From: Photobacterium atrarenae | GTDB lineage: Bacteria; Pseudomonadota; Gammaproteobacteria; Enterobacterales; Vibrionaceae | Length of the DNA: 64,000 nucleotides | Assembly: GCF_024380015.1 (NCBI RefSeq) | Contig: NZ_CP101509.1 | Coordinates: 1,054,001-1,118,000, forward strand | Reading direction: 5' to 3' | Part shown: positions 1 through 64,000 of the stretch, one piece after another | Position numbering within the stretch: position 1 is the first letter of the stretch | Layout of the letters: every line of letters starts with the position of its first letter | Notes under the pieces: generated by a model | The model's database searches: none | Seen by the model: the letters and a program-made list of their open reading frames with translations, nothing else | What the model was told of the DNA's origin: nothing | Position numbers and translations under genes: made by a program

Positions 1-789
1 TTCAGCCAAATGGGCTTCGGCCCATTGCAATAGCGGCTGAAGTGAGTACGCACTGTCGGCCACCGGCGGGGTGGGGATGAATTGTTTCTGCCCGCCGCTG
101 CGCTCCAGTGGCATGACCGACATTCGGGCACAGTGGGCGGCGGCCTGAGCGCCGACATCGCTGCGGATCAGATGCAAACAGAGATCGACCCCGGCCAGGG
201 CACCTGCTGAAGTCAGTAGCTGGCCGTGGTCGATGTACAGCACATCCGGATCGACAGTGATGGTCGGATACTTTTCTCGGAGCAACCCGGCATAGTGCCA
301 GTGGGTGGTGGCCCGGCGTCCGTCCAGTAGACCCGTGGCCGCCAGTACAAACGCCCCGGTACAGATGGAGGCGATTCGGGCACCGCGTTGGGCCGCCTGT
401 CGTACGGCGCTTAATAGTGCCTCAGGTAACGGGGCGAGCGGATCATGAAGGCCGGGCAGGATCACCGTATTGGCCTGGATAAGATCCTCGACTGTGTGTG
501 GCGCTGCGAGAGTGCCAAACGGGTGCCGGATCACGGGCGAATCGGCACACAGTTTCACCTGATACGGGTGGTCTCCGTTGCTTAAGATGACGCGCGAAAA
601 GGTATCGCAGGGCAGGAAAGCATCGGTTGGTACCACGCCGTCATAGAGCGCCACGGCGATCTGATGCCGGGCTTGCGGGACGCGCTCACTTGATACTGCT
701 TTATCTGATCGTTGCTTGTCTATTGCTGGATTATTGCTTGCTTCTTCGCGGAATGATTGCATTGTCTGATTTGTTGCGTTCATTGTCAT
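1..789 (-). CDS. GlxA-family AraC-type transcriptional regulator, C-terminus outside window
   Basis: I translated this stretch directly on the minus strand; it stays open to the window edge (263 codons). The sequence from about residue 40 is a DJ-1/PfpI-type (GATase1-like) domain with the ASICTGAF segment carrying the nucleophile-elbow cysteine, followed by TTHWHYAG and the GQLLTSAGALAGVDLCLHL block typical of GlxA-family regulators. The C-terminal AraC DNA-binding domain must lie beyond base 1. GlxA-type regulators include GbdR, CdhR and ArgR, which sense small nitrogenous metabolites, but nothing here identifies the ligand. It is divergent from the HD-domain gene at 876, which makes that gene a plausible target. 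The start could be the ATG at 789 or the one at 783; neither has a strong Shine-Dalgarno sequence. The roughly 40 N-terminal residues before the domain are polar and of low conservation value. Confidence 0.85.
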   Translation of the reverse strand, partial: MTMNATNQTMQSFREEASNNPAIDKQRSDKAVSSERVPQARHQIAVALYDGVVPTDAFLPCDTFSRVILSNGDHPYQVKLCADSPVIRHPFGTLAAPHTVEDLIQANTVILPGLHDPLAPLPEALLSAVRQAAQRGARIASICTGAFVLAATGLLDGRRATTHWHYAGLLREKYPTITVDPDVLYIDHGQLLTSAGALAGVDLCLHLIRSDVGAQAAAHCARMSVMPLERSGGQKQFIPTPPVADSAYSLQPLLQWAEAHLAE

Positions 790-875
790 ATCGGCCACTT
801 GGGGATTGTGGCAGATCCGGTACAGTTTTCAACCGAATCTGGCGCAATTGATTGCTTGAACAAGGAGATAGAGAT

Positions 876-1592
876 ATGAGCGCGTTAACCACCACCAAGC
901 CCAAACCGGGAAAAGCCTGTATGCTGTGTCACCTGGCATCCGGCGCTGTGACATCATCGCTCAGCAAGGCCCGGAGTCGGATACGCCGCCACCAGCCGCC
1001 TTATCTGCCGCCGGAAGCGTACGCGATCCCGGACAGTGCGTTGAGCCAGAAAGCTCTGGCGCTGGTGACCGAGTGTAGTCCGACGTTTCTGTTAAATCAC
1101 TCGCTGCGCAGTTATGCCTTCGGACTGGCGATGGCCCATAAGGTGAAGCAGCCGATCGATCAGGAAGTCTTTTTTGTCGGTTCTGTGATGCATGATCTCG
1201 GCCTGACCGAGACTTACGCGGGTGCGGAGACGTTTGAGATTGAAGGTGCACGGGCGGCCCGCGAGTTTTGCCTGAGGCACGATCTGGCACCCCAGAAAGC
1301 GGATCTGGTGCATGAAATGGTGGCGTTGCACAATTCGGTGGGGGTCGCGCACCGCTGCGATCCGGAAATCGCACTGCTGCATTTTGGTGCCGGGGCTGAT
1401 GTGGCCGGGCTCTGGGGCCATGATCTGAACCGGCGGACGATCGCGGAGGTCTTGGCCCGTTTCCCGGAGGAAGGTTTTAAACCGGGAATGATTGCCCTGA
1501 TTGAGCAGGAAGTTCAACGCAAGCCGCAAAGCTACATGTCGACGCTGGTCGAGCTCGGCTTTCTTAAGCAGATGGCAAAAGCATGCTGGTAG
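876..1592 (+). CDS. HD-domain phosphohydrolase-like protein
   Basis: A 238-residue protein with an HD metal-binding domain: NHSLRSYAFG supplies the first histidine and VMHDLGLTE the HD doublet. A later HNSVG segment and the alanine-rich helix before it resemble HD proteins of the cyanamide hydratase-like group. Such proteins are metal-dependent hydrolases or hydratases of small molecules; the substrate is not predictable here. The ATG at 876 was chosen because AAGGAG lies eight bases upstream; a longer reading from 852 has no such site. The first 45 residues contain a CMLC pair and are probably a variable extension. The gene is divergent from the GlxA-family regulator ending at 789, with about 85 bases between them, so control by that regulator is likely. 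Confidence 0.75.
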   Translation: MSALTTTKPKPGKACMLCHLASGAVTSSLSKARSRIRRHQPPYLPPEAYAIPDSALSQKALALVTECSPTFLLNHSLRSYAFGLAMAHKVKQPIDQEVFFVGSVMHDLGLTETYAGAETFEIEGARAAREFCLRHDLAPQKADLVHEMVALHNSVGVAHRCDPEIALLHFGAGADVAGLWGHDLNRRTIAEVLARFPEEGFKPGMIALIEQEVQRKPQSYMSTLVELGFLKQMAKACW

Positions 1593-1815
1593 GTTGCCTT
1601 TACGGCGTGGAGCGGGCTGAGAATCAGCAGGCCGGATTACTGTGTTTTTCACTACACTCAAGGGAGCCTTTGGCGCGGGTCCTATTCTGTATTTGACAAA
1701 GTCTTGATATTCGACTGTTTTTTTGACTGAGCCCTAACCTGGCGATGACGCTGCGCGCACAAAAGGGTCACTATAATTGCACTGTGTTCGATGCTTTAGA
1801 ATTGAAGGAGTCATC

Positions 1816-2337
1816 ATGAAAAAGACATTACTGGTACTGGCGATTGCTGGTTTGGCGCTGGCTGGTTGTGATCAGCAATCCTCATCGACTCAGGAGCAAA
1901 CCGACGCTGCCGCGGTGCAGGCCCAGCAAACAGACGTTGTTGATACCGCTGGCGTTGAGCAGGCAGAGACGAAAGCCGCTGCTGAACAGGAAGTTTATGT
2001 TGATGCAGCTCATAACGCTCAGAATGCCCTGGATTGGAACGGAACCTATCAAGGCACCCTGCCTTGCGCCGATTGCGATGGGATTAAAGTGACGCTGACT
2101 CTGAATACGGATGGCACGTATTCGCTTACCGAAAAATATTTGGGGAAAGAAAACGGTGAGTTCTCCTCAAACGGGAATTTCAACTGGAATGCGGCCGGAA
2201 ATACGATTTCGGTTCCGTCTGATGACGGCGCATTTGCCCAGTATTTTGTCGCTGAGAATCAGTTGTTCCGCCTGGATCAGGAAGGCCAACGGATCACCGG
2301 CGATTTAGCTGAGCAGTATGTGCTGAGTAAGCAGTAA
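1816..2337 (+). CDS. NlpE-like copper-resistance/stress lipoprotein
   Basis: A 173-residue lipoprotein. The signal peptide has a lysine pair, a hydrophobic core and a lipobox ending LAGC, so the mature protein begins at the cysteine and is probably anchored in the outer membrane. A Q/A/E-rich linker of about 50 residues leads to an NlpE N-terminal domain. That domain is recognised by the WNGTYQGTLPCADCDGIKVTLTLN stretch with its CxxC pair, then two further beta hairpins ending in GDLAEQYVLSK. In E. coli NlpE this domain senses lipoprotein trafficking and copper stress and signals to CpxA; the C-terminal OB-fold domain of E. coli NlpE is absent here, so this is the short form common in other proteobacteria. 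The start at 1816 is preceded by GAAGGAG. Confidence 0.8.
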   Translation: MKKTLLVLAIAGLALAGCDQQSSSTQEQTDAAAVQAQQTDVVDTAGVEQAETKAAAEQEVYVDAAHNAQNALDWNGTYQGTLPCADCDGIKVTLTLNTDGTYSLTEKYLGKENGEFSSNGNFNWNAAGNTISVPSDDGAFAQYFVAENQLFRLDQEGQRITGDLAEQYVLSKQ

Positions 2338-2356
2338 TTCGGTACGCTGAAAAAGG

Positions 2357-2382
2357 CTATGCCCGGCAAATGCCGGGCATAG
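2357..2382. terminator. Intrinsic terminator between convergent genes
   Basis: A perfect 12-bp stem (2357-2368 with 2371-2382) with a two-base loop sits between the convergent NlpE-like and MOSC-fusion genes. Five adenines precede it on the plus strand, so it has a U-tract for the minus-strand gene and only a weak one for the plus-strand gene. It probably ends the minus transcript and may serve both. Confidence 0.75.
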
Positions 2383-2430
2383 TTGTATCCGGCAACGGTG
2401 CATTGACTGATTGCCGGGGGGATGGAAGGG

Positions 2431-4266
2431 TCAGGACACCACTTCGATATCCGTTTTCGGAATACAGCAACAGGCCAGCACCCGACCGGCTTCGCGATCG
2501 CCCGGCAACAGGGCCGGTACATCCGGTTGCTCGACCTGCCCTGATTCCAACGTTACTTTACAGGAGCCGCAGAATCCGGCGCGACAGCTGTAAGCCATAC
2601 CCAGTCCGGCATCTTCAGCCTGATCCAGCAGGGTTTTCTGGTTATCTCCCTCAAACAGGTTGCCATCCACGCTAATTGTGACGGCTTTGACCGGCGCGGC
2701 GTTGCCCCGGATCGGGCCGAAGGCTTCCTGATGATAGTGGGACTCATCCAGGCCGCGGGCCAGCAGCAGGCGTTTGGCCTCACTCATAAACTCTCCCGGA
2801 CCGCAGACAAAGACCTGGCGCTCATTCAGGGCCGGAATCTGGTTCAGGTGTACGTTATCCAGACGACCTGTGAGCCCCTGCCATGACGTATCCGGACGGC
2901 TGAGGGCGATCTGCACGCTTAGCTGCGGGAACTGTGCGCTCAGTAAATCCAATTCTTGCTGGCATGGAATGTCCTGCCGGGTGCGGCACTGATGATAAAA
3001 CACCACATCCTTGATTTGCTGATGGTCAGCCAGATAGCGCAGCATGGAGAGCATCGGGGTGATCCCGCTGCCTGCCGAGAGCAGGAGCAGCTTGTCGGTA
3101 TGAACACCCAGATGGAAGCTGCCGTTCGGCTGCTCGGCCACCAGGCTGTCACCGACCTGGAAGTGATCATGAAGCCAGTTAGACACCCGCCCTTCATCGA
3201 CACGTTTGACGGAGATGGCGTAACGGCCGGGGCGCGACGGGCTGGAAGAAAGGGTGTACCGGCGGGAGATAAACTCGCCATTGATTTCCAGTTGGATCGG
3301 CAGGTGCTGGCCCGGCTGATAGGCGGGCAGGGTCTGCTGTTTGACCGGTTCGAGCCAGAAGGTACAGAAATCCCGGGCAATGGTTTCACGCTCGACGCAG
3401 GTGAGCGTCAGATTCAGGGTGCTGTTGTCGGGATAAACTTCTTTGGGTTTGGTTTCCAGTACCTCAACCAGATCGCCGGCTCTGATCACGCCTTCGTTAC
3501 GGGCGACGAGATTCTGACCGAAAAAGACATCACCGCTCTGATCGGCGCGGAATTTCAGCAGGGTGGCAAGCGGCTCTTTGCGTTCGTTGAACTGGCCGGT
3601 TTTCGGGTCGACCGTGGTCAGAATACAGCGCGCGCAGGGTTTCACCGCCTCGAATTCCACTTCCCCGATCCGAATGCGTTTCCAGCTGTCCTCGGCAAAC
3701 GGCTCGGTGCCGGAAACCACCAGGTTGGTGCGAAACTGATCCATTGAATGGCGCTGGGTGCTGCGATCGTTCAGCGCTTGCAGCGAACCTTCACTGATCA
3801 CTAGCATTGGGTAACCGTCGGCAAAGCTGACGTTTTGCCGGATTTTCGGCCGCACCCGGTTGGATTGCTCACCAGTGAATAGCAGTTTGACCGGCTCGCC
3901 GAGGAGATGGCTGAACCAGGCATCGGCTTTCGACGTGGTGGTATAGGCGCTGAAGCTGTCTTTCCACACCTGGGTATCGGTTTCGTTCAGGGCGAACTGA
4001 TCGTATTTCAGTACCAGCGGCGACATCTCCGGGTAGCTCAGGGTCAGGCCCTGCGGCTGGAGCGTGGTGGTCACTTTGACCAGGGCCGGGTGCTTGCGGG
4101 CGGTGATCATACTGCCGTCGGGCTTGGCGACCATAAAGCGGCGATCGAAGCTGAGGCCTTGCCTTTCGACCCAGGCCTGCGACAGGCTCAGGCCGCGAAT
4201 TGATTTGACCGGAAAGACGTTGATTTGCGAAAGCACGGCGGCTTGCGGGGTGGCTGACTGACTCAC
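2431..4266 (-). CDS. MOSC-FAD reductase-[2Fe-2S] fusion protein (YcbX/mARC-like with built-in reductase)
   Basis: About 611 residues in three parts. Residues 1-270 form the MOSC N-terminal barrel and MOSC domain; the segment KPCARCILTTVDPKTG carries the cysteine that ligates molybdenum cofactor in mARC/YcbX proteins. Residues 285-500 are a ferredoxin-NADP reductase module: RRYTLSSSP for flavin, LLLSAGSGITPMLSML for NAD(P)H, and a late CGPGEFM. Residues 525-610 are a plant-type [2Fe-2S] domain with CRAGFCGSCK and a distal cysteine cluster. E. coli YcbX has MOSC plus ferredoxin and detoxifies N-hydroxylated bases using an external reductase; here a flavoprotein is fused in, so NAD(P)H could feed the Mo site directly. 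The GTG at 4266 fits AAGGA best; a GTG at 4272 is too close to it. Reductive detoxification of N-oxides or N-hydroxy compounds is inferred. Confidence 0.85.
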   Translation of the reverse strand: MSQSATPQAAVLSQINVFPVKSIRGLSLSQAWVERQGLSFDRRFMVAKPDGSMITARKHPALVKVTTTLQPQGLTLSYPEMSPLVLKYDQFALNETDTQVWKDSFSAYTTTSKADAWFSHLLGEPVKLLFTGEQSNRVRPKIRQNVSFADGYPMLVISEGSLQALNDRSTQRHSMDQFRTNLVVSGTEPFAEDSWKRIRIGEVEFEAVKPCARCILTTVDPKTGQFNERKEPLATLLKFRADQSGDVFFGQNLVARNEGVIRAGDLVEVLETKPKEVYPDNSTLNLTLTCVERETIARDFCTFWLEPVKQQTLPAYQPGQHLPIQLEINGEFISRRYTLSSSPSRPGRYAISVKRVDEGRVSNWLHDHFQVGDSLVAEQPNGSFHLGVHTDKLLLLSAGSGITPMLSMLRYLADHQQIKDVVFYHQCRTRQDIPCQQELDLLSAQFPQLSVQIALSRPDTSWQGLTGRLDNVHLNQIPALNERQVFVCGPGEFMSEAKRLLLARGLDESHYHQEAFGPIRGNAAPVKAVTISVDGNLFEGDNQKTLLDQAEDAGLGMAYSCRAGFCGSCKVTLESGQVEQPDVPALLPGDREAGRVLACCCIPKTDIEVVS

Positions 4267-4460
4267 GTTCACTTCCTTGTGTAATATTATGGCTGTTATT
4301 TTTCGTCGCTATTTTAACAAACGGCGCGGCAGAATCATCGGCTTAGGTAGAATTTATGTGCGTAGGTGCATTTAGGCGGGGTAGGATTAGGTTCGAAAGC
4401 TGAGGCATCGTCTGATGAAAGGCCGGCGGGAAGTGGCCGGAGTGGCCACTTCCCGAAAGA

Positions 4461-5102
4461 TTAGCAGATGTCCAGGATTGCCTCGACTGGTTTGCGGACT
4501 TTCTGCGGCCAGTTGCCCTCGCTCGCATAACCAACCGTGACCAGCAACACCGGAATATCCTGCGCACTTAAGCCAAATTCCGCGACAATACCGTCCGCGT
4601 CAAAGCCGCCGACCGCACCGGACGCCAGACCCATGCCTTCGGCCGCAATGATCAGGCTCATGGCCGATAATGAGGCGGAGCGGATGGCTTCATCTCGTTG
4701 TAACTGGCGGTCATTTTCGTGCATTGATGTGACCGTATCTACCCAGGATTGCTGAATCGCGGGAGAGATGATCTGCTTGTCAACGGACAGTTGCAATGTC
4801 TTGGCCAGTTCCCGGTATCCTTCCATCTGGCCACAGACGATATACGTCACCGCGGCCGCTTTGATCTGAGGCTGGCCGTAGGCCAATGCCGACAGTTTTT
4901 CTTTGCTCTCCGGTGTGTGTACCGCGACAAAGTACCAGTTTTGCATATTAAATGCCGATGGGGAAAAACTTGCCAGGCGAACCAGCTCGCGGATGGTTTC
5001 CGGCGCCAGGGTTTTCTCTGGATCATAGAGGCCGGTTGTCGAGCGAGATTCCAGCAGGTTGGCAACGGTGTTTTGTGCAGTAGCGCTGCGTGTCAAGTTC
5101 AT
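4461..5102 (-). CDS. Nitroreductase-family FMN oxidoreductase
   Basis: A 213-residue protein of the nitroreductase fold. The N-terminal RSTTGLYDPEK and SPSAFNMQNWYFVAV segments hold the FMN-phosphate contacts, and LIIAAEGMGLASGAVGGFD with PVLLVTVGYA completes the family signature. These cytoplasmic homodimers reduce nitro groups, quinones or similar acceptors with NAD(P)H; the natural substrate is not shown. It lies 58 bases downstream of the DMT exporter gene on the same strand, so the two may form one transcript controlled by the divergent MarR regulator. A nitroreductase and an exporter under a MarR protein would fit a response to an electrophilic or aromatic compound; this is inference from context. 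Confidence 0.85.
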   Translation of the reverse strand: MNLTRSATAQNTVANLLESRSTTGLYDPEKTLAPETIRELVRLASFSPSAFNMQNWYFVAVHTPESKEKLSALAYGQPQIKAAAVTYIVCGQMEGYRELAKTLQLSVDKQIISPAIQQSWVDTVTSMHENDRQLQRDEAIRSASLSAMSLIIAAEGMGLASGAVGGFDADGIVAEFGLSAQDIPVLLVTVGYASEGNWPQKVRKPVEAILDIC

Positions 5103-5160
5103 GATGATTTCCTCGTAATGATTTGGATGATGTGTTCAATTAGTAAATGTCGTGTTTGGC

Positions 5161-6051
5161 TCAGGCTTTCTGAGGTTGCAGCTGTTTTGGTGCGGGCTGC
5201 CATTGGAGCACGGTAATGGCTATCAGCACGGTCAGGATGCCGCCCATCTGGCGAAGATCCAGGAACTGATCCAGCACGACCCAGCCGAGGACGAGTGCGG
5301 TGAGCGGGCTCAGCAGCCCCAGCGCCGAAACAGAGGTGGGTGACAGCAGCTTGATGCCACGGAACCACAGGGTGTAGGCAATCAGGGCACCGAAAATCGT
5401 CAGGTAGCCATAGCCCATCATGTTTTCCGGGGTCAGTTGCGGTAGCGGCGGATCGACCAGCATGGCGACCGGGGCCAGGAACAAGCCGCCGATAAACAGT
5501 TGCCATCCGCTAAAGGCCAGCAGGGGAATGCCGGTTTGCCAGCGACGGGACAGGAAAGTGCCCAAGGCCATGGCGCCAGTCCCGGCAGCGGCTGCTGCTA
5601 AGCCGATGGGATCCCACTGGCTGTCGGGAGAGACAAACAGCAGTGACATCCCCAGGATGCTGGCAAGCGCAGCCCCTAACGTCACCAGTGCGGGCCGGTT
5701 GTGATCGATAGACCAGGCCAGCAACATCACCAGCAGGGGCTGAATCGCCCCGACCACAGCGGCAATGCCGCCCGGCAGGCGGTAGGCCGCAACAAACAGC
5801 AGCGCCTGGAAGATCCCGATATTGAGCAGCGACAGGGTGATCAGTTTGGGCCAGATCCGGGCCGGCAGTGCCGCCCGGCTCCACAGGATCAGCAGCAATC
5901 CGGCTGGCAGGCAGCGGATTAACGCTGCGGTGAAGGGGCGATCCGGCGGCAGCCATTCAGTCGTTACAATATAGGTGGAGCCCCAGATCACCGGCGTGAG
6001 TGCCGTCAGTAGGGTGTTGAAAACAACTTTGTTTGCAGTGAAACCTGTCAT
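5161..6051 (-). CDS. EamA/DMT-superfamily transporter
   Basis: A 296-residue integral membrane protein with about ten hydrophobic segments arranged as two EamA repeats. The first begins TPVIWGSTYIVTTEWLP, the usual N-terminal signature, and the second contains FGALIAYTLWFRGIKLLSPTSVSALGLLSPL, the characteristic end of the family. Such proteins usually export metabolites or drugs across the inner membrane; the substrate is unknown. The gene is divergent from the MarR-family regulator at 6178, and the gap holds two matching palindromes, so direct repression by that regulator is likely. The nitroreductase gene follows on the same strand. Confidence 0.85.
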   Translation of the reverse strand: MTGFTANKVVFNTLLTALTPVIWGSTYIVTTEWLPPDRPFTAALIRCLPAGLLLILWSRAALPARIWPKLITLSLLNIGIFQALLFVAAYRLPGGIAAVVGAIQPLLVMLLAWSIDHNRPALVTLGAALASILGMSLLFVSPDSQWDPIGLAAAAAGTGAMALGTFLSRRWQTGIPLLAFSGWQLFIGGLFLAPVAMLVDPPLPQLTPENMMGYGYLTIFGALIAYTLWFRGIKLLSPTSVSALGLLSPLTALVLGWVVLDQFLDLRQMGGILTVLIAITVLQWQPAPKQLQPQKA

Positions 6052-6068
6052 GGTGTCCTTCCTTGTAA

Positions 6069-6128
6069 ATTTATCTTTATTTCAAGATAAACTTACTTTG
6101 GATGTTGTTTGTCTTGATGTCAAGATAA
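6069..6128. promoter_or_regulatory. Two palindromic operators in the MarR/DMT intergenic region
   Basis: Two 20-base palindromes share the architecture TCTTNA-N2-TCAAGA with outer TTA/TAA: one at about 6071-6090, the other at about 6109-6128, centres 38 bases apart. The second is nearly perfect (TCTTGA-TG-TCAAGA). Their position between divergent start codons and their shared half-site TTATCTTGA mark them as probable MarR-dimer sites controlling both genes. Confidence 0.65.
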
Positions 6129-6177
6129 AATTGTGACAAATTGAACACCCTCAATGACAATGAAGAAGGATGCAGAG

Positions 6178-6717
6178 ATGAGCAAATTAGACGTCAAGCC
6201 GGAAAATGGTGCGGAGCAGACGAACCTACCTGCGGATGCAGTTGATGCCATTATTAGCCAGTGGCAAAACGAACGGCCTGATTTAAGTCTGGGAGCGATG
6301 GCCACTTTTGGTCGCCTCAAACGCTGCTCGGTACTCTCGCAACCGATGCTGGATAATACATTTTCTAAGTTCGGACTCAGTGGCTGGGAATTCGACGTGC
6401 TGGCGACCTTGCGTCGTTCCGGCGCGCCGTATCGGCTGGCGCCGACAACCTTGTTTTCGACCTTGATGATCACCTCCGGAACCATGACGCACCGGATGAA
6501 GCGGCTGGAAAGCAGTGGGCTGATCGAGCGTCTGCCCAACCCGAATGATGCCCGCAGCATGTTGGTTCAGCTGACGGACAAAGGGCTGGATTTGATTGAA
6601 AAGGCAGTGAGTGCTCATGTCAATAATATGGAATCCCGACTGGAGGCTTTGGATGCAACCCAGAAGGCGAAGCTGGATGAGGGGCTGAAAGTACTCTTGT
6701 CGGTTCTGGAATCCTGA
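6178..6717 (+). CDS. MarR-family transcriptional regulator
   Basis: A 179-residue regulator with the winged-helix MarR domain at residues 45-150. GWEFDVLATLRRSGAPYRLAPTTL is the recognition-helix region, and MTHRMKRLESSGLIERLPNPNDARSMLVQLTDKG is the wing with the conserved DxR motif. The ATG at 6178 is preferred over those at 6154 and 6160 because AAGAAGGA lies seven bases upstream. It is divergent from the exporter gene at 6051, and paired palindromes in the gap are likely its operators, suggesting autoregulation and repression of the exporter-nitroreductase unit. The ligand is unknown, though phenolics or oxidants are usual for the family. Confidence 0.85.
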   Translation: MSKLDVKPENGAEQTNLPADAVDAIISQWQNERPDLSLGAMATFGRLKRCSVLSQPMLDNTFSKFGLSGWEFDVLATLRRSGAPYRLAPTTLFSTLMITSGTMTHRMKRLESSGLIERLPNPNDARSMLVQLTDKGLDLIEKAVSAHVNNMESRLEALDATQKAKLDEGLKVLLSVLES

Positions 6718-6750
6718 TCGCAGGTAATGCGGGAGCCGGAAGCGGTCAAC

Positions 6751-6771
6751 CAGGCGGCCTTGGGCCGCCTG
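6751..6771 (+). terminator. Stem-loop after the MarR gene
   Basis: A perfect 9-bp GC-rich stem with a three-base loop lies 34 bases after the MarR stop codon. The following T-run is weak (GTTGGATGT), so termination efficiency is uncertain. Confidence 0.5.
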
Positions 6772-6921
6772 TTGGATGTATGGATAGGCACCGTGGCCAG
6801 AAGGTACCATGGTTAAATTCGGGAAATGTTAGATTTTTGTTGTGGAGATCTCGTTTTGATATTTTGATGAAAGACGCCTACGCTGATTTATAGATAATGA
6901 TACATAGGACATTTGGAAGCT

Positions 6922-7005
6922 TAGTTTTCAAATGACCCTAATTTTCGAATAAGCATAGTTTTAAATAAGCATCGTTTTAAAATGACCGTGGCTTTCAAAT
7001 AGGTG
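6922..7005 (+). repeat. Five tandem 16-17 base repeats upstream of tnaC
   Basis: Five imperfect units with the shared core TTTT-N-AAAT run without gaps: 6922-6938, 6939-6955, 6956-6971, 6972-6988 and 6989-7005. Two end in ATGACC, two in ATAAGCA and the last in ATAGGTG, which includes the tnaC ribosome-binding region. They lie in the 5' leader or promoter of the tryptophanase operon. The function is unknown; binding of a repeated regulator is one possibility. Confidence 0.6.
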
Positions 7006-7010
7006 TTGTG

Positions 7011-7085
7011 ATGAATAAATTAGTCATACTCAGCGATTGGTTTACCCTCGACTATAAAATTGCCTTCTTTTTCCCTTCGTACTAA
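7011..7085 (+). CDS. tnaC: Tryptophanase operon leader peptide TnaC
   Basis: A 24-codon frame too short for usual gene callers, 259 bases before tnaA. Its residues 10-17 read WFTLDYKI, followed by AFFFP at 18-22 and two further residues. E. coli TnaC has WFNIDNKI, with the same 12-residue distance from the essential tryptophan to the essential proline. Trp, Asp, Lys, Ile and Pro are all in register. In E. coli, free tryptophan makes the ribosome stall on this nascent chain with the peptidyl-tRNA uncleaved; this blocks Rho access to the spacer and lets transcription reach tnaA. The same control is inferred here. The two residues after proline differ from E. coli, where proline is last, so the stalled codon may be placed differently. 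An AGGTG lies just upstream. Confidence 0.88.
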   Translation: MNKLVILSDWFTLDYKIAFFFPSY

Positions 7086-7344
7086 TCCTGCCTGCACATG
7101 TTCTGTGCACTGAATGATTGTCTCTGTTGTTGATAGAACCGGGTTTCTCCCATTGTAGTCTAATTTATTTTTCAGAGCGTCAATCTCATCAGTTTTTGAT
7201 AGTGCCGTCACCATTGAGTAAATGAATGGTGTATGGGTTTCTATTGTCAAAAAGTAAATGCTTTTCATCGTTCTCTTATTGGCTCGTCCTGTACTTGATG
7301 GAGGCCTGTTCGAGTAACGAGAAAACAGAACCAAGGGTTTTAAA
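7086..7344 (+). promoter_or_regulatory. tnaC-tnaA attenuation spacer
   Basis: The 259-base spacer between tnaC and tnaA starts with a C/T-rich run (ATCCTGCCTGCACATG) that could expose a Rho-utilisation site once the ribosome leaves. No gene is evident in it. In E. coli the corresponding spacer is about 220 bases and contains rut sequences and pause sites. Exact rut and boxA positions cannot be assigned by eye. Confidence 0.6.
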
Positions 7345-8832
7345 ATGGAAAACTTTAAACATTTACCTGAGCCATTTCGTATTCGTGTGATTGAGCCGGT
7401 CAAAAGAACAACCCGGGAATATCGCGAGCAAGCCATTCTGGAAGCCGGAATGAACCCATTTCTGCTCGACAGTGAAGATGTGTTCATTGATTTACTGACC
7501 GACAGCGGCACCGGTGCGATCACCCAGGAGATGCAGGCGGCGATGCTGCGCGGCGATGAAGCCTACAGCGGCAGCCGTAGTTATCATGCCCTGGCGGATG
7601 CGGTGAAAGACATTTTTGGTTATCAATACACGATCCCGACGCACCAAGGGCGGGGTGCGGAACAAATTTATATTCCGGTACTGATTAAAAAGCGTGAAAA
7701 AGAAAAAGGACTGGATCGCGGTAAAATGGTGGCATTGTCGAATTATTTCTTTGATACCACCCAGGGCCATACCCAAATTAACTGTTGCGTGGCAAAAAAT
7801 GTTTATACTGAAGACGCGTTCGACACCTCAGTTGAGGCGGATTTTAAAGGAAATTTTGATCTGGAAAAATTAGAGCAGGCAATTCTGGAAGCCGGTCCGG
7901 CCAATGTGCCTTATATTGTCAGCACCATTACCTGTAATTCTTCCGGGGGGCAGCCGGTCTCCATCGCTAATTTAAAATCTGTGTATGAGATTGCCCGAAA
8001 GTATGATATTCCGGTGATCATGGATTCGGCCCGTTTTGCGGAAAATGCGTATTTTATTCAGCAGCGCGAGCCGGGGTATCAGGATTGGTCGATTCAGGAC
8101 ATTACTCGCGAGTCCTATAAATATGCTGACGGGCTGGCGATGTCTGCCAAGAAAGATGCCATGGTACAGATGGGCGGGCTGCTTTGTTTTAAAGACGACA
8201 CGCTGTTCGATGTTTACACCGAGTGCCGCACGTTGTGTGTGGTGCAGGAAGGCTTTCCGACCTATGGCGGGCTGGAAGGGGGCGCAATGGAACGTCTGTC
8301 CGTTGGCCTCTACGAAGGGATGCGTCAGGACTGGCTGGCGTACCGGATCGGTCAGGTCAAATATCTGGTCGACGGGCTGGAAGCGGTCGGCATCGTTTGT
8401 CAGCAGGCTGGTGGTCATGCGGCGTTTGTCGATGCCGGGAAGCTGTTGCCGCATATTCCGTCCGAGCAATTCCCGGCCCATGCGCTGGCCTGTGAGCTGT
8501 ATAAAGTCGCCGGGATCCGTGCGGTGGAAATCGGCTCTTTGCTGCTGGGACGCGATCCGGCCACCGGTGAGCAGATGCCTTGTCCGGCAGAATTGCTGCG
8601 TCTGACGATTCCGCGGGCAACCTATACCCAGACGCACATGGACTTCATCATTGAGGCGTTCGAGAAAGTGAAAGCCAATGCGATGCATGTGAAAGGGCTG
8701 ACTTTCACCTACGAGCCGGAAGTGTTGCGCCACTTTACCGCCCGGCTCAAAGAAGTGGAGACGGCTCCGGTTTTTACGCCAGCCAGGGAATCGGCGCAGC
8801 AAACCATCGCAGCAATCATCGCTGAGGAGTAA
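7345..8832 (+). CDS. tnaA: Tryptophanase
   Basis: A 495-residue pyridoxal-phosphate enzyme that splits L-tryptophan into indole, pyruvate and ammonia in the cytoplasm. It matches E. coli TnaA closely throughout: the N-terminus [64 protein letters not shown], and the cofactor lysine in [10 protein letters not shown]. The close start match fixes the initiation codon. It is about 20 residues longer than E. coli TnaA, with an alanine-rich C-terminal tail after RLKEVET. Expression is presumably controlled by tnaC-dependent antitermination. No tnaB-type tryptophan permease follows; the next gene is on the other strand, so tryptophan uptake must be encoded elsewhere. Confidence 0.97.
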
Positions 8833-8860
8833 AACCCAAACACTACTGCTATCGTTCCTG

Positions 8861-8986
8861 CTACAGCTCTGATAAATGCGCTAAACAGTATTCAGCCCGG
8901 TCCAGCACGGCTTGTTGTCGGTCCGGGCTGAGCTGCTCGCCAAGGATCAGCTGCAGTGTTCGATAGTTTGTCTTGCGCATCAACAT
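8861..8986 (-). pseudogene. Possible remnant of a photolyase-related (PF04244-type) gene
   Basis: A 41-codon minus-strand frame begins with a run reading RTLQLILGEQLSPDRQQAVL and ends at a stop 21 residues later. The LxLILGxQL motif near the N-terminus resembles the start of deoxyribodipyrimidine photolyase-related proteins (the iron-sulfur bacterial cryptochrome/photolyase group), which normally run to about 500 residues. No Shine-Dalgarno sequence precedes it. It lies just downstream of the CRY-DASH gene on the same strand. It could be a decayed fragment, a small unrelated ORF, or chance. Confidence 0.3.
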
Positions 8987-9075
8987 TGAAGAATAACGGT
9001 GGGTGTGAAATGGCGTCTGAGGCCGTGGCCGAGTTGCTTCGGGGTCGTTGAATGGCTTCAGCGTCGTGATTTGCT

Positions 9076-10386
9076 TCAGAGTTGAGGCCAGTCAGCAGCA
9101 TCCATGGCATCCAGGTTGCCGTCGTGTTGATCGCCTTTCCACTTACGGATAAAGGCGCCGTCCGGATCATAACGTTGGGTCTGTTTTTCCAGATGAAAAT
9201 GGCGATGTTCTTTGGGATCGGCACCGACTCCGGCGATGTACTGCCAGTTGCCCCAGTTTGACGCCACATCGTAATCAAGCAGTTGCTGTTCAAAGTAGGC
9301 GGCGCCGTAGCGCCAGTCCAGGCTCAGCTCATGGACCAGACAGCTGGCAACCAGTTGCCGGCCCCGATTTGACATATATCCGGTTTGATTAAGCTGGTGC
9401 ATACAGGCGTTCACGATGGGGTAAGGCGTATTGCCGTTACACCAGCGTCGGTAGCGCTCGGCATAGTAACTGGTGTTGGGCCGGTGAGGCTTGATGCCTT
9501 GAAAGGCGAACAGCCTGGTCGGGTAACGATGGGCATACCACTGAAAGTATTCGCGCCACAGCAGTTCAAACTTGATCCAGGCAGTTGAGTTGTTGCGCTC
9601 AACGTGGCTTTCGTAGTGCTGTAGGCGCTCGATCAGGGTGTTGGCTGAAAGGCTGCCCAGCGCCAGCCAGGGCGAGAGCTTGGTGGAGTTCTCCCAACCG
9701 TCAAGGGCATTTCGGGTCTGTTTGTAGTCGCTGGGGGCACGACTGGCGAAATAGCCCTCAAGTTGTCTGAGCGCCGCTTGTTCACCACCTTGAAAAACAG
9801 AAGGGCGATGGGTGAGCAGCGGGCTCAGCACATCAAAATGGAGCATATTTTTTGGGGGCGGTGGTAAACGGGCCAAGTCCGGGAGCGGCTGCCGGATCGG
9901 CAGATCATCAACCAGCTTGCGAAACTGCGAGAAGGTGGGCGGAAGCTGCTCAATGTGGAACGGAAGCGCTTCCGGGGTAAAGAGCGTATGGCTGGGCGTG
10001 GTGGTGAATATCAGGTAAGGATAGCGTTCGGTCAAAGTTTGCCAGCTTTGGTTTTCATAATATCCGGCATGCTGGCTGCGATAGAGGCGGGTGATATTGT
10101 ATTGGGTAATGAGTGCCGGCAGTGTGTTCAGCGGATGTTCCAGTACAATCAGCAGTTGTTGTCCGAGCTCGGTGAGTTGCAGGTCCAGATCGGCCAGTGA
10201 CTGCAGGAGAAACTGCTGGCGCCAGGGGCCGAGTGGGTTGGTGTGATAGGGCAGTCGGTTGACTTTACTCAGGGGCAGGCAGTAAACACACAGCAGGGTG
10301 TCGACTTCATCGGCTGCCCGCTGTAGCGCGGGATTGTCATGCAGTCGCAGATCATTGGAGAACAGATAAAGTCCGGTTGTCATCAT
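9076..10386 (-). CDS. DASH-family cryptochrome/photolyase
   Basis: A flavoprotein of about 436 residues. The N-terminal Rossmann domain opens with GLYLFSNDLRLHDNPAL, as in photolyases. The FAD-binding helical domain contains SNRGRQLVASCLVHEL, LDWRYGAAYFEQQLLDYDVASNWGNWQYIAGVGADP and YDPDGAFIRKW, the signature block of CRY-DASH. These proteins bind FAD and often methenyl-THF and repair cyclobutane dimers in single-stranded DNA. In several proteobacteria photolyase/cryptochrome genes belong to the singlet-oxygen response run by RpoE-ChrR, which is encoded at 35-36 kb here, but I see no clear RpoE-type promoter in front of this gene. Start choices at 10389 (GTG), 10386 and 10383 (ATG) are all close; an AGG lies just upstream. 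Confidence 0.93.
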   Translation of the reverse strand: MMTTGLYLFSNDLRLHDNPALQRAADEVDTLLCVYCLPLSKVNRLPYHTNPLGPWRQQFLLQSLADLDLQLTELGQQLLIVLEHPLNTLPALITQYNITRLYRSQHAGYYENQSWQTLTERYPYLIFTTTPSHTLFTPEALPFHIEQLPPTFSQFRKLVDDLPIRQPLPDLARLPPPPKNMLHFDVLSPLLTHRPSVFQGGEQAALRQLEGYFASRAPSDYKQTRNALDGWENSTKLSPWLALGSLSANTLIERLQHYESHVERNNSTAWIKFELLWREYFQWYAHRYPTRLFAFQGIKPHRPNTSYYAERYRRWCNGNTPYPIVNACMHQLNQTGYMSNRGRQLVASCLVHELSLDWRYGAAYFEQQLLDYDVASNWGNWQYIAGVGADPKEHRHFHLEKQTQRYDPDGAFIRKWKGDQHDGNLDAMDAADWPQL

Positions 10387-10514
10387 CACCGCCTGATCGT
10401 TTGTTTTATGTTGATGATTAATAACTATAGATCGGCGGCATTGCGGTCAACTGGGTTTTCTGTATTCAGTGAGTGAAAGCCCGGATCACATGAGCGATGT
10501 TTGATATTGCAAAC

Positions 10515-11438
10515 TCAGGGATGTGCTGTTGGTCTGCGGTGACGAAGAGCCTGCAACCAGCCGGGCCCGAAAGTATTGAGCACAGTGGCGATGATAATCA
10601 GCGCAATGCCGCTGATTTGATGCCCGTGCAGTTGTTGCTCAAAGAAGCTGAGTTGCCAGATCAGGGCAAAGGCCAGGTTGGTATAGATGAGCGGGGCAAG
10701 TTGGGAGCCGGTTTGGGCATACTGGTAGGCTTTGGCCCGGCACAATTGGGTGTTGGTGGTACTCACCGCCAGCAAGAGCAGAAAAAGTAACGCCAGGTTT
10801 TCTGGAGCTGTGATGGCCAATTCGGGTAAACCATGTCGCCAGACGTCTGCCAGCGCCAGGGGCAGCATAAAGAGGCCGGCCATGAGAAAACACCACCCAT
10901 TGAGTGCTGTTGCAGGGAGTTGACTTTTACTGCCCCGAAACAGGGTGAGTTGTGAGCAAGCGTTAAAGAATCCGGCGGCCAAGCCTACCAGCAGTTCCGG
11001 GCGTATGTTGATGCCTTGCGAGCTTTCTGCCTGAAGCAGGACGCCGACAAAGGTGATGGCCAGGCAGGCCAGTGTCAGCGGTCGTACCGGGGTTTTGAAA
11101 ATCATTTTTTCTAATAAAGGGATGAACAGGGGGCCGGTACTGAACAGCACCACGCTTTCAATCAGGGTTAAGGTGTTCAGGGCGATCAAAAAACAGATCT
11201 GACTGCCGATGATGCACAGTGAGCGCAGGGTAATACTCCGCCAATGCGAGCGGGCCGGGACGACCCACCCGGAGACTTTCAGCATCGCCAGCATGAACAC
11301 TGCGGGTAAAATAAAGCGCAGGAAACCCAGGGTTTCGATGCTGAAGCTGTCGGTGAGCCATTTGGCGAGCAGGCCGTTCAAAGACAGGCTGAAAGTAGAG
11401 GCCAGCATCAATAAGACTGGCCGGAAATCGGTTGTCAT
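10515..11438 (-). CDS. EamA/DMT-superfamily transporter
   Basis: A 308-residue membrane protein with about ten hydrophobic helices in two EamA repeats: LASTFSLSLNGLLAKWLTDS near the N-terminus and NLAFALIWQLSFFEQQLHGHQISGIALIIIATVL near the C-terminus. It is unlike the other DMT protein at 5161 and belongs to a different subgroup (SAM transporter/RhaT-like proteins are possible relatives). It probably exports a small metabolite. The ATG at 11438 was chosen because AGGAGG lies seven bases upstream; the GTG at 11444 overlaps that site. It is divergent from a LysR regulator 135 bases away, a common regulator-exporter arrangement. Confidence 0.83.
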   Translation of the reverse strand: MTTDFRPVLLMLASTFSLSLNGLLAKWLTDSFSIETLGFLRFILPAVFMLAMLKVSGWVVPARSHWRSITLRSLCIIGSQICFLIALNTLTLIESVVLFSTGPLFIPLLEKMIFKTPVRPLTLACLAITFVGVLLQAESSQGINIRPELLVGLAAGFFNACSQLTLFRGSKSQLPATALNGWCFLMAGLFMLPLALADVWRHGLPELAITAPENLALLFLLLLAVSTTNTQLCRAKAYQYAQTGSQLAPLIYTNLAFALIWQLSFFEQQLHGHQISGIALIIIATVLNTFGPGWLQALRHRRPTAHP

Positions 11439-11544
11439 TGGCACCTCCTGAGTGGTTGTATATGACTGGTGGGCTGTTGTGGCCTGTGCTGAGTTGTTGC
11501 GGTCAGTGTAGGCGGCTTGCAGGAATCAAAAAAGCGAATAATAC

Positions 11545-11559
11545 TGACCAAAATGGTTA
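11545..11559. promoter_or_regulatory. Possible LysR operator
   Basis: The 15-base near-palindrome TGACCAAAATGGTTA lies 13 bases before the LysR start codon and in the gap to the divergent exporter. It has the T-N11-A form of LysR sites, with arms T-ACCA/TGGT-A. Autoregulation is likely if it is real. Confidence 0.45.
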
Positions 11560-11572
11560 GAAAAACTTACAA

Positions 11573-12466
11573 ATGAAAAAGCTCGTTCCTTTAAAGTCTA
11601 TTTATGCCTTTGTCGCGGTGGCTGAAACCGGGAGTATGACGGATGCGGCCGAGGTGCTGTATGTCAGCCATTCTGCGGTGAGCCAGGCGATCAAGGCGCT
11701 GGAAGCGCAACTCAACCGGCCGCTGTTTCGCCGCGTCGGACGCCGGGTTGAGCTGAACGCGGCCGGCCGGAAGTACTATCGTCAGGTAGCGCCGGCACTG
11801 ACCCAGATTGTCGAAGCCAGCGAGTCGTTGGCCCGGGAAGCGAGCAGCAACCGGTTGACCTTGAACATGGTGAACTCCCTGGCGCTGCACTGGTGGATCC
11901 CCAGAGTGCCCGACTTTCAGCAAGCCGCACCGCAGATTGACGTGCGGATTTCCACCTTGAACCATGTATTTGATCTGGAACAGGAAGGTGTTGATGTTGC
12001 CTTAATCCACGGTCAGCCGGAAGACTGGCCGGGTTATCACTGTGAAAAGCTGGGAGATGATGCGCTGATCATGGTCTGTAGCCCTCATCTGCTGGCTCAG
12101 CCACAAGAATCCCCTCAGCAGCTGCTAAGTCGTTATCCGCCGATTTATGTGGCCAATCCCCGTCGGCAAGATGACTGGCAGCTTTGGTGCCAGGCAAGCG
12201 AAGTATCGGTGCCTTCTTCACAGAAAAACTTAACATTTAACACCTCTGTGCAGGCGGTTCAGGCGACTATTCGTCAATTGGGTATACTGATCACCCATCA
12301 GCAGTTTGTGCGCGATGAAATTGAGCTTGGCATGTTGGTTCAGGTGGGGCAAGCCGTGGTTCATCCGCAGCGGCATTTTTACCTGGTTTGTCCGCCGGAC
12401 AGGCTTAAACAAGAGAGTGTGCAGGTACTCAGAAATTGGCTGCGTGGCGAGTTTTCCCGGGGCTAA
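11573..12466 (+). CDS. LysR-family regulator, GcvA-like
   Basis: A 297-residue LysR regulator. The N-terminal helix-turn-helix reads LKSIYAFVAVAETGSMTDAAEVLYVSHSAVSQAIKALEAQLNRPLF, followed by a linker helix and a substrate-binding domain with GVDVALIHGQPEDWPG, a motif common in the GcvA subgroup. It is divergent from the EamA exporter at 11438, its probable target. The ligand is not predictable. Length and domain order are standard. Confidence 0.88.
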   Translation: MKKLVPLKSIYAFVAVAETGSMTDAAEVLYVSHSAVSQAIKALEAQLNRPLFRRVGRRVELNAAGRKYYRQVAPALTQIVEASESLAREASSNRLTLNMVNSLALHWWIPRVPDFQQAAPQIDVRISTLNHVFDLEQEGVDVALIHGQPEDWPGYHCEKLGDDALIMVCSPHLLAQPQESPQQLLSRYPPIYVANPRRQDDWQLWCQASEVSVPSSQKNLTFNTSVQAVQATIRQLGILITHQQFVRDEIELGMLVQVGQAVVHPQRHFYLVCPPDRLKQESVQVLRNWLRGEFSRG

Positions 12467-12496
12467 TTGATGATAGGGTGATTTTAGATAGGAATA

Positions 12497-12524
12497 TTAT
12501 CGGGGACGTGGTTGCCCCCGATAA
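12497..12524. terminator. Terminator hairpin between convergent genes
   Basis: A 9-bp stem (12497-12505 with 12516-12524, TTATCGGGG and its complement) with a ten-base loop lies between the LysR stop and the end of the outer-membrane-protein gene. The flanking sequence is A/T-rich on the minus-strand exit side, so it can serve the minus gene and perhaps both. Confidence 0.6.
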
Positions 12525-12535
12525 GCGTGACAGGC

Positions 12536-13105
12536 TTAGAAGTGGTAAGCTAAGCCTACAGAGATGAAATCCACATCGAGTTCATCCAGGGTGTAGCGCT
12601 CAAATTCACCGCGGATAGAGAATCTGTCCATCTGGTAGACTGCACCGGCACCAAAGAAGGTATCCGTACCGTCATCCAGATCCTGGGTGAATGTAACATT
12701 ACTGGCTGTGGCTTCTATTTCAGTATCCCAGAAATGAAAACCAAACTTACCGAATAGCTTAAAATGCTCACCTAGCGGTAGGTTACCAACGAGCGCGGCA
12801 CCTAGTGAAGTTGACTCGACCTCTGCTTTTGCAAAGTTATTTTGAATGGTGACAGCTCCTAAGGTCGCAATATGAGCTTCCATGCTGATAAAATCATTGA
12901 AGTTAGCGCCACCGAAGAGTTTAAAGCCGGTATCTTCGTCATCAATAGAGAGGCCCATGGCTGATTCAAAAGCTCTTACTTCTTCAGTATCCAAATCTTG
13001 ATAAGTCGTTTGACCCAGTGAGGCGCCAACATAACCACCGGCTGCGTTCGCCATGGCCGGGGAAAGGGCTGCAATCAGGCCTAAGCTAATCAGTGTTTTT
13101 TTCAT
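12536..13105 (-). CDS. Small outer-membrane beta-barrel protein
   Basis: A 189-residue protein with a Sec signal peptide (MKKTLISLGLIAALSPAMANA) and a predicted mature start at AGGYVGASLG. The rest alternates amphipathic strands with charged loops and ends in a phenylalanine (GLAYHF), the usual outer-membrane barrel signature. It looks like an eight-stranded OmpX/OmpW-size barrel of the general outer_membrane_beta-barrel (PF13505-like) type. The exact role, such as adhesion, serum resistance or small-molecule passage, is unknown. It is transcribed alone. Confidence 0.8.
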   Translation of the reverse strand: MKKTLISLGLIAALSPAMANAAGGYVGASLGQTTYQDLDTEEVRAFESAMGLSIDDEDTGFKLFGGANFNDFISMEAHIATLGAVTIQNNFAKAEVESTSLGAALVGNLPLGEHFKLFGKFGFHFWDTEIEATASNVTFTQDLDDGTDTFFGAGAVYQMDRFSIRGEFERYTLDELDVDFISVGLAYHF

Positions 13106-13294
13106 TATATGTTCCTAGTTTGATATAACCGCGCAGGAGCATATAGACTAAATCATTCTTTATGAATGGCTTTTTCTTGCTTGTGTGAATTATGTCAATA
13201 TTCCTGACATATTTGATCGTTGAATACATTAGCTTTGTATAAAAAATCCTCGATTCGACAGAGGGGCTATAGTTAGTCCTTTAGGCGGCAGGGC

Positions 13295-14227
13295 TTATGC
13301 CTTGAAAATCAATGAATCAGGGTAAAAAGCGTACCAGGCAAACCAATAGAGGATTGTGGTTGTGAGCAGTTGACCTTGCGGGTCTGTGATCCAGGCTGAT
13401 TGATTGTCCTTGTCCCAGTGAATGAGGAGTCGGTTACCTTCAAAGGTGTATGAAAATTTTGGCTTATCTTGTTTTCTTAATTCTGAAAACGGAAAGGCGA
13501 TGACGCTATTTTTTCCTTTATATCCCAACACGGTTTCTTTAGTTGGATAGCTGGCGGGTGCCTGATTGGCAACCGGGAAATAGAGGCGAGGGGAGCGGGC
13601 GTACCCAGCGTAGGGATCTTGCTGATAGTTGCGGACATAGCCGGTTTGGGTCGACAGCACCAGCGTTGCCGGATGTGCTTCACGCCAGGCCTGCCAGCGG
13701 GTCAAAGTCAGCGGGTATTGTTGGAGTGAGCGGCCTGATAACGAACCACTAATCGCCTTGCCCCGGATTTGCGACCAGAGCGATTCGGTCTGATGGTCAT
13801 ACATCAACACATCCGAATTGTAGAGTAATCCAGAGACGCCGAATGTCAAAGTCCGTCCCTGTTGTTTTGAAAGAAAAGCCATCCCGGAGCCGCAGAGCGG
13901 GCAGTAACTGACGATAAATGAACGGCCCTTGATTTTGTCATTCACAATCTCGTGCCAGTTCAGAATTTTGATTGGATAGGCTTTACTGACCCCACCCATG
14001 GAGAGGCCTAAGATCACATCATCAGGGGATAAAAACCGGGCTTGACTGGCAGCAACAAAGCGAGGCTTCAGAATTGCCGGAATGCCGTCTTTTCCCGGAC
14101 CGCCGGATAAAATTTGCGACGCGGGAATGGTCAGGTTATCGAGAATAAAGCTATTGAAAGGCGCAGCCTGTAAACTCAAGGGTAAAGCGAAAAACAGTCC
14201 GTACAGCAAAGCCAATATCAGTTTCAT
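13295..14227 (-). CDS. DUF3179-domain exported protein
   Basis: A 310-residue protein with a cleavable signal peptide ending LQAAPF. The core is a DUF3179 domain: PRFVAASQARFLSPDDVILGLSMGGVSKAYPIKILNWHEIVND, then the hallmark SYCPLCGSGMAF, and LLYNSDVLMYDHQTESLWSQIRGKAISG. The CPLCG motif is conserved in the family and suggests metal or redox chemistry, but the activity is not known. It is probably periplasmic. A second, membrane-anchored DUF3179 protein lies at 30916 with the motif altered. It is transcribed alone on the minus strand, downstream of the serine hydrolase gene. Confidence 0.87.
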   Translation of the reverse strand: MKLILALLYGLFFALPLSLQAAPFNSFILDNLTIPASQILSGGPGKDGIPAILKPRFVAASQARFLSPDDVILGLSMGGVSKAYPIKILNWHEIVNDKIKGRSFIVSYCPLCGSGMAFLSKQQGRTLTFGVSGLLYNSDVLMYDHQTESLWSQIRGKAISGSLSGRSLQQYPLTLTRWQAWREAHPATLVLSTQTGYVRNYQQDPYAGYARSPRLYFPVANQAPASYPTKETVLGYKGKNSVIAFPFSELRKQDKPKFSYTFEGNRLLIHWDKDNQSAWITDPQGQLLTTTILYWFAWYAFYPDSLIFKA

Positions 14228-14333
14228 ACATCCCCCGGTATAACCCTCAAAGCGCAGATGACTCAGATCTGGACCGTGATTGTCTGGGGATATTTCAGCT
14301 TTTGTGGTCGTGTTAATGTTTTCGGGCAGATTG

Positions 14334-15545
14334 TTATGGGCTGTTCGCTAAAGACTCCGCGATCGCTCTGAAGGCAGTCAGGGCAAGTTCCATACTTTCA
14401 TAATTGTTTTCCATAAAGCGGGTATCTGCGCTGTTTTTCACAATCACGACATCAGCCAAACGGTTGATGTAGATGTACTGGCCGTAGATGCCAATAGCGA
14501 CAAATTCTTCGTTGGCGTGTTCCGGGATCCACCACTGATAACCGTATCCCCAATGGGTATTGGCGCTGTCTCTTTTTCCCGGTACCAAGTGTGGCGCATC
14601 CGGGGTGATACTGTCTTCAATCCACTGCGCCGGGATAATCTGTTCGCCATTGAATCGGCCGAAATCCCGATACAGTTTGCCAAATCGCAAGTAGTCCCGG
14701 CTTTTGATATTCAGGCCACCCAGTACCATGGGTTCCCCGGTGCTGTCGGTCAGGAAAATGGCATCGCCTTCGGGCTGGATTTTGGACCAGAGTTTGGCTT
14801 CAAAGTAGTCTGTGATCTTCTGCCCGGTGGCGGCGCGCAGCACCATGCCCAGGACATGAGTGTCGATACTGACATACGCCATGTAGGTGCCCGGTGTTCG
14901 CCACCGCTGTAACGTGGCGGCAAATTCATCAAAACTGCCCCCGAGCGCCATCAATCGACCCATCCGGTTGATGTCGCTGTTAAAATCGCCGTAATCCTCG
15001 TTGAAGTACACCCCACTGGACATTTGCAGCACATCTTTAATCGAAACGCCGTCATAACCGGAGCCTTTCAGGCCGGGGACATAATCCGTGACGGGTGTAC
15101 TTAAGTCCGCAATGGCCCCTTCCTCAACCGCGATACCGAATAAGGCACTGAGAAATGACTTCGCCATCGACCAGGAGATCCTTGAGTCATGTTCATCGGT
15201 TCCTTGGTAATAGGACTCAAAGGTAATGGTATCGCCTTTGAGTACCACCAGGGCTGTAGTGCCGGAGGCAGACAGCCATTGTTGTATTGAGTGATCCGCG
15301 CCTTGATATGAAAAAGTGCTGGGGAGCGGTTGGGGGGACGCCTCAAATGGATCAACCGGGCCGGTACGTGTGATGGTGATCGAGGGAAAAATCTGCGCCA
15401 TGTTCGAGAAGTTCTTCACGATGACAGCGGGCTCAAACAGACGCACGGTATGATAGAGCTGTCGTAGCTCGGTGTGAAAAAAGCCCATGCCTCCGATGAG
15501 GAGAATGAGAAGGGCTGCGGCCCATTGTACAATCCTTCGCTTCAA
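14334..15545 (-). CDS. Membrane-anchored serine hydrolase (beta-lactamase/NylB family)
   Basis: A 403-residue protein with one N-terminal transmembrane segment (VQWAAALLILLIGGMGFF) and a periplasmic hydrolase domain. Residues 126-129 read SMAK, the catalytic SxxK of class C beta-lactamase-like hydrolases; Y224-V-S226 is the second motif; a late IYGQYIYIN stands where the HxG/KTG-type motif lies. The overall pattern (SWSMAKSFLSALFGIAVEEG, LQMSSGVYFNEDYGD, YGYQWWIP) resembles 6-aminohexanoate-dimer hydrolase and esterase relatives rather than true antibiotic beta-lactamases. The substrate is unknown. It is monocistronic and divergent from the exonuclease gene. Confidence 0.85.
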   Translation of the reverse strand: MKRRIVQWAAALLILLIGGMGFFHTELRQLYHTVRLFEPAVIVKNFSNMAQIFPSITITRTGPVDPFEASPQPLPSTFSYQGADHSIQQWLSASGTTALVVLKGDTITFESYYQGTDEHDSRISWSMAKSFLSALFGIAVEEGAIADLSTPVTDYVPGLKGSGYDGVSIKDVLQMSSGVYFNEDYGDFNSDINRMGRLMALGGSFDEFAATLQRWRTPGTYMAYVSIDTHVLGMVLRAATGQKITDYFEAKLWSKIQPEGDAIFLTDSTGEPMVLGGLNIKSRDYLRFGKLYRDFGRFNGEQIIPAQWIEDSITPDAPHLVPGKRDSANTHWGYGYQWWIPEHANEEFVAIGIYGQYIYINRLADVVIVKNSADTRFMENNYESMELALTAFRAIAESLANSP

Positions 15546-15765
15546 GGTGTTTCGCTCCGTCTGAGTTTTTCTTTTGATGAGTGTGGTGGATAGCGCTTGC
15601 AGTCACCAGAAAACGTCATCATGTAGTGAATGTTTTTCGCGTCAGCTCAAAAAGTCTTACCAGAACCGGCTTCATCGATTGTTGCTCTGATAGGCCTCGC
15701 CTTTGCCCATGTTGTCTTTGAAATGGTATCCTGCGTGCCCTTGTTAGTGTTGTGCCGGAAACAGA

Positions 15766-16317
15766 ATGAATTTTAATCGTATCGTCTGCTTTGATCTCGA
15801 AATGTGCTGCTGGAATGATGGTCGGGAATCAAGGACCGGAGAAATCATCGAAATTGGTGTTGCGGAGCTGGATTTAGTCACGGGCCAAATCGTTCGCCGG
15901 GCACAATATTTCGTCAAGCCGGAGCACGACGAAGTGTCGCCGTTTTGTACCGAGCTGACAGGTATTAAGCCGGATGTCATTGACAAAAACGGTAAGCCGC
16001 TGGCGACGATTCTAAAATCCGTCGAGCAGAAGTTTGGTGGCCGGCATAAGATATATGCTGCCTGGGGGCGGGATGATGCGATTTTGCGGGCTGAATGCAA
16101 AGCCAAAGATTTGAAAGTCCCGTTTAATGAATACCTGAACCTGGCGACGCTGTTTCGCTTGCAACGTCATGTCACCAATAAGCGTTGTGGGCTGCGGGCC
16201 GCGATGGATATGGCGGGCCTGGAATGGGAAGGACGCCATCATTCCGGTTATGTCGATGCTTATAACCTCGCCCGACTGGCAAAGACCCTATTTCTGCCGG
16301 GAGAGCCTCAGTCTTGA
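15766..16317 (+). CDS. DEDDh 3'-5' exonuclease (KapD-like)
   Basis: A 183-residue exonuclease of the DEDDh superfamily. The metal-binding D10-x-E12 is in IVCFDLEMCCW, the ExoII region contains SPFCTELTGI with a downstream aspartate, and the ExoIII motif HHSGYVDAYNLARL supplies the H and last D. The FDLEMCCW form with SPFCTELTGI is characteristic of the KapD/ERI-1-like subgroup, which trims structured RNA or DNA 3' ends. No partner gene is adjacent. The start is the only suitable ATG. Confidence 0.85.
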   Translation: MNFNRIVCFDLEMCCWNDGRESRTGEIIEIGVAELDLVTGQIVRRAQYFVKPEHDEVSPFCTELTGIKPDVIDKNGKPLATILKSVEQKFGGRHKIYAAWGRDDAILRAECKAKDLKVPFNEYLNLATLFRLQRHVTNKRCGLRAAMDMAGLEWEGRHHSGYVDAYNLARLAKTLFLPGEPQS

Positions 16318-16335
16318 GTTGAGGCCATCATGAAG

Positions 16336-16364
16336 ACCGCCGTAATTGAGTTGGCAACGGCGGT
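16336..16364 (+). terminator. Terminator after the exonuclease gene
   Basis: An 8-bp GC-rich stem (ACCGCCGT with ACGGCGGT) with a 13-base loop is followed by ATTTTA. It sits between convergent genes and probably ends the exonuclease transcript. Confidence 0.65.
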
Positions 16365-16379
16365 ATTTTAGACCCGCAA

Positions 16380-16835
16380 TTAGATCAAACGGACATTCAT
16401 CGTAATTTCGGCCCGAAAGACCAGGTTGCCCGCGGTATCTCTCACTTCTACGGGGACGTTTTTATCCCCTTCTGTGGTCCAGTCAATGGCCTCGCCCAGT
16501 GCTGTAGCTGTTAAATCCGTTGTCGCCTTTTTTAAATACGCAACCGTCATGCCCACGGGGATCCAGCGGCTTTTCACCGGCACAGAGACATCGGTCATCA
16601 TGCCTGCGGCTAACTCAGCCATGTTGCACATCGCAATGGCATGGACGGTGTTGATGTGGTTTGTCACCCGACGCCGCTTTTTAATTCGAACTTTGGCAAG
16701 GCCCGGCTTTAATTCATGGATTTGTGGCTTGATTGACGCGAAATAGGGCGCTACCCAGCAGACAATAAAGGTGAAGATTTGCTGGCCAAACGGAAGCTTA
16801 GCCAGACGTTGATAGATCTTGAGGTTTTTTCGCAT
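16380..16835 (-). CDS. DUF4442 hotdog-fold thioesterase-like protein
   Basis: A 151-residue protein of the hotdog fold, matching the DUF4442 (YiiD C-terminal-like) group. The central helix VHAIAMCNMAELAAGMMTDVSVP and the preceding RRRVTNHINT strand form the usual substrate-pocket region, and IPVGMTVAYLKKATTDLTATA is the next strand pair. Relatives are presumed acyl-CoA thioesterases, though the activity of most is untested. The ATG at 16835 has AAGGA six bases upstream; an ATG at 16841 abuts that site and is less likely. Confidence 0.8.
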   Translation of the reverse strand: MRKNLKIYQRLAKLPFGQQIFTFIVCWVAPYFASIKPQIHELKPGLAKVRIKKRRRVTNHINTVHAIAMCNMAELAAGMMTDVSVPVKSRWIPVGMTVAYLKKATTDLTATALGEAIDWTTEGDKNVPVEVRDTAGNLVFRAEITMNVRLI

Positions 16836-17193
16836 ATTCATTCCTTGTTGCGATTCAATGTGATGAAAAACACCTGGTCCTACCAGATATTTTTATCACA
16901 AATACATGAGGTCGCAAACAAGACGTTTAAGTCAGGAGATTATTCGTGCTGCGATTATGTTGAATCGTTTATATTTCAGCAGCAATCATTGTTGTAATTG
17001 TCAAAAGTCGAAAAAGGTGGTGGGGAGAATGCTTCAGTACTGAGAATGATGGAGGTCGGGAAGGTGCATGAATTCACAAAAACGGAAGAAATTATGCAAT
17101 CTGTTTTGTAATTCTTTTGTAAACCTCTGTGTATATCTTACTATGCATTCACTTTTTCAATGATGATTATAACTCCGATTCAAAGGATGAATT
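16836..17193 (+). promoter_or_regulatory. Intergenic region with promoter for the large lipoprotein gene
   Basis: This 358-base gap separates divergent genes and holds no convincing ORF. Near the lipoprotein gene, TTGTAA at 17117-17122 and TACTAT at 17139-17144 stand 16 bases apart and form a plausible sigma-70 promoter about 50 bases before the start codon. The remaining sequence is A/T-rich without evident structure. Confidence 0.5.
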
Positions 17194-18993
17194 ATGAGCC
17201 GCTCAAAATTTGCGTATAAGAAGCTCGCACTCACGGTCATGTTGGCCAGTGGTGTGTTGGCTGGTTGTTCTGACTCTGATGGGATCTCAAAAAAAACAGA
17301 TCCAACCCCAACCCCGCCACCAGCCGCGAAAACGATCGTTAACCCGGTTTCTTTGATCTTTCAAAGTATTGATACGGGTGTATTAACTGACCAGGAAATC
17401 ACTTTCACTTTGCGCGGCGAACAAGTGCAGTACCTTTTCGTTCAAGGTGCTGATGAAAATACAGATAAAGCCGAAGCGAATAGTAAATCCTATACAGCAA
17501 AATCTGGAACTGTTCAGATTAGCCGTGTTGATGGCGCTTCGGTGAATGAGTTTACTCTGGAATTGCATGCGACTTCGCCGGGTTTCTTTGCGACGGGTAA
17601 GAATATTCTGATCCCGGCTCAAAGCGCAGGTGTCGCAGGGAAAGAAGGTGCCAGTTATGATGTGTTCTTTACGCCGCTGGTACCTTCAAACGATGAAGCG
17701 CCGATTGCTGCTGCGCAAGAAACGATTAGCTCCGACAATGGTGGTGCAGTTGATCGTGAAATTACAATTGCAACACCGCCTCCAGCTGATCCTGACTCGG
17801 ATCAAGCCAAAGCGATGGCAAACACCAAAGTTGAAATGAAGATCCCGGTGGGGACTCAGCTGTTGGACGCAGCTGGAGATCCTGTCACAGGAACGGTAAC
17901 CGCAAATATTGTTCATTTTTCGAATGAGCCGAATGGGAATGCGAGCAATGAGTCGGTGTTAGATGCCTTCCCGGGGGGGCTGGAGCCGGATATCATTCTT
18001 GATGCAAACGGAGATGAAGACCCTGCTTTAGCTGGTGGTGGCTTTATTTCTGCAGGCTTTACCGCCATCCAACTGCAAAATGAACAAGGGGATACGGTTG
18101 CTCAGTTTGACCAGCCGATTACCCTGACGTTTGATGTACCGGCGGACACCATTAACCCGGAAACAAAAGCTAAAATCAAGACCGGAGAAACGATTCCGGT
18201 TTGGTCTTACGATGAAACAACAGGGCGCTGGAAAGCTGAAGGAGAAGGTACTGTCGGTGATTTGAATGCAGAAACGAATACCTTCACTTTAACCAAAAAT
18301 ATTACTCACTTGTCTTACTACAACTTGGATTATTTCTGGGGAAGCCGTTGCTATGCGGATATTAAGTTGGAAGAAGTGAACGGGAATGATTATAACCCAA
18401 GAGTGATCTTTACCCGTGCTGGTGGTGGTTGGAGTAAGAGTCAGTATATTTGGGGGATGGGAAAACATACATTCGCTCGTATACCAGCAGATGGTGCCGG
18501 TAAATTACAAGTGGTTTCCCGTAGTAATTATCGCGATGGGCTGATTAAATCTGTCACCCATAAAAATGGTACCGCGATTGCTGTTGCGAATGATGGCAGT
18601 ATCACCCATAACTTCTGTGACCTGGATGGTTCGACTATTAAGATTGAATCTCCTGAAACCAGAACTTTGAATGTCTCGCTTGAAAGTAAGTGTTTGGACA
18701 CTGGAGAAACGAAAGTTCAACCAGGTGTTGTCGAGGTTTACTCTCAAAACATGCGTCGCTACTTTGGTACGGTGACGCCAGCAATTGATAGTGCGGCATC
18801 TATACGCTTAGTACGGGCTGCTTATAAATTGAAAGGGACTATTTATACCGAAAAGTTTGGTAACCAGCAGGTTGATCAGAATGTTGTCGTAAATAAAGAT
18901 ACCAGTGTGACCCTCACATTCCCTATTGATAAATGTGGAACCACGACCGGCACAACAGGTACAACGGGTGCCAGCGGCGGTAGCGGCGGTTAA
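17194..18993 (+). CDS. Large lipoprotein of unknown function
   Basis: A 599-residue lipoprotein with a signal peptide ending VLAGC, then a PTPTPPPAA proline spacer. I do not recognise a named domain with certainty. Visible parts are an N-terminal beta-rich region (to about residue 190); a middle region with PVGTQLLDAAGDPVTGTVTANIVHF that resembles extracellular carbohydrate- or ZU5-like beta domains; and a C-terminal half with six cysteines spaced for disulfides (SRCYADIK, NFCDLDG, SKCLDTG, DKCGTT). The protein ends in a low-complexity Thr/Gly/Ser tail. It is probably exposed on the outer membrane or cell surface. A terminator separates it from the yjbH-like gene 84 bases downstream. Confidence 0.7.
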   Translation: MSRSKFAYKKLALTVMLASGVLAGCSDSDGISKKTDPTPTPPPAAKTIVNPVSLIFQSIDTGVLTDQEITFTLRGEQVQYLFVQGADENTDKAEANSKSYTAKSGTVQISRVDGASVNEFTLELHATSPGFFATGKNILIPAQSAGVAGKEGASYDVFFTPLVPSNDEAPIAAAQETISSDNGGAVDREITIATPPPADPDSDQAKAMANTKVEMKIPVGTQLLDAAGDPVTGTVTANIVHFSNEPNGNASNESVLDAFPGGLEPDIILDANGDEDPALAGGGFISAGFTAIQLQNEQGDTVAQFDQPITLTFDVPADTINPETKAKIKTGETIPVWSYDETTGRWKAEGEGTVGDLNAETNTFTLTKNITHLSYYNLDYFWGSRCYADIKLEEVNGNDYNPRVIFTRAGGGWSKSQYIWGMGKHTFARIPADGAGKLQVVSRSNYRDGLIKSVTHKNGTAIAVANDGSITHNFCDLDGSTIKIESPETRTLNVSLESKCLDTGETKVQPGVVEVYSQNMRRYFGTVTPAIDSAASIRLVRAAYKLKGTIYTEKFGNQQVDQNVVVNKDTSVTLTFPIDKCGTTTGTTGTTGASGGSGG

Positions 18994-19010
18994 TCATTAT
19001 TGATAAACAA

Positions 19011-19035
19011 AAGGCAGGCGGAAGCCTGCTTTTTT
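19011..19035 (+). terminator. Terminator after the lipoprotein gene
   Basis: GCAGGC-GGAA-GCCTGC forms a 6-bp stem extended by A/T pairs and followed by six Ts: a textbook intrinsic terminator, 18 bases after the stop codon. Confidence 0.85.
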
Positions 19036-19077
19036 CGCATCAGGTACAGATAAATAGACGTTGTAGTGAGCAGTTGA

Positions 19078-21183
19078 ATGAAAGAACAACATGCGAAACA
19101 GAGGATGTTTCGTTGGGTTGGAGCGGGGATCCTGACGCTCTTCCCCTTGAGTGGGCAGGCCAACTCAACCATTGAATCGCATTTTTCCCAGACCGGCTTT
19201 ACCGGCGCGCTTCGCACCCCGAATACCCAAACGCTGGCTTTTGGTGATATCTCATTAGGGTGGAATTTTGAAGACAATATTGATACCGGCAGCGGCTATT
19301 CAGATGGTGCCCATAATACCGTGATGTTGGGATTGGGGATTTTCCCCGGTTTTGAATTTGTTTCGCAAGATACTTATAAGCGATTTAACGGCGATGTCGG
19401 TTGGGGGAGTGCTGGCAGTGATCTCTCGTTCTCGGCAAAGCTCTCCAGTGCGGCGTGGTTTCCCGACTCGCCATTCTCCATTGCAATCGGCGCTCAGGAT
19501 CTGGGCGGGATTGCCAGCCATCATGATAATCAGTATTTGGTGGCAGGTTATGATTGGCAAGGATTCAGACTGAGTGTCGGTTATGGCCGCGGCAGCGCGA
19601 CCAACCAGATGGGCGTGAATTACCTTGAGGGCGGATTCGGCAGCCTGGAGTGGCAGACGTTTGACTGGCTGCAACTGATTACAGATTACGACGGCACCGG
19701 GATCAATGCCGGCGTTCGCCTTTCCACCCTCGATGGCTGGTTGCCCTGGCAGTCGCGCCTCAGCGCAACCTGGCAGTTCTATTCAGACAGTGAAACCAAA
19801 AATCGTGATAATGCCTACGCGGGTGTCCAGTTGTTGGTGCCGTTGTCGCTGTCACCATCTCAGCAGAAGATTGTCCCGCGCACCAAATCCTTGTGGCGGG
19901 AATATGAAGCTCCCGGTTTAGCGGCAGAGGCCGTCACAGAGAACCCGCCGCAGGCGTCGGAAGCCTTACCGCAGGCAAGTGCCGATGCTGCAGATATCGT
20001 CATGAAGCGATTGGCGGATCATGGCTTTCAACACCTCAAGGTGGCCGTGCAAGGCGATCATTTGAGTGTCGCGCTGGAAAATAACCGTTATCGGCGCAAT
20101 GAAGTTGATGGGGTTGGTGTGGCCATGGGGATGATCAGCGATGCCTGGCCGGGTCGCTTTGATTTATACCTGCTGAATAACGGTATTCCGGTGACTAAAA
20201 TCAGAGCCCAATCGCCGCGGGTTCAGGACTACTTCCGGGGGGATGCGCCGAGTGTCAGTGGGCTGAATATCTCTACAGTGTCTACCTATGATTATTACGC
20301 TGTCCCTTGGAGAGACCCATCGCGCGCTAATTCAGCCTGGATCCCGAATATTAACTTTTCGCCGAACTTGCGCTCGACCTTAGGCACGGAGTTTGGGGTA
20401 TTTGACTATTCACTAGCCCTTGGCACCAACCTGGTATGGGATTTATGGCCCGGTGCCAGCCTTGATGTGCGCCACCTGTTGCCCTTGGCGGTCAGTGATG
20501 ATGTTGAGCAGGTGTCCTGGCATCCGGTTGAAGAGCATGAAAATGAAGTCGACCGGATTCTGGTTCATCAGGCGTTTGGATTGCCGCTGGGCCTGTTTAC
20601 CCAGTTTAGCTATGGTCGGGTGTATGGCGACTATATCGGCGGGATGAACGAATCCCGTTGGCAGTCAGCTAGTGGCCGACATAAGTTCTCGCTCCGGGTG
20701 GGGTATTTTGAGCAGGAAGATACCGAATTCGAAGCGGAGCCTCGGCTGTTGTCTTACCGCTATTACCTGCCGGAATGGGATTGGGCACTTGAAGTGCAAA
20801 ATGGCGAGTACTGGCGGGGTGATACCGGCTCTGCGGTGAAGTCAAATCACTGGTTTGGGGATGTTCAGGTGATCATTGAAGCCCATACCGCGGGTGAAGA
20901 ATACGCAGGGATGTATTTCAAAATTCCGCTCACGCCAAGACAGGAAATGAAACCAAAGTATGTCCAAGTCACCGGGATCGAGGAATGGCGCTGGGGTTAC
21001 TATACCAAAACGTCGGGGGATGATAACCGGATCACGCCCGGAGCGATTTGGGAGCCGGAGCTGCAGCACAATATCGAGCGGCGTTATTTTAACCGCGATC
21101 GCCTCTCGCCGCTGTATATCCGTTCGCAGCAGCACCGGATGAAAGCGGCGTATCAGCAGTATGTTCTCGGTAACGCGGATTAA
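19078..21183 (+). CDS. YjbH-domain outer-membrane protein
   Basis: A 701-residue exported protein of the YjbH family. An N-terminal signal region (hydrophobic AGILTLFPLSGQANS) precedes ESHFSQTGFTGALRTPNTQTLAFGDISLGWNFED, the typical YjbH opening in which a beta-barrel starts with a TPNA-like turn. Many amphipathic strands follow, with a central polar domain around residues 280-400. YjbH proteins accompany exopolysaccharide secretion genes (YjbEFGH) and are thought to act as outer-membrane partners; no yjbEFG genes lie next to it here, so this is a solitary copy. The role in surface polysaccharide is inferred from family. Confidence 0.85.
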   Translation: MKEQHAKQRMFRWVGAGILTLFPLSGQANSTIESHFSQTGFTGALRTPNTQTLAFGDISLGWNFEDNIDTGSGYSDGAHNTVMLGLGIFPGFEFVSQDTYKRFNGDVGWGSAGSDLSFSAKLSSAAWFPDSPFSIAIGAQDLGGIASHHDNQYLVAGYDWQGFRLSVGYGRGSATNQMGVNYLEGGFGSLEWQTFDWLQLITDYDGTGINAGVRLSTLDGWLPWQSRLSATWQFYSDSETKNRDNAYAGVQLLVPLSLSPSQQKIVPRTKSLWREYEAPGLAAEAVTENPPQASEALPQASADAADIVMKRLADHGFQHLKVAVQGDHLSVALENNRYRRNEVDGVGVAMGMISDAWPGRFDLYLLNNGIPVTKIRAQSPRVQDYFRGDAPSVSGLNISTVSTYDYYAVPWRDPSRANSAWIPNINFSPNLRSTLGTEFGVFDYSLALGTNLVWDLWPGASLDVRHLLPLAVSDDVEQVSWHPVEEHENEVDRILVHQAFGLPLGLFTQFSYGRVYGDYIGGMNESRWQSASGRHKFSLRVGYFEQEDTEFEAEPRLLSYRYYLPEWDWALEVQNGEYWRGDTGSAVKSNHWFGDVQVIIEAHTAGEEYAGMYFKIPLTPRQEMKPKYVQVTGIEEWRWGYYTKTSGDDNRITPGAIWEPELQHNIERRYFNRDRLSPLYIRSQQHRMKAAYQQYVLGNAD

Positions 21184-21204
21184 TTTTGCGGACCTATGGT
21201 GTTT

Positions 21205-21235
21205 CAGCGGGGCCTAAGTGGGCCCCGTTGTTTTT
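21205..21235 (+). terminator. Terminator after the YjbH gene
   Basis: CGGGGCC-N6-GGCCCCG forms a 7-bp stem with extension and is followed by TTTTT. It lies between convergent genes. Confidence 0.82.
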
Positions 21236-21247
21236 CAGGTAACTGAG

Positions 21248-22234
21248 TTAAAATCGGTATCGATAGCCGAGGGTGAACGCAATATCAGTACTGTTATCCA
21301 TGTTGAAGACATTCTCGACCACTGAGAATTCAATGGCGCTGTGCGGGAAGTGGTAACGATAACCCAGCAGGATTTCATGGGATGGCTCGGACAGATCCGA
21401 AGCAGCATCGGTTGCTCCCTCGTAGATGTGGTATTCCGTCAGTAAGCGGTGCTTGGCGGTCAGTTGATACTGGTAACCAATGCCCGCCGCCAAAGCGACG
21501 GTGTTGTAGGGGATATCAACCAGCACATGATCGTTCTTGCGGTAAGAGAGGCCCAGCATGCTGTAGAATGCGTGTCGATTACGCCGATAGCTGTAGTTGA
21601 GCTGGAGCGCTTGCTCAAAATTGCTGGTCTCGAAGGGACCGCTGGGAACATAGTTGTAATAGATTGCGCCACCGATTGAGAGGCCGTGGCGGGGCGTTTC
21701 CAGAAGTTGATAGCTGGTATAAAACGTAAAGGCATTCCCCAAAGTTTCATTGTTGAAATCATGGAGCTCAATTCCATATTCAGGAACAGACAGATCAAAG
21801 GAGTGATCTTCAACTTCATCCCGGCCGTTTTGCCCGATGCCGAAGAAATCATGGAATGATGTGGTGACATTGTCCAAGTGATTATTGGCAGTAAATCGCC
21901 AGGTGTAATCCAGCTCCACCAGCCACTTTTCATTGATTTGCCACAGGCCGCCGATAGAGAGCGCATTTTGATAGTAATCGGCGTTGTACTCCTCGGTGTG
22001 CGCCCAGACACTGGCGATGGTTGCGGTGGTATAGAGCTCTACTGTGCCGGGGGCATAGCTGAAACCACTACGCATGAGCGGGGTCAGGCTGTTGGACTGG
22101 ATAGGCGACTGGGCGTAGGTTTTCAGTGGGCCATAGTCATCATCCCGTGAGGGTGGCTTAGCCAGCACCGCAGTCGAAAAGCTGACCGCAGCCAGTCCCG
22201 AAAGCGAATAGAGTGTGATACTGCTTTTTTTCAT
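21248..22234 (-). CDS. DUF3187-family outer-membrane protein
   Basis: A 328-residue protein with a signal peptide (cleavage probably after VLAKP or nearby) and a predicted outer-membrane barrel ending in YRYRF. SLTPLMRSGFSYAPGTVELYTTATIASVWAHTEEYNADYYQNAL and the HDFFGIGQNGRDEV loop fit the DUF3187 family found mainly in marine gammaproteobacteria. Function is unknown. The ATG at 22234 is preferred over the GTG at 22237. It is convergent with the YjbH gene. Confidence 0.78.
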   Translation of the reverse strand: MKKSSITLYSLSGLAAVSFSTAVLAKPPSRDDDYGPLKTYAQSPIQSNSLTPLMRSGFSYAPGTVELYTTATIASVWAHTEEYNADYYQNALSIGGLWQINEKWLVELDYTWRFTANNHLDNVTTSFHDFFGIGQNGRDEVEDHSFDLSVPEYGIELHDFNNETLGNAFTFYTSYQLLETPRHGLSIGGAIYYNYVPSGPFETSNFEQALQLNYSYRRNRHAFYSMLGLSYRKNDHVLVDIPYNTVALAAGIGYQYQLTAKHRLLTEYHIYEGATDAASDLSEPSHEILLGYRYHFPHSAIEFSVVENVFNMDNSTDIAFTLGYRYRF

Positions 22235-22473
22235 CACATTGCCGTTTGCGTTGTCTGTCTTGTTGAGCTGTCAAGCTTTATGAGAGGAGCTTTATAATTG
22301 AAGTTACCTGACCGTTGTCTGAATCAAGCTGTAAGTATTGAAAACAAATCTGTGATTCAGATGTGGTGTTGTAGGTTATTGTTCTCAGTGTAGTGAAGGC
22401 ACAGCGAGTTCGGTTGCTTGGTTTTGCGACTTGATCTTCGGGCTGAGAAAGCGGCGATCTGAGGAAGACTGAC

Positions 22474-22507
22474 GCGTCAAGCGGGAGCTCAAAGGCCCGC
22501 TTGACGC
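22474..22507. terminator. Strong hairpin downstream of the cysteine-peptidase-like gene
   Basis: A perfect 12-bp stem (22474-22485 with 22496-22507) with a ten-base loop begins 17 bases after the end of the minus-strand gene. There is no U-tract, so it may act as a 3'-end stabiliser or Rho-assisted terminator. Confidence 0.5.
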
Positions 22508-22523
22508 TGCATAGTGAACTGTT

Positions 22524-24119
22524 TTAAGGGATGAGCAGAGTCGGTTTGGCTTGGTAAGAGAGTGCAAAGTCGATCTCCCAGCTCATCCCGTTCATGTTCA
22601 GGCGGCCGTCGGGTATGCCGGCCATGCCGGGTTGTCCGGTATCTGCTACTTCCCATTGCAGGGTTTGCGGCGAGGTGAGGTTGCTGAAGTTATCCCCCTG
22701 TACCGCATCATCCAGAGTCATGATGTAATGCTTGTTATTCAATTTGGCAGCACCGTAAACCCGGACGCTGTGACCCCCTTTCCATTCCCCGGCAATGTCG
22801 TACCAACTGAACAGAATTGTGACTGCACGGCCTTGAGCCAGCTCATCAAAAATCCACTCCCAGGTGGGAAACAAGCCTTCCCGCTGCGAAGTGATCCCAT
22901 CCATGATCACCGTGCCGTTGTCACAGCCGGCATTATCGCCCAGCACCAGGGCGCTGCTGCCCTGATGGCGAAACTCGGCGGCGTCCAGGGAACCGGATAC
23001 GGGGTCGGCCAGGTAACCGAATAAACCGCGGATTAAACCGCAGAAGGTGGTGTATCCGCCTGTGTTCAGATTCTGGACATTATCCCGGCGGCCATAGCTG
23101 TCAATATTCGCCACCAGGCTGTTGGCTGGCTCGGGCTCCCAGATCAGCACATCTCCGGCGGAACCGATTTTGCCGATGCCGCGGATATGCGACTGAGGTA
23201 CACGCCAGGCGAGCGGCAGGCCGTCATATCTGTCCTCCAGGTATTGCAGGGCGTTGGCATGGGCGATGGGAATACATTGGTTCCGGCCCGAGTCCAGGTT
23301 GGGTTGATCAGCCTGAATGACCTGAATCGGAAAATCGAGATCATCAGGCAAGGAAGGTGCCGGTGTGACAGGTTGTGGCGGTCTGCCGAGAGACAGGGAA
23401 TCGGGGATGGTGGATGATACCGGGCTTGTCCGGCCGTCAACATGCCCGGCCCCTTCTGCGTTGGTTATGGCCGTGCGAACCGGGTAAATATGAGAGGGAA
23501 ACTGCGCTGCAAATTGCGCGATATCTGTGATTGTGGGTAATGGCTGCGATGAGAATAAAATCGTTGCCCGGATTTGCCGGACGCTCCCTTCCCCATCTTC
23601 TCCCGGACGTAAATCAAAATATATCGCGCGTTCTGCTTGCCGGCTGGCGGGCAGTGTTGGTGGTCTTGGTGTATTCCGCCCATTTTTGCGGGCATGGATG
23701 TTATCGTTATCAGTCTCGGTGCGGCGTTCATATTTATGCGGCGTCTTCATATGAGCGGCTGTTATGTGAGCCGCGGGACCGTCGATAAATAAATTATCGA
23801 CGGACCAGGTTGGCATTGTCGCGCCTGAGCCGGAGTCCGGATAAAGAAAAACATTGATGTAACCTGCACCGAGCGGTTTTCCTCTGCGGTCGAGCAGGTG
23901 CTCAGGCTTTACTTTGAATTGTCCCCAGTCACTATTCGTGATTGTGCCGATTTCGAGATCAAACGTCACTTGTTCAAAGCGGATCGCCCCTCGATCTGCG
24001 GTGATCGGCAGGATCGATGTGTTGTTCACCGGCGGGTATGTGAGGTCAGGGCTGCTTGCTATGGATGAGGTGCTATGGAGTAGTGATAAAGCGAAAAAGA
24101 GTATTGGGATCTGTTTCAT
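22524..24119 (-). CDS. Secreted protein with a papain/C39-like peptidase domain
   Basis: A 531-residue protein with a signal peptide (ILFFALSLLHSTSSIAS). Residues 25-200 form a beta-rich domain with FDLEIGTITNSDWGQFKVKPEHLLDRRGKPLGAGYINVFLYPDSG. A proline-rich linker (about 228-260) leads to a domain with NQCIPIAHANALQYLEDRY (Cys282), FSWYDIAGEWKGGHSVRVYGAA (His450) and YIMTLDD (Asp470/471). This Cys-His-Asp order and the QCxPxAxAN helix match papain-fold C39-like peptidases, so extracellular proteolysis or transpeptidation is inferred. Additional cysteines at 360 and 399 may form a disulfide. I do not recognise a named family. A lipoprotein gene lies upstream on the same strand. Confidence 0.65.
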   Translation of the reverse strand: MKQIPILFFALSLLHSTSSIASSPDLTYPPVNNTSILPITADRGAIRFEQVTFDLEIGTITNSDWGQFKVKPEHLLDRRGKPLGAGYINVFLYPDSGSGATMPTWSVDNLFIDGPAAHITAAHMKTPHKYERRTETDNDNIHARKNGRNTPRPPTLPASRQAERAIYFDLRPGEDGEGSVRQIRATILFSSQPLPTITDIAQFAAQFPSHIYPVRTAITNAEGAGHVDGRTSPVSSTIPDSLSLGRPPQPVTPAPSLPDDLDFPIQVIQADQPNLDSGRNQCIPIAHANALQYLEDRYDGLPLAWRVPQSHIRGIGKIGSAGDVLIWEPEPANSLVANIDSYGRRDNVQNLNTGGYTTFCGLIRGLFGYLADPVSGSLDAAEFRHQGSSALVLGDNAGCDNGTVIMDGITSQREGLFPTWEWIFDELAQGRAVTILFSWYDIAGEWKGGHSVRVYGAAKLNNKHYIMTLDDAVQGDNFSNLTSPQTLQWEVADTGQPGMAGIPDGRLNMNGMSWEIDFALSYQAKPTLLIP

Positions 24120-24303
24120 CGTTGTAACTCAACAATTGAAGGTATTGTCAGGCTAACGCTTGGCAGGCTGTGCCTTACGATACCCTCCCCTTAATGGGTA
24201 GGATCAATGACTTGAACGTATTGTTTAGCCGATAGAATCTAATGAGTATAGAAATCTGGGGAGATTAGCGTTTCTGGTTGTTGAGACGATTGCGAGACCC
24301 TTT

Positions 24304-25779
24304 TCAATCTCTCCCCCGGACTTGAGGGTTTGAGGGCTGTTCGAACAGTGTCTCGAAAATGAAAGGGTCGTCGAAGTGACGCCGGCCGATGAAAGCCGTG
24401 GCGTGATGGCCGAGCTGACGCTGCGTCCCTGGTGATTTTACCCCGAGTGGCCACAGATAGAAGCGCTCGGCACGGACGCTGGCCGGCAGCATGCCTTGCT
24501 GGTTGAACAGGCTCTGATAGGTGTTCTCTGTCGTCGGCAGGCTGCGCAGCTGATGGTAGGGCATCATCACCAGCGGACGGGCATGCGTTGTCGTGCGGAG
24601 CCACTGAACATTCTTTAGCATGTGTTCGCCGTGGGTGAACGCCACCCCAAGTGTATCGGTGCGCTGCCCGGCATAGATATGCAGGGTGATGGGCCACTCA
24701 ATCTGGGGATCCGGTGGCGAAAACTTGAGTGCAGGCGTCAGGGCAAACACCATGTGGTAGCACCCGCAATGATGAATGCTGTCGAGAATGTATGGGTTGC
24801 CGTCGGGATCTAATGTCAGCCGGATCAGAACGCCATCAAACGGGCCGGCATAGGGATCGAAAGACGTCCGTGCGGTGCGGTTGGCAAACCACAGACTGTA
24901 GTTGAGTTGTATGAGCGTCTGGCCATAGAAGCGAGTCAGGCTGACATGGGTGTATAGCGCCGGCTGGCGAACATTGATCATGGGTCGGTTCGGGCTTGCG
25001 TATGCCACCTGGCCGGGCAGATCATCCCGAGAGCGGGATTCGACTTCAAACACCGGGGCATAGTAGGCGAGCAGGCGCTTTAGTTGCACTTGGGTCAGGC
25101 GCGGCCAGGAGAGTGCCGACTGCTGCCGGGCGTGTTGAAACCAGCGTCGGATTTGTGAGCGGGTGAGCGACGGCTTTTCGGGGATGGCATAGCGGATCAC
25201 GCTACCGGCTGGCGGTTGGATGAAATGGCTGATGAGTCGGCGTTTCTCCTGGTTCATTGACGGTTTGGCGATATGCTTGCTGACGGGATATACGCCAAAA
25301 ATGCGTTGCCAGTCCGAATAACCGGAAGGGAACTCGGGCGGGCTCGCCGTCAGGGCTGACCAGAAAGCCGGATTATAGAGGTTACGACTCGCTAGTTGCG
25401 TGGCACACTGCGCCAGTTGCTCTGCCTCAAATCCGTGTTTATTCGGCAGGTTCTGATATTCAACCTGCCGCTGCATGGCAGCGTGCTGCGTGACATAAGC
25501 CAACCACTCCTGCCTTTGCTGGCGGGAAGTTAAGCCGGGAAGCCAGGACAGGCTGAAGCGGTTGAAGGCAAGGTGCGGAAACCTGGGATCCCAGACCAGC
25601 TGGGCATCCTGAACGCCGTGATGCTGTACGGCTTGCTTAAAGTCAGTGAGCAGCGCGAGGCAAGCCGTTTGGGATTGGGTGTAGATTTGTGCCCGGGCCG
25701 GGTTCGAGTCCGGGATCGGCTCGGGAATCGAGGCACATGCGACCAGAAAAATCAGCAACCATAGCGCTGGAGCACGCAT
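24304..25779 (-). CDS. Uncharacterised lipoprotein
   Basis: A 491-residue lipoprotein: RAPALWLLIFLVAC is a short signal peptide with the lipobox cysteine. No family is recognised. The sequence is rich in Gln, His, Arg and aromatic residues. The second half contains SLTRFYGQTLIQLNYSLWFANR, PFDGVLIRLTLDPDGNPYILDSIHHCGCYHMVFA and TLGVAFTHGEHMLKNVQW. The clustered HHCGCYH and HGEH look like possible metal ligands, and the aromatic strands suggest a beta-sandwich or oxygenase-like core, but this is speculative. The ATG at 25779 has GAGG five bases upstream; a longer start at 25800 is less likely. It is followed on the same strand by the peptidase-like gene after 184 bases. Confidence 0.65.
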   Translation of the reverse strand: MRAPALWLLIFLVACASIPEPIPDSNPARAQIYTQSQTACLALLTDFKQAVQHHGVQDAQLVWDPRFPHLAFNRFSLSWLPGLTSRQQRQEWLAYVTQHAAMQRQVEYQNLPNKHGFEAEQLAQCATQLASRNLYNPAFWSALTASPPEFPSGYSDWQRIFGVYPVSKHIAKPSMNQEKRRLISHFIQPPAGSVIRYAIPEKPSLTRSQIRRWFQHARQQSALSWPRLTQVQLKRLLAYYAPVFEVESRSRDDLPGQVAYASPNRPMINVRQPALYTHVSLTRFYGQTLIQLNYSLWFANRTARTSFDPYAGPFDGVLIRLTLDPDGNPYILDSIHHCGCYHMVFALTPALKFSPPDPQIEWPITLHIYAGQRTDTLGVAFTHGEHMLKNVQWLRTTTHARPLVMMPYHQLRSLPTTENTYQSLFNQQGMLPASVRAERFYLWPLGVKSPGTQRQLGHHATAFIGRRHFDDPFIFETLFEQPSNPQVRGRD

Positions 25780-25884
25780 ACGCACCTCAATTCGTGACAT
25801 TACTTTAAGTGAAGCAGAGAAATCACTATCTGTGCAAAATCGGATGCGTGTCGCGGGGGAGTCGTGTCGTTTTTTGTTGCGTGA

Positions 25885-27093
25885 TTACCCCGGCTTTCTC
25901 TGTAATTGCTGGACAAATATCGGGTACAGCACCAGAGAGAATAGAATCATGACGAAAGAAATGGATAAGAATGTTTCTTTTAACTCAAATGAGTCGGGTA
26001 ATAATAATATCAACGCAATTGAGACGGCGCCTCTGGCACCGGAAAAATTCAGTAACCAAAATTCCTGAGGCGTCAAATGTTCACCTTCGATGGTAATCGC
26101 AGGGAAAAGCAGCAAGATAGCCACAAGCCTGGCAACGATTAACAGGATGAGGGACGTGATGACTAAAGAAAATGTGAGCAAATCGAAAGAAGCGAGTCCG
26201 CTAAAACTGGCGCCAAGTAAGAAGAACAGGCTGGCATTTGCAATATATTCGAAATAGTCCCATAAGCAGCCCTGAATATGTGTGTTCTGGTCCGGCTCCG
26301 GGCGTTTATAACCGTAGGCCAGCGCTGCGGAAAAAACGGCAAGAATTCCGGAGAAGTGCAGGCTTTCAGCGAGGAGTAAGCTGCCAAAAGCCAGCGCCAG
26401 GGTCATATTTGTTCTGAGTGAAAAGTGTTCCCCGTGCCAATAAGCCAGCAACCAGCGTGCGGCCCTGCCCAGTAAAACACCGATGATTAAAGCGCCAGTA
26501 ATGTGGCTGAACAGGCTTGCACTGCTGTTAACCGGGCTGAATGTTGCACCTTCGAACATCAGGAGCATGAACACGCCGAACACAGTGACAACAAAACCAT
26601 CATTCAGGATCGATTCTCCTTCAATCAGAAGTTTGCGTGATTCCTGCAGCGTTTTGTTTTCATGTAATAAAGCGCCGATCGCTAAAGGGTCTGTGGCAGA
26701 GATAATTACCCCGAATAGCAGAGTTGCCAGCCACGGCATTCCAAAGACAAAATGAAGAATCGCCCCGATGATGACCATGCTGATCAGGATCCCGACGCTG
26801 CCAATCAGGCTTGCCGGCAGCAGGACTTTTCGAATATGGTGCAAGCAGATTTTTTGTGTAGATGAAAAAATCAGTAAAGGAACGAAAGCATAAAGCACCA
26901 ATTCTGAGTTGAGGGTAATTTCCGGCAATCCTAATTCAGTGGTGGTGGATAGAAATCCATACAGGACTCCGAGCAATAGCACCCAGACAATATCAGGCAG
27001 CAGCCTGGTTCGGTGTGAATAGTAGGTGAGCGCATTGAGTCCGACCAAACTTAAAACGACAAATGCAATGGCGACAAATGAGAGACTGTTCAT
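25885..27093 (-). CDS. CPA1-family sodium/proton antiporter
   Basis: A 402-residue membrane protein with about 12 transmembrane helices. GVIISATDPLAIGALLHENK contains the ion-binding ND/TDP motif, EGESILNDGFVVTVFGV the next conserved acidic motif, and FSGARGAVSIALILLLP the SGxRGA motif. These mark the NhaP/CPA1 family. It exchanges Na+ or K+ for H+ across the inner membrane. It lacks a long cytoplasmic C-terminal tail. Its start is only 17 bases after the msrA stop codon on the same strand, so it is probably the last gene of the msr-P460 unit. Confidence 0.88.
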   Translation of the reverse strand: MNSLSFVAIAFVVLSLVGLNALTYYSHRTRLLPDIVWVLLLGVLYGFLSTTTELGLPEITLNSELVLYAFVPLLIFSSTQKICLHHIRKVLLPASLIGSVGILISMVIIGAILHFVFGMPWLATLLFGVIISATDPLAIGALLHENKTLQESRKLLIEGESILNDGFVVTVFGVFMLLMFEGATFSPVNSSASLFSHITGALIIGVLLGRAARWLLAYWHGEHFSLRTNMTLALAFGSLLLAESLHFSGILAVFSAALAYGYKRPEPDQNTHIQGCLWDYFEYIANASLFFLLGASFSGLASFDLLTFSLVITSLILLIVARLVAILLLFPAITIEGEHLTPQEFWLLNFSGARGAVSIALILLLPDSFELKETFLSISFVMILFSLVLYPIFVQQLQRKPG

Positions 27094-27110
27094 TAGTGGT
27101 TTCTCGGATC

Positions 27111-27716
27111 TTAATCACAGGGCACGCCGAGTCCGCCTAGCCCACAATACCCGGAAGGGTGCTTCGCAAGATACTGTTGGTGCTTTTCTTCGGCATAATA
27201 AAACGCCGGCGCGGCCTTGATTTCTGTGGTGATGGGATTGAAGCCAGCCCGTAACAGCTTTTGCTCGTAATGCTCCCGAGAACGGTGAGCGGCTTCTGCC
27301 TGCTCATCGGACGTTGTAAAGATCACTGAGCGGTATTGGGAGCCGACGTCATTGCCCTGGCGAAGCCCCTGTGTCGGGTCGTGCCCCTCCCAAAAGCTGG
27401 CGAGCAACTGCGCATAGCTGATGATCGCCGGGTCATAGACAACGAGGACGACCTCGGCATGGCCGGTATGCCGACCGCATACTTCCATGTAGGTCGGATG
27501 AACCAAGTCTCCCCCTGCGTAGCCAACGGCAGTGGTATAGACTCCTTTCAATGTCCAGAATCGCTTTTCAGCGCCCCAGAAGCACCCCATTCCAAAGATG
27601 GCCGTTTCAAGTCCGTCAGGAAATGGCGGCGTCAGTGTTGTCCCGTGGACATCATGACTGGCTGGTACAAGCATGGGCACTCTGTCCTGCGGTGTGTTGT
27701 TGCCTGTATGGTTCAT
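27111..27716 (-). CDS. msrA: Peptide-methionine (S)-S-oxide reductase MsrA
   Basis: A 201-residue enzyme reducing the S-epimer of methionine sulfoxide in proteins. The catalytic motif is [13 protein letters not shown] with its cysteine, then [45 protein letters not shown]-terminal cysteines in [13 protein letters not shown] match the resolving pair of E. coli-type MsrA, which is regenerated by thioredoxin. No signal peptide is seen, so it is cytoplasmic. It sits between the cytochrome P460 genes and the antiporter on the same strand; MsrB is encoded three genes upstream. Confidence 0.95.
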
Positions 27717-27751
27717 GGTCTGTTTCCTCAGTTTTCAATCACAGGGGCTGA

Positions 27752-28411
27752 TTACATCCCTTTCCCTTTTGCGTCGCGCAGCACCGGATAGTATTGGGTA
27801 AATACCCAGTCATCCTCGGCGAGTGCCTGGTGACAGGCCATATTGCAGGAGGCTGCTGGCTGAAGTTTGGCTGTTCTTGGATAAGGTGCCGGCTCATGAC
27901 TAAAGGTAAAGTAAGCCCAGTTTCCTGGTTCATCAGGGAAGCGTTTGGCATCTTTTACGGTCGCCTCCAGCCCGATGAAGTCGCCCTGGAAATAACCTTT
28001 CCCACTGGAGGCCTGTGTTGAACCAACACTGACCAGCTCCTTGATAATGACAGTACCTTGCGGAAATTTCCCCGTCTGCTTGTAGTGCGCGTAAGCCTCC
28101 GGGTTGATGTATACATTATGAAACTCGGGGAAAGATGCCTGGGGCGGGTTCAGATCATTTGGCGTGAGAGGGCTGCCGATATAAACCCATTCTCGCCAGG
28201 CAAAATTATCGGGTTGAATTAAGTTACCCTGAGCATCAAATTCTACCGCCTCTTTTGCGTTATCACCTTTCGCTGTGGCAGGCGTGATAGTTGCCGACGT
28301 AAAATAAACCACAGTAAACAGGCCGGCGAAGAGCGCCGTACTGAGCATAGTACCGCATATAGCACTGAGCATTGCATCAAGGAATAAAGCAGAGCTTTTT
28401 TGCGTTTTCAT
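27752..28411 (-). CDS. Cytochrome P460-family protein (first of a pair)
   Basis: A 219-residue protein with an N-terminal transmembrane or uncleaved signal segment (AICGTMLSTALFAGLFTVVYF), then a periplasmic cytochrome P460 domain. The c-type haem site is CNMACH near the C-terminus. GLEATVKDAKRFPDEPGNWAYFTF corresponds to the region with the haem-crosslinking lysine of P460 proteins. Characterised members oxidise hydroxylamine and nitric oxide, or act as cytochrome c'-beta gas binders. The ATG at 28411 has AAAGGAGAG just upstream. It is followed after 35 bases by msrA and preceded by the second P460 gene, so the pair is probably co-transcribed. Confidence 0.85.
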   Translation of the reverse strand: MKTQKSSALFLDAMLSAICGTMLSTALFAGLFTVVYFTSATITPATAKGDNAKEAVEFDAQGNLIQPDNFAWREWVYIGSPLTPNDLNPPQASFPEFHNVYINPEAYAHYKQTGKFPQGTVIIKELVSVGSTQASSGKGYFQGDFIGLEATVKDAKRFPDEPGNWAYFTFSHEPAPYPRTAKLQPAASCNMACHQALAEDDWVFTQYYPVLRDAKGKGM

Positions 28412-28509
28412 TTCTCTCTCCTTTCGCTTAGGTCGAACTGCATATGTGAAAGCAAAACCAAAAAACAACGCGCTTTGGTGATGCGACACGGAAGTGTTCG
28501 TCAGAAGGT

Positions 28510-29064
28510 TCAGTTTTCTTTCAGTACCGGATAGCCTTCTTCATAGATCCAATCCGTCTGTTTGGCAGGAATATGGCAACCAAGGCAATCCACTTTGTAA
28601 TCTGTCACTAAATTTTTCTCTGGGGCGTCCGGTTTATAGAGTGCCCAGCCCCAGCCATCCCCCCACTGGGGGTTATCAGGAAAGCGTTGGTGGGAGTCTT
28701 TTACCATGACAAACCACTCTTTTAATTTGGGAGTGGCGTAGCTGATACCACGGCCGGTTGTGTAATGCCCTGTCTTGGCTGTTCGCAGTTCCTTCACGAG
28801 CGTGGCACCATCGGGGAATTTGCCGGTTTTACGAAAAGCTGTAATTGTTGCTTGCTCGGTGTAAACGTCATGGAAGCCACTGGCTTCACCATGGGGTATA
28901 AACCAAGATCCGAGATGGACCATACTGGTCCGAAACCCGGTCGGAAAAAGGATATTGCCGTGCTTGTCGACATAGGGTGAGAAGGTATCCTCAGCCGTCA
29001 GCGAGGGAGAAGCCGCAATGGCAATCATGAATGCGATATGGGGCGTGATGTTATAGCATTGCAT
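28510..29064 (-). CDS. Cytochrome P460-family protein (second of a pair)
   Basis: A 184-residue periplasmic protein with a signal peptide (IAFMIAIAASPSLTAED). It has the P460 pattern DKHGNILFPTGFRTSMVHLGSWF, then GFHDVYTEQATITAFRKTGKFPDGATLVKEL, a lysine in EWFVMVKDSHQRFPDNPQWGDGWGWALY, and a CLGCH haem site. It is shorter than, and only modestly similar to, its neighbour at 27752, so the two may do different steps or bind different ligands. The ATG at 29064 has GGAG eight bases upstream; 29079 is less likely. It lies directly downstream of msrB. Confidence 0.85.
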   Translation of the reverse strand: MQCYNITPHIAFMIAIAASPSLTAEDTFSPYVDKHGNILFPTGFRTSMVHLGSWFIPHGEASGFHDVYTEQATITAFRKTGKFPDGATLVKELRTAKTGHYTTGRGISYATPKLKEWFVMVKDSHQRFPDNPQWGDGWGWALYKPDAPEKNLVTDYKVDCLGCHIPAKQTDWIYEEGYPVLKEN

Positions 29065-29125
29065 CAATCTTTCTCCCATGGCTGAACTTGTGGCGGTTCG
29101 TTCCTATGAGGACTTGTTGTCGAGG

Positions 29126-29590
29126 CTATTGCGCATCCTGCTCTTTGGTCTCGAACAGGTGTAAATATTGCCCATAGCCTTGCGCTTCAAGCTCGGCGAC
29201 GGGGACAAACCGGAGTGCGGCAGAGTTGATGCAGTATCTCAGGTTGGTTGGGGGTGGCCCGTCCGGAAACAAGTGCCCAAGGTGTGAATCAGCATCACGG
29301 GAGCGCACCTCGGTACGATTCATACCGTGGCTTCGATCATTGACCTCGATGATGTGCTCGCTCGCCAGGGCTTGATAAAAACTCGGCCAGCCACTATGCG
29401 AGTTATATTTATGCACGGAAGCAAAGAGTGGTTCGCCACTGACGATATCAACATAGATCCCTGCTTCCTTATGATTCCAGAACTCATTTTTGAAGGGTTT
29501 CTCCGTGCCGTTATTCTGGGTTACTTCAAGCTGGGTTGGAGAGAGGTTTGCGAGTCGGTCAGCTTTATCGCTTTGGTTGGCATTAGACAT
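29126..29590 (-). CDS. msrB: Peptide-methionine (R)-S-oxide reductase MsrB, zinc-less form
   Basis: A 154-residue MsrB that reduces the R-epimer of protein methionine sulfoxide. [50 protein letters not shown] hold the catalytic cysteine (in RYCINS) and the histidine and arginine contacts. The usual structural zinc site (two CxxC pairs) is absent: the sequence around [16 protein letters not shown] has no cysteines. No signal peptide is seen. It is the first gene after the LysR regulator and shares strand and spacing with the P460 and msrA genes. Confidence 0.93.
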
Positions 29591-29654
29591 GTATCCCCTC
29601 CTGCATCATGAAGCCGGATCCACCAATCGCGGTGCGCGCTGGTGATGCCTGCCT

Positions 29655-29685
29655 AAACAACCCCGCGGTTCTGGTGGGGTTGTTT
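29655..29685. terminator. Stem-loop between the LysR gene and msrB
   Basis: A perfect 10-bp stem (AAACAACCCC with its complement) with an 11-base loop sits 74 bases after the LysR stop codon. There is no clear U-tract beyond the stem. It may end the LysR transcript or attenuate read-through into msrB. Confidence 0.45.
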
Positions 29686-29758
29686 GGGTCTATCAAGAGC
29701 CTAGTCGCCTGTGTTCGGCGGGGCCAAGATCCATTTGTTGGGTTTCAATAAGTGATGC

Positions 29759-30670
29759 TTATGATGAGGCGGATTGGCTGGCATCTCGCTGAGCAACCGA
29801 CCAGTCGTGGGTACTGACATGTTTCAGCAATTCACTGAGTGCCGGCGGGGACTGGGGGTGATCGACGACGGCAAACTCGACCTTACGGGACATCACGGGG
29901 TCGATGATGGGCCGGTGCTCGAGCTTTGTATGAAGCAGTGAGAATTGCGGCATGACACTCACGCCCACGCCGTCAAGGACCATGCTCTGAATCCAGTCTT
30001 CACGCTGGCTGCGGAATGCGACATCTTGCTGGATATCATGCGCTTCGTGAAATTGAAGGATCTCCTGCCGGAATTCGCAGTGTAATCTGTCGACGTAGCG
30101 TTGCCGGGCAATTGCCCGCAACGGGACTGCCGCCCTATTTGAAAATTCATGGCCGGGCGGGAAGGCGACCACCATTCTTTCCTCAAACAGACTGATGTAG
30201 CGTAGTTGCGAATGGGGCGAGCCATGGCGGGCGCAGAGTGCACCGTCGATTGCCCCGGAGAGCAATAGGGGCGGTATTGATGCCGGTGTCACATCATGCA
30301 GGGTGATAGAAATCATCGGATGCTGGGCCTGAAACGTATCCAGCATCTCGGTGATCAGCCATGGTCCTATGGTGCACATGACGCCGATATTCAGCTCTGC
30401 TATCTCGCCCGAAGTGACGGCTCTTGCCGTCGCCCTGACCAGGTGCCGTGTATGATCGATTTGCTCGAAATGCCCCCGCAGCGACTGACCGAGTGCCGTT
30501 ATCCGGGTGTGGCGGCCATCCCGGAGAAACAGCTCCCCGCCAAGCTCGGTTTCTAATCGTTTTATCGCCTGGGTCAGCGCCGGTTGAGAGACGTAGCACT
30601 GCTCTGCTGCGCGCGTGAAATTCAAGGTGTTTGCAAGGGCCAAAAAGTAGCGAACCTGATTGAAATCCAT
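29759..30670 (-). CDS. LysR-family regulator
   Basis: A 303-residue LysR regulator. The helix-turn-helix is MDFNQVRYFLALANTLNFTRAAEQCYVSQPALTQAIKRLETELGGELFLRDGR. The effector domain has VMCTIGPWLITEMLDTF and DGALCARHGSPHSQLRY; cysteines near CTIGP and LCARH could respond to oxidants, as in OxyR or HypT, though no family-specific pair is certain. It is upstream of msrB on the same strand and is a plausible regulator of the msrB-P460-P460-msrA-antiporter group. A dispersed repeat element abuts its 5' region. Confidence 0.87.
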   Translation of the reverse strand: MDFNQVRYFLALANTLNFTRAAEQCYVSQPALTQAIKRLETELGGELFLRDGRHTRITALGQSLRGHFEQIDHTRHLVRATARAVTSGEIAELNIGVMCTIGPWLITEMLDTFQAQHPMISITLHDVTPASIPPLLLSGAIDGALCARHGSPHSQLRYISLFEERMVVAFPPGHEFSNRAAVPLRAIARQRYVDRLHCEFRQEILQFHEAHDIQQDVAFRSQREDWIQSMVLDGVGVSVMPQFSLLHTKLEHRPIIDPVMSRKVEFAVVDHPQSPPALSELLKHVSTHDWSVAQRDASQSASS

Positions 30671-30713
30671 GATAACTCCGGGTATTGATCGGGCCGTGCT
30701 CAGCTTTCTTTCG

Positions 30714-30848
30714 GAAATAGCGCAGGAAAAATGTTTGAGAACAAGGCAGAATTTTCAGATAAGTAGTTATTCTACAATCAAAAATTCTAACGCAGTTATC
30801 GAGCATTTTAACAAGCTAGGATGACCCCTTATTTACTGCGATTGGTAT
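30714..30848 (-). repeat. Dispersed intergenic repeat, 3'-truncated copy
   Basis: Read on the minus strand, this begins ATACCAATCGCAGTAAATAA and matches the complete element at 41208-41369 over about 130 bases with scattered substitutions; homology then stops near CGCTATTTC. The last 28 or so bases, including the second inverted terminus, are missing. It lies between the LysR gene and a DUF3179 gene. Confidence 0.8.
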
Positions 30849-30915
30849 AAGTGAAGCAAATGAACGCCGATTTGCATAACATCGGGATTACGGCCGCTGT
30901 GATCTTGATGACAGA

Positions 30916-32142
30916 TTATACGCGGTTGATATCTGTTTCGGGGAAGAAGTTCGCCCAGATCACCCAGAAGGCGCCAGCTTTCACGGTTTCGACGCGAGGC
31001 AGCTTGCCGTGCTGAGTTTGACCAAAAAAGTCGATGTCCGTAATTTGCTTACCGGTGGAGTTATAGAAAATACCTAAGCTCTTAAATTCTTTGCTGTAGC
31101 TGATCACAACCGCTCTGCCTCCGATGGTGGTATTAATCGGTTGTGCCTGCTCTTTGACAAATTCCTCGGTGTAAGCCACATAGTCGTTGCCGATGTTCAA
31201 GCCGTGAATGAGTGCTTTACTTGGCAGACGCGTATCAATGTGATCTAAAGTCGGGAAGGTCGGCTCTTCGTTGGTTGCCTGGTGGGCCACCGCCAGTTTA
31301 AAGATGAGCTCCATCATTGGATCGTAAATCGCCAGGAATGGGTTGTTCCAGAACGTCGGACGCATATCTTCGACCAGATAGTCATTCACGTAGACTTCGC
31401 CATCCGGATAAGCTTCGGCAAACTTTTCAAACGGCATGCGGAAAGTCGGCCATTCACGCATCCGGGCTTCTGAACCCGCGTTATAGTCTGATTCTGTCTG
31501 GCCCCAAAGCTGCTGAATCGGCTCACCACTGTTTTTATCGAACATAATCAAGTTGTTTTCCAACTGGCTCATCGGTGCCAAATCCAGTTGTTGTCCGTTG
31601 ATTTCCGGTGTATATGCCATGCCCAGGTTGGTCAGGCCGCAGTAAGTCATGACGACATGTTCACCGCCCAGTTCACCATTCCCCGCAACGTGGGGACGAA
31701 GCAGTTGCTTATCTGAGTGCGCGCGGGCTTTACCATTGATCTCCAGAACGATGACGCTCTCGTAGGGGTTGACATATTTTTTGGCTTCTTTGATGGACAC
31801 AAAGACACCGTTATCCATACGGGCACGCATCATGATATGTGGGTTAATCATGCCGCTGTAAAATGTGAAACAGAAGAACAGTGTCAGCGTGATAAAGGCT
31901 TTGTTGCCGACAATGTCGCGTTGTCTGTATTTGAGGTAGCCGGCAATCGCCATCGTTGCGATTGCACCAAACGCAATCGCCCAACGGTTGTACCAAACCC
32001 ATATGGTTGTTTCCCGGGGAGACTGGACGACCCATTGGCTGACGTCCGCCAGATCTTTGAAGAGTAAAAAACCAAGCACCTGGGCGATGAGTATGGTCAA
32101 CCAAAATATCTTTTTAGCGTGGATGTCGAAAATGTCTTTCAT
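30916..32142 (-). CDS. Membrane-anchored DUF3179-domain protein
   Basis: A 408-residue protein with three N-terminal hydrophobic segments (LTILIAQVLGFLLF, WAIAFGAIATMAIAGYL, FITLTLFFCFTFYSGMI), then a soluble DUF3179 domain of about 290 residues. ESVIVLEINGKARAHSDKQLLRPHVAGNGELGGEHVVMTYCGLTNLGMAY is the equivalent of the family hallmark: the first cysteine (YC) remains but the second of CPLCG is replaced by TN. NLIMFDKNSGEPIQQLWGQ and RMPFEKFAEAYPDGEVYV follow. The biochemical role is unknown. It differs from the exported form at 13295 in membrane anchoring and in this motif. Confidence 0.82.
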   Translation of the reverse strand: MKDIFDIHAKKIFWLTILIAQVLGFLLFKDLADVSQWVVQSPRETTIWVWYNRWAIAFGAIATMAIAGYLKYRQRDIVGNKAFITLTLFFCFTFYSGMINPHIMMRARMDNGVFVSIKEAKKYVNPYESVIVLEINGKARAHSDKQLLRPHVAGNGELGGEHVVMTYCGLTNLGMAYTPEINGQQLDLAPMSQLENNLIMFDKNSGEPIQQLWGQTESDYNAGSEARMREWPTFRMPFEKFAEAYPDGEVYVNDYLVEDMRPTFWNNPFLAIYDPMMELIFKLAVAHQATNEEPTFPTLDHIDTRLPSKALIHGLNIGNDYVAYTEEFVKEQAQPINTTIGGRAVVISYSKEFKSLGIFYNSTGKQITDIDFFGQTQHGKLPRVETVKAGAFWVIWANFFPETDINRV

Positions 32143-32262
32143 AGCAGACTCTCATTGATTCACAGAGTGGTTAATGAGGAGTCTAAGTCGGGCCGCAAAG
32201 TAGATAAATGCCCTCTGCTGAGATGAATTGTGCCATGGAATGGAACAATTTATGGCCCGTGA

Positions 32263-33168
32263 TTACGTCGGTAACTGGCCTTCTATCGTGCTGAGTTTCT
32301 GTTGGAGAAATTGCTGGATATCTTTGATCAGCACCCGGACTTTGCCGGGGACAAAACGGCGGGAGTGATAAACCCCGTAGATAGTGAGCGGAAAGCAATA
32401 TTGACCGTCAAATAAGCGGACGAGTTGAATGTTTTTGACTTGATCAACGGCCATGAAGAGTGGCAGGCAGCCAACGCCTTGACCGGCTGCAGTCAGGGCC
32501 CGTAACACATAGGGAGAATCCGCAGTACATTTCGGCATGGCAGGGAGTTCGATGCTGCCATGGTTCCAGGAGAGTTGTTGGGAAGAAAACTGGTGCATGA
32601 TCAGGGTGTGGTGCTGCTCAAGCTCTGCCGGTGTTTGTGGAATACCATGGGTGTTGAGGTAATCCGGGCTGGCAAAGTAGTCATAGTGAAGGGTGGCGAG
32701 CGGGATCGCGATGAAGGATGAGTCCGGCTGGCTACCGATGTCGATCCGAAGATCAAAGCGTCGATCGGCCATTGCCGACAAAGGCTGATTGGTGGAATGA
32801 ATGACCAGAGAAAGGTCAGGGTATTGCTGGCAAAATTCGCTAATATGATCCGTGCAGAGTTCCAGAATACAGTCCGGCGCGTACAGGGTGAGTTTGCCGG
32901 TGTAATCGCCCTGGCGATGTGCAATATCCTTTTCAGTCGCCGCGACGTCATCCAGGATTTGCGTTGCTTTATGATAAAACGCTTCGCCGACTTCAGTCAG
33001 GATCAGGCTACGGGTGGTTCGCTCAAGTAGTCGGGTTTTGAGGCTTGCTTCCAGATTGCGGATCCGGCGGCTGACCGTTGATTTGGGCAGTTCGCAGTAC
33101 TCAGCGGCCTTGGTAAAGCTGCCTTGTTGTACCACCTGTACGAAGAGCGCCATATCATCCAGGTTCAT
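32263..33168 (-). CDS. LysR-family regulator
   Basis: A 301-residue LysR protein. DDMALFVQVVQQGSFTKAAEYCELPKSTVSRRIRNLEASLKTRLLERTTRSLILTEVGEAFY is the winged-helix of the DsdC/AaeR-type group with the SxVSRRIxxLE recognition helix. The effector domain (LTLYAPDCILELCTDHISEF, DLRIDIGSQPDSSFIAIPL) is standard length. The target is unclear; it lies between the DUF3179 membrane protein and the glutathionylspermidine-synthase-like gene, all on the minus strand. Confidence 0.87.
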   Translation of the reverse strand: MNLDDMALFVQVVQQGSFTKAAEYCELPKSTVSRRIRNLEASLKTRLLERTTRSLILTEVGEAFYHKATQILDDVAATEKDIAHRQGDYTGKLTLYAPDCILELCTDHISEFCQQYPDLSLVIHSTNQPLSAMADRRFDLRIDIGSQPDSSFIAIPLATLHYDYFASPDYLNTHGIPQTPAELEQHHTLIMHQFSSQQLSWNHGSIELPAMPKCTADSPYVLRALTAAGQGVGCLPLFMAVDQVKNIQLVRLFDGQYCFPLTIYGVYHSRRFVPGKVRVLIKDIQQFLQQKLSTIEGQLPT

Positions 33169-33181
33169 TGTTATTATCCTG

Positions 33182-33217
33182 TACTATTTCTGATCACTGA
33201 CTGACTTTGATTAGTAT
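33182..33217 (+). repeat. Terminal fragment of the dispersed repeat
   Basis: About 36 bases from CTATTTCTGATCACTGACT to GATTAGTATTA match the right end of the complete element at 41332-41371 with roughly five substitutions. No internal part of the element is present. It fills the gap between two minus-strand genes. Confidence 0.6.
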
Positions 33218-34380
33218 TACAAAATAATATGTGGCAGATACCGCGATAAATCCTGGGTCACGCGGGAGCTGTCTTCACGGATGGAAATACCACCCGCTTG
33301 ATCGTTGATCAGCCAGCTGCCAATCAGGGTGTAGCTGTCGTTAAATTTGGGGAGCGGGTGGTACGCCTGGTAAATCATCCCTTCATCGCCATACGGGCCG
33401 TCAACCCGGAGGGTCTGGCGGCCTTGTTCAACAATACTGATATTGGCGCCTTCACGGGAAAAAATCGGCTTGATGACATAATCGCGTAATTCACTCAGGT
33501 TGCGATCATCGGGAAAATACGCTGGCAGCAGGTTCGGGTGGCCTTTGAATTGCTGCCATAACAGCGGGAGCAGGGCTTTGTTGCTGAGGATTGATTTCCA
33601 CATCGGCTCCAGCCAGTTGACTTTGGCTTCAGGCAGATAATCGGCGTATGCTTCACGGAACATGAACTCCCACGGGTAAAGCTTGAATATCCAGCGAATG
33701 GGGCGATCGCGCAGATCGGTAAACTCCTGTTTGCTGTTCAGGCCAATATCTTCCACATGGACAAAGGCGGTCGATAAACCGGCCTCCTTGGCACAGTCTT
33801 CCATGTACTGCACGGTACCACGATCTTCCTCGGTATCTTTACAGCAGGCGAAGTGTAGTGTCTGGCCGGGTTGTTGGCGGGCGAGCTCCTGAAAACGGGA
33901 CATCAGTAGCTCCTGCAACAGGTTGAACTGGTCGGCGTCCCGGCGGATGGCACCGCTGTTGACCATATCTTCCAGCCACAACCACTGCCAGAAACCCGTC
34001 TCATAGAGGCTGGTGGGCGTATCGGCATTATTTTCATACAGTTTGGCCGGGCCGTTGCCGTCATAGGCAAAATCGAGTCGGGAGTAGAGAGAAGGCTCGC
34101 GGCTTTTCCAGGAATCGAGCACTGGTTGCCACAGGGGTTCGGGGATCTGGAATTTTCGCAGCCAGTAATCATCGGCAACGACCTGTTCGACCACCGCCAG
34201 ACACATCTGGTGCAGCTCTTCGGTCGGATCTTCCAAGTCGCGCTCGATCTGCGCCAGGGTGAACTGGTAATAGGCGGTCTCGTCCCAGTATGGCTCGCCG
34301 TACATGGTGTGAAACCCAAAACCAAACGCTTTGGCTTGCTCCCGCCAGTGCGGTCGCTCGCGACTCTCGATTCGAAGCAT
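33217..34380 (-). CDS. Glutathionylspermidine-synthase-family ATP-grasp protein
   Basis: A 387-residue protein of the GSP_synth (YgiC/YjfC) family. W-R-E-Q and [20 protein letters not shown] open the fold; [36 protein letters not shown] carries the conserved DGxxPKLYExNADTPT block for ATP/metal; [12 protein letters not shown] and [13 protein letters not shown] are the ATP-grasp end motifs. E. coli glutathionylspermidine synthetase joins glutathione to spermidine, whereas the YgiC/YjfC proteins resemble only its synthetase half and have unproven amide-ligase activity. There is no amidase domain here. Partner genes usually found with ygiC (DUF1190, DUF350) are not adjacent. Confidence 0.88.
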
Positions 34381-34800
34381 GGGATTGTTCCTGAGGTTAA
34401 CTGAAAATCACTTGAGGTGGCAGGCAGTTAGTCTACCTGTATTTGACCGCGTGGGGGAACTGTCAGTGGTCAGAAGTGGGAAGTATCACCCGATGCGGGA
34501 TGTCAGCCGCTGGCGGCTCGTGAGAAATAGGCCCCTTCAATGCTTGGCTACTGAGTGATGGAGGAAGGGGCCAGATGTACCAATGTGTTGCGGACGCTAG
34601 CAATGTTAAAACGCTCGGTACGAACATCCCGAAGGAATGCTCAATCAGTATAGGGAGCTGATTTAGAGTAAAGAACCTAATTCTGGCACTTGATCCTCAA
34701 TGAGGCTGAAAAGGACGATGGCTCAATTGCTCTGGGCAGGCATCAGCCAGCCCCGGAGAATGTTCTGGGGCTGGCTGGATGGGGGGACGGAAAACGGCAC
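34381..34800. other. 420-base intergenic region with hairpin
   Basis: No convincing coding frame is seen. A perfect 11-bp stem (34744-34754 with 34767-34777, CAGCCAGCCCC and its complement) lies 24 bases beyond the chrR stop codon and probably ends the sigma-factor operon, although it lacks a T-run. The part next to 34380 should hold the promoter of the glutathionylspermidine-synthase-like gene. Confidence 0.5.
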
Positions 34801-35493
34801 TCAGCGGAAAAAGAGCTGGCTGAACGGGTTCAGCAGCGTCGCCAGGCCGGAAGTAAAGTGCAGCGGTGCATCCAGCAGGGTCAGGCACAGGCAATCCATA
34901 TCGGGCCGGGTTTTTGGGGTATGCTGATGCTCGGGGGTTAGGACAATAAAGTCCCCCGGCCGGTAGGTGGCTTTCTCATCGACAAACTCCCCGGCCAGGA
35001 CCAGGGTAATTTCCTGTCCCTGGTGGGTATGCTGGGGCAGGGCACTGTCGCAGTCCATGTAGATAAAGTTCATTTTGCTTTCACCGCCGGTATTCACATG
35101 CGCCCGTTTCAGGTTACCTGGCAGCCGGGACCAGGGACCAATTTGATCAGCATGTGCCCTGAGCGCACGGGGAAGCGGAAACACCTTGTTGTTCACCGTG
35201 ATGGTTTGGCTGACCTCAGGTGTCGCCTCATCATGAGGGGCTTCCTGGGTCTTGTCGGTATCACTGCGGGTGAGGATCTGCGCCATCATTGCTGAGAGTT
35301 CTTCGGACAGCGGTTCGTGCGGTGTCAGGGCCAGTGAACGTGCTTCCTGCACTTCCAGTTGCGCAACATGTTGTTGGCATTGCGGACACAGCTCCAGGTG
35401 CGAACTGATCAGAATACTTGAAGCCGGATCCAAATCACCGCTCGCATAGTCGGCCAGGAGGTCGGTGTTCGGGTGGTAGCGAATGTCAGTCAT
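34801..35493 (-). CDS. chrR: ChrR-type zinc anti-sigma factor with cupin domain
   Basis: A 230-residue cytoplasmic anti-sigma factor. The N-terminal zinc anti-sigma domain shows H7, then H32-x3-C36-x2-C39, the exact spacing of Rhodobacter ChrR. A polar linker leads to a cupin domain with HTHQGQEITLVLAGEFVDEKATYRPGDFIVLTPEHQHTP, whose histidines and glutamate bind metal and sense singlet oxygen or organic peroxide. ChrR holds RpoE inactive until the signal releases it. Its start codon overlaps the end of the sigma-factor gene by eight bases, so the two are translationally coupled. Confidence 0.93.
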   Translation of the reverse strand: MTDIRYHPNTDLLADYASGDLDPASSILISSHLELCPQCQQHVAQLEVQEARSLALTPHEPLSEELSAMMAQILTRSDTDKTQEAPHDEATPEVSQTITVNNKVFPLPRALRAHADQIGPWSRLPGNLKRAHVNTGGESKMNFIYMDCDSALPQHTHQGQEITLVLAGEFVDEKATYRPGDFIVLTPEHQHTPKTRPDMDCLCLTLLDAPLHFTSGLATLLNPFSQLFFR

Positions 35494-36103
35494 CCAGGGC
35501 CTCCTTCATTTTTTTCAGGGCCAGCCGTAGCCGGCTTTTGATCGTTCCCAGGGGGACGCCCAGCGCGTCAGCGACCTCCTGATGGGATGTTCCTTGCAGG
35601 CAAATCATTCGAACCACTTCGGCCTGAGCAGGCGGTAAGGTGCTGACCAAATCTTCCAGCTCCTGGCTGACAATCGCTTGAAATTCGTCGGGTAAGCGGG
35701 TTGGATCATGTTCTTGTGCCAGTGTCGGCCAAAGATCATCACCTTGGACCCAGTCGTTCTGGTGTTTCATCTTTCGCAGCAAATCGAATTTAACATTCCG
35801 GGCCACGGAGTAGATCCAGGTGACCGCAGCGCCTTTGGATTCATCATAGAGGTGGGCTTTGAGCCAGAGTTTCAGCATAGTTTCCTGGACGACTTCCATC
35901 GCCATGGCATCATCCCTGAGCTGCTTGCGAGAATAGTTCAAAAGCTTAGGGGCCATGAGTGTGAAGAGCTTTTCGTAACTTTGCTGACACCGGAAATACG
36001 CAATCTGGAATAACAGCTCAGCGACATCCGTTGCCGGGACGGCTTCGTCTTGCATGGGCTCCTTGGCCTTGTTGGCGTGCGTGGTTCGATCGATTTTAAT
36101 CAT
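35486..36103 (-). CDS. rpoE: ECF sigma factor, RpoE-ChrR (ECF11) type
   Basis: A 205-residue ECF sigma factor. Region 2 reads FRCQQSYEKLFTLMAPKLLNYSRKQLRDDAMAMEVVQETMLKLWLKAHLYDESKGAAVTWIYSVARNVKFDLLRK, and region 4 PPAQAEVVRMICLQGTSHQEVADALGVPLGTIKSRLRLALKKM. The overlapping chrR gene identifies it as the group-11 factor that directs the singlet-oxygen response in Rhodobacter and vibrios, with photolyase, cfa and peroxide-defence genes as usual targets. The start is uncertain: the ATG at 36103 has no Shine-Dalgarno, whereas an ATG at 36055 has AAGGAG only three to four bases upstream. It is distinct from the envelope-stress RpoE. Confidence 0.92.
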   Translation of the reverse strand: MIKIDRTTHANKAKEPMQDEAVPATDVAELLFQIAYFRCQQSYEKLFTLMAPKLLNYSRKQLRDDAMAMEVVQETMLKLWLKAHLYDESKGAAVTWIYSVARNVKFDLLRKMKHQNDWVQGDDLWPTLAQEHDPTRLPDEFQAIVSQELEDLVSTLPPAQAEVVRMICLQGTSHQEVADALGVPLGTIKSRLRLALKKMKEALDD

Positions 36104-36135
36104 TATTCTACTGCAAGCTTGGGATCCATACCCAG

Positions 36136-36747
36136 TTAACGCAACAGGTTGCTGCAGAGATCACCCTGCTGAACAATTTTTTCCAGATAGCGCAGACAAG
36201 TCGTTGGAGAAGGGGGGCGGAGCAAGCGCTGCTTGGTGGCCACCGGTAGGGGCAACAACTCCAGCCAGCGCCGGCATAACCAGGATGCATTGACGTCACG
36301 GGGTGTTGGTGGAATTTCAGCGTGTGGTGAGCCATATTCCTGCAGCCATTGGACGTATTTTTGTAAAAGCAGGTGCGTAGCGGGCACGGGGCTGTCTTCG
36401 CGCCAGAGGGGCCGCAAGGCGGCGGACAGGGAAGGAGCGCCCGCATGCTGGGGAGATGGACAGATCACCCCCCACAGCGCCAGTCGCAGCTCAACTTGAA
36501 TTTGCGGCCCGCTTAGCCAGTCAACCTGACGGATCACTGCATGCGTCACCAGATCTCCGGGTTGATTTGCGATGTCGCCGTGGCTGTCTTGCATCACCAG
36601 CCACATGCCTTCGGCCCGGGTTGCAGCACGAATCATTTCGGTAAATACAATGCCGTTCCCGGACAGCTGCCAGTCCCGGCCAGGCAGCAAATGATCCGTT
36701 GTGGTCAGAAAAGGCAGGGTTAGCTGAGGCGGATGGGCAGGCAGCAC
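36136..36747 (-). CDS. LON substrate-binding-domain-like protein
   Basis: A 203-residue protein resembling the stand-alone LON N-terminal domain (PF02190): QLTLPFLTTTDHLLPGRDWQLSGNGIVFTEMIRAATRAEGMWLVMQDSHGD matches the P-L-F-P-L-LLPG-L-L-F-E-R-Y framework with drift, and QVDWLSGPQIQVELRLALWGV fits the following strand. The C-terminal part (VNASWLCRRWLELLPLPVATKQRLL) is helical. There is no AAA+ or protease domain, so it could be an adaptor or a degenerate relative. The GTG start has AGGAG eight bases upstream. It ends 32 bases before the rpoE start, so it may lead the rpoE-chrR operon. The assignment is by eye and moderate. Confidence 0.6.
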   Translation of the reverse strand: MLPAHPPQLTLPFLTTTDHLLPGRDWQLSGNGIVFTEMIRAATRAEGMWLVMQDSHGDIANQPGDLVTHAVIRQVDWLSGPQIQVELRLALWGVICPSPQHAGAPSLSAALRPLWREDSPVPATHLLLQKYVQWLQEYGSPHAEIPPTPRDVNASWLCRRWLELLPLPVATKQRLLRPPSPTTCLRYLEKIVQQGDLCSNLLR

Positions 36748-36940
36748 AGTATTCTCCTTTGCGTGGTTTCATCTTCTATTTTCTATACGCAGTGCGGCCA
36801 CAGTTAGATGAATGGCGAGCTGAACTTATCGCACATGTATTGATGAGCGAGCTGAAGTGAATTTACCGCACACGTTGAGATCGAACCCGATGGCTGCGTC
36901 GTATCTACTCTCGATCAACAACCAGGAAGAGGGTATTGAT

Positions 36941-38281
36941 ATGAAGTTCAATTCATTCGCGATCATGATCGGTTGTACGACCTTGTTGTCGGGGTGTCTG
37001 CTTCAAGATGATGAGTCACAGATCCGGGTGACGCATGCCAGTTCTGATGCGCCGCCGGTTGCGATTGCGCTCAATGATGCCGTGGTCGACGGATTGGAAT
37101 CGGTTGATTATCAAGTGGGGAGTTCGCTGATCAACCTGGAATCCGGAACTTACAGCGTTGCTGTCGATGCGCTGCTTCCCGGTGATGAACAAAGCAGGGT
37201 GATCGAAGTCAACTTAGATTTCGCGCCGGAGATGCAGTATGACATCATTGCCCTTAATAATGCGGCCAATATTGAGCCGGTGGTGCTGAGCCGGGAAGAT
37301 ATTGCCCCCGGCAGTGAAGAGATCCGCCTGGATGTGCTTCATGGCCATCCTGATGTCGGTGCGGTTGACATTTACTTGACCACTGCAGAGAGTCTGGATG
37401 ACGCGTCTCCGGCCATCAGCGGGTTGGACTTTAAGCAAGACAGCGATGATTTGCCGGTCACTTTGCCTGCCGAGACCTACCGAATCCGGGTGACCTTGAG
37501 TGGCGATCCGAACGTTGTGTTTGACAGTGGTGAGCTGGCCTTGAGTGGCGGCAGTGATTTGATGATTACCGCTGTGCCGAATGTGGATGCCGGAGCCGTG
37601 TCGCCGGTGAACCTGTTGGTCGTCGATGGGGAAGCCAGTCAGGTGTTCCGTCATGTTGATGAGCAAGCGATTGTCAGAGTGGTTCATGCTGTTTCGGATG
37701 CGACGGGGACGCCGGTGGACGTACTGGCTTCCGGTAGTGCCGTTGAGGGGCTGACCAATATCGGGTTTGGTGAATTTCGCAGTCAGGCGTTGACGCCGGA
37801 GAGCTATGATCTGAGCGTCGTGGATACCGCCACCCAGTCTGTCGAACTGTTTGCTGCGCCCGATACATCGTTTGATGCCGGAACGGCAACCAGTATTTAT
37901 GCGGTCGGAAAGCTGACGGATATGTCGATCGAGCCACTGGTGATCGCTGAAGACCTGCGTCCTGTCGCCTTGTACGGCAAGGTACGGGTCGTCCATGCCA
38001 GCCCAACGGCGGGTGAGCTGGGCGTGGTGGATGTTCATGCATCTACCGACGGAATGTTCAGTGAGGCCACCGTCATCCTGGATAATGTGGACTTCAAGGA
38101 TACGGCCACGTTGAATGTGCCTGCCGGGACCTACTCGCTGGCGGTTATTTTCGACGGGGACACAACGTTCATCCCGGCAGTAGAAGCCATGGTGACGATT
38201 GATGCCGGACGTGTGTACTCGGTGGTGGCAACGGATGATTTCACAGGGCTGCTACTCAATGTCGATAACATGCTGCCGTAG
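36941..38281 (+). CDS. DUF4397-repeat lipoprotein
   Basis: A 446-residue lipoprotein: KFNSFAIMIGCTTLLSGC is the signal peptide and lipobox. Three DUF4397-like beta-sandwich repeats follow, each opening with a similar strand: QIRVTHASSDAPPVAIALND, then AIVRVVHAVSDATGTPVDVL and KVRVVHASPTAGELGVVDVH. DUF4397 modules are found in cell-surface and extracellular proteins; function is unknown, adhesion or binding being guesses. The ATG at 36941 has AGGAAGAGGG upstream; the longer start at 36857 would put the signal peptide 28 residues inside. It is divergent from the LON-like/rpoE operon and ends at a strong terminator. Confidence 0.85.
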   Translation: MKFNSFAIMIGCTTLLSGCLLQDDESQIRVTHASSDAPPVAIALNDAVVDGLESVDYQVGSSLINLESGTYSVAVDALLPGDEQSRVIEVNLDFAPEMQYDIIALNNAANIEPVVLSREDIAPGSEEIRLDVLHGHPDVGAVDIYLTTAESLDDASPAISGLDFKQDSDDLPVTLPAETYRIRVTLSGDPNVVFDSGELALSGGSDLMITAVPNVDAGAVSPVNLLVVDGEASQVFRHVDEQAIVRVVHAVSDATGTPVDVLASGSAVEGLTNIGFGEFRSQALTPESYDLSVVDTATQSVELFAAPDTSFDAGTATSIYAVGKLTDMSIEPLVIAEDLRPVALYGKVRVVHASPTAGELGVVDVHASTDGMFSEATVILDNVDFKDTATLNVPAGTYSLAVIFDGDTTFIPAVEAMVTIDAGRVYSVVATDDFTGLLLNVDNMLP

Positions 38282-38341
38282 CCCGTTCCGCGGGTAAACG
38301 CGCGGTGGCGTTGTAAATGTTGTTGTAAGTGTTGTTTGATG

Positions 38342-38380
38342 CGCCTGTGTCGGCTAAGCCTGCCGGCACAGGCGTTTTTT
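38342..38380 (+). terminator. Strong terminator after the DUF4397 lipoprotein gene
   Basis: A 13-bp stem with one wobble (38342-38354 with 38362-38374) and a seven-base loop is followed by six Ts. It is 61 bases after the stop codon. Confidence 0.88.
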
Positions 38381-38447
38381 GTTGGACAATCATGGTGAGT
38401 GCCGGTTTAGCAGGCGCTTATGTTTGAAAAGGCAGGCTTCAGGAGGC

Positions 38448-38570
38448 AAAAAAAAGGGAGCGTTGGCTGATACTCCCGAGCCTCCGAAGTCGGAGGGGCC
38501 ATAAAATGTTGAACTTGCCTCAAGGGATGGCTTTCAGCGCAAAGTGCCGTCAGGCAAGTTGGTTCAAGAG
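38448..38570 (-). ncRNA. Candidate structured small RNA or 3'-UTR element with terminator
   Basis: On the minus strand three helices follow one another. A long stem-loop pairs 38552-38567 with 38509-38520 (ACTTGCCT/AGGCAAGT plus TTGA/TCAA with a bulge), enclosing 31 bases. A 7-bp hairpin (CCTCCGA-CT-TCGGAGG) lies at 38481-38496. A last stem, GGGAG/CTCCC at 38456-38477, is followed by eight Ts, a typical intrinsic terminator. The plus strand has no matching coding potential and the region is otherwise empty. It could be an independent sRNA or the processed 3' end of the upstream tetR transcript. I do not recognise it as a known family. Confidence 0.45.
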
Positions 38571-38572
38571 CA

Positions 38573-38665
38573 CTAACCATTACGGCGAACTTCAGCATAC
38601 AGATCACCCAGTCGCGAAAAAATTCCTGCGACTTCGCCGGTATTCCATTTCATTGCCATGTACAT
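38573..38665 (-). CDS. Possible small protein or remnant, 30 codons
   Basis: A short minus-strand frame directly before the structured RNA region and 47 bases after the tetR stop reads with natural-looking composition (MAMKWNTGEVAGIFSRLGDL near its middle) and ends in RRNG. The frame is open further upstream into tetR but has no better start codon and no Shine-Dalgarno sequence. It could be a genuine small protein with an unusual start, the C-terminal stub of a lost gene, or chance. No family is recognised. Confidence 0.3.
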   Translation of the reverse strand: MYMAMKWNTGEVAGIFSRLGDLYAEVRRNG

Positions 38666-38712
38666 TGCGATTGGGCGGTAGTCCCGCCCGGTGATGACGA
38701 TACTTTTTGGGT

Positions 38713-39324
38713 TTAAGCGGCGATCTCGTACGTGTTCACAAACTGTTTTACTGCCATCCGGATGGCAAGTTCTCTTTCGGGCTCACTGGTCGGCGGCTGG
38801 TGGGCAAACAGCTGCGGATAGAAAGTAATGCTCTTGAGCGAGGCGAGAAATTGCTCTGAAGCAATATGCGGGCACTCAACGCTGAGCTTTCCGGCTTCGA
38901 TCCCGCCTCGGATCCATTTCTCCAGTCCCTTGCAGTTCTCCAGTTTTTGCACATCCTGCAGGATCAGCGAGGCGTATTTTTGCGAGCGGATAGACTCCGA
39001 GCACACCACGCGGGCCAGCGAAATAAAACAGTCGCTTGAGACCAGCGCCACTTCCTGCCGGGCAATATCAGTCAGCTGCGCCTCGACACTCTGGTCAGGG
39101 TCGAATGATATCTGGTTAATGTGGATCACATTGGCAAACAGCTGCTCGACCATGGCGCTGAACAAGGCTTCTTTAGTGGGATAGTACTTGTACAGCGTCC
39201 GCTTGGACACTTCTGCCTTTTTCGAAATGGCTTCCATACTGGCTTGTTCCAGTCCCTTGGCCTGGAAAATCTCGATGGCGGCGCAAAGAATATTTTCTTG
39301 TTTAATTTCAGTTATTTTAACCAT
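38713..39324 (-). CDS. TetR-family transcriptional regulator
   Basis: A 203-residue TetR regulator. ILCAAIEIFQAKGLEQASMEAISKKAEVSKRTLYKYYPTKEALFSAMVEQLF is the standard N-terminal helix-turn-helix of the AcrR type. The C-terminal ligand domain (LARVVCSESIRSQKYASLILQDVQKLENCKGLEKWIRGGIEAGKL) is of the TetR_C_7-like kind. It is divergent from the metallo-hydrolase gene at 39433; the gap has a GTAAAC palindrome and an extra half-site, so it likely represses both itself and that gene. Confidence 0.88.
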   Translation of the reverse strand: MVKITEIKQENILCAAIEIFQAKGLEQASMEAISKKAEVSKRTLYKYYPTKEALFSAMVEQLFANVIHINQISFDPDQSVEAQLTDIARQEVALVSSDCFISLARVVCSESIRSQKYASLILQDVQKLENCKGLEKWIRGGIEAGKLSVECPHIASEQFLASLKSITFYPQLFAHQPPTSEPERELAIRMAVKQFVNTYEIAA

Positions 39325-39346
39325 TTCAGTACCAATGACGAATAAA

Positions 39347-39417
39347 AAAGTAAACGGCCGTGTTTACTTTGGTCGGATTATCGTTATGATTATAAGTATA
39401 CACCACCGTTTACTTTT
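39347..39417. promoter_or_regulatory. TetR operator: palindrome plus additional half-site
   Basis: AAAGTAAAC at 39347-39355 and GTTTACTTT at 39362-39370 form a 9-bp inverted repeat with a six-base spacer. A further GTTTACTTTT occurs at 39408-39417, 16 bases before the metallo-hydrolase start codon. The location between divergent regulator and target supports a TetR operator. Confidence 0.65.
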
Positions 39418-39432
39418 GGGGCTAGCTGAAAA

Positions 39433-40596
39433 ATGAAGACTTCACTCAAGGCATCTGTAACCGCTGTCATTGTTGCGCTGGGCCTGGGCGCGGGTTGCAG
39501 TGGCCAGGTCAATGGTGACTATGTACAGAGCGAAGACACCCGACTAGCGCGGATTGCAGCTTCCCCCCAATTTGTGGACGGTAAGGTGGTGTCCCGCCTG
39601 CCGCAGGTTGAGACGAAAGAAGGGATGCTGAAAACGATGTGGAAGTTCTTTACTCAGCGTAAGCAATACAAGCCGGGGAAAGCGCTGGCGTTTGAACCGG
39701 TTGATACCGAATTGCTGGCAGAGCGAAGCAGCTCGCTGCGGGTGACCTGGCTGGGGCACTCTTCCTTGTTTGTCGAGCTGGATCGGTCCCGGATCCTGAT
39801 CGACCCGGTATTTGAATACGCTTCACCCAGCCTGTTTTCGTCCTGGTTTGGCCGCAATGTCCCGGCGCCGGTCAGTCGTGAGGACTTGCCTCAGCCAGAT
39901 GTGATCCTCATTTCTCATGATCACTATGATCATCTCGAAGAGAGTACGGTCCGTTTCTATGCCAAGCAAGATGTGACCTTTTATGTCCCGCTGGGGGTCG
40001 GTCGCTATCTGGAAACATGGGGCGTTCACCCTGAGAATATCCAGGAGTTTGACTGGTGGGAGAGTGAGCAGCTCAATGGCGTAACCTTTACCGCGGCGCC
40101 GGCCAACCACAACTCCGGACGTGGCCTGTTTGACCACAATACCACACTGTGGTCATCCTGGGCGATCCAGGGCAATGCCGGCAGCGTGTTCTACAGTGGC
40201 GACTCTGCCTATGGTGAGCATTTTAAGGAGATCGGTGAACGTCTGGGGCCGTTTGATTTGTCCTTTATTGAAGTGGCGGCCAATGTGAAAAACGGCAAAG
40301 GCTATCCGGTGGAAGGCTGGGGTCATATGCAGGCGAGTCATACCCTGCAGGCTCACCAGGATGTGCGGGCTGATCAGCTGATGCCGGTTCACTGGTCGAC
40401 TTACGAGCTGTTCCTACATCGCTGGGACGAGCCAGTGACCGATTTGATTGCCGAAGCGGAAACATCCGACGTAGCGCTGGTCACCCCGATGGTCGGCCAG
40501 TCACTCGATTTTGCTCAGCCGGTGCAGACTACGTACTGGTGGCAGAAAGATAGTGGATGGCTGGATTTCTCGAAGCTGGCGCAAGTAGCGTACTGA
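39433..40596 (+). CDS. MBL-fold metallo-hydrolase lipoprotein (NAPE-PLD/RomA-like)
   Basis: A 387-residue protein with a signal peptide and a lipobox-like LGLGAGCSG, so probably lipid-anchored. The metallo-beta-lactamase fold has WLGHSSLFVELDRSRILIDPVFEYASP, then the zinc motif LISHDHYDHLEE, a later ANHNSGRG, SGDSAYGEHFKEIGERLGPFDLSFIEVAA and HWSTYELFLH. These match the RomA/N-acyl-phosphatidylethanolamine phospholipase D group. The family hydrolyses phosphodiester or lactone bonds; RomA in Klebsiella affects outer-membrane composition. The divergent TetR gene is its likely repressor. Confidence 0.88.
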   Translation: MKTSLKASVTAVIVALGLGAGCSGQVNGDYVQSEDTRLARIAASPQFVDGKVVSRLPQVETKEGMLKTMWKFFTQRKQYKPGKALAFEPVDTELLAERSSSLRVTWLGHSSLFVELDRSRILIDPVFEYASPSLFSSWFGRNVPAPVSREDLPQPDVILISHDHYDHLEESTVRFYAKQDVTFYVPLGVGRYLETWGVHPENIQEFDWWESEQLNGVTFTAAPANHNSGRGLFDHNTTLWSSWAIQGNAGSVFYSGDSAYGEHFKEIGERLGPFDLSFIEVAANVKNGKGYPVEGWGHMQASHTLQAHQDVRADQLMPVHWSTYELFLHRWDEPVTDLIAEAETSDVALVTPMVGQSLDFAQPVQTTYWWQKDSGWLDFSKLAQVAY

Positions 40597-40704
40597 AGCG
40601 CTTCTGACTTCCTGCGTCAAATGTTCAGGCGGTGAGGTGTAGTCTCGAGATGACGCCGGGGGCGATTGCAAGAAAACTGTCATCATGTATCCCGAGCTTA
40701 TTCT

Positions 40705-40711
40705 CTACACT
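40705..40711 (+). promoter_or_regulatory. Possible sigma-S-type -10 element before the arsenate reductase gene
   Basis: CTACACT lies 29 bases before the start codon and fits the sigma-S -10 consensus (KCTAYACT). The same heptamer stands before the Lon-like gene at 47070. No clear -35 is seen, which is common for sigma-S promoters. Confidence 0.35.
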
Positions 40712-40740
40712 CATCAGTGATACCTCAGTAGGGGAAGCCG

Positions 40741-41208
40741 ATGAAGATTCTGTTCATTTGTCGTCATAATGCCTGCCGCAGTATTCTGGCCGAAGCCATA
40801 GCTAAGCGTTTTTTGCCGGAAGGTTTCGAAGTGGCCAGTGCCGGTAGCGAGCCCTTGGGTGAGCTCCATCCATATATGAATACTTACCTCAAAGCGATGG
40901 GGCTGGATCCGACGGATTTTCGTAGCAAGTCGTGGGAAGAGCTGACCGGTTTTCATCCGGACATTGTGATTTCGGTGTGTGATGAAGCCCATGGCGAAGC
41001 CTGTCCGAACTGGCTGGCTGATGGGATCCGGGTCAACTGGGCGCTGAATAATCCCTTGGAAGCGACCAGCCAGGCTGATTTTGACAAGGAATGCCACGTG
41101 GCGTCCTTGTCGCTGAAGCGGCGCATAGACAAGCTGGCCAGCTTTGATTTGGCGGCGATGAGCCGGGAAGATATCACGGCCGCGCTGGCGCAGCTGCATC
41201 GTATATAA
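40741..41208 (+). CDS. Thioredoxin-type arsenate reductase / LMW phosphatase-fold protein
   Basis: A 155-residue protein of the low-molecular-weight tyrosine phosphatase fold. The P-loop is C7-RHNAC-R13-S (CX5R). Two more cysteines, C80 and C88 (SVCDEAHGEACPNW), have the relay position used by thioredoxin-coupled ArsC enzymes (Cys10, Cys82, Cys89 in the S. aureus enzyme), so arsenate reduction is likelier than phosphatase action. It would convert arsenate to arsenite using thioredoxin. No ars operon partners (arsR, arsB) are adjacent. It starts after GGGG with the ATG at 40741, and its stop codon overlaps the first base of a dispersed repeat. Confidence 0.8.
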   Translation: MKILFICRHNACRSILAEAIAKRFLPEGFEVASAGSEPLGELHPYMNTYLKAMGLDPTDFRSKSWEELTGFHPDIVISVCDEAHGEACPNWLADGIRVNWALNNPLEATSQADFDKECHVASLSLKRRIDKLASFDLAAMSREDITAALAQLHRI

Positions 41209-41369
41209 TACCAATCGTAGTAAATAACTGGTCATCCTAGCTTGTTAAAACGCTCGATAACTGCGTTAGAATTTTTAATTGTAGAATCACTACTTATCTA
41301 AAAATTCCGCTTTGCTCTCAAGCTTTTTTCCTACGCTATTTCTGATCACTTACTTACTGTGATTGGTAT
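41208..41369 (+). repeat. Dispersed intergenic repeat element, complete copy
   Basis: A 162-base element with inverted termini: ATACCAATCGTAGTAAATAA on the left, TTACTTACTGTGATTGGTAT on the right. Its centre reads GTCATCCTAGCTTGTTAAAA, CGATAACTGCGTTAGAATTT and CTACTTATCTAAAAATTCCG. It carries no ORF, so it looks like a MITE-type or ERIC-like repeat. A truncated copy is at 30714-30848 and terminal fragments are at 33182, 49502 and 52352. Confidence 0.85.
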
Positions 41370-41787
41370 AATCCCAGTCAAATTGCATCTGAGATTTTCC
41401 TTCTGATCATGCGCAACGATTTGAAAGGATACACTGTCGATGAATCGACAATACTGATGTGATTGCGGCCGGCGGCGTAGCTGGTTGTTGTCATTGGTGA
41501 AAATATCGCCAAGCTCACAATAAGGAGTATAAAAAGTCCACCATAGCCTCCAGTCCCTCTAATGATTAATTACCTATTAAAAGTTAGCGGCTTAGGGAAT
41601 AGGCAGGTTATCGTTTGTTGATTTTATGATGATAGGGGATGTCCCGGTGCTCTTTTGTGCAGAAAATATAGTTGGCGCGAATTGATTCAGTCTGTATCTT
41701 GTTGGCTGAATCTGGGGGGATTGTGCTCACTGAGTCGTGTCAGGCCAACCAATAAGTGTCTCAGTGGTGTGCTGATAATAATAAGAG
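41370..41787. other. 418-base region without a gene
   Basis: Apart from a 7-bp hairpin (TGTCGAT-GA-ATCGACA at 41435-41450) I see no ORF, terminator or clear regulatory site. The promoter of the following GGDEF-EAL gene should lie here. Confidence 0.5.
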
Positions 41788-43464
41788 ATGAGAGTACACA
41801 TGGAAGATGTATTGCAATTGCTGCCGGTGCTGGAGGTCGAACACAGCATTGTCACTGCGTGTAATGAGGCCTTTACGGAGCAAGTCGGCTATTCTCCGCA
41901 AGCGGTTGTCGGAAAACCGCTCGCGTCGATTTTGTCTCAGGTCCGGAGTTCACCTCGCCGGTCGGTCACAGTTGACCAATTCCTTGCCCAGGTTGCGCGT
42001 GGCGGGTCTGGGGAGCTGGCGCATGCCAGTTTGTCCGACAGCCATCACTACCCACTGCCGGTGAAAGTGCATTGTGCCTGTCATGGTGAGCCCGGTCAGT
42101 ACCGGCTTTGTTTTCAGATCCTGGAAAATAAATCAGTCGATCCGATCACCGGGTTGCGCAATGGCTGGGCGATTCGTTGCCGGACCAATCACTTGCTGGA
42201 AGTTGCTAACCGCCATCCGATCAACCTGGCGTTGATTGTCCTGAGTGTCGATAACTTTTCGGCGATTAACTTTCGTTATGATTTTGATATCGGCGATTTG
42301 TTTCTTACCGTAGTCGGGCAGAAGCTGCAGCAACTGGTGGGGAGCCAGAGCCTGGTGGTGCGTTATTCCAATGCCAAATTCGGTCTGCTGGTCGAAGATC
42401 AGGCCGGGGTTCCTGCATCTGTCTTTAATGCCCGGGTGAGCCGGTTGTGTAAGGCCCTGTGCCAGATCGGGGATAAGCCGCTGCAGCTCAGTGCTGATCT
42501 GACTATCCAGCGTTCGGTGAGTATTGGGGTCAGTGCCGAGGGGATCTGTTATCCGGACTATCATGCCATGGAAGTGGCTGCGGAAAATGCGCTACAGGAA
42601 GCCAAGAAAGTCAGCCTGTCGAATTTTGTCTTTGCCGAGAAGCAGATCAGTGGCGGGATTGTGTATCACAAGCTCATCATCGATGCGTTTCCGCAGGCCA
42701 TTGAAAACCATCAAATCCAAATCCATTACCAGCCCCAATACTCACTGAGCAGCGGTCGGCTGATTGGCCTGGAAGCCCTGTCCCGCTGGCATCATGCCGA
42801 GCTGGGCTATATCGCCCCGGATGTGTTTGTCGCCATTGCTGAAGAGATAGGGTTGCATTATGAGTTTGATCTCTGGGTTTTCCAGCAAGTGTGCCGACAG
42901 CTCGCGGCATGGCAACATCAGCAGATTCCGGTGGCAAAGGTGGCGATCAATATCTCGTTCAAGACCCTGGAAATGGCGACGTTTATCGAACGTCTCGAGC
43001 AGATCCTGGCTGTGACGCACTGCCCGACCGATCATCTTGAACTGGAAATTACCGAAACGGCCAATGCCAGGAATATCACGCAATTACGCCAGAATATTGT
43101 CCGGGCCCGGCACTTGGGGATCAGTATTGCTGTGGACGATTTCGGAACCGGATATTCCTCACTTCAACTGATCCGCAATTTCTGCCGCTTCCTTGATAAA
43201 CTCAAGCTTGACCGAACCCTGACGGAAAATATCTGTAATACCGCATTGGATCGGGAGTTCGTGCAGCAGATCATCGCCCTGAGCCGGGTGCTGAATGTGA
43301 AAGTGCTGGCTGAAGGGGTCGAAACATCGGAGCAAGCGCAGTTGTTACGCGAGCTAGGATGTAATTACGCCCAGGGCTATTATTATCACAAAGCGTTGCC
43401 GGCCCATGCGATTGAGCCACTACTTTGTCAAAGCCTGGCCCAGGTGCACCAGCGGGCTGACTGA
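41788..43464 (+). CDS. PAS-GGDEF-EAL protein, probable c-di-GMP phosphodiesterase
   Basis: A 558-residue cytoplasmic protein. Residues 1-105 are PAS-like (VLEVEHSIVTACNEAFTEQVGYSPQAVVGKPLASIL). A GGDEF-type domain follows (DPITGLRNGWAI...), but the catalytic loop reads YSNAKFGLL in place of GGDEF, so no diguanylate cyclase activity is expected. The EAL domain is intact: EALSRWHH, AINIS, LELEITETAN, DDFGTGYSSL, KLD and AEGVET. It should hydrolyse c-di-GMP to pGpG in response to a PAS-sensed signal, the degenerate GGDEF perhaps binding GTP as a regulator. No membrane segment is present. The exact start (41788 or 41800) is uncertain. Confidence 0.9.
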   Translation: MRVHMEDVLQLLPVLEVEHSIVTACNEAFTEQVGYSPQAVVGKPLASILSQVRSSPRRSVTVDQFLAQVARGGSGELAHASLSDSHHYPLPVKVHCACHGEPGQYRLCFQILENKSVDPITGLRNGWAIRCRTNHLLEVANRHPINLALIVLSVDNFSAINFRYDFDIGDLFLTVVGQKLQQLVGSQSLVVRYSNAKFGLLVEDQAGVPASVFNARVSRLCKALCQIGDKPLQLSADLTIQRSVSIGVSAEGICYPDYHAMEVAAENALQEAKKVSLSNFVFAEKQISGGIVYHKLIIDAFPQAIENHQIQIHYQPQYSLSSGRLIGLEALSRWHHAELGYIAPDVFVAIAEEIGLHYEFDLWVFQQVCRQLAAWQHQQIPVAKVAINISFKTLEMATFIERLEQILAVTHCPTDHLELEITETANARNITQLRQNIVRARHLGISIAVDDFGTGYSSLQLIRNFCRFLDKLKLDRTLTENICNTALDREFVQQIIALSRVLNVKVLAEGVETSEQAQLLRELGCNYAQGYYYHKALPAHAIEPLLCQSLAQVHQRAD

Positions 43465-43544
43465 GCCGGGTGTGCAACACATCGTTTCTCGGTCGCTGAA
43501 CACCACCTATACTTATCGTCAGTCCTGCCACGAGGGTACAGACG

Positions 43545-43835
43545 ATGACCTTTCTTGTGACCTGGCAGCTGCATCAGGGCAAGCTGCATCCCATTCTCGC
43601 CCATTTTTCCCAACTGACTGATGAACAGGATCAGGAGATGATGGGGGAGCACGTCAAAATGATTGGCCGCTGGCATGATTTGGTGAGTGGCACCGGGGTG
43701 GCCGTGTGTGAATCCGATAATATCGAGGAAGTCATGGCTTACGCACTGCGCTGGAATAATGATATGGATATCTCGGTTCAGGTGGTGGTGGATGATGCTC
43801 AGGCGAAAGTGCTGGGAAGTCAGCTGCTGTCTTAA
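43545..43835 (+). CDS. DUF3303-family small protein
   Basis: A 96-residue protein: MTFLVTWQLHQGKLHPILAHFSQLTDEQDQEMMGEHVKMIGRWHDLVSGTGVAVCESDNIEEVMAYALRWNNDMDISVQVVVDD is a ferredoxin-like alpha-beta fold of the DUF3303 family. Members are of unknown function, possibly antibiotic-biosynthesis-monooxygenase-like. It is 80 bases after the EAL gene and may have its own promoter. A terminator follows. Confidence 0.75.
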   Translation: MTFLVTWQLHQGKLHPILAHFSQLTDEQDQEMMGEHVKMIGRWHDLVSGTGVAVCESDNIEEVMAYALRWNNDMDISVQVVVDDAQAKVLGSQLLS

Positions 43836-43866
43836 TTTTCACATCCTACTGTCATCTTGGATTGTT

Positions 43867-43924
43867 AAATGTGTTCATCATCAGCAGGTTTGCTGCGGGT
43901 GGACACATTTTTTGATGCCTGTTT
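43867..43924 (+). terminator. Terminator after the DUF3303 gene
   Basis: AAATGTGT pairs with ACACATTT over a loop that contains a smaller AGCA/TGCT hairpin, and TTT follows the stem. It is 31 bases after the stop codon. Confidence 0.65.
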
Positions 43925-44046
43925 GATGTGCTCAATGGTTTTATTTTTATTCCGTCTGGTTTTGCTGAAAGCCAAAGCGGGTCACGGTAATTTCCCGTCT
44001 GCTTGAGTAGAAAGGGAAATTGTCCCGACGTCTGAACAAGGAGTAA

Positions 44047-44469
44047 ATGATGGAACAACACCAAGCGGTGTCAGGCAGTTGCCTGTGCGGAAAAGTGACC
44101 CTGAAAGCCGAACAGGCGGATTTGCATGTTGGCGCCTGTCATTGCGGGATGTGCCGCAAGTGGGGCGGCGGCCCTTATCTGGCCGTGGAAGCCGGTGATC
44201 AGGTGACCATCGACGGTGAAGCCTTTGTGAGCCGTTTTGCCTCATCCGAATGGGCAGAGCGCGGTTTTTGCAGTGTGTGCGGTACCCATTTGTTTTATCG
44301 GTTGAAAGACAAGAATCAGTATATTGTGCCGGCCGGACTTCTGGATCAGCAGGATAAGCTGGTGATGAGTCATCAGATATTCATCGATAAAAAGCCTGAG
44401 TATTATGCGTTCAGCAACTCGACCGAAAATATGACCGAGGCGGAGGTTTTCGCCAAGTACGCCCCTTAA
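44047..44469 (+). CDS. GFA/CENP-V-family zinc protein
   Basis: A 140-residue protein of the glutathione-dependent formaldehyde-activating (GFA) fold. The zinc ligands are CLCGKV, CHCGMCRKWGG and CSVCGTHLFYRL, the three cysteine clusters of the family, with AVEAGDQVTIDGE between. Paralogues bind zinc, but only some act on S-hydroxymethylglutathione and the specific role is unknown. ATG at 44047 with GGAG upstream. Confidence 0.88.
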   Translation: MMEQHQAVSGSCLCGKVTLKAEQADLHVGACHCGMCRKWGGGPYLAVEAGDQVTIDGEAFVSRFASSEWAERGFCSVCGTHLFYRLKDKNQYIVPAGLLDQQDKLVMSHQIFIDKKPEYYAFSNSTENMTEAEVFAKYAP

Positions 44470-44488
44470 CACTTGGCAACTTGTCTAC

Positions 44489-44538
44489 ACTTGAGGTATC
44501 TGACGACGTCGATATGAGGCCGGATACTTCAAGTTTTT
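44489..44538 (+). terminator. Terminator after the GFA gene
   Basis: ACTTGAGGTATC at 44489-44500 pairs with GATACTTCAAGT at 44523-44534 (one mismatch) and is followed by TTTT. It begins 20 bases after the stop codon. Confidence 0.7.
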
Positions 44539-44641
44539 CAAATATACCAATCGAACAACGCTCTTATTTCATCCCACCCTGTGTCTTTGTTTCTTTTCCA
44601 TCGTTGGCATTCACCGATTGATACAAAAAAGGATTGAAATC

Positions 44642-45364
44642 ATGCTCAATTTTGCGAATAGCCAGGCCTTGAAAACAAAACAAACGAAAGTGACCACGGC
44701 TGCCAATATTATCAAAGATGTGATTTTGCCGGATTTGAATGAGCTATATTCCCCGGCCGAGATTGAGATCCTGCAACAAGCCCAGCAGCTGATGGACGAC
44801 GGCAAGCACCGGATCCGGCAGTTGAAAGACAAGCGGCGCCGGGAGGAAAAACAGCGGGAAGATGTCGAATCTGACCTCCACCACAGAGCTTATCAGCAGG
44901 CGTTTAAAGCCCTGGAGCGGATGTCGCTGTCTGAACTGTACCGGCTCAACGTCAGCCTGGGTAGCCAGTGCTCGTCGATTGAGGAGTTGATTGAAGAGTA
45001 TGACCACCGACATCACCTGGCGACCGTGCAGAGCTGGCTGGATACTGAAGTTGATGCTGAACGTTACCTGGCCCTGACGCCGGAAGAAGCCCGGGAAACC
45101 TGGCGGGTGGGGATTGCCAGGGCGGCCGTTGAGATCATTAGCTGGCCGAACCTGAAATATCACCGCGACTACCAGGCGCGGGGCGGACGTTTTACCGAGC
45201 CGCTCGGGATACCGGACGACTTCCCGCAGGCCATCTACGCTGAAAGCCGCGAGGCCAGTCGTTACAAGCTGTCTCTCGGGTGCTGTCAGGTGCTTCGGGC
45301 GCTGAAACGCTATGAAGCCAACCTTGAGCAGGTGCGGTTGATCCTGGCCGGTCTCGGCGCCTGA
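44642..45364 (+). CDS. Uncharacterised helical protein
   Basis: A 240-residue soluble protein with no signal peptide and no recognised domain. The first 110 residues are a highly charged helix likely to form a coiled coil (EIEILQQAQQLMDDGKHRIRQLKDKRRREEKQREDVESDL). The second half has SIEELIEEYDHRHHLATVQSWLDTEVDAERYLALTPEEARETWRVGIARAAVEIISW and ends in CCQVLRALKRYEANLEQVRLILAGLG. The ATG at 44642 is preferred over a TTG at 44618, with AGGA nine bases upstream. It is transcribed alone between two terminators. Confidence 0.7.
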   Translation: MLNFANSQALKTKQTKVTTAANIIKDVILPDLNELYSPAEIEILQQAQQLMDDGKHRIRQLKDKRRREEKQREDVESDLHHRAYQQAFKALERMSLSELYRLNVSLGSQCSSIEELIEEYDHRHHLATVQSWLDTEVDAERYLALTPEEARETWRVGIARAAVEIISWPNLKYHRDYQARGGRFTEPLGIPDDFPQAIYAESREASRYKLSLGCCQVLRALKRYEANLEQVRLILAGLGA

Positions 45365-45401
45365 ACCGGGCAAGCGCTACGGATAACTCTACTAACAGTA
45401 A

Positions 45402-45425
45402 AAAGCCCTGCGAATGCAGGGCTTT
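45402..45425. terminator. Bidirectional terminator between convergent genes
   Basis: AAAGCCCTGC-GAAT-GCAGGGCTTT is a perfect 10-bp stem with a stable tetraloop, A-rich on one side and T-rich on the other, between the unknown helical protein gene and the Dcu gene. Confidence 0.85.
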
Positions 45426-45458
45426 GTTGTTGGGGTTTTATCGTTAGGGCTTGGGCGC

Positions 45459-46772
45459 TCAGAGCACAATTCCGGCAAACAGGAAGCCGAACAGGATACT
45501 GAACACCATGCTCAGCAGGCCCGGGATCATAAAGCTGTGGTTAAAGATATATTTACCGATCCGGGTGGTGCCGGTGCGGTCAAAATCAATTGAGGCGATG
45601 ATCGGGCCGTAATTCGGAATAAAGAAGTAGCCATTGACGGCCACAAAGGTGGCAATGATCACTGTTGGTGGCAAGCCGAGGGTGATGGCAACCGGAACCA
45701 GCACGGCAGTGGTCGCGCCCTGGCTGTTGACCATGACCGACAGGGCGAACAGGGCAAAGGCGAAGGTCCACGGCGCAACTTCTACCAGACCGGCGACCGC
45801 TTCTTTGACCATCTCGTCATGGCCACCGATGAAGGTATCCCCCAGCCAGGCAATCCCGAAGATGGCGACAATTGCCCGCATCCCGGCGTGGAACACAGAG
45901 CCCTGAGTGATCGCATAGCCGTCCGGCTTGCACAGCAAGATGATCAGGGCAGCCACGGAGAGCATCACGATTTCAATGGTGTGCGCCATCCCCATGGCGT
46001 GGCCGTCAAACTGCGGCCGCAGCGACGGAAACGCACCCATTACGACTACGGTCAGGGCTCCAAGCAAAAACAGGGATACGGCTTTTTTGGCTTCCGGCTT
46101 GATTTCCAGCTCGGCCACTTCCAGTTCCTGCTCCATTTCGGCACGAAAAGCCGGATCGGCCATTCGGCGCTGAAACTCCGGATCGTCTTTCAGCTCTTTG
46201 CCCAGTTTGTTGACAATCACGCAAGCGGCGGTCAGACCTAAGCTGGTGCCGGGAATCGTGACCATCAGGACATCGGCCAGGGTAATGCCTTGCGGCTCTA
46301 AGAAGGCCACCAGGGCGACCACGGCGGCGGCAATCGGGCTGGCAACAATCGCAAATTGTGAGGCGATCACGGCCATGCCCATCGGGCGCTCCGGACGGAT
46401 CCCGCTGCGGCGGCTGACTTCGGCAATCACCGGCAGCACGGAGTAAGCCACGTGCCCGGTCCCGGCCATCATGGTGAACACATAGGTCACCACCGGTGCA
46501 ATAAAGGTGATGTATTTCGGATTGCGGCGCAGGATCTTGGTGGCGATCTTGATCAGTAAATCAAGGCCACCGGCAGCTTGCATCGATGCAGCGGCTGCAA
46601 CCACCGCCATGATCATCAGCATGACATTGATTGGCGGGCTGGTCGGCTCGATGCCGAAAATAAAGCTGAGGACGGCCAGGCCGATCCCCCCCATGACACC
46701 GAGGCCAATGCCGCCGATGCGGGCCCCGATTAAGATACATAATAAGACAATCAATAATTCTACAATAAACAC
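45459..46772 (-). CDS. Dcu-family anaerobic C4-dicarboxylate transporter
   Basis: A 438-residue inner-membrane protein of the DcuA/DcuB family, about 10-12 helices. [115 protein letters not shown] and [19 protein letters not shown] are family signatures. It exchanges fumarate, malate or aspartate for succinate during fumarate respiration. The central cytosolic loop ([28 protein letters not shown]) is acidic. The GTG at 46772 has AAGGAG six bases upstream; the longer reading to 46835 is not supported. Confidence 0.9.
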
Positions 46773-47108
46773 ACCAATCTCCTTGATGACCACGTTTAAG
46801 ACTGGGATCCATGATATCGGTTTACGGTATTGCACAACCGTATGTCCATCACACTCCTATATCATAACCATATAAAATAAAAGGACATTTGTTATGGACT
46901 GACTGTGCTTGTAATGCGTTAGTTGTGGGTTGTGTGGCCGGAGTTAAGCAGCTGGAAGCTGGGTGTTAAATAAGTCAGGGTTGTACATAAAACGAGCGGT
47001 TGGTTCCTGATGCAGGTGGCTTTGCCCGGTAAACGTAAGGTAAGTCACTAAAATATAATCATTTGCTGTCTACACTGAGGATATCTGAGGTCATAAAGAG
47101 GGATGTTT
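46773..47108. promoter_or_regulatory. Divergent intergenic region, with a probable Lon-like promoter
   Basis: 336 bases between the divergent Dcu and Lon-like genes. No ORF is seen. CTACACT at 47070-47076 fits a sigma-S-type -10 for the Lon-like gene (start at 47109). I did not find a clear FNR site (TTGAT-N4-ATCAA) for the Dcu gene. Confidence 0.4.
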
Positions 47109-49484
47109 ATGTCAGTGAAACCTCTGCGCAGTGACAAACTGTATCGCGCATCAGCCCTGAACGGGCTGGCGGCGGACTGTACCTCGACCAAGCATTTAAC
47201 ACCGCTGGATGAAATTGTGGGCCAGGAACGGGCCCAGAAGGCGGTGGAGTTTGCCATGTCGATAAAAGAAAAGGGCTACAACATCTACGCCATCGGCCGC
47301 AACGGGCTGGGGAAGCGGACGATGATTTTGCGGTATCTGAACCGGCATGATCCCAACGGCAGCAGCGTGCCGTTGTATGACTGGTGCTACGTGGCGAACT
47401 TTGAAGAAACCCGCAGCCCGAATGTGCTGAAGTTGCCGCCGGGAACCGGTCATCAGTTCAAAAAAGAGATTGAAAAACTGATGACCCGGCTGGTCAAGGC
47501 GTTGCCGCTGGCGTTTGACAACGAGATGTATTACAGCCGCTCGGAAACGCTGAAAAACCAGCTGACCCAGAAGCAGGAGAGCTCGCTGCTGACGCTGACC
47601 AATGAAGCCAAAGAGAAAAGCGTCAGCCTGTCATTGACCACCCAGGGCGAATACCAGCTGGTGGCGATGAACGGCGAAGAGCCGCACACCGAAGAAAGTT
47701 TTGCAGAGCTGTCGGATGAAGAGCAACAGCAGTTTGATCACATCATCAGCGATCTGGAGAAAAAGCTGCGGGGGATCGTGCGTCAGCTGACGGAAATGGA
47801 GGAAGAGTTTTCCGATAAAATCCAGAAGCTGAATGAGGAAGTGGCGCTGGATGTGGTGGTGCACTTTATCAAGCCGTTGAAAAAAGTCTACAAAGGGCTG
47901 CCTGAGGTCAAAGCCTATCTCACGGCGATGCAAAAAGACATTCTGGAAAACCTGGACATCTTTCTCGAAGAGAGTGAAGAGCAGGTGGCGCTGGCCTACG
48001 CTGCGCTGGATAAGAAAATGCCGCGCCGCTACCAGGTGAATGTGCTGGTGAACCAGGATCCGGAGGCCAAATTTCCGATCGTGGTGGAAGACAGTCCGAG
48101 CTATCACTCAATTTTTGGCTATGTCGAAAACGCCACCTACAAAGGTACGGTGTTTACCGACTTTTCACTGATCCGCGCCGGCAGCCTCCACCGTGCCAAT
48201 GGCGGCGTGTTGCTGATGGATGCGGTCAAAGTGTTGGAACGACCGTATGTCTGGGATGGCCTCAAACGTGCGCTGCGGGCTCGCAAGCTGAATGTGAATT
48301 CGCTGGAGCGCGAAGTGACGTTGTCCGGCACCATTTCGCTGGAGCCGGAAGATATTCCGCTCAACGTGAAGATTATTCTGTTCGGGGACTATCAGACCTA
48401 TCAGCTGCTGCAGCAGTACGATCCGGATTTCAGCGAGTTGTTCCGGGTGACCGCCGATTTTGAAGATGAAATGGCGCGCACGGATGCATCAGAGGAGCAG
48501 TATGCCCGGTTCATTTCCAGCATCGTCAATGAGAGCGAGATGCTGCACTGTGACCGCAAGGCGATTGCCCGGATTATCGATTACAGCTCTCGGCAGGCGG
48601 GGGATCAGAACAAGCTGTCGCTCCACTCAGCCGATATTGCCAACTTACTGCGTGAGAGTAATTACGTGGCGAAATCATCCAAGGCGACGATGATCCGTGC
48701 CAACCACGTTGAGCAGGCGCTGCAGAGTCAGGAAATGCGGGTGAGCCGGCTCAAAGATCAGGTGATGCAGACATATCAAAATGGCACCACCCTAATTGAT
48801 ACTCAGGGCGCGGTGATCGGCCAGATCAACGGCTTGTCGGTGATCTCGACCACAGATTATCAGTTCGGTGCGCCGAACCGGATCACCGCCAGCACCGCGT
48901 TCGGCGATGGCGAAGTATTCGATATCGAGCGCCAGGTCAAGCTGGGCGGGCGGATCCACTCCAAAGGCGTGATGATCCTGTCTTCTTACCTGGCGTCGGT
49001 CTTTGGCCGGACCAAAGCCATTCCGCTCAAAACCCACCTGACCTTCGAGCAGTCTTACGGTGGCGTGGACGGCGACAGTGCGTCAATGGCGGAGTTGTGC
49101 GCCATTGTGTCAGCGTTTTCCCATATGCCATTACGTCAGGATGTGGCGATCACCGGTTCCATGAACCAGTTCGGTCAGGCGCAGCCGATAGGCGGGGTCA
49201 ACGAGAAAATCGAAGGCTTCTTTGATGTCTGCGTGATTAAGGGACGTCAGCCGACGCAAGGGGTGATTATTCCGCAGTCCAATGCCCATAACCTGATGCT
49301 GCGTAAAGATGTGGTCGAGGCGGTGGAAAAAGGCGAGTTCCATATCTGGGCGATTAGCCATGTCTCGGAAGCGATTGAGATCCTGACCGGCAAGCCTGCC
49401 GGAGCATGGTCGGAAGAGACTGGCTATCCGCTCGATTCCGTATTCGGCCAAGCGCAGGTCAAGCTGAATGCGCTGCGGGTTTAG
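47109..49484 (+). CDS. Lon-like ATP-dependent protease (LonB/YcbZ type)
   Basis: A 791-residue cytoplasmic protease of the Lon_2/YcbZ family, without the LON N-terminal domain of true Lon. An ATPase part contains a Walker A-like GRNGLGKRT near residue 60 and LHRANGGVLLMDAVKVL as Walker B, interrupted by a long coiled-coil insertion (about residues 120-290). The C-terminal Lon protease domain has the catalytic serine in YGGVDGDSASMAELC and the lysine in PIGGVNEKIEGFFDVC. The start at 47109 has GAGGG seven bases upstream; 47103 is too close to it. Family function is proteolysis of damaged or specific proteins; physiological substrates are not known. Confidence 0.9.
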   Translation: MSVKPLRSDKLYRASALNGLAADCTSTKHLTPLDEIVGQERAQKAVEFAMSIKEKGYNIYAIGRNGLGKRTMILRYLNRHDPNGSSVPLYDWCYVANFEETRSPNVLKLPPGTGHQFKKEIEKLMTRLVKALPLAFDNEMYYSRSETLKNQLTQKQESSLLTLTNEAKEKSVSLSLTTQGEYQLVAMNGEEPHTEESFAELSDEEQQQFDHIISDLEKKLRGIVRQLTEMEEEFSDKIQKLNEEVALDVVVHFIKPLKKVYKGLPEVKAYLTAMQKDILENLDIFLEESEEQVALAYAALDKKMPRRYQVNVLVNQDPEAKFPIVVEDSPSYHSIFGYVENATYKGTVFTDFSLIRAGSLHRANGGVLLMDAVKVLERPYVWDGLKRALRARKLNVNSLEREVTLSGTISLEPEDIPLNVKIILFGDYQTYQLLQQYDPDFSELFRVTADFEDEMARTDASEEQYARFISSIVNESEMLHCDRKAIARIIDYSSRQAGDQNKLSLHSADIANLLRESNYVAKSSKATMIRANHVEQALQSQEMRVSRLKDQVMQTYQNGTTLIDTQGAVIGQINGLSVISTTDYQFGAPNRITASTAFGDGEVFDIERQVKLGGRIHSKGVMILSSYLASVFGRTKAIPLKTHLTFEQSYGGVDGDSASMAELCAIVSAFSHMPLRQDVAITGSMNQFGQAQPIGGVNEKIEGFFDVCVIKGRQPTQGVIIPQSNAHNLMLRKDVVEAVEKGEFHIWAISHVSEAIEILTGKPAGAWSEETGYPLDSVFGQAQVKLNALRV

Positions 49485-49501
49485 CGGGACAGCAAAAAGT
49501 C

Positions 49502-49538
49502 ATACCAATTAAAGTAAGTAAGTGATCAGAAATAGCGT
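49502..49538 (-). repeat. Terminal fragment of the dispersed repeat
   Basis: ATACCAATTAAAGTAAGTAA followed by GTGATCAGAAATAGCGT matches the right end of the complete element at 41208 (in reverse) with two substitutions over 37 bases. It starts 17 bases after the Lon-like stop codon and runs into a terminator hairpin. Confidence 0.75.
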
Positions 49539-49564
49539 CGGCAGTCGTGCCGACGCTTTCTTTT
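49534..49564 (+). terminator. Terminator after the Lon-like gene
   Basis: AGCGTCGGCA-GTCG-TGCCGACGCT is a perfect 10-bp stem followed by TTCTTTT. It overlaps the end of the repeat fragment and lies just before the convergent HMG-CoA reductase gene. Confidence 0.88.
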
Positions 49565-49577
49565 ATGCGGGCATGGG

Positions 49578-50840
49578 TCAGCCGCGCGCGAGCTTGTGGT
49601 GGGCACGCGAGAAGTGGCCGGCACAAAAAGCGCCGACGATCGACAGCTCGCCCGCCAGGCACAGGGTGGCGCAGACTTCGGCCAGCGCCTGCGACTGGCC
49701 GCTACCGGCCAGGCCAAGCAGATCCAGACAGGCATGCTGGCTCGGCAGGGAGGTGCCGCCGCCGACGGTGCCCAGCATCAGGTTCGGCAGCGTCACCGAA
49801 GCATAAAGATCACCATTCCGAGCCACCTCAATCCGGGTGATACCGACCGCTGACTCAGCCACGCAGGCGGCGTCCTGGCCGCAGGCAATATAAAACGCAG
49901 CCAGGGCATTGGCATAATGGGCGTTGATCCCGATGCTGCCGCTGAGCGTGCCGCCGACTGTGGTCATGCGGGTGAAGTCGGCCATTTGCTCGGGGGTGGT
50001 GTGGAGATACTGTTTCACCAGTGCCGGACTGATGTGAACTTCAGCCGTGACTTTCTTGCCGCGCACACTGCGCAGGGTCTGTGCGGTGGCTTTTTTATCG
50101 CCGGACAGGTTGCCGTCCAGATAGGCCTGCTCGGGTTTCACCGGGGTATTGTGGAGAATATATTCAAACACCGCGTTGGTCGAAATGGTCACCATGTTCT
50201 GGCCTGACGCATCGCCGGTCAGATATTCGAACACCAGGTAAACGTGGTTGCCTTCAATGTTGACACTGATATCCGACAGTTTGCCGTGGCGGGTCGTGGA
50301 CTCGGCCACTTGCTTGAAGTCGCCATACCGGGTGACGGCCCAGGCGACGAACTGCCCGGCGTGGGCCAGATCGGCAAAGGCAAAGCATGGCGTGCGGGTG
50401 ACCCCTTCGTTCAGCAACATGGCGGTGGCCCCGCCGGCCTGGGTGATCAGCTGGGCGCCGCGATGATATGAAGCAACCAGGGCTGCTTCCGAGGTCGCCA
50501 GTGGTACGGTGTAGTCGCCTTGGGCAAACAGGCCGTTGACGCGCAGCGGTCCGGCAATCCCGACCGGCAGTTTGACCGTGCCGATAAAGTTTTCGATATT
50601 TTTCTGATAGCGGGACATTTGCGCCTGCGTCGCGGGATCGAGCAACTGGGCTTTGGCGCCGTCGTTGTCCAGGATCTGCCAGCGCTTCGCCACACTGTTT
50701 GGGGTCAGGAACGGGGAGCGGGGAAGTTTCCGCACCGGGGTGGTGTGATCCGGGCTCAGGCGTTGCTGCATTTCTTCGGCAGACAAATGGCTGAGCACGG
50801 AGGTCAGGTAATCCCGGCGGTGCAGGTTGAGTTTCGGCAT
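49578..50840 (-). CDS. Hydroxymethylglutaryl-CoA reductase
   Basis: A 420-residue class I-type HMG-CoA reductase. Motifs are FIGTVKLPVGIAGPLRVNG, the glutamate in LATSEAALVASYHRG, GDASGQNMVTI for cofactor, GNLSGDKKATA with the lysine, GSIGINAHYANALAAFYIACGQDAA, and a C-terminal AGHFSRAHHKLARG with the general-acid histidine. It reduces HMG-CoA to mevalonate with NADPH. No other mevalonate-pathway gene is adjacent. HMG-CoA reductase in vibrios is known to be a horizontally acquired gene, and this one has the same class. It is convergent with the Lon-like gene and shares its strand with the XRE regulator upstream. Confidence 0.92.
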   Translation of the reverse strand: MPKLNLHRRDYLTSVLSHLSAEEMQQRLSPDHTTPVRKLPRSPFLTPNSVAKRWQILDNDGAKAQLLDPATQAQMSRYQKNIENFIGTVKLPVGIAGPLRVNGLFAQGDYTVPLATSEAALVASYHRGAQLITQAGGATAMLLNEGVTRTPCFAFADLAHAGQFVAWAVTRYGDFKQVAESTTRHGKLSDISVNIEGNHVYLVFEYLTGDASGQNMVTISTNAVFEYILHNTPVKPEQAYLDGNLSGDKKATAQTLRSVRGKKVTAEVHISPALVKQYLHTTPEQMADFTRMTTVGGTLSGSIGINAHYANALAAFYIACGQDAACVAESAVGITRIEVARNGDLYASVTLPNLMLGTVGGGTSLPSQHACLDLLGLAGSGQSQALAEVCATLCLAGELSIVGAFCAGHFSRAHHKLARG

Positions 50841-50931
50841 AGCAATACTTCTTCGCTAAAGTTGGCCGCTGATTGTACCGGGAAACAGCGCAATGACTAC
50901 TCCTGCCAGCGGCTTGGGGATGATTCGGAAC

Positions 50932-51342
50932 TTAGTGGCCGGGCTCATCTTGCCGAGCCAGCGCCAGAAAACTCGCCATGGCGCTGAGGTCGAGGAAGCC
51001 ATCTGCTTTCTTATGGGCCCGGAGAAACTGGTATCCGGTGACGAACTGGTGCAATCTTGCCGCGTCTTCAGTCGACACTTCATGGCCATGAACATGGGCA
51101 TAGGCAGCATGCAAGGCGTCGCGGTCCACCACTTCGGCCTGGCGGTACAGATAGCCGCAACCCGTGGCCAGCCATTCGAGCGAGCAGTTGGCTTTCATCG
51201 CAATTTGGTTGGCTTTGCTCAGGCTCGGCTCGCTGCCGTTTAAGTACTTGCGGATCAAGGCTTCACTGAGCTCGACCCGGCGGGCAAAACCGCTGATGCT
51301 CTCTTCACCAATCAGCGACTTCAGGCGGGATGCAAATGACAT
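50932..51342 (-). CDS. XRE-family DNA-binding protein
   Basis: A 136-residue protein with a Cro/CI-type helix-turn-helix: FASRLKSLIGEESISGFARRVELSEALIRKYLNGSEPSLSKANQIAMKANCSLEWLATGCG. The C-terminal half is a predicted helical region (ALHAAYAHVHGHEVSTEDAARLHQFVTGYQFL) like that of phage-type or bacterial XRE regulators. The ATG at 51342 with CCGGAG upstream is preferred over the longer reading to 51417. It is divergent from the aldo/keto reductase gene and lies upstream of the HMG-CoA reductase gene on the same strand. Its targets are unknown. Confidence 0.8.
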   Translation of the reverse strand: MSFASRLKSLIGEESISGFARRVELSEALIRKYLNGSEPSLSKANQIAMKANCSLEWLATGCGYLYRQAEVVDRDALHAAYAHVHGHEVSTEDAARLHQFVTGYQFLRAHKKADGFLDLSAMASFLALARQDEPGH

Positions 51343-51443
51343 AGTTCGTACTCCGGTTCGAAGGGAGGGGGTTATAACATTGCGACAGGGGTGAAACAAG
51401 CCTAGGATGGTCGGCAATGATTACGCAAGAGGGAGCCGACCAC

Positions 51444-52352
51444 ATGGTGGCAAAAGTTGAGTTAACGCCGCAGGGGCCGCAATTTTCTGAGCTGGTCCAG
51501 GGCTATTGGCGTCTGGCGGACTGGGGAATGACCCCGGCGCAGCGGCTGGATTTTCTGAAGCAGCACCTGGATTTGGGGATCACCACGGTGGATCACGCCG
51601 ATATCTATGGCGACTACCGCTGTGAAGCCCTGTTTGGTGAGGCGCTGGCGCTGGATCCGAGCGTGCGCGATCAGCTGGAGATTGTCACCAAGTGTGATAT
51701 CAAGCTGTGCTCCGATCAATATCCGGCGCGCCGGATCAACCATTATGACACCAGCAAGGCGCATATTGTCGACTCGGTTAACAATTCCCTGGCCCGTCTT
51801 CAGGTTGAAACCATCGATGTCTTGTTGATCCACCGCCCGGACGTGTTGATGGCAGCCGATGAGGTGGCCGAGGCGTTTGCCGAGCTCAAGCAACAAGGCA
51901 AAGTGCAGTACTTCGGGGTTTCGAACTTTACCCCATCGCAGTTTGAACTGCTGCAATCGCGCCTGGATGCGCCGCTGGTGACCAACCAGGTGGAGATCAA
52001 TCCGCTGAACTTTGAAGTGGCCCATGACGGTACGCTGGATCAGTTGCAGATGAAACGCACCAAGCCAATGGCCTGGTCGTGTCTGGCCGGGGGGGAGATA
52101 TTCATCGGTCAGTCAGAACAAGCCGTCCGTGTGCGCAACGAGCTGGAAGCGATCGGCGAGGAAGTGGGGGAACAAAGCATTGATCAGGTGATTTATGCCT
52201 GGGTGCGCCGCTTGCCGTCCAAACCGCTGCCGATTATCGGCTCTGGCAAAATTGACCGGGTGCAGGCAGCCGTGGATGCACTGAAGATTGAACTCAGCCG
52301 TGAACAGTGGTTCCGGGTTTGGGTGGCTTCCAAAGGTCACGGGGTGCCTTAA
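51444..52352 (+). CDS. Aldo/keto reductase (YdhF-like)
   Basis: A 302-residue NADPH-dependent TIM-barrel oxidoreductase. The catalytic tetrad is visible: D and Y in DHADIYGDY, K in IVTKCDI, and H in LLIHRPD. The C-terminus has PLPIIGSGKIDRVQAAVDAL for the NADPH phosphate. It resembles YdhF, with the long VQGYWRLADWGMTPAQRLDF start. It reduces aldehydes or ketones; the physiological substrate is unknown. The ATG at 51444 has GAGGGAG upstream; a longer start at 51417 is less likely. Its last base overlaps a repeat fragment. Confidence 0.87.
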   Translation: MVAKVELTPQGPQFSELVQGYWRLADWGMTPAQRLDFLKQHLDLGITTVDHADIYGDYRCEALFGEALALDPSVRDQLEIVTKCDIKLCSDQYPARRINHYDTSKAHIVDSVNNSLARLQVETIDVLLIHRPDVLMAADEVAEAFAELKQQGKVQYFGVSNFTPSQFELLQSRLDAPLVTNQVEINPLNFEVAHDGTLDQLQMKRTKPMAWSCLAGGEIFIGQSEQAVRVRNELEAIGEEVGEQSIDQVIYAWVRRLPSKPLPIIGSGKIDRVQAAVDALKIELSREQWFRVWVASKGHGVP

Positions 52353-52369
52353 TACCAATCGCAGTAAAT
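52352..52369 (+). repeat. Left-end fragment of the dispersed repeat
   Basis: ATACCAATCGCAGTAAAT matches the first 18 bases of the element, immediately after the aldo/keto reductase stop codon; the sequence then diverges. Confidence 0.6.
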
Positions 52370-52390
52370 TTCGCTGTCAAACAAATCATG

Positions 52391-52419
52391 GCCTCGCGAA
52401 TACTCGTGAGGCTTTTTTT
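52391..52419 (+). terminator. Terminator after the aldo/keto reductase gene
   Basis: GCCTCGCGA-ATAC-TCGTGAGGC forms a 9-bp stem (one wobble) followed by seven Ts. It is a strong intrinsic terminator. Confidence 0.88.
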
Positions 52420-52472
52420 GGATTGCTGTAAGTGACGTTGTCACTGTCCTGCATTGTGATCGACTGTTTCCG

Positions 52473-53423
52473 TCAGCCCTGATCCCCCAGCAACGGGCTG
52501 CGGAAACGATCCGGTTTGAGGGTCAGCACTGAACACTGGATTTTATCCAGCATAAACTCGGCGGTGTTCCCCATGACAAATCCGGCAATCCCGGTCCGGG
52601 ACAGGCTGCCCATAATCACCAGGTCAATGTCGTGATTGTTGATATACTCCGGCAGCACGGTTTTGGCACTGCCTTCCAGCATAATCATCTGCATCGGTAC
52701 CCGGTTACGCGAATAGTCAGCCATCAGTTGTGCCAGTCGGTCTTCCCGAACATCGCGGAGCTGTTGGGCGATCACTGCAATCTCCAGATCGCTGCAACGG
52801 CTCCACTCGCGCAGATAGCCTTCACTTTCCAGTTCCCAGGCGTGGCACAGCGACAGCCGGGCTTCATTGATGAGGGCAAACTCATAGGCATACTGCAGCA
52901 GTTTTTCATTCAGCGCAGTATTGTCGACGTGGGTGACATCCATTGAAACCAGGATATTGTCGAGTTTCGGCGTCTCCTGCTGCTGATGCAGTGCCCAGAT
53001 TGGCACTTCGGACTCACGCATCAGGTGCCGGGTGGAAGTGCCCCATTGGCAGGCTGATTCTTTGTGAACCCGGTGGGCATCAATCACGATCATATCCACC
53101 TGAAGCTGCGAGGCCGATTTAATGATCTCTACATAAGGCACCCCGGTCACCACCTGAGTGTGAAAATCAATATCCGGATATTGGGATTGCAGCTGCTGTA
53201 CGTGCTGATCCAACAGCTTCTGACATTCACGGGTGGCGTTTTCAAGCAAACTGAGAGTCGAAACCGAATAGCGGCTGAGATCCGCCAGTTCGGCTAACTC
53301 TTCGATCACGGTCAGGAGCGTCACACGGGCCTGCACCTGATTTGCCACATGCAGGGCCTGATGAAATGCAGCATCAAGCGCCTGTTTGGGGGCCAAGGGA
53401 AAAAGAAAGTGGCGGTAAGTCAT
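52473..53423 (-). CDS. Tandem universal stress protein (UspE-like)
   Basis: A 316-residue protein with two Usp domains. The first (1-150) contains FLFPLAPKQALDAAFHQALHVANQVQARVTLLTVIEE and VDMIVIDAHRVHKESACQWGTSTRHLMRES; the second (155-310) has NILVSMDVTHVDNTALNEKLLQYAYEFALINEARLSLCHAWELE and DLVIMGSLSRTGIAGFVMGNTAEFMLDKIQCSVLTLKPDRF, with the G-x-G-x9-G-N-T nucleotide motif. UspE-type proteins support survival, motility and adhesion under stress and may bind ATP. It is monocistronic. Confidence 0.88.
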   Translation of the reverse strand: MTYRHFLFPLAPKQALDAAFHQALHVANQVQARVTLLTVIEELAELADLSRYSVSTLSLLENATRECQKLLDQHVQQLQSQYPDIDFHTQVVTGVPYVEIIKSASQLQVDMIVIDAHRVHKESACQWGTSTRHLMRESEVPIWALHQQQETPKLDNILVSMDVTHVDNTALNEKLLQYAYEFALINEARLSLCHAWELESEGYLREWSRCSDLEIAVIAQQLRDVREDRLAQLMADYSRNRVPMQMIMLEGSAKTVLPEYINNHDIDLVIMGSLSRTGIAGFVMGNTAEFMLDKIQCSVLTLKPDRFRSPLLGDQG

Positions 53424-53567
53424 TTCAGCCTCCGGAGCTCTGTTGGTCTATCAGACAGTTTGGTCTACCGGCGGCTGATTTTTCCACTTAGATCTGAAAT
53501 TTATCGGTAGTTGGGTTGGCAAGGCGAAGGGGAAAACGGGCATGGAGTGATAAACCGCTGATCGGGA

Positions 53568-53942
53568 TCAGCGGTCGGCATGGGTCCGGTAGTGATAACG
53601 CACGACTACCATCCCCTGATACTCAATTTGACCAGGATCGCGGGACAGCTCCTGAACGGTGACATAGCTGTCGTCGATCTTGACCGACCGGACATCGAGT
53701 CGGTTGACGGGCACCCGCAGGGTCCGGTGCAGCTGATAGGCACTCTGGCGTGACAATGCAGATTTGATTTGATGGCCCTGCTGATAGGCGGTTTCTTTGC
53801 TTGCCACCAGGTCGGTCCGCAGGGTTGAAGTGCCGTTCTGGCGTTGATAGCGGTCGATCGACTCAAAGTGATCGGCGGCAAGGCCGGTGCTCAATAAAGT
53901 GCCGAGAAATACCAGGGCGGGGATCGTGAGGTTTTTGTTCAT
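53568..53942 (-). CDS. DUF3316-like exported small protein
   Basis: A 124-residue protein with a signal peptide (IPALVFLGTLLSTGLAADHF). The mature part, RTDLVASKETAYQQGHQIKSALSRQSAYQLHRTLRVPVNRLDVRSVKIDDSYVTVQELSRDPGQIEYQGMVVVRYHYR, fits the DUF3316 family, which is common in vibrios and predicted to be periplasmic. Function is unknown. Assignment is from pattern and length only. It is monocistronic; the divergent dmdA-like operon starts 310 bases away. Confidence 0.6.
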   Translation of the reverse strand: MNKNLTIPALVFLGTLLSTGLAADHFESIDRYQRQNGTSTLRTDLVASKETAYQQGHQIKSALSRQSAYQLHRTLRVPVNRLDVRSVKIDDSYVTVQELSRDPGQIEYQGMVVVRYHYRTHADR

Positions 53943-54251
53943 AGCTGTTCTCCTCCACGCGAAGTCTGAGTATGTAAGACAGTGAGTCTGTCGCGGCTGG
54001 AGGAAATCGCGCAGTCTGCCTCGTGATGTGCCCCTACTTTTTGTGAGTTATTTTAGAACGCTAATTTATATTCCTAATTTTACGACTGAAGGTCCGGGGC
54101 CGCAAATCATGCGGGTCTGAAAGTCCCCCGAAAGAAGTAGTCGTCTGTCGTCGCGACGCTTTTAGTGCGTTTTATGTCGTAGACGGACAGCTTGATTTAC
54201 CCAGAAGCGTCACATTTAAGGGGGACACCATAAGGGAATGAGGGCTACGAA
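53943..54251 (+). promoter_or_regulatory. Upstream region of the demethylation operon with structured leader
   Basis: A 309-base gap before the demethylase gene. At 54082-54144 an RNA of nested helices can form: ACGACT (54082-54087) with AGTCGT (54139-54144) outside, CGGGG (54095-54099) with CCCCG (54126-54130), and CCGC (54100-54103) with GCGG (54111-54114) around a seven-base loop. A 10-base palindrome CGTCGCGACG follows at 54149-54158. It could be a riboswitch-type leader or an operator; I recognise no family. No ORF is present. Confidence 0.4.
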
Positions 54252-55589
54252 ATGACCAAGTACGACAGACGTTTACTGCAAGCTCGCGCTGGCGCCGCGC
54301 GGCATGAAAGCCGGGTGGATCAATCTCACCGCCGAGTGCCGATCAATCTCAGGCAATCCGGTCCGACGCCGGTCGAAATGCTGATTTCGACCCGGGTACG
54401 TAAATCGCCATACTGGCATTTATCGGTGGAAGCCGGTTGCTGGCGGGCGACCGTGTATAACCGGATTTATCACCCGCGTGGTTATGTGCTGCCGGAAGAT
54501 GGCGGCGCCATGGTGGAGTATGACTCGCTGGTGAACGATGTCACGATGTGGAATGTGGCGGTGGAGCGCCAGATTCAGGTCAAGGGACCGGATGCCGAAG
54601 CCTTTGTCGATTACGTGATCACCCGCGACGCGACCAAGATCGAGCCCATGCACGGCAAATATGTGATTTTGTGCAACGACGAAGGCGGAATCCTTAATGA
54701 TCCGGTGTTGCTGCGTCTGGCTGAGGATGAGTTCTGGTTCTCAATTTCCGACAGTGATCTGGAGATGTGGCTGCGCGGGGTCAATATCGGCAAGCAGTTC
54801 GATGTCTCGATCGCGGAAATTGATGTTGCCCCGGTGCAAATCCAGGGGCCGAGGTCGGAAGCCCTGATGGTGGATCTGTTCGGGAGTGCGGTCAGCGAAA
54901 TTCCGTACTACGGCCTGATGGAAGCGGAGATCGCTGGCTGTGATGTGGTGATTTCGCAAACCGGCTTTACCGGAGAGAAAGGTTATGAAATCTACTGTCG
55001 CAATGTGACCGAAAATGCCGAAAAACTTTGGTACACCGTGTTGGAAGCCGGCAAAGCCCACAATCTGCGGGTGATCGCCCCGGCCCATCACCGCCGGATT
55101 GCCGCCGGGATCCTCTCCTGGGGACAGGATGTGGATCAGGAAACCCTGCCGTTCCAATGTAACCTGGCTTACCAGGTGCCGCGGAATAAAGCAGCGGATT
55201 ATATCGGCAAAGCCGCGTTGGAGCAGGCCCGGACGCAGATTGAAGCTGGTAACCCGCCCTTTACCCTGACCATGGTCGGCCTGGTGCTGGGCGGCGAGCC
55301 GGTGACCGATTATGCCAACGACTTCTGGCTGGTGTATGACGAGGCTGAACAGGCACCTCTGGGCTATGTTTCTTCCCCTTGGTATTCACCGGAGCTGCAA
55401 ACCAACATCGCCCTGGCGCATGTACCCTGGACAATGCGCTCGGTCGGGAACCGGTTCATGGTCGCACTGCCTTCGGAGTATGGCGGTGAGCTGGTGGCCG
55501 CGGAAGTGGTGAATGTCCCGTTCCGGCCTTCGGTGAACCCGAATTCGCGGGAAGTGGCGAAATCACGCGGCAGTGATTTTGTCGATTAG
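54252..55589 (+). CDS. GcvT/DmdA-family tetrahydrofolate-dependent demethylase
   Basis: A 445-residue enzyme of the GcvT (T-protein) superfamily. RVRKSPYWHLSVEAGCWRATVYNRIYHPRGY, LVNDVTMWNVAVERQIQVKGPDAEAFVDYVITRD, KYVILCNDEGGILNDPVLLRLAEDEFWFSISDSDLEMWLRGVNIG, VQIQGPRSEALMVDLFG and SQTGFTGEKGYEIYCRN follow the pattern of DmdA, the dimethylsulfoniopropionate demethylase, more closely than glycine-cleavage T protein. Such enzymes move a methyl or methylene group to tetrahydrofolate. Here it heads an operon with MetF-like and formate-THF ligase genes and dgcAB, so the methyl donor is probably a betaine, sulfonium or related osmolyte; DMSP, glycine betaine and others are all possible. The first 45 residues before TPVEML are an unusual arginine-rich extension. 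Confidence 0.8.
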   Translation: MTKYDRRLLQARAGAARHESRVDQSHRRVPINLRQSGPTPVEMLISTRVRKSPYWHLSVEAGCWRATVYNRIYHPRGYVLPEDGGAMVEYDSLVNDVTMWNVAVERQIQVKGPDAEAFVDYVITRDATKIEPMHGKYVILCNDEGGILNDPVLLRLAEDEFWFSISDSDLEMWLRGVNIGKQFDVSIAEIDVAPVQIQGPRSEALMVDLFGSAVSEIPYYGLMEAEIAGCDVVISQTGFTGEKGYEIYCRNVTENAEKLWYTVLEAGKAHNLRVIAPAHHRRIAAGILSWGQDVDQETLPFQCNLAYQVPRNKAADYIGKAALEQARTQIEAGNPPFTLTMVGLVLGGEPVTDYANDFWLVYDEAEQAPLGYVSSPWYSPELQTNIALAHVPWTMRSVGNRFMVALPSEYGGELVAAEVVNVPFRPSVNPNSREVAKSRGSDFVD

Positions 55590-55644
55590 TCACTATGCAC
55601 GAGAAGCTATGCGCGAAAAGCCATGCACCAAAAGCCATGCACGT
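55589..55644 (+). repeat. Four tandem 14-base repeats between dmdA-like and MetF-like genes
   Basis: Units at 55589-55602, 55603-55616, 55617-55630 and 55631-55644 share the pattern AAGCYATGCRCSA (the first is diverged). Each contains an ATG and they end 13 bases before the MetF-like start codon. They could influence translation or be slippage products. Confidence 0.6.
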
Positions 55645-55657
55645 AACGGGAGCAGTA

Positions 55658-56542
55658 ATGAAGCCAGATGCCTTACAACATCCCGGTTGGGAGCATTACG
55701 AAGTCGATGTCGAGCCGACCATGCGCCAGCTGATGGCACAGGCTTCACTGGAAGCGACGCCGAGCCAGGTGCTGGGACTGGCCGCTGCGCCGGAATGGCT
55801 GATGCCGGGGACCCGGATTTATGTCCCCTTCCTGCCCAAAAGCCGGTTTGAGGAGACGCTGGCGGCCTGTGAGCGACTGCAACAGTGGGGGATGGTCGCC
55901 ATTCCCCATATTCCGGCCCGTGCGGTCCCCGGGGAAGCGCAGTTATCGCAGTGGCTGACATCGCTGATCGGGCTCGGGGTCTATCACATCCTGCTGATTG
56001 CCGGCGAGCGGGCGACGCCTGCCGGGCCGTTTGCCAACACCCTGGCACTGCTGGCCTCCGGGATCCTGGCCCAGTTTCCGCTGCAGGGGATCGGGGTGGC
56101 AGGGCATCCGGAGGGGCATCCGGTGGCAACGCTCGATGAGCTATCCGATGCCCTGATCTTCAAACGGGAGTATGCCCGGGCCAACCAGGTTGAGTTATGG
56201 ATTGTGACCCAGTTCAGCTTTGATCCCGATATCGTGATCCACTGGCTGGAAAGCTACCGTGAGCTGCTTGGTCCGGTGCCGGTGTATCTGGGGATGCCGG
56301 GGCCGACCCGGCTCAAGAACCTGCTGTTTTATGCCGCCCAGTGTGGCGTGGTGGCTTCCATGGCTGCCCTGCGCCGGAATATGAACGCCGCGCAATTGCT
56401 TAAGCCCTGGACGCCTGCGCCACTGGTTGAGGCCATGGCCCGGTATCAGATGATGAATCCGGCGACGCCGTTTCGCGGCATTCATTTGTATCCCTTCGGG
56501 GGGTTGAAGCAGTCTGCGTACTGGCTGCAAGGGAAACAATGA
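55658..56542 (+). CDS. Methylenetetrahydrofolate reductase-like protein
   Basis: A 294-residue protein resembling MetF. GVYHILLIAGERATPAGPFANTLALLASG, IGVAGHPEGHP and VTQFSFDPDIVIHWLESY match the core flavin and folate region of methylenetetrahydrofolate reductase, and FRGIHLYPFGGLKQSAYWL its C-terminal strand. The N-terminus lacks the EFFPP motif with the catalytic glutamate of E. coli MetF, so it is a divergent type. In an operon with a THF-dependent demethylase its likely role is to oxidise 5-methyl-THF to 5,10-methylene-THF, by analogy with the ligM-metF-ligH set of Sphingobium. The ATG at 55658 has GGGAG upstream and starts 68 bases after the demethylase gene; the longer frame from 55595 is unlikely. 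Confidence 0.72.
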   Translation: MKPDALQHPGWEHYEVDVEPTMRQLMAQASLEATPSQVLGLAAAPEWLMPGTRIYVPFLPKSRFEETLAACERLQQWGMVAIPHIPARAVPGEAQLSQWLTSLIGLGVYHILLIAGERATPAGPFANTLALLASGILAQFPLQGIGVAGHPEGHPVATLDELSDALIFKREYARANQVELWIVTQFSFDPDIVIHWLESYRELLGPVPVYLGMPGPTRLKNLLFYAAQCGVVASMAALRRNMNAAQLLKPWTPAPLVEAMARYQMMNPATPFRGIHLYPFGGLKQSAYWLQGKQ

Positions 56543-56644
56543 CTAGGGCAATTGCTTAAGGTCATTTGAGACACATGATAAACACTGCCGGCGCGGTGCC
56601 GGTTGCAAGCCTGTGACCGGACAACTTGGCTGGAGGAGGTGGCG

Positions 56645-58366
56645 GTGAAGAACGAGATGAATATAGCCCTGATCCCGCCGGATAATATCCCGCCGCCCGG
56701 TGCGACGGATCTTGAGATCGCCCGGGCGGTGACGCCAAAACCCGTGATCGAGATTGCGGCGGAGCGGCTGGGCCTGCTGCCGCATCAGCTGATCCCCTAT
56801 GGTCATTACAAAGCCAAGGTGGACTTGATGCAGCTCGATGTCAGCCAGCCAAGAGGTAAGCTGGTGCTGGTCACCGCCATGACCCCGACCCCTGCCGGGG
56901 AGGGGAAAACCACCACCAGTATTGGCCTCTGCGATGGCCTGAATGCGCTCGGGATCAATACCAGTGTTTGTCTGCGTGAGCCTTCACTCGGCCCTTGTTT
57001 CGGAATGAAGGGGGGCGCGGCTGGTGGCGGTCGGGCGCAGGCGATCCCGATGGAAGATCTCAACCTGCATTTTAACGGTGATTTTCATGCGGTGACGGTT
57101 GCCCACAACCTGCTGGTTTCCCTGATTGATAACCACTTGCACTGGGGCAATGAGCTGGCGCTCGACCCACGCCAGATCAGCTGGCGGCGGGTGATGGATC
57201 TTAATGAACGGGCGCTGCGCAATATTGTCTGTGGGTTAGGTGGCACCGCCCATGGGATACCGCGTGAGTCCGGGTTCGATATTACCGTGGCTTCGGAAAT
57301 TATGGCGGTGTTGTGCCTGGCCGAAGATCTGCACGACCTCCAGCTGCGCCTCAGTGCGATGGTGATCGGAAGGCGGCGGGATGGCAGCGTGGTGACGGCG
57401 GGTGAGCTGGGCGCCGATGGTGCCCTGACCGTATTGCTGAAAGACGCCATGATGCCGAACCTGATCCAGAGCCTGGAGCACAACCCGGTGCTGGTGCATG
57501 GCGGTCCGTTTGCCAATATCGCCCATGGTTGCAGCTCGCTGATGGCGACCCGGACTGCGCTGGCCCTGACGGATGTGGTGATCACCGAAGCCGGTTTCGG
57601 GGCTGATCTCGGGGCTGAGAAGTTTTTGGATATCAAATGCCGGTTGTCGGGGTTGGCCCCGGATGCGGTGGTGCTGGTGTGTACGATCCGGGCGCTGAAA
57701 ATGCAGGGCGGGATCGCCAAGGCTGATTTAGCCCTGCCCGATGTGGTGGCGGTGGAAGCCGGCTCGGTCAACCTGTTGCGTCATATCCGGAATGTGCAGC
57801 AGTTCGGCTTGACCCCGCTGGTTGTGGTGAACCGGTTTCCGACTGACAGCGATGAAGAGCTGGCAGTGATTCAGCGCTGCGGGCTCGCCTCCGGGGTACG
57901 GGTGGTGTCTGCCGAACACTGGGCTCGCGGCAGCGACGGGGCGCAGGCGCTGGCCCTGGCAGTGCAGGAGCAATTGTCTGCGCCGAAGCCTGAGCTGACC
58001 TTGCTTTATCCCGATGAGATGCCGCTGGATGAGAAAATCTATACCGTCGCGACCCGGATGTATGGCGCCGGGGAGGTGCAGTACAGCTCGGCGGCATACC
58101 GTCAGCTGGAGGAGATCCATCAGCTCGGATTCGGCCACCTGCCGGTCTGTATTGCCAAGACGCCGTACAGTTTTTCTTCAGAACCGGCGATCCTGGGTGC
58201 GCCGGTCAATCACACCCTGCCGGTACGAGAGCTGCGCCTGATGGCCGGGGCCGGGTTCGTGGTGGCGGTGTGCGGCGACATTATGACCATGCCGGGGCTG
58301 CCCCGTCACCCGGCGGCGCTGAATATCCGGCTGGATGAGCGGGGTGAGATTATCGGCTTGTGCTAA
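56645..58366 (+). CDS. fhs: Formate-tetrahydrofolate ligase
   Basis: A 573-residue cytoplasmic enzyme linking formate, THF and ATP to give 10-formyl-THF. TPTPAGEGKTTTSIGLCDGLNALG is the ATP-binding P-loop, EPSLGPCFGMKGGAAGGGRAQAIPMEDLNLHFNGDFHAVTVAHNLL the folate/ATP segment, and VRELRLMAGAGFVVAVCGDIMTMPGLPRHPAA the conserved C-terminal block. Length matches the family. In a demethylation operon it probably runs toward formate, recovering ATP from formyl-THF. The GTG at 56645 follows GGAGGAGG by five bases; a TTG at 56603 is further upstream. It begins 102 bases after the MetF-like gene. Confidence 0.93.
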   Translation: MKNEMNIALIPPDNIPPPGATDLEIARAVTPKPVIEIAAERLGLLPHQLIPYGHYKAKVDLMQLDVSQPRGKLVLVTAMTPTPAGEGKTTTSIGLCDGLNALGINTSVCLREPSLGPCFGMKGGAAGGGRAQAIPMEDLNLHFNGDFHAVTVAHNLLVSLIDNHLHWGNELALDPRQISWRRVMDLNERALRNIVCGLGGTAHGIPRESGFDITVASEIMAVLCLAEDLHDLQLRLSAMVIGRRRDGSVVTAGELGADGALTVLLKDAMMPNLIQSLEHNPVLVHGGPFANIAHGCSSLMATRTALALTDVVITEAGFGADLGAEKFLDIKCRLSGLAPDAVVLVCTIRALKMQGGIAKADLALPDVVAVEAGSVNLLRHIRNVQQFGLTPLVVVNRFPTDSDEELAVIQRCGLASGVRVVSAEHWARGSDGAQALALAVQEQLSAPKPELTLLYPDEMPLDEKIYTVATRMYGAGEVQYSSAAYRQLEEIHQLGFGHLPVCIAKTPYSFSSEPAILGAPVNHTLPVRELRLMAGAGFVVAVCGDIMTMPGLPRHPAALNIRLDERGEIIGLC

Positions 58367-58461
58367 CGGATTGTTACAGCACATGATGCCAGCGACCGGA
58401 GCGCTGAGCGCTTCAATCGGGCGAACACGTAGGGAAAGCAGATTGAATGGGGGAGATGAGG

Positions 58462-59442
58462 ATGTCTGACGCGATGCAACTGCACCAGCAGTCGATCATT
58501 ATTGACGGACTGGTCATTGCCAAATGGGACCGGGCGTTGTTTGAGGACATGGCCCGGGGCGGAGTGACTACGGCCAACTGTACCGTCTCCGTGTGGGAAG
58601 GGTTTCAGGCCACGGTTGATAATATCGTCGAGTTTAACCAGTTTTTCAACGAACATGATGACTTGATTAGGCCGGTTCGCAGCACCCGGGATATCTACCG
58701 GGCCAAGGAAGAAGGCAGAACCGGGGTGATACTCGGCTTTCAGAATGTCCAGGCGTTTGAAGATCAGCTCGGTTATATCGAGATCTTCAAACAGCTCGGG
58801 GTCGGGATCGCGCAAATGGCCTATAACACCCAGAACCTGGTCGGTACCGGCTGTTATGAGCGCGACGGCGGCCTGTCCGGGTTCGGCCATGAAGTGGTCG
58901 CGGAGATGAACCGGGTCGGCATCATGTGCGATTTGTCTCATGTCGGCGACAAAACCTCGCAGGAGGTGATCCTGGCGTCTGAAAAACCGGTCTGTTATTC
59001 CCACTGCCTGCCGCTCGGGCTTAAGGAGCACCCGCGCAATAAGTCGGATGAAGCTCTGAAGTTTATCGCCGATCACGGCGGGTTCATCGGTGTCACTATG
59101 TTTTCACCGTTTCTGAAAAACGGGATCCACTCCACCATTGAGGACTATGTCGAGGCGATTGACTACATCGTCAATCTGGTCGGGGAAGACTGCGTCGGGA
59201 TCGGCACCGATTTTACCCAGGGCCAGGATCAGGCGTTCTTCGAGTGGCTGACCCATGACAAAGGGTATGCCCGGCGTTTAACCCGGTTCGGCGAAATCAT
59301 CAACCCCAAAGGGATCCGTACCCTCGGTGAGTTTCCCAACCTGACCCGAGCGCTGCTGGCCCATGGCTGGTCGGAAAGCCGGGTGCAAAAAATCATGGGC
59401 GAGAACTGGGTGCGGGTGCTGAAAGATGTCTGGCATGAATAA
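58462..59442 (+). CDS. M19-family dipeptidase-like protein of the dgc cluster
   Basis: A 326-residue TIM-barrel protein of the M19 (renal dipeptidase) family. GVTTANCTVSVWEGFQATVDNIVEFNQFF, VGIAQMAYNTQNLVGTGCYE, IMCDLSHVGDKTSQEVILAS, PVCYSHCLPLGLKEHPRNKSDEAL and CVGIGTDFTQGQDQAFFEW follow the family. The zinc site is altered: the N-terminal HxD is replaced (DGLVIAKWD), and the bridging glutamate region reads GFQNVQAFED. Pseudomonas dgc clusters carry the same kind of gene at this place, and its real reaction is unclear. The ATG at 58462 has GGGGGAG six bases upstream; a start at 58447 is less likely. Confidence 0.83.
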   Translation: MSDAMQLHQQSIIIDGLVIAKWDRALFEDMARGGVTTANCTVSVWEGFQATVDNIVEFNQFFNEHDDLIRPVRSTRDIYRAKEEGRTGVILGFQNVQAFEDQLGYIEIFKQLGVGIAQMAYNTQNLVGTGCYERDGGLSGFGHEVVAEMNRVGIMCDLSHVGDKTSQEVILASEKPVCYSHCLPLGLKEHPRNKSDEALKFIADHGGFIGVTMFSPFLKNGIHSTIEDYVEAIDYIVNLVGEDCVGIGTDFTQGQDQAFFEWLTHDKGYARRLTRFGEIINPKGIRTLGEFPNLTRALLAHGWSESRVQKIMGENWVRVLKDVWHE

Positions 59443-59494
59443 CCTGAAGGCCTGACTGCTGCTGCCGCTTGCGTTGCCGTGAAAGGAGAAACTG

Positions 59495-60133
59495 ATGTCG
59501 ATGCGATCACCGAACACCCACAGCCCGGAAGTGCCGATTGAAGTGGAGGACGAGACTGGGATCTGGCGAACCAACGGGCTGCCGATGCTGTATGTACCGC
59601 GCCATTTTCTGATCAATAACCATGACGCGGTGGAGAAGGCGCTGGGCATGGAAAAGTATGCCGCCATTTTGTATGACGCCGGGTATCAGTCGGCGTATCA
59701 CTGGTGTGAGCAGGCATCGCAGACCCTCGGGTTGCACGGCGCGGCCGTGTTTGAGCACTACATGCTGCGGTTGTCGCAGCGCGGCTGGGGACAGTTCACC
59801 GTCGAGCAGCTCGACGTCGCTCAGGGACGAGCCCGGATACGGCTGGCCCATTCGGCGTTTGTCTGCCACTACGGCAAGGTGGATCGCAAAGTCGATTACA
59901 TGTTTACCGGCTGGTTTGCCGGTGCCATGGATCAGATCACCCAACAGCTCGGACAGCCTATCGCAACGGTCGCGGTTCAACGGCAAAGCGAAGCGGAGAT
60001 TGGCTGTGATTACGGGGTGTTTGAAGTCATGCCGAAAGCTCGGGTACAGGACTATATTCCCGAGCAGGCTTTGGAGCCGGTGCAGATTCAGGTACAGGCT
60101 CAGGGCCGAGGTCAGGATCGGGACAGGGAGTAA
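59495..60133 (+). CDS. DUF5943-domain protein of the dgc cluster
   Basis: A 212-residue protein matching the DUF5943 gene that lies between the dipeptidase-like gene and dgcA in Pseudomonas. GLPMLYVPRHFLINNHDAVEKALGMEKYAAILYDAGYQSAYHWCEQASQTLGLHGAAVFEHYMLRLSQRGWGQFTVEQLD has the V4R-like alpha/beta fold, and HSAFVCHYGKVDRKVDYMFTGWFAGAMDQI the following helix. It is soluble, with a low-complexity Q/R/D-rich tail (VQIQVQAQGRGQDRDRE). Function is unknown but operon conservation ties it to dimethylglycine catabolism. The start at 59495 has AAAGGAG upstream. Confidence 0.82.
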   Translation: MSMRSPNTHSPEVPIEVEDETGIWRTNGLPMLYVPRHFLINNHDAVEKALGMEKYAAILYDAGYQSAYHWCEQASQTLGLHGAAVFEHYMLRLSQRGWGQFTVEQLDVAQGRARIRLAHSAFVCHYGKVDRKVDYMFTGWFAGAMDQITQQLGQPIATVAVQRQSEAEIGCDYGVFEVMPKARVQDYIPEQALEPVQIQVQAQGRGQDRDRE

Positions 60134-60142
60134 GGAGTCACT

Positions 60143-62203
60143 ATGGCGCAATTTGACGCAATCTTTCAGCCGCTGGCGATCAACCAGCTGATGATCCGCA
60201 ACCGCATCGTCAGTACCGCCCATGCCGAAGTCTATGCCACCGACAATGGCATGCCGACCGAGCGCTATATCCGCTATTACGAGGAGAAAGCCAAAGGCGG
60301 CATCGGGCTGTGCATTTGCGGTGGCTCAAGCCCTGTCTCGATTGACAGCCCGCAGGGCTGGTGGAAGTCGGTGAACTTAACTACGGATGCGGTGATCCCG
60401 CATTTGCAGCGGCTGGCGGATGCTGTTCATCGTCACGGCGCTCACATCATGATCCAAATTACCCACATGGGGCGTCGCTCCCGCTGGGATGGTGGTGACT
60501 GGCCCCACTTGCTCAGCCCGAGCGGGATCCGCGAGCCGGTACACCGGGCCACCTGCAAAACCATCGAGCCGGAAGAGATTGAGCGGATCATAGCCAACTT
60601 TGCCGCGGCGGCGCGCCGGGTCAAAGCTGCCGGGTTTGACGGGGTGGAGTTGTCGGCAGTGCATCAGCACTTGATCGATCAGTTCTGGAGCCCGCGGGTG
60701 AATCATCGCACCGATGAGTGGGGCGGCAGTTTCGAAAACCGGCTGCGGTTTGGGCTTCGGGTGCTGGAAGCGGTGCGGGCGGAAGTCGGGCCTGATTTTG
60801 CAGTCGGGATGCGGATTTGCGGCGATGAGTTTCATCCCGACGGTCTGACCCATGAAGACATGAAGGCCATTGCTGGCTACTACGATGCGACCGGGATGGT
60901 GGATTATTTCGGCGTGGTGGGCTCGGGCTGTGACACCCACAATACCCTGGCCAATGTGATCCCCAATATGACCTATCCGCCGGAGCCGTTTCTGCATCTG
61001 GCGGCCGGGATCAAGCAAGTCGTGAATGTGCCGGTGATCCATGCTCAGAGCATCAAAGATCCAATCCAGGCCGAGCGGGTGCTTGAAGCCGGGTATGTCG
61101 ATTTTGTCGGCATGACCCGGGCCCATATTGCCGATCCGTACCTGATCGCCAAGGTCCGGCTTGGCCAAGTGGATCAGATCCGTCAGTGTGTTGGCGCCAA
61201 CTACTGTATTGACCGGCAATATCAGGGGCTGGATGTGTTGTGCTTGCAAAATGCCGCAACTTCCCGCGAAGCGACCATGCCGCATATGATCAGCAAAACC
61301 CGTGGGCCAATCCGCCGGGTGGTGGTGGTCGGCGGTGGCCCGGCCGGGATGGAAGCGGCGCGGGTCTGTGCTGAGCGCGGTCACGAGGTGGTTTTGTTCG
61401 AAAAAGCAGGCGAGTTGGGCGGGCAGATCACTCTGGCAGCCAAAGCGCCGCAGCGGGAGCAAATCGCCGGGATCACCCGTTGGTTTGCGCTTGAACTCAG
61501 CCGGCTTGCAGTGACGCTGAAACTGGACACCGAAGCGGATGCCGAACAAATCCTGGCTGAACAGCCGGATGTGGTGATCCTGGCCGTCGGCGGTGAGCCG
61601 TTTGTCGATCAGTATCCGGGTTGGGGCGCCCGGGATGGCCTGGTGGTTAGCAGCTGGGACGTGCTGAGCGGCCGGGTGGCACCGGGGAAAAATGTGCTGG
61701 TGTACGACACCATTTGTGAGTTCAGCGGGATGTCGGTGGCGGATTATCTGGCCTCGAAAGGCGCGCTGGTCGAGCTGGTCACTGATGATATCAAGCCCGG
61801 TGTGGCGATTGGCGGCACCACCTTTCCCACCTATTACCGCAGCCTTTATGAGCGGGAGGTGATCATGACGCCTGATCTGCGCTTGGATCAGGTCTACCGT
61901 GAAGGAGACCGCGTGATTGCCCGGCTGGAGAATGAATATACCCAGCAGCAGGAAGAGCGGGTGGTGGATCAGGTGGTGATTGAAAATGGGATCCACCCCA
62001 GTGAGCAGCTTTATTACCAGCTTAAAGCGGCCTCGCTGAATCACGGCCAGATGGATTTAGAGGCGTTGTATGCTGCCGAGCCGCAGCCGGATCTGAGCCG
62101 CCATGGCGAAGGCTATCTGCTGTACCGGATCGGCGATTGTGTGTCACAGCGTAACATTCACGCGGCGATCTATGATGCCTTGCGGCTGTGTAAGGACTTC
62201 TGA
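60143..62203 (+). CDS. dgcA: Dimethylglycine catabolism protein DgcA
   Basis: A 686-residue flavoprotein of the old-yellow-enzyme/trimethylamine-dehydrogenase group. Residues 1-370 are the FMN TIM barrel (FQPLAINQLMIRNRIVSTAHAEVY, QITHMGRRSRW, GVELSAVHQHLIDQFWSPRVNHRTDEWGGSFENRLRF). QCVGANYCIDRQYQGLDVLC holds cysteines 349, 355 and 367 of the iron-sulfur site, alanine 352 being where TMADH has its second cysteine. Residues 395-686 are the FAD/NAD-type domains (RRVVVVGGGPAGMEAARVCAERGHEV). With DgcB it demethylates N,N-dimethylglycine to sarcosine, passing electrons onward and releasing formaldehyde-level carbon. It starts nine bases after the DUF5943 gene, with TAAGGAG upstream. Confidence 0.93.
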   Translation: MAQFDAIFQPLAINQLMIRNRIVSTAHAEVYATDNGMPTERYIRYYEEKAKGGIGLCICGGSSPVSIDSPQGWWKSVNLTTDAVIPHLQRLADAVHRHGAHIMIQITHMGRRSRWDGGDWPHLLSPSGIREPVHRATCKTIEPEEIERIIANFAAAARRVKAAGFDGVELSAVHQHLIDQFWSPRVNHRTDEWGGSFENRLRFGLRVLEAVRAEVGPDFAVGMRICGDEFHPDGLTHEDMKAIAGYYDATGMVDYFGVVGSGCDTHNTLANVIPNMTYPPEPFLHLAAGIKQVVNVPVIHAQSIKDPIQAERVLEAGYVDFVGMTRAHIADPYLIAKVRLGQVDQIRQCVGANYCIDRQYQGLDVLCLQNAATSREATMPHMISKTRGPIRRVVVVGGGPAGMEAARVCAERGHEVVLFEKAGELGGQITLAAKAPQREQIAGITRWFALELSRLAVTLKLDTEADAEQILAEQPDVVILAVGGEPFVDQYPGWGARDGLVVSSWDVLSGRVAPGKNVLVYDTICEFSGMSVADYLASKGALVELVTDDIKPGVAIGGTTFPTYYRSLYEREVIMTPDLRLDQVYREGDRVIARLENEYTQQQEERVVDQVVIENGIHPSEQLYYQLKAASLNHGQMDLEALYAAEPQPDLSRHGEGYLLYRIGDCVSQRNIHAAIYDALRLCKDF

Positions 62204-62260
62204 CTAGGGGTGGAAGAATCGGGAGTTGGAAGAATCGGCTTGGATCTGCCGGGAGGAGCG

Positions 62261-64000
62261 ATGGTGGCAACCTGGATAACTGCATTGTTGTGGCTGAGTC
62301 TGCTGGTGATGGGGGTTGGCGCGGTGCGCCGGATCCGCCTCTGGCGCCAGGGGCGGCCGAACCCGGTGCCTTTCTGGACCGGACTGGTCAGCGTGCCGCG
62401 ACGCTATCTGGTGGATTTGCATCACGTGGTGGCGCGGGATCCGGCGATGGCGACCACCCATGTCGCCACCGCGGGCGGCTTTGTTGCTGCGATGGTGTTG
62501 CTGATCGGGATCTATCTGCTCGGACTGGCGTCCAGCTTTTTTCATGTCCTGTTGCTGATGGCCTGCGGCGTGATGTTGATTGGCGCGCGAAGAGTCGCCC
62601 GGCGGCGTCGGACACCCTTACCGGCACATCTCTCAGCCGGGCCCTGGATGCGGCTGCCGAAAAGCCTGATGGTTTTTGCCGTCACCTTTGTGGCGCTCAG
62701 CATTCTGGCACTGGTCGGCGTCGAACAGCTGCCGTGGCTGGGTGTGGTGCTGTTGGTCGCTGTCTTGTGTGTGGCGCTGGCCGATTTGCTGTTTGGCATG
62801 ACCTGGGGCGGACCGATGAAACATGCCTTTGCCGGGGCGCTGCACCTGGCATTTCACCCCCGCCCACAGCGCTTTGGTGGTGGCCGCTCAACCGGACTGA
62901 AACCGCTGGATTTGAGCGCGGACCGGCTCGGAGTGGAAAAAGTGACGGACTTTCACTGGAACCAGCTACTGGGCTTTGATGCTTGTGTCCAGTGCGGCCG
63001 TTGCGAGCAAGCCTGCCCGGCCTTTGCTGCCGGGCAGCCGTTGAATCCGAAGAAACTGGTTCAGGATCTGGTGGTCGGGATGGCGGGCGGTTCAACCGCC
63101 GATTATGCCGGTAGTCCGCATCCGGGCCAGTCGGAGCAGGCTGCGTGCGGCGCACCGGATCAGCCGCTGTTTGCCTCGTTACTTGATCCGGAAACCGTGT
63201 GGTCTTGCACCACTTGTCGGGCCTGCGTCGAAGCCTGTCCGATGATGATTGAACATGTCGATGCCGTGGTCGATCTGCGCCGCCATCTGACGCTGGTTGC
63301 CGGTGCTACTGCTGGCAAAGGTCCGGAGGTGTTGTGTAACCTGATCGCCACCGATAATCCGAACGGCAATCCGCCAACGCATCGCCACAACTGGGCGGTG
63401 GATCTGAATCTGCCGCTGTTGCCGGAAGTGAAGCAAACCGATGTTTTGCTGTGGGTCGGCGACGGCGCATTCGAACGGCGTAATCAACGCACCTTGCGGG
63501 CGCTGGTGGCTCTGCTGCGCCGTGCCGGGGTGGCGTTTGCCGTGCTCGGCAATGATGAGCTCGATTGCGGCGATCTGGCGCGGCGGCTCGGTGATGAAGC
63601 GACATTTCAGCGCCTGGCAACGGCCAATGTCCGCACCCTCAATCAGTATCAGTTTGCGCGCATCGTGACGACTGATCCCCATGCATTTCATGCGCTCAAA
63701 AATGAGTACCCGGACTTTGGTGGCCATTATCGCGTCTGCCACCATACCCAATTGCTGGCCGAGTTGCTGACTGTGCTGGCGGCAGACGGCCGACTGGCGG
63801 ACTCCCCGCTGGCCGGGACGGCATTGACCTATCATGACCCCTGCTATCTGGGCCGCTATAACGGCGAGTATGACGCCCCGCGGCAGGTCTTGCAGGCCTT
63901 GGGCGCAGAGATCAAAGAAATGGACCGCTCCGGCTATCGCGCTCGTTGCTGTGGTGGGGGCGGGGGCGCGCCGGTGACTGATATTCCCGGCAAACAGCGG
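62261..64000 (+). CDS. dgcB: DgcB, iron-sulfur electron-transfer subunit (incomplete)
   Basis: This frame is open to the window end (580 codons), so the stop lies outside. The N-terminus has hydrophobic segments ([58 protein letters not shown] and two more) of the DUF3483-type membrane region. Then come two full 4Fe-4S motifs, [12 protein letters not shown] and [12 protein letters not shown], and CCG-type cysteine motifs, [16 protein letters not shown] and RCCGGGGG. It takes electrons from DgcA to the quinone pool or an ETF. ATG at 62261 follows GGGAGGAG. In other genomes etfA and etfB usually follow; this cannot be seen here. Confidence 0.92.

Follow-up and report, generated by a model that had tools for sequence, protein, structure and literature searches.

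What does a DmdA-like protein do at the head of an operon that continues with dimethylglycine genes? The question is raised by a locus in Photobacterium atrarenae (GCF_024380015.1, contig NZ_CP101509.1, positions 1,054,001-1,118,000 of the forward strand; this whole stretch of 64,000 nucleotides is called the window below), and it bears on the use of glycine betaine, which ranks with the most abundant marine osmolytes. Markers of that use are described as poorly resolved in a 2025 study (PMC12478193), in which the demethylation routes named are GbcAB, Bhmt and MtgBCD. We think it probable that this operon serves glycine betaine catabolism, with gene 1 in place of the Rieske monooxygenase GbcAB and the methyl group passing to THF.

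A nine-gene operon and its surroundings

The operon comprises nine plus-strand genes that begin at 54252 and cross the window end, encoding DmdA-like and MetF-like proteins, formate--THF ligase (FTHFS), PepD, a DUF5943 protein, DgcA, DgcB, EtfA and EtfB (Table 1). The first-pass annotation had described seven consecutive genes within the window, including an M19-DUF5943-dgcA-dgcB block, and the open reading frames lie where it placed them, separated in order by 5, 60, 80, 52, 9 and 6 bases. Its proposal to look further out for etfAB, sox genes and transporters proved fruitful: etfA and etfB adjoin dgcB; gbdR, betIBA and choXWV follow the operon beyond the window; and a sox cluster with glyA, sdaA and purU, whose SoxA scores 1466 bits (cut-off 1164), lies elsewhere on the same contig. 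The published conserved block, as given in the accessible part of PMC12093977, is pepD-hp-dgcAB-fixAB, and the layout here is pepD-hp-dgcAB-etfAB with GbdR present. The GbdR, dgc, sox, bet and cho genes, together with the association with dimethylglycine enzymes described below, bear out the suggested link to glycine betaine catabolism. Upstream of gene 1, the intergenic region contains a single short direct repeat and a single perfect inverted repeat of 10 bases, the latter at 53554-53575, and it has no match among Rfam families.

Table 1. Features of the locus, numbered on the scale of the window, which ends at 64000
Feature	Position	Strand	Remarks
Intergenic region upstream of gene 1	53424..54251		Probable promoter region
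Gene 1, DmdA-like (GCV_T/GCV_T_C), 445 aa	54252..55589	+	Proposed THF-dependent glycine betaine demethylase
Gene 2, MetF-like, 7xg9 type	55595..56542	+	Proposed oxidation of methyl-THF to methylene-THF
Gene 3, formate--THF ligase (FTHFS)	56603..58366	+	NF010030, 816 bits (cut-off 652); proposed direction towards formate + ATP
Gene 4, M19 dipeptidase, pepD of dgc block	58447..59442	+	Peptidase_M19 domain
Gene 5, DUF5943 protein, hp of dgc block	59495..60133	+	DUF5943 domain
Gene 6, DgcA, FMN/FAD dimethylglycine dehydrogenase subunit	60143..62203	+	Oxidored_FMN and FAD/NAD domains; gene order as in the accessible part of PMC12093977
Gene 7, DgcB	62210..64000	+	Continues to 64201 outside the window; DUF3483, Fe-S and CCG
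etfA	64198-65577	+	Beyond window
etfB	65495-66391	+	Beyond window
gbdR	66401-67522	-	NF052371, 523 bits (cut-off 480)
betI	68067-68669		Beyond window
betB	68737-70200		Beyond window
betA	from 70266		Beyond window

Candidates for the first demethylation

A search for GbcA in the genome gave 0 matches at E<=1e-60; no control matched in that search, and the same model finds GbcA in other genomes. The only Rieske candidate, encoded by itself on the second of the large contigs, was rejected as GbcA at 127.6 bits against the cut-off of 670. Its best solved relative is a carnitine monooxygenase (127 bits), and its gene neighbours encode a BCCT transporter, a pipecolate-oxidase-like protein, an aldehyde dehydrogenase and a rubredoxin reductase, with no dimethylglycine or sarcosine genes among them. 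The genome likewise gave 0 matches to the MttB family (MtgB type), for which a Methanosarcina control was positive, and the operon holds no corrinoid-protein gene. Nor does the genome hold a stand-alone homocysteine methyltransferase (Bhmt), the sole S-methyl_trans match lying in an open frame of 1229 aa, the size of MetH. Because no GbcA, no MtgB-type protein and only a MetH-sized homocysteine methyltransferase were found, gene 1 is the one candidate that we found for converting glycine betaine to dimethylglycine, which agrees with the earlier idea that GbcAB is replaced at the operon head.

Gene 1 combines the Pfam domains GCV_T (139.3 bits, cut-off 25.6) and GCV_T_C (30 bits, cut-off 25.9), and its AlphaFold model matches solved members of the GcvT/DmdA fold, DmdA being the closest; the first 33 residues of the model are barely covered by these matches. 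TMAO demethylase is not among the matches listed in the solved-structure comparisons, which excludes nothing. The best named model is the DmdA equivalog NF009133, which gene 1 does not pass (256.3 bits, cut-off 410); it also falls below three GcvT models (156.5 against 300, 137 against 235.9 and 120.4 against 459 bits) and those for LigM and DesA (36.1 against 580 and 49.3 against 800 bits). With the GcvT models not passed and a separate GCV_T protein (287 bits) in the same genome, we rejected gene 1 as an ordinary GcvT, the placement that the first-pass annotation had named as fatal to its proposal. Gene 1 is a member of a large, uncharacterised family related to the THF-type demethylases. 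Its relatives occur in Gamma- and Alphaproteobacteria, SAR86 and genomes of 1.2-1.6 Mb among them, and in records titled as Latescibacterota, Nitrospinota and Actinomycetota genera.

To compare residues, we aligned 90 rows of the gene-1 clade, 13 DmdA-like rows and the genome's own GcvT and SoxA. The folate-site Ser, Glu and Tyr described in the available text of PMC7487153, mapped from its alignment numbering by spacing, are kept (S168 in 89/90, E246 in 90/90 and Y248 in 88/90), and the DMSP-contact Trp position from the same text is Phe in 88 of the 90 rows and Trp in 2. Column 149 is Asn throughout the clade (90/90) and the DmdA-like rows (13/13) and Asp in the genome's own GcvT and SoxA; column 150 is Asp in 90/90 rows. 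We read the latter as the folate-site Asp found in GcvT-type enzymes, and solved mutants titled D97N (3a8k) and D552A (3gsi) presumably point to this column. Asn101, where DmdA has Asp, is no more than a signature of the clade.

The two genes that follow support the metF and FTHFS logic that had been likened to ligM-metF-ligH. Gene 2 matches Pfam MTHFR weakly (20.4 bits, below the cut-off of 24) and the solved reductase 7xg9, which we take to be the SYK-6 enzyme, at 165 bits, the next MTHFR-named match reaching 13 bits; the FTHFS domain of gene 3 scores 813 bits. By analogy with the accessible portion of PMC13001107, gene 2 would work from methyl-THF to methylene-THF, and gene 3 presumably works towards formate.

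Neighbourhoods across genomes and alternative readings

In 18 of 30 gene-1 loci a dimethylglycine enzyme is encoded no more than 8.5 kb away, against 2 of 38 loci of DmdA-like paralogues (counts from genome draws, uncorrected for shared ancestry), and a MetF partner is present in 14/30 against 3/38. Gene 1 also adjoins FAD-GcvT dimethylglycine enzymes that carry a GcvT-like domain of their own. DMGDH-family genes stand beside it in two loci (L086 and L087). SAR86 loci place it next to an OYE-family protein and a DAO-family oxidoreductase, neighbours that indicate no clear substrate; the neighbourhoods are read from genes with Pfam matches, ORF clusters lacking one being left aside.

Gene 1 and GbcA do not strictly exclude each other: of 50 genomes with gene 1, 10 have a GbcA above its cut-off and another 5 give weaker matches, and in a Pseudomonadales-type draw GbcA occurs in 2 of 8 gene-1 genomes against 35 of 245 overall. 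Two of the 10 are Grimontia with a gene 1-dgcB block much like the one described here, one of which has a stop codon in its GbcA frame. An MTTB protein is found in 7 of 41 gene-1 genomes without GbcA (P. atrarenae counted in the 41) and in 4 of 25 in the draws. Stand-alone homocysteine methyltransferases of about 300-365 aa are present in 7/10 Marinobacteraceae and 3/4 SAR86 genomes, in which Bhmt-type demethylation may also operate. In Halomonadaceae a gene 1-metF pair stands beside a separate GbcA, once with a LysR gene upstream. Because 12 of the 30 loci have no dimethylglycine gene nearby and the Halomonadaceae have a separate GbcA, some family members may use another substrate.

The same could apply to P. 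atrarenae itself: gene 1 would then act on another methylated compound (a betaine, a choline derivative or a sulfonium) and feed the same C1 branch, leaving the glycine betaine step to an unrecognised enzyme such as the lone Rieske protein. Those 12 loci, the Halomonadaceae pairs and the SAR86 neighbours argue for this, as do the carnitine monooxygenase nearest to the Rieske protein and the presence of Rieske homologues at 44-48% near gene 1 in two loci (L152 and L054). We consider it possible but doubtful, since the operon here and 18/30 loci have neighbours for the exact products of glycine betaine demethylation, and the Rieske gene lies away from dimethylglycine and sarcosine genes and scores >500 bits under the GbcA cut-off. 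Improbable is a THF-linked scavenger, in which gene 1 would convert formaldehyde or methylene iminium from DgcAB to methylene-THF in the manner of the fused GcvT-like domain of dimethylglycine oxidase and SoxA. The GcvT-type fold, the lack of a GcvT domain in DgcA and DgcB and the kept Asp of column 150 are consistent with such a role, but we rejected it on the MetF partner, which points to methyl-THF and not methylene-THF, and on the occurrence of the family next to enzymes that already contain a GcvT domain; moreover, the nearest characterised relative, DmdA, moves a methyl group, and the Asn of column 149 sets the clade and the DmdA-like rows apart from GcvT and SoxA. A role in DMSP demethylation, with gene 1 as the DmdA of an osmolyte operon, is very improbable, and DMSP, an earlier suggestion, is an unlikely substrate: the best named model, the closest fold and the marine relatives speak for it, but we rejected it on the missed cut-off and the replacement of the contact Trp (PMC7487153, available text) by Phe, and the neighbours are glycine betaine catabolism genes.

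The proposed route and known systems

Glycine betaine catabolism is thus our preferred reading, drawn from the observed gene content and order, the family and fold of gene 1, the lack of matches to known alternatives in the genome and the recurrent linkage to dimethylglycine and sarcosine enzymes; glycine betaine as the methyl donor, and its chemistry, we infer. Gene 1 would convert glycine betaine and THF to dimethylglycine and 5-methyl-THF in a reaction that involves neither oxygen nor a corrinoid and no free formaldehyde. The MetF-like protein would oxidise methyl-THF to methylene-THF, a housekeeping FolD would presumably take this to formyl-THF, and FTHFS would yield formate with ATP conserved, while removal of the second methyl group would fall to DgcAB with EtfAB and that of the third to SoxBDAG, with GbdR as the likely regulator. 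The oxygen-free route once suggested can hold for the first step at most; it fails for the route as a whole because the sarcosine step falls to a heterotetrameric sarcosine oxidase, an enzyme that consumes O2.

We lean towards a broader proposal, that gene 1 founds a widespread unnamed family passing the first methyl of glycine betaine directly to THF, without O2, corrinoid or homocysteine. Bacteria would then have a fourth route in addition to GbcAB, Bhmt and MtgBCD, and the DmdA-like fold would have been remodelled on its substrate side (Phe in place of the DMSP-contact Trp, Asn101 in place of Asp, an extra N-terminal segment). No enzyme known to us transfers a methyl group from a quaternary ammonium straight to THF with no corrinoid involved, and our searches of openly accessible papers, with few subscription journals and no bioRxiv preprints among them, turned up no account in which this family demethylates glycine betaine. 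If the proposal is true, THF accepts such a methyl without a corrinoid, and bacteria have a new entry into glycine betaine breakdown, with a DMSP-demethylase-like enzyme where an oxygen-using one is usual, saving the O2 and NADH spent by GbcAB and avoiding free formaldehyde. This would explain glycine betaine use by bacteria that have dimethylglycine and sarcosine genes but lack GbcAB, Bhmt and MtgBCD, and would provide a new marker gene for metatranscriptomes.

Among known systems, DmdA (Pelagibacter, Ruegeria) is the closest solved relative by sequence and fold, and shares with gene 1 the motif W-[DN]-V-A-x-E-R-Q, the Asn-Asp pair 149-150 and the folate-site Ser/Glu/Tyr. Unlike DmdA, gene 1 lies in a separate clade with an N-terminal VDQSxRxVPxNLRQSG-type extension, Asn101 and the Phe substitution, has betaine gene neighbours and does not pass the DmdA model. 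The LigM-metF-ligH layout of vanillate O-demethylation in Sphingobium SYK-6 also sets a demethylase before MetF and FTHFS, with the same proposed methyl-THF oxidation. The GbcAB-DgcAB-GbdR system (Pseudomonas, Vibrio natriegens) has pepD-hp-dgcAB-etfAB, GbdR, bet and sox in common with our locus, which differs in having no gbcA that we found and a THF cassette at the operon head. TMAO demethylase (Tdm) and the GcvT-domain amine oxidases share the folate-binding GcvT fold and N-methyl compounds, but their GcvT domains handle formaldehyde or methylene groups, and gene 1 is a stand-alone DmdA-like protein. The BrdA/SesA demethylenases and DesA are also catabolic THF-dependent recruits from the GcvT family, but act, according to the accessible part of PMC5547118, on aromatic methylenedioxy or methoxy groups. 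SAR11_1303, an aminomethyltransferase near opuABC, is another uncharacterised GcvT-like protein with a proposed role in glycine betaine metabolism, based on its neighbourhood; in the available text of Sun et al. 2011 (PMC3160333), which proposed that role, the first demethylation is given to Bhmt. Finally, MtgBCD, the glycine betaine:cobalamin:THF methyltransferase of Desulfitobacterium and Ruegeria (PNAS 2025, PMC12478193), has the same net reaction as that proposed for gene 1, glycine betaine + THF to dimethylglycine + methyl-THF, and a MetF paralogue; gene 1 would achieve this as one GcvT-fold protein, with no corrinoid-protein gene in its operon and no MttB family member in its genome.

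The operon and its setting

We conclude that gene 1 likely encodes a THF-dependent kind of demethylase. It heads a plus-strand run in the window, C2:1054001-1118000 (C2 is a contig of the source genome, which has three contigs and 5.4 Mb), and its nearest named relatives, at 88% identity, are from Photobacterium. The first-pass annotation had described consecutive plus-strand genes joining a demethylase, metF and formate-THF ligase (FTHFS) to a dgc block; this arrangement is confirmed as a run of nine genes that extends beyond the window end, with etfA and etfB past it. The gaps along the run are 5, 60, 80, 52, 9, 6, -4 and -83 bases, and the last probably reflects an EtfB start called too early. 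A wider look, proposed in that annotation for etfAB, sox genes and betaine transporters, showed the following: gbdR, encoding the regulator, follows the run on the opposite strand (NF052371, 523 bits versus a cut-off of 480), betI, betB, betA, choX, choW and choV lie in order beyond it, and a sox cluster with glyA, sdaA and purU is at a separate site of the same contig. In PMC12093977, pepD-hp-dgcAB-fixAB is the layout for Pseudomonas and Vibrio natriegens, where gbcA and gbcB are present as well. Other features observed in the window and in the loci and genomes examined are listed in the table; the reverse-transcriptase frame resembles those of group II introns.

Coordinates of the features (G, genomes, G000 being the source genome; C, contigs; L, fetched loci)
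Feature	Location	Strand	Description
Gene 1	window 54252-55589	+	445 aa, GCV_T + GCV_T_C
Genes 2-9, in order	DgcB ends at window coordinate 64201	+	MetF-like, formate-THF ligase, M19 dipeptidase, DUF5943, DgcA, DgcB, EtfA, EtfB
HMG-CoA reductase gene	window 49578-50840	-	PF00368, 394 bits; in a gammaproteobacterial genome
LonB/LonC-like AAA+ protease	window 47103-49484	+
Rieske cluster	L112 (G000:C1:1709000-1728900) 5376-14201		BCCT transporter, Rieske oxygenase, aldehyde dehydrogenase, rubredoxin-NAD reductase, pipecolate-oxidase-like protein
Reverse-transcriptase ORF	L007 5371-6684	-	between peptide-type ABC transporter and sox cluster (by eye)
Stand-alone homocysteine S-methyltransferase	G282:C1:1197900-1198739		~10 kb from gene 1; G282 and similar genomes are Marinobacter

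Gene 2 falls under the Pfam MTHFR cut-off (20.4 bits versus 24), and it matches the solved methylene-THF reductase 7xg9 with 165 bits, the next MTHFR-named match having 13 bits. We take 7xg9 to be the Sphingobium SYK-6 enzyme. The SYK-6 enzyme is placed in a subfamily that favors methyl-THF oxidation and co-evolved with a LigM-type demethylase (PMC13001107, 2026). Gene 3 scores 816 bits against the formate-THF ligase model, over its cut-off of 652, and we infer that MetF and FTHFS operate in the catabolic direction.

The gene-1 family

In a quick maximum-likelihood tree of 107 rows, whose outgroup has long branches, 87 relatives of gene 1 group together (SH-aLRT 99) and 13 DmdA-like rows, including DmdA, make up a separate clade (SH-aLRT 93); GcvT, SoxA and dimethylglycine-enzyme domains fall outside both. 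The placement that the first-pass annotation had left to a phylogeny is, in this tree, outside GcvT, in a clade apart from the DmdA-like proteins. Three loci with ~50-55% identity (L098-L100) lie near the base of the two clades, firmly in neither.

Position 101 is Asn in 90/90 gene-1-like rows, whereas it is Asp in 13/13 DmdA-like rows, in the genome's own GcvT and SoxA, and in the dimethylglycine enzyme of L030. A Trp of DmdA is described as a DMSP-specific contact (PMC7487153); its column, located from residue spacing in that source, holds Phe in 88/90 gene-1-like rows, in contrast to Trp in nine and Tyr in four of the 13 DmdA-like rows. The gene-1-like rows retain Ser, Glu and Tyr of the folate site, and Asp150 is conserved in 90/90. 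We interpret Asp150 as the Asp at the folate site in enzymes of the GcvT type. The preceding Asn149 is common to gene-1-like rows and 13/13 DmdA-like rows, but is Asp in the genome's own GcvT and SoxA. Named members of the family carry generic names (for example, 'aminomethyl transferase family protein'), 5059/8000 scored candidates, paralogues among them, pass E 1e-30, and our search of the literature on the question found no report of this family.

Neighborhoods and known entry routes

Within the fetched stretches of the best 80 gene-1 loci, a dimethylglycine-oxidase/dehydrogenase-family protein (809-1329 aa) is present in 42, MetF in 37, GbdR in 27 and FTHFS in 26; 15 loci have SoxA and 15 have SoxB. 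Two of the 42 proteins were compared with solved structures, and both best match N,N-dimethylglycine oxidase 1pj5 (763 and 368 bits). In Photobacterium alginatilyticum (L010), SoxB, SoxA, SoxG and then all nine genes form a single stretch.

Because the best 80 loci are the closest relatives, we added draws from taxa. Gene-1 orthologues (~50% identity or more) occur in 9/276 genomes of the source genome's class (itself included), 8/245 of the order of a Marinobacter and 13/289 of the class of a Rhodospira (centres included). A dimethylglycine enzyme lies within 8.5 kb in 18/30 drawn gene-1 loci, our own left out, versus 2/38 loci of DmdA-like paralogues in these draws (Fisher 1.2e-6), in 16/28 without the two centre genomes (3.2e-6), and at 4.5 kb in 13/30 versus 2/38 (2.4e-4), statistics that take no account of shared ancestry and include flanks ending at contig edges in both groups. 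The other neighbors are MetF (14 versus 3), GbdR (6 versus 0), FTHFS (7 versus 0), SoxA (7 versus 0) and SoxB (6 versus 1). Shared ancestry notwithstanding, two unrelated dimethylglycine enzymes fill the same place, the FAD-GcvT type in 16 loci and DgcA in two, plus our DgcAB operon. L100 (~50% identity) has gene 1, GbdR, DgcA, DgcB, EtfA and EtfB in order; L148 and L150, each from a 1.4 Mb genome in the alphaproteobacterial draw, have one run of gene 1, MetF, dimethylglycine oxidase, SoxA and SoxB; and a DMGDH-family gene adjoins gene 1 in two SAR86 loci (L086, L087). Across the SAR86 loci (L061-L087), gene 1 has ~70% identity and is often near housekeeping genes, an OYE-family protein or a DAO-family oxidoreductase; among them, L086 and L087, with the DMGDH-family gene, are the ones whose context hints at the substrate.

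The routes named for glycine betaine demethylation are GbcAB, Bhmt and MtgBCD (PMC12478193). In the source genome, the sole Ring_hydroxyl_A protein scores 127.6 bits to the GbcA model versus a cut-off of 670, and this model has no match at E<=1e-60, in a search with no positive control there; elsewhere this model exceeds its cut-off in 10/50 and 35/245 genomes. MTTB/MtgB has no match in this genome, and its only homocysteine methyltransferase domain sits in a MetH-size frame. The separate oxidative cluster around this lone Rieske protein, with a LysR-type regulator (by eye), looks like another betaine-type pathway and may break down another N-methyl betaine. It may be linked to homarine. Homologues of this Rieske protein (44-48%) are near gene 1 in L152 and L054.

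Among the 18 genomes in which a dimethylglycine gene neighbors gene 1, GbcA is present in none and an MTTB protein in two (G815, G392); gene 1 has no such neighbor in either drawn genome with GbcA (G305, G565) or in two with strong MTTB matches (G236, G138). Of 50 gene-1 genomes, 10 exceed the GbcA cut-off and five more have weaker matches; the 10 comprise 4/35 in which gene 1 has glycine betaine genes next to it, a label assigned by hand, versus 6/15 in which it does not (p = 0.048). MTTB occurs in 7/41 genomes without GbcA over cut-off (the source genome included). Some observations count against the pathway proposed below. Both Grimontia genomes have GbcA, with a stop codon in one of the two GbcA frames, and a block much like our operon. 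Four Halomonadaceae loci (L048, L049, L055, L057) have gene1-metF and a separate GbcA, with FTHFS in L055 and L057 and a LysR gene upstream in L057; here gene1-metF is possibly a second entry route or serves another substrate. A stand-alone homocysteine methyltransferase is found in 7/10 Marinobacteraceae and 3/4 SAR86 genomes tested, and that of Marinobacter could be Bhmt or MmuM. The gene-1 family may therefore have more than one substrate, or provide a second oxygen-sparing entry.

Proposed pathway

Glycine betaine is the likely gene-1 substrate. Gene 1 would convert glycine betaine and THF to dimethylglycine and methyl-THF, gene 2 would convert methyl-THF to methylene-THF, FolD would supply the step between genes 2 and 3, and gene 3 would yield formate and ATP from formyl-THF; the second methyl would be taken off by DgcAB-EtfAB and the third by SoxBDAG. 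The oxygen-free route suggested in the first-pass annotation is not borne out for the pathway as a whole, because sarcosine oxidase consumes O2.

A SAR11 GcvT-like protein near opuABC has been proposed to act in glycine betaine metabolism (PMC3160333) and is, loosely, a published forerunner of our reading. Compared with GbcAB, removal of the first methyl by the proposed route would, from known chemistry, cost neither O2 nor NADH and release no formaldehyde. Compared with MtgBCD, the same net first reaction is proposed, but here by a single protein and without a corrinoid.
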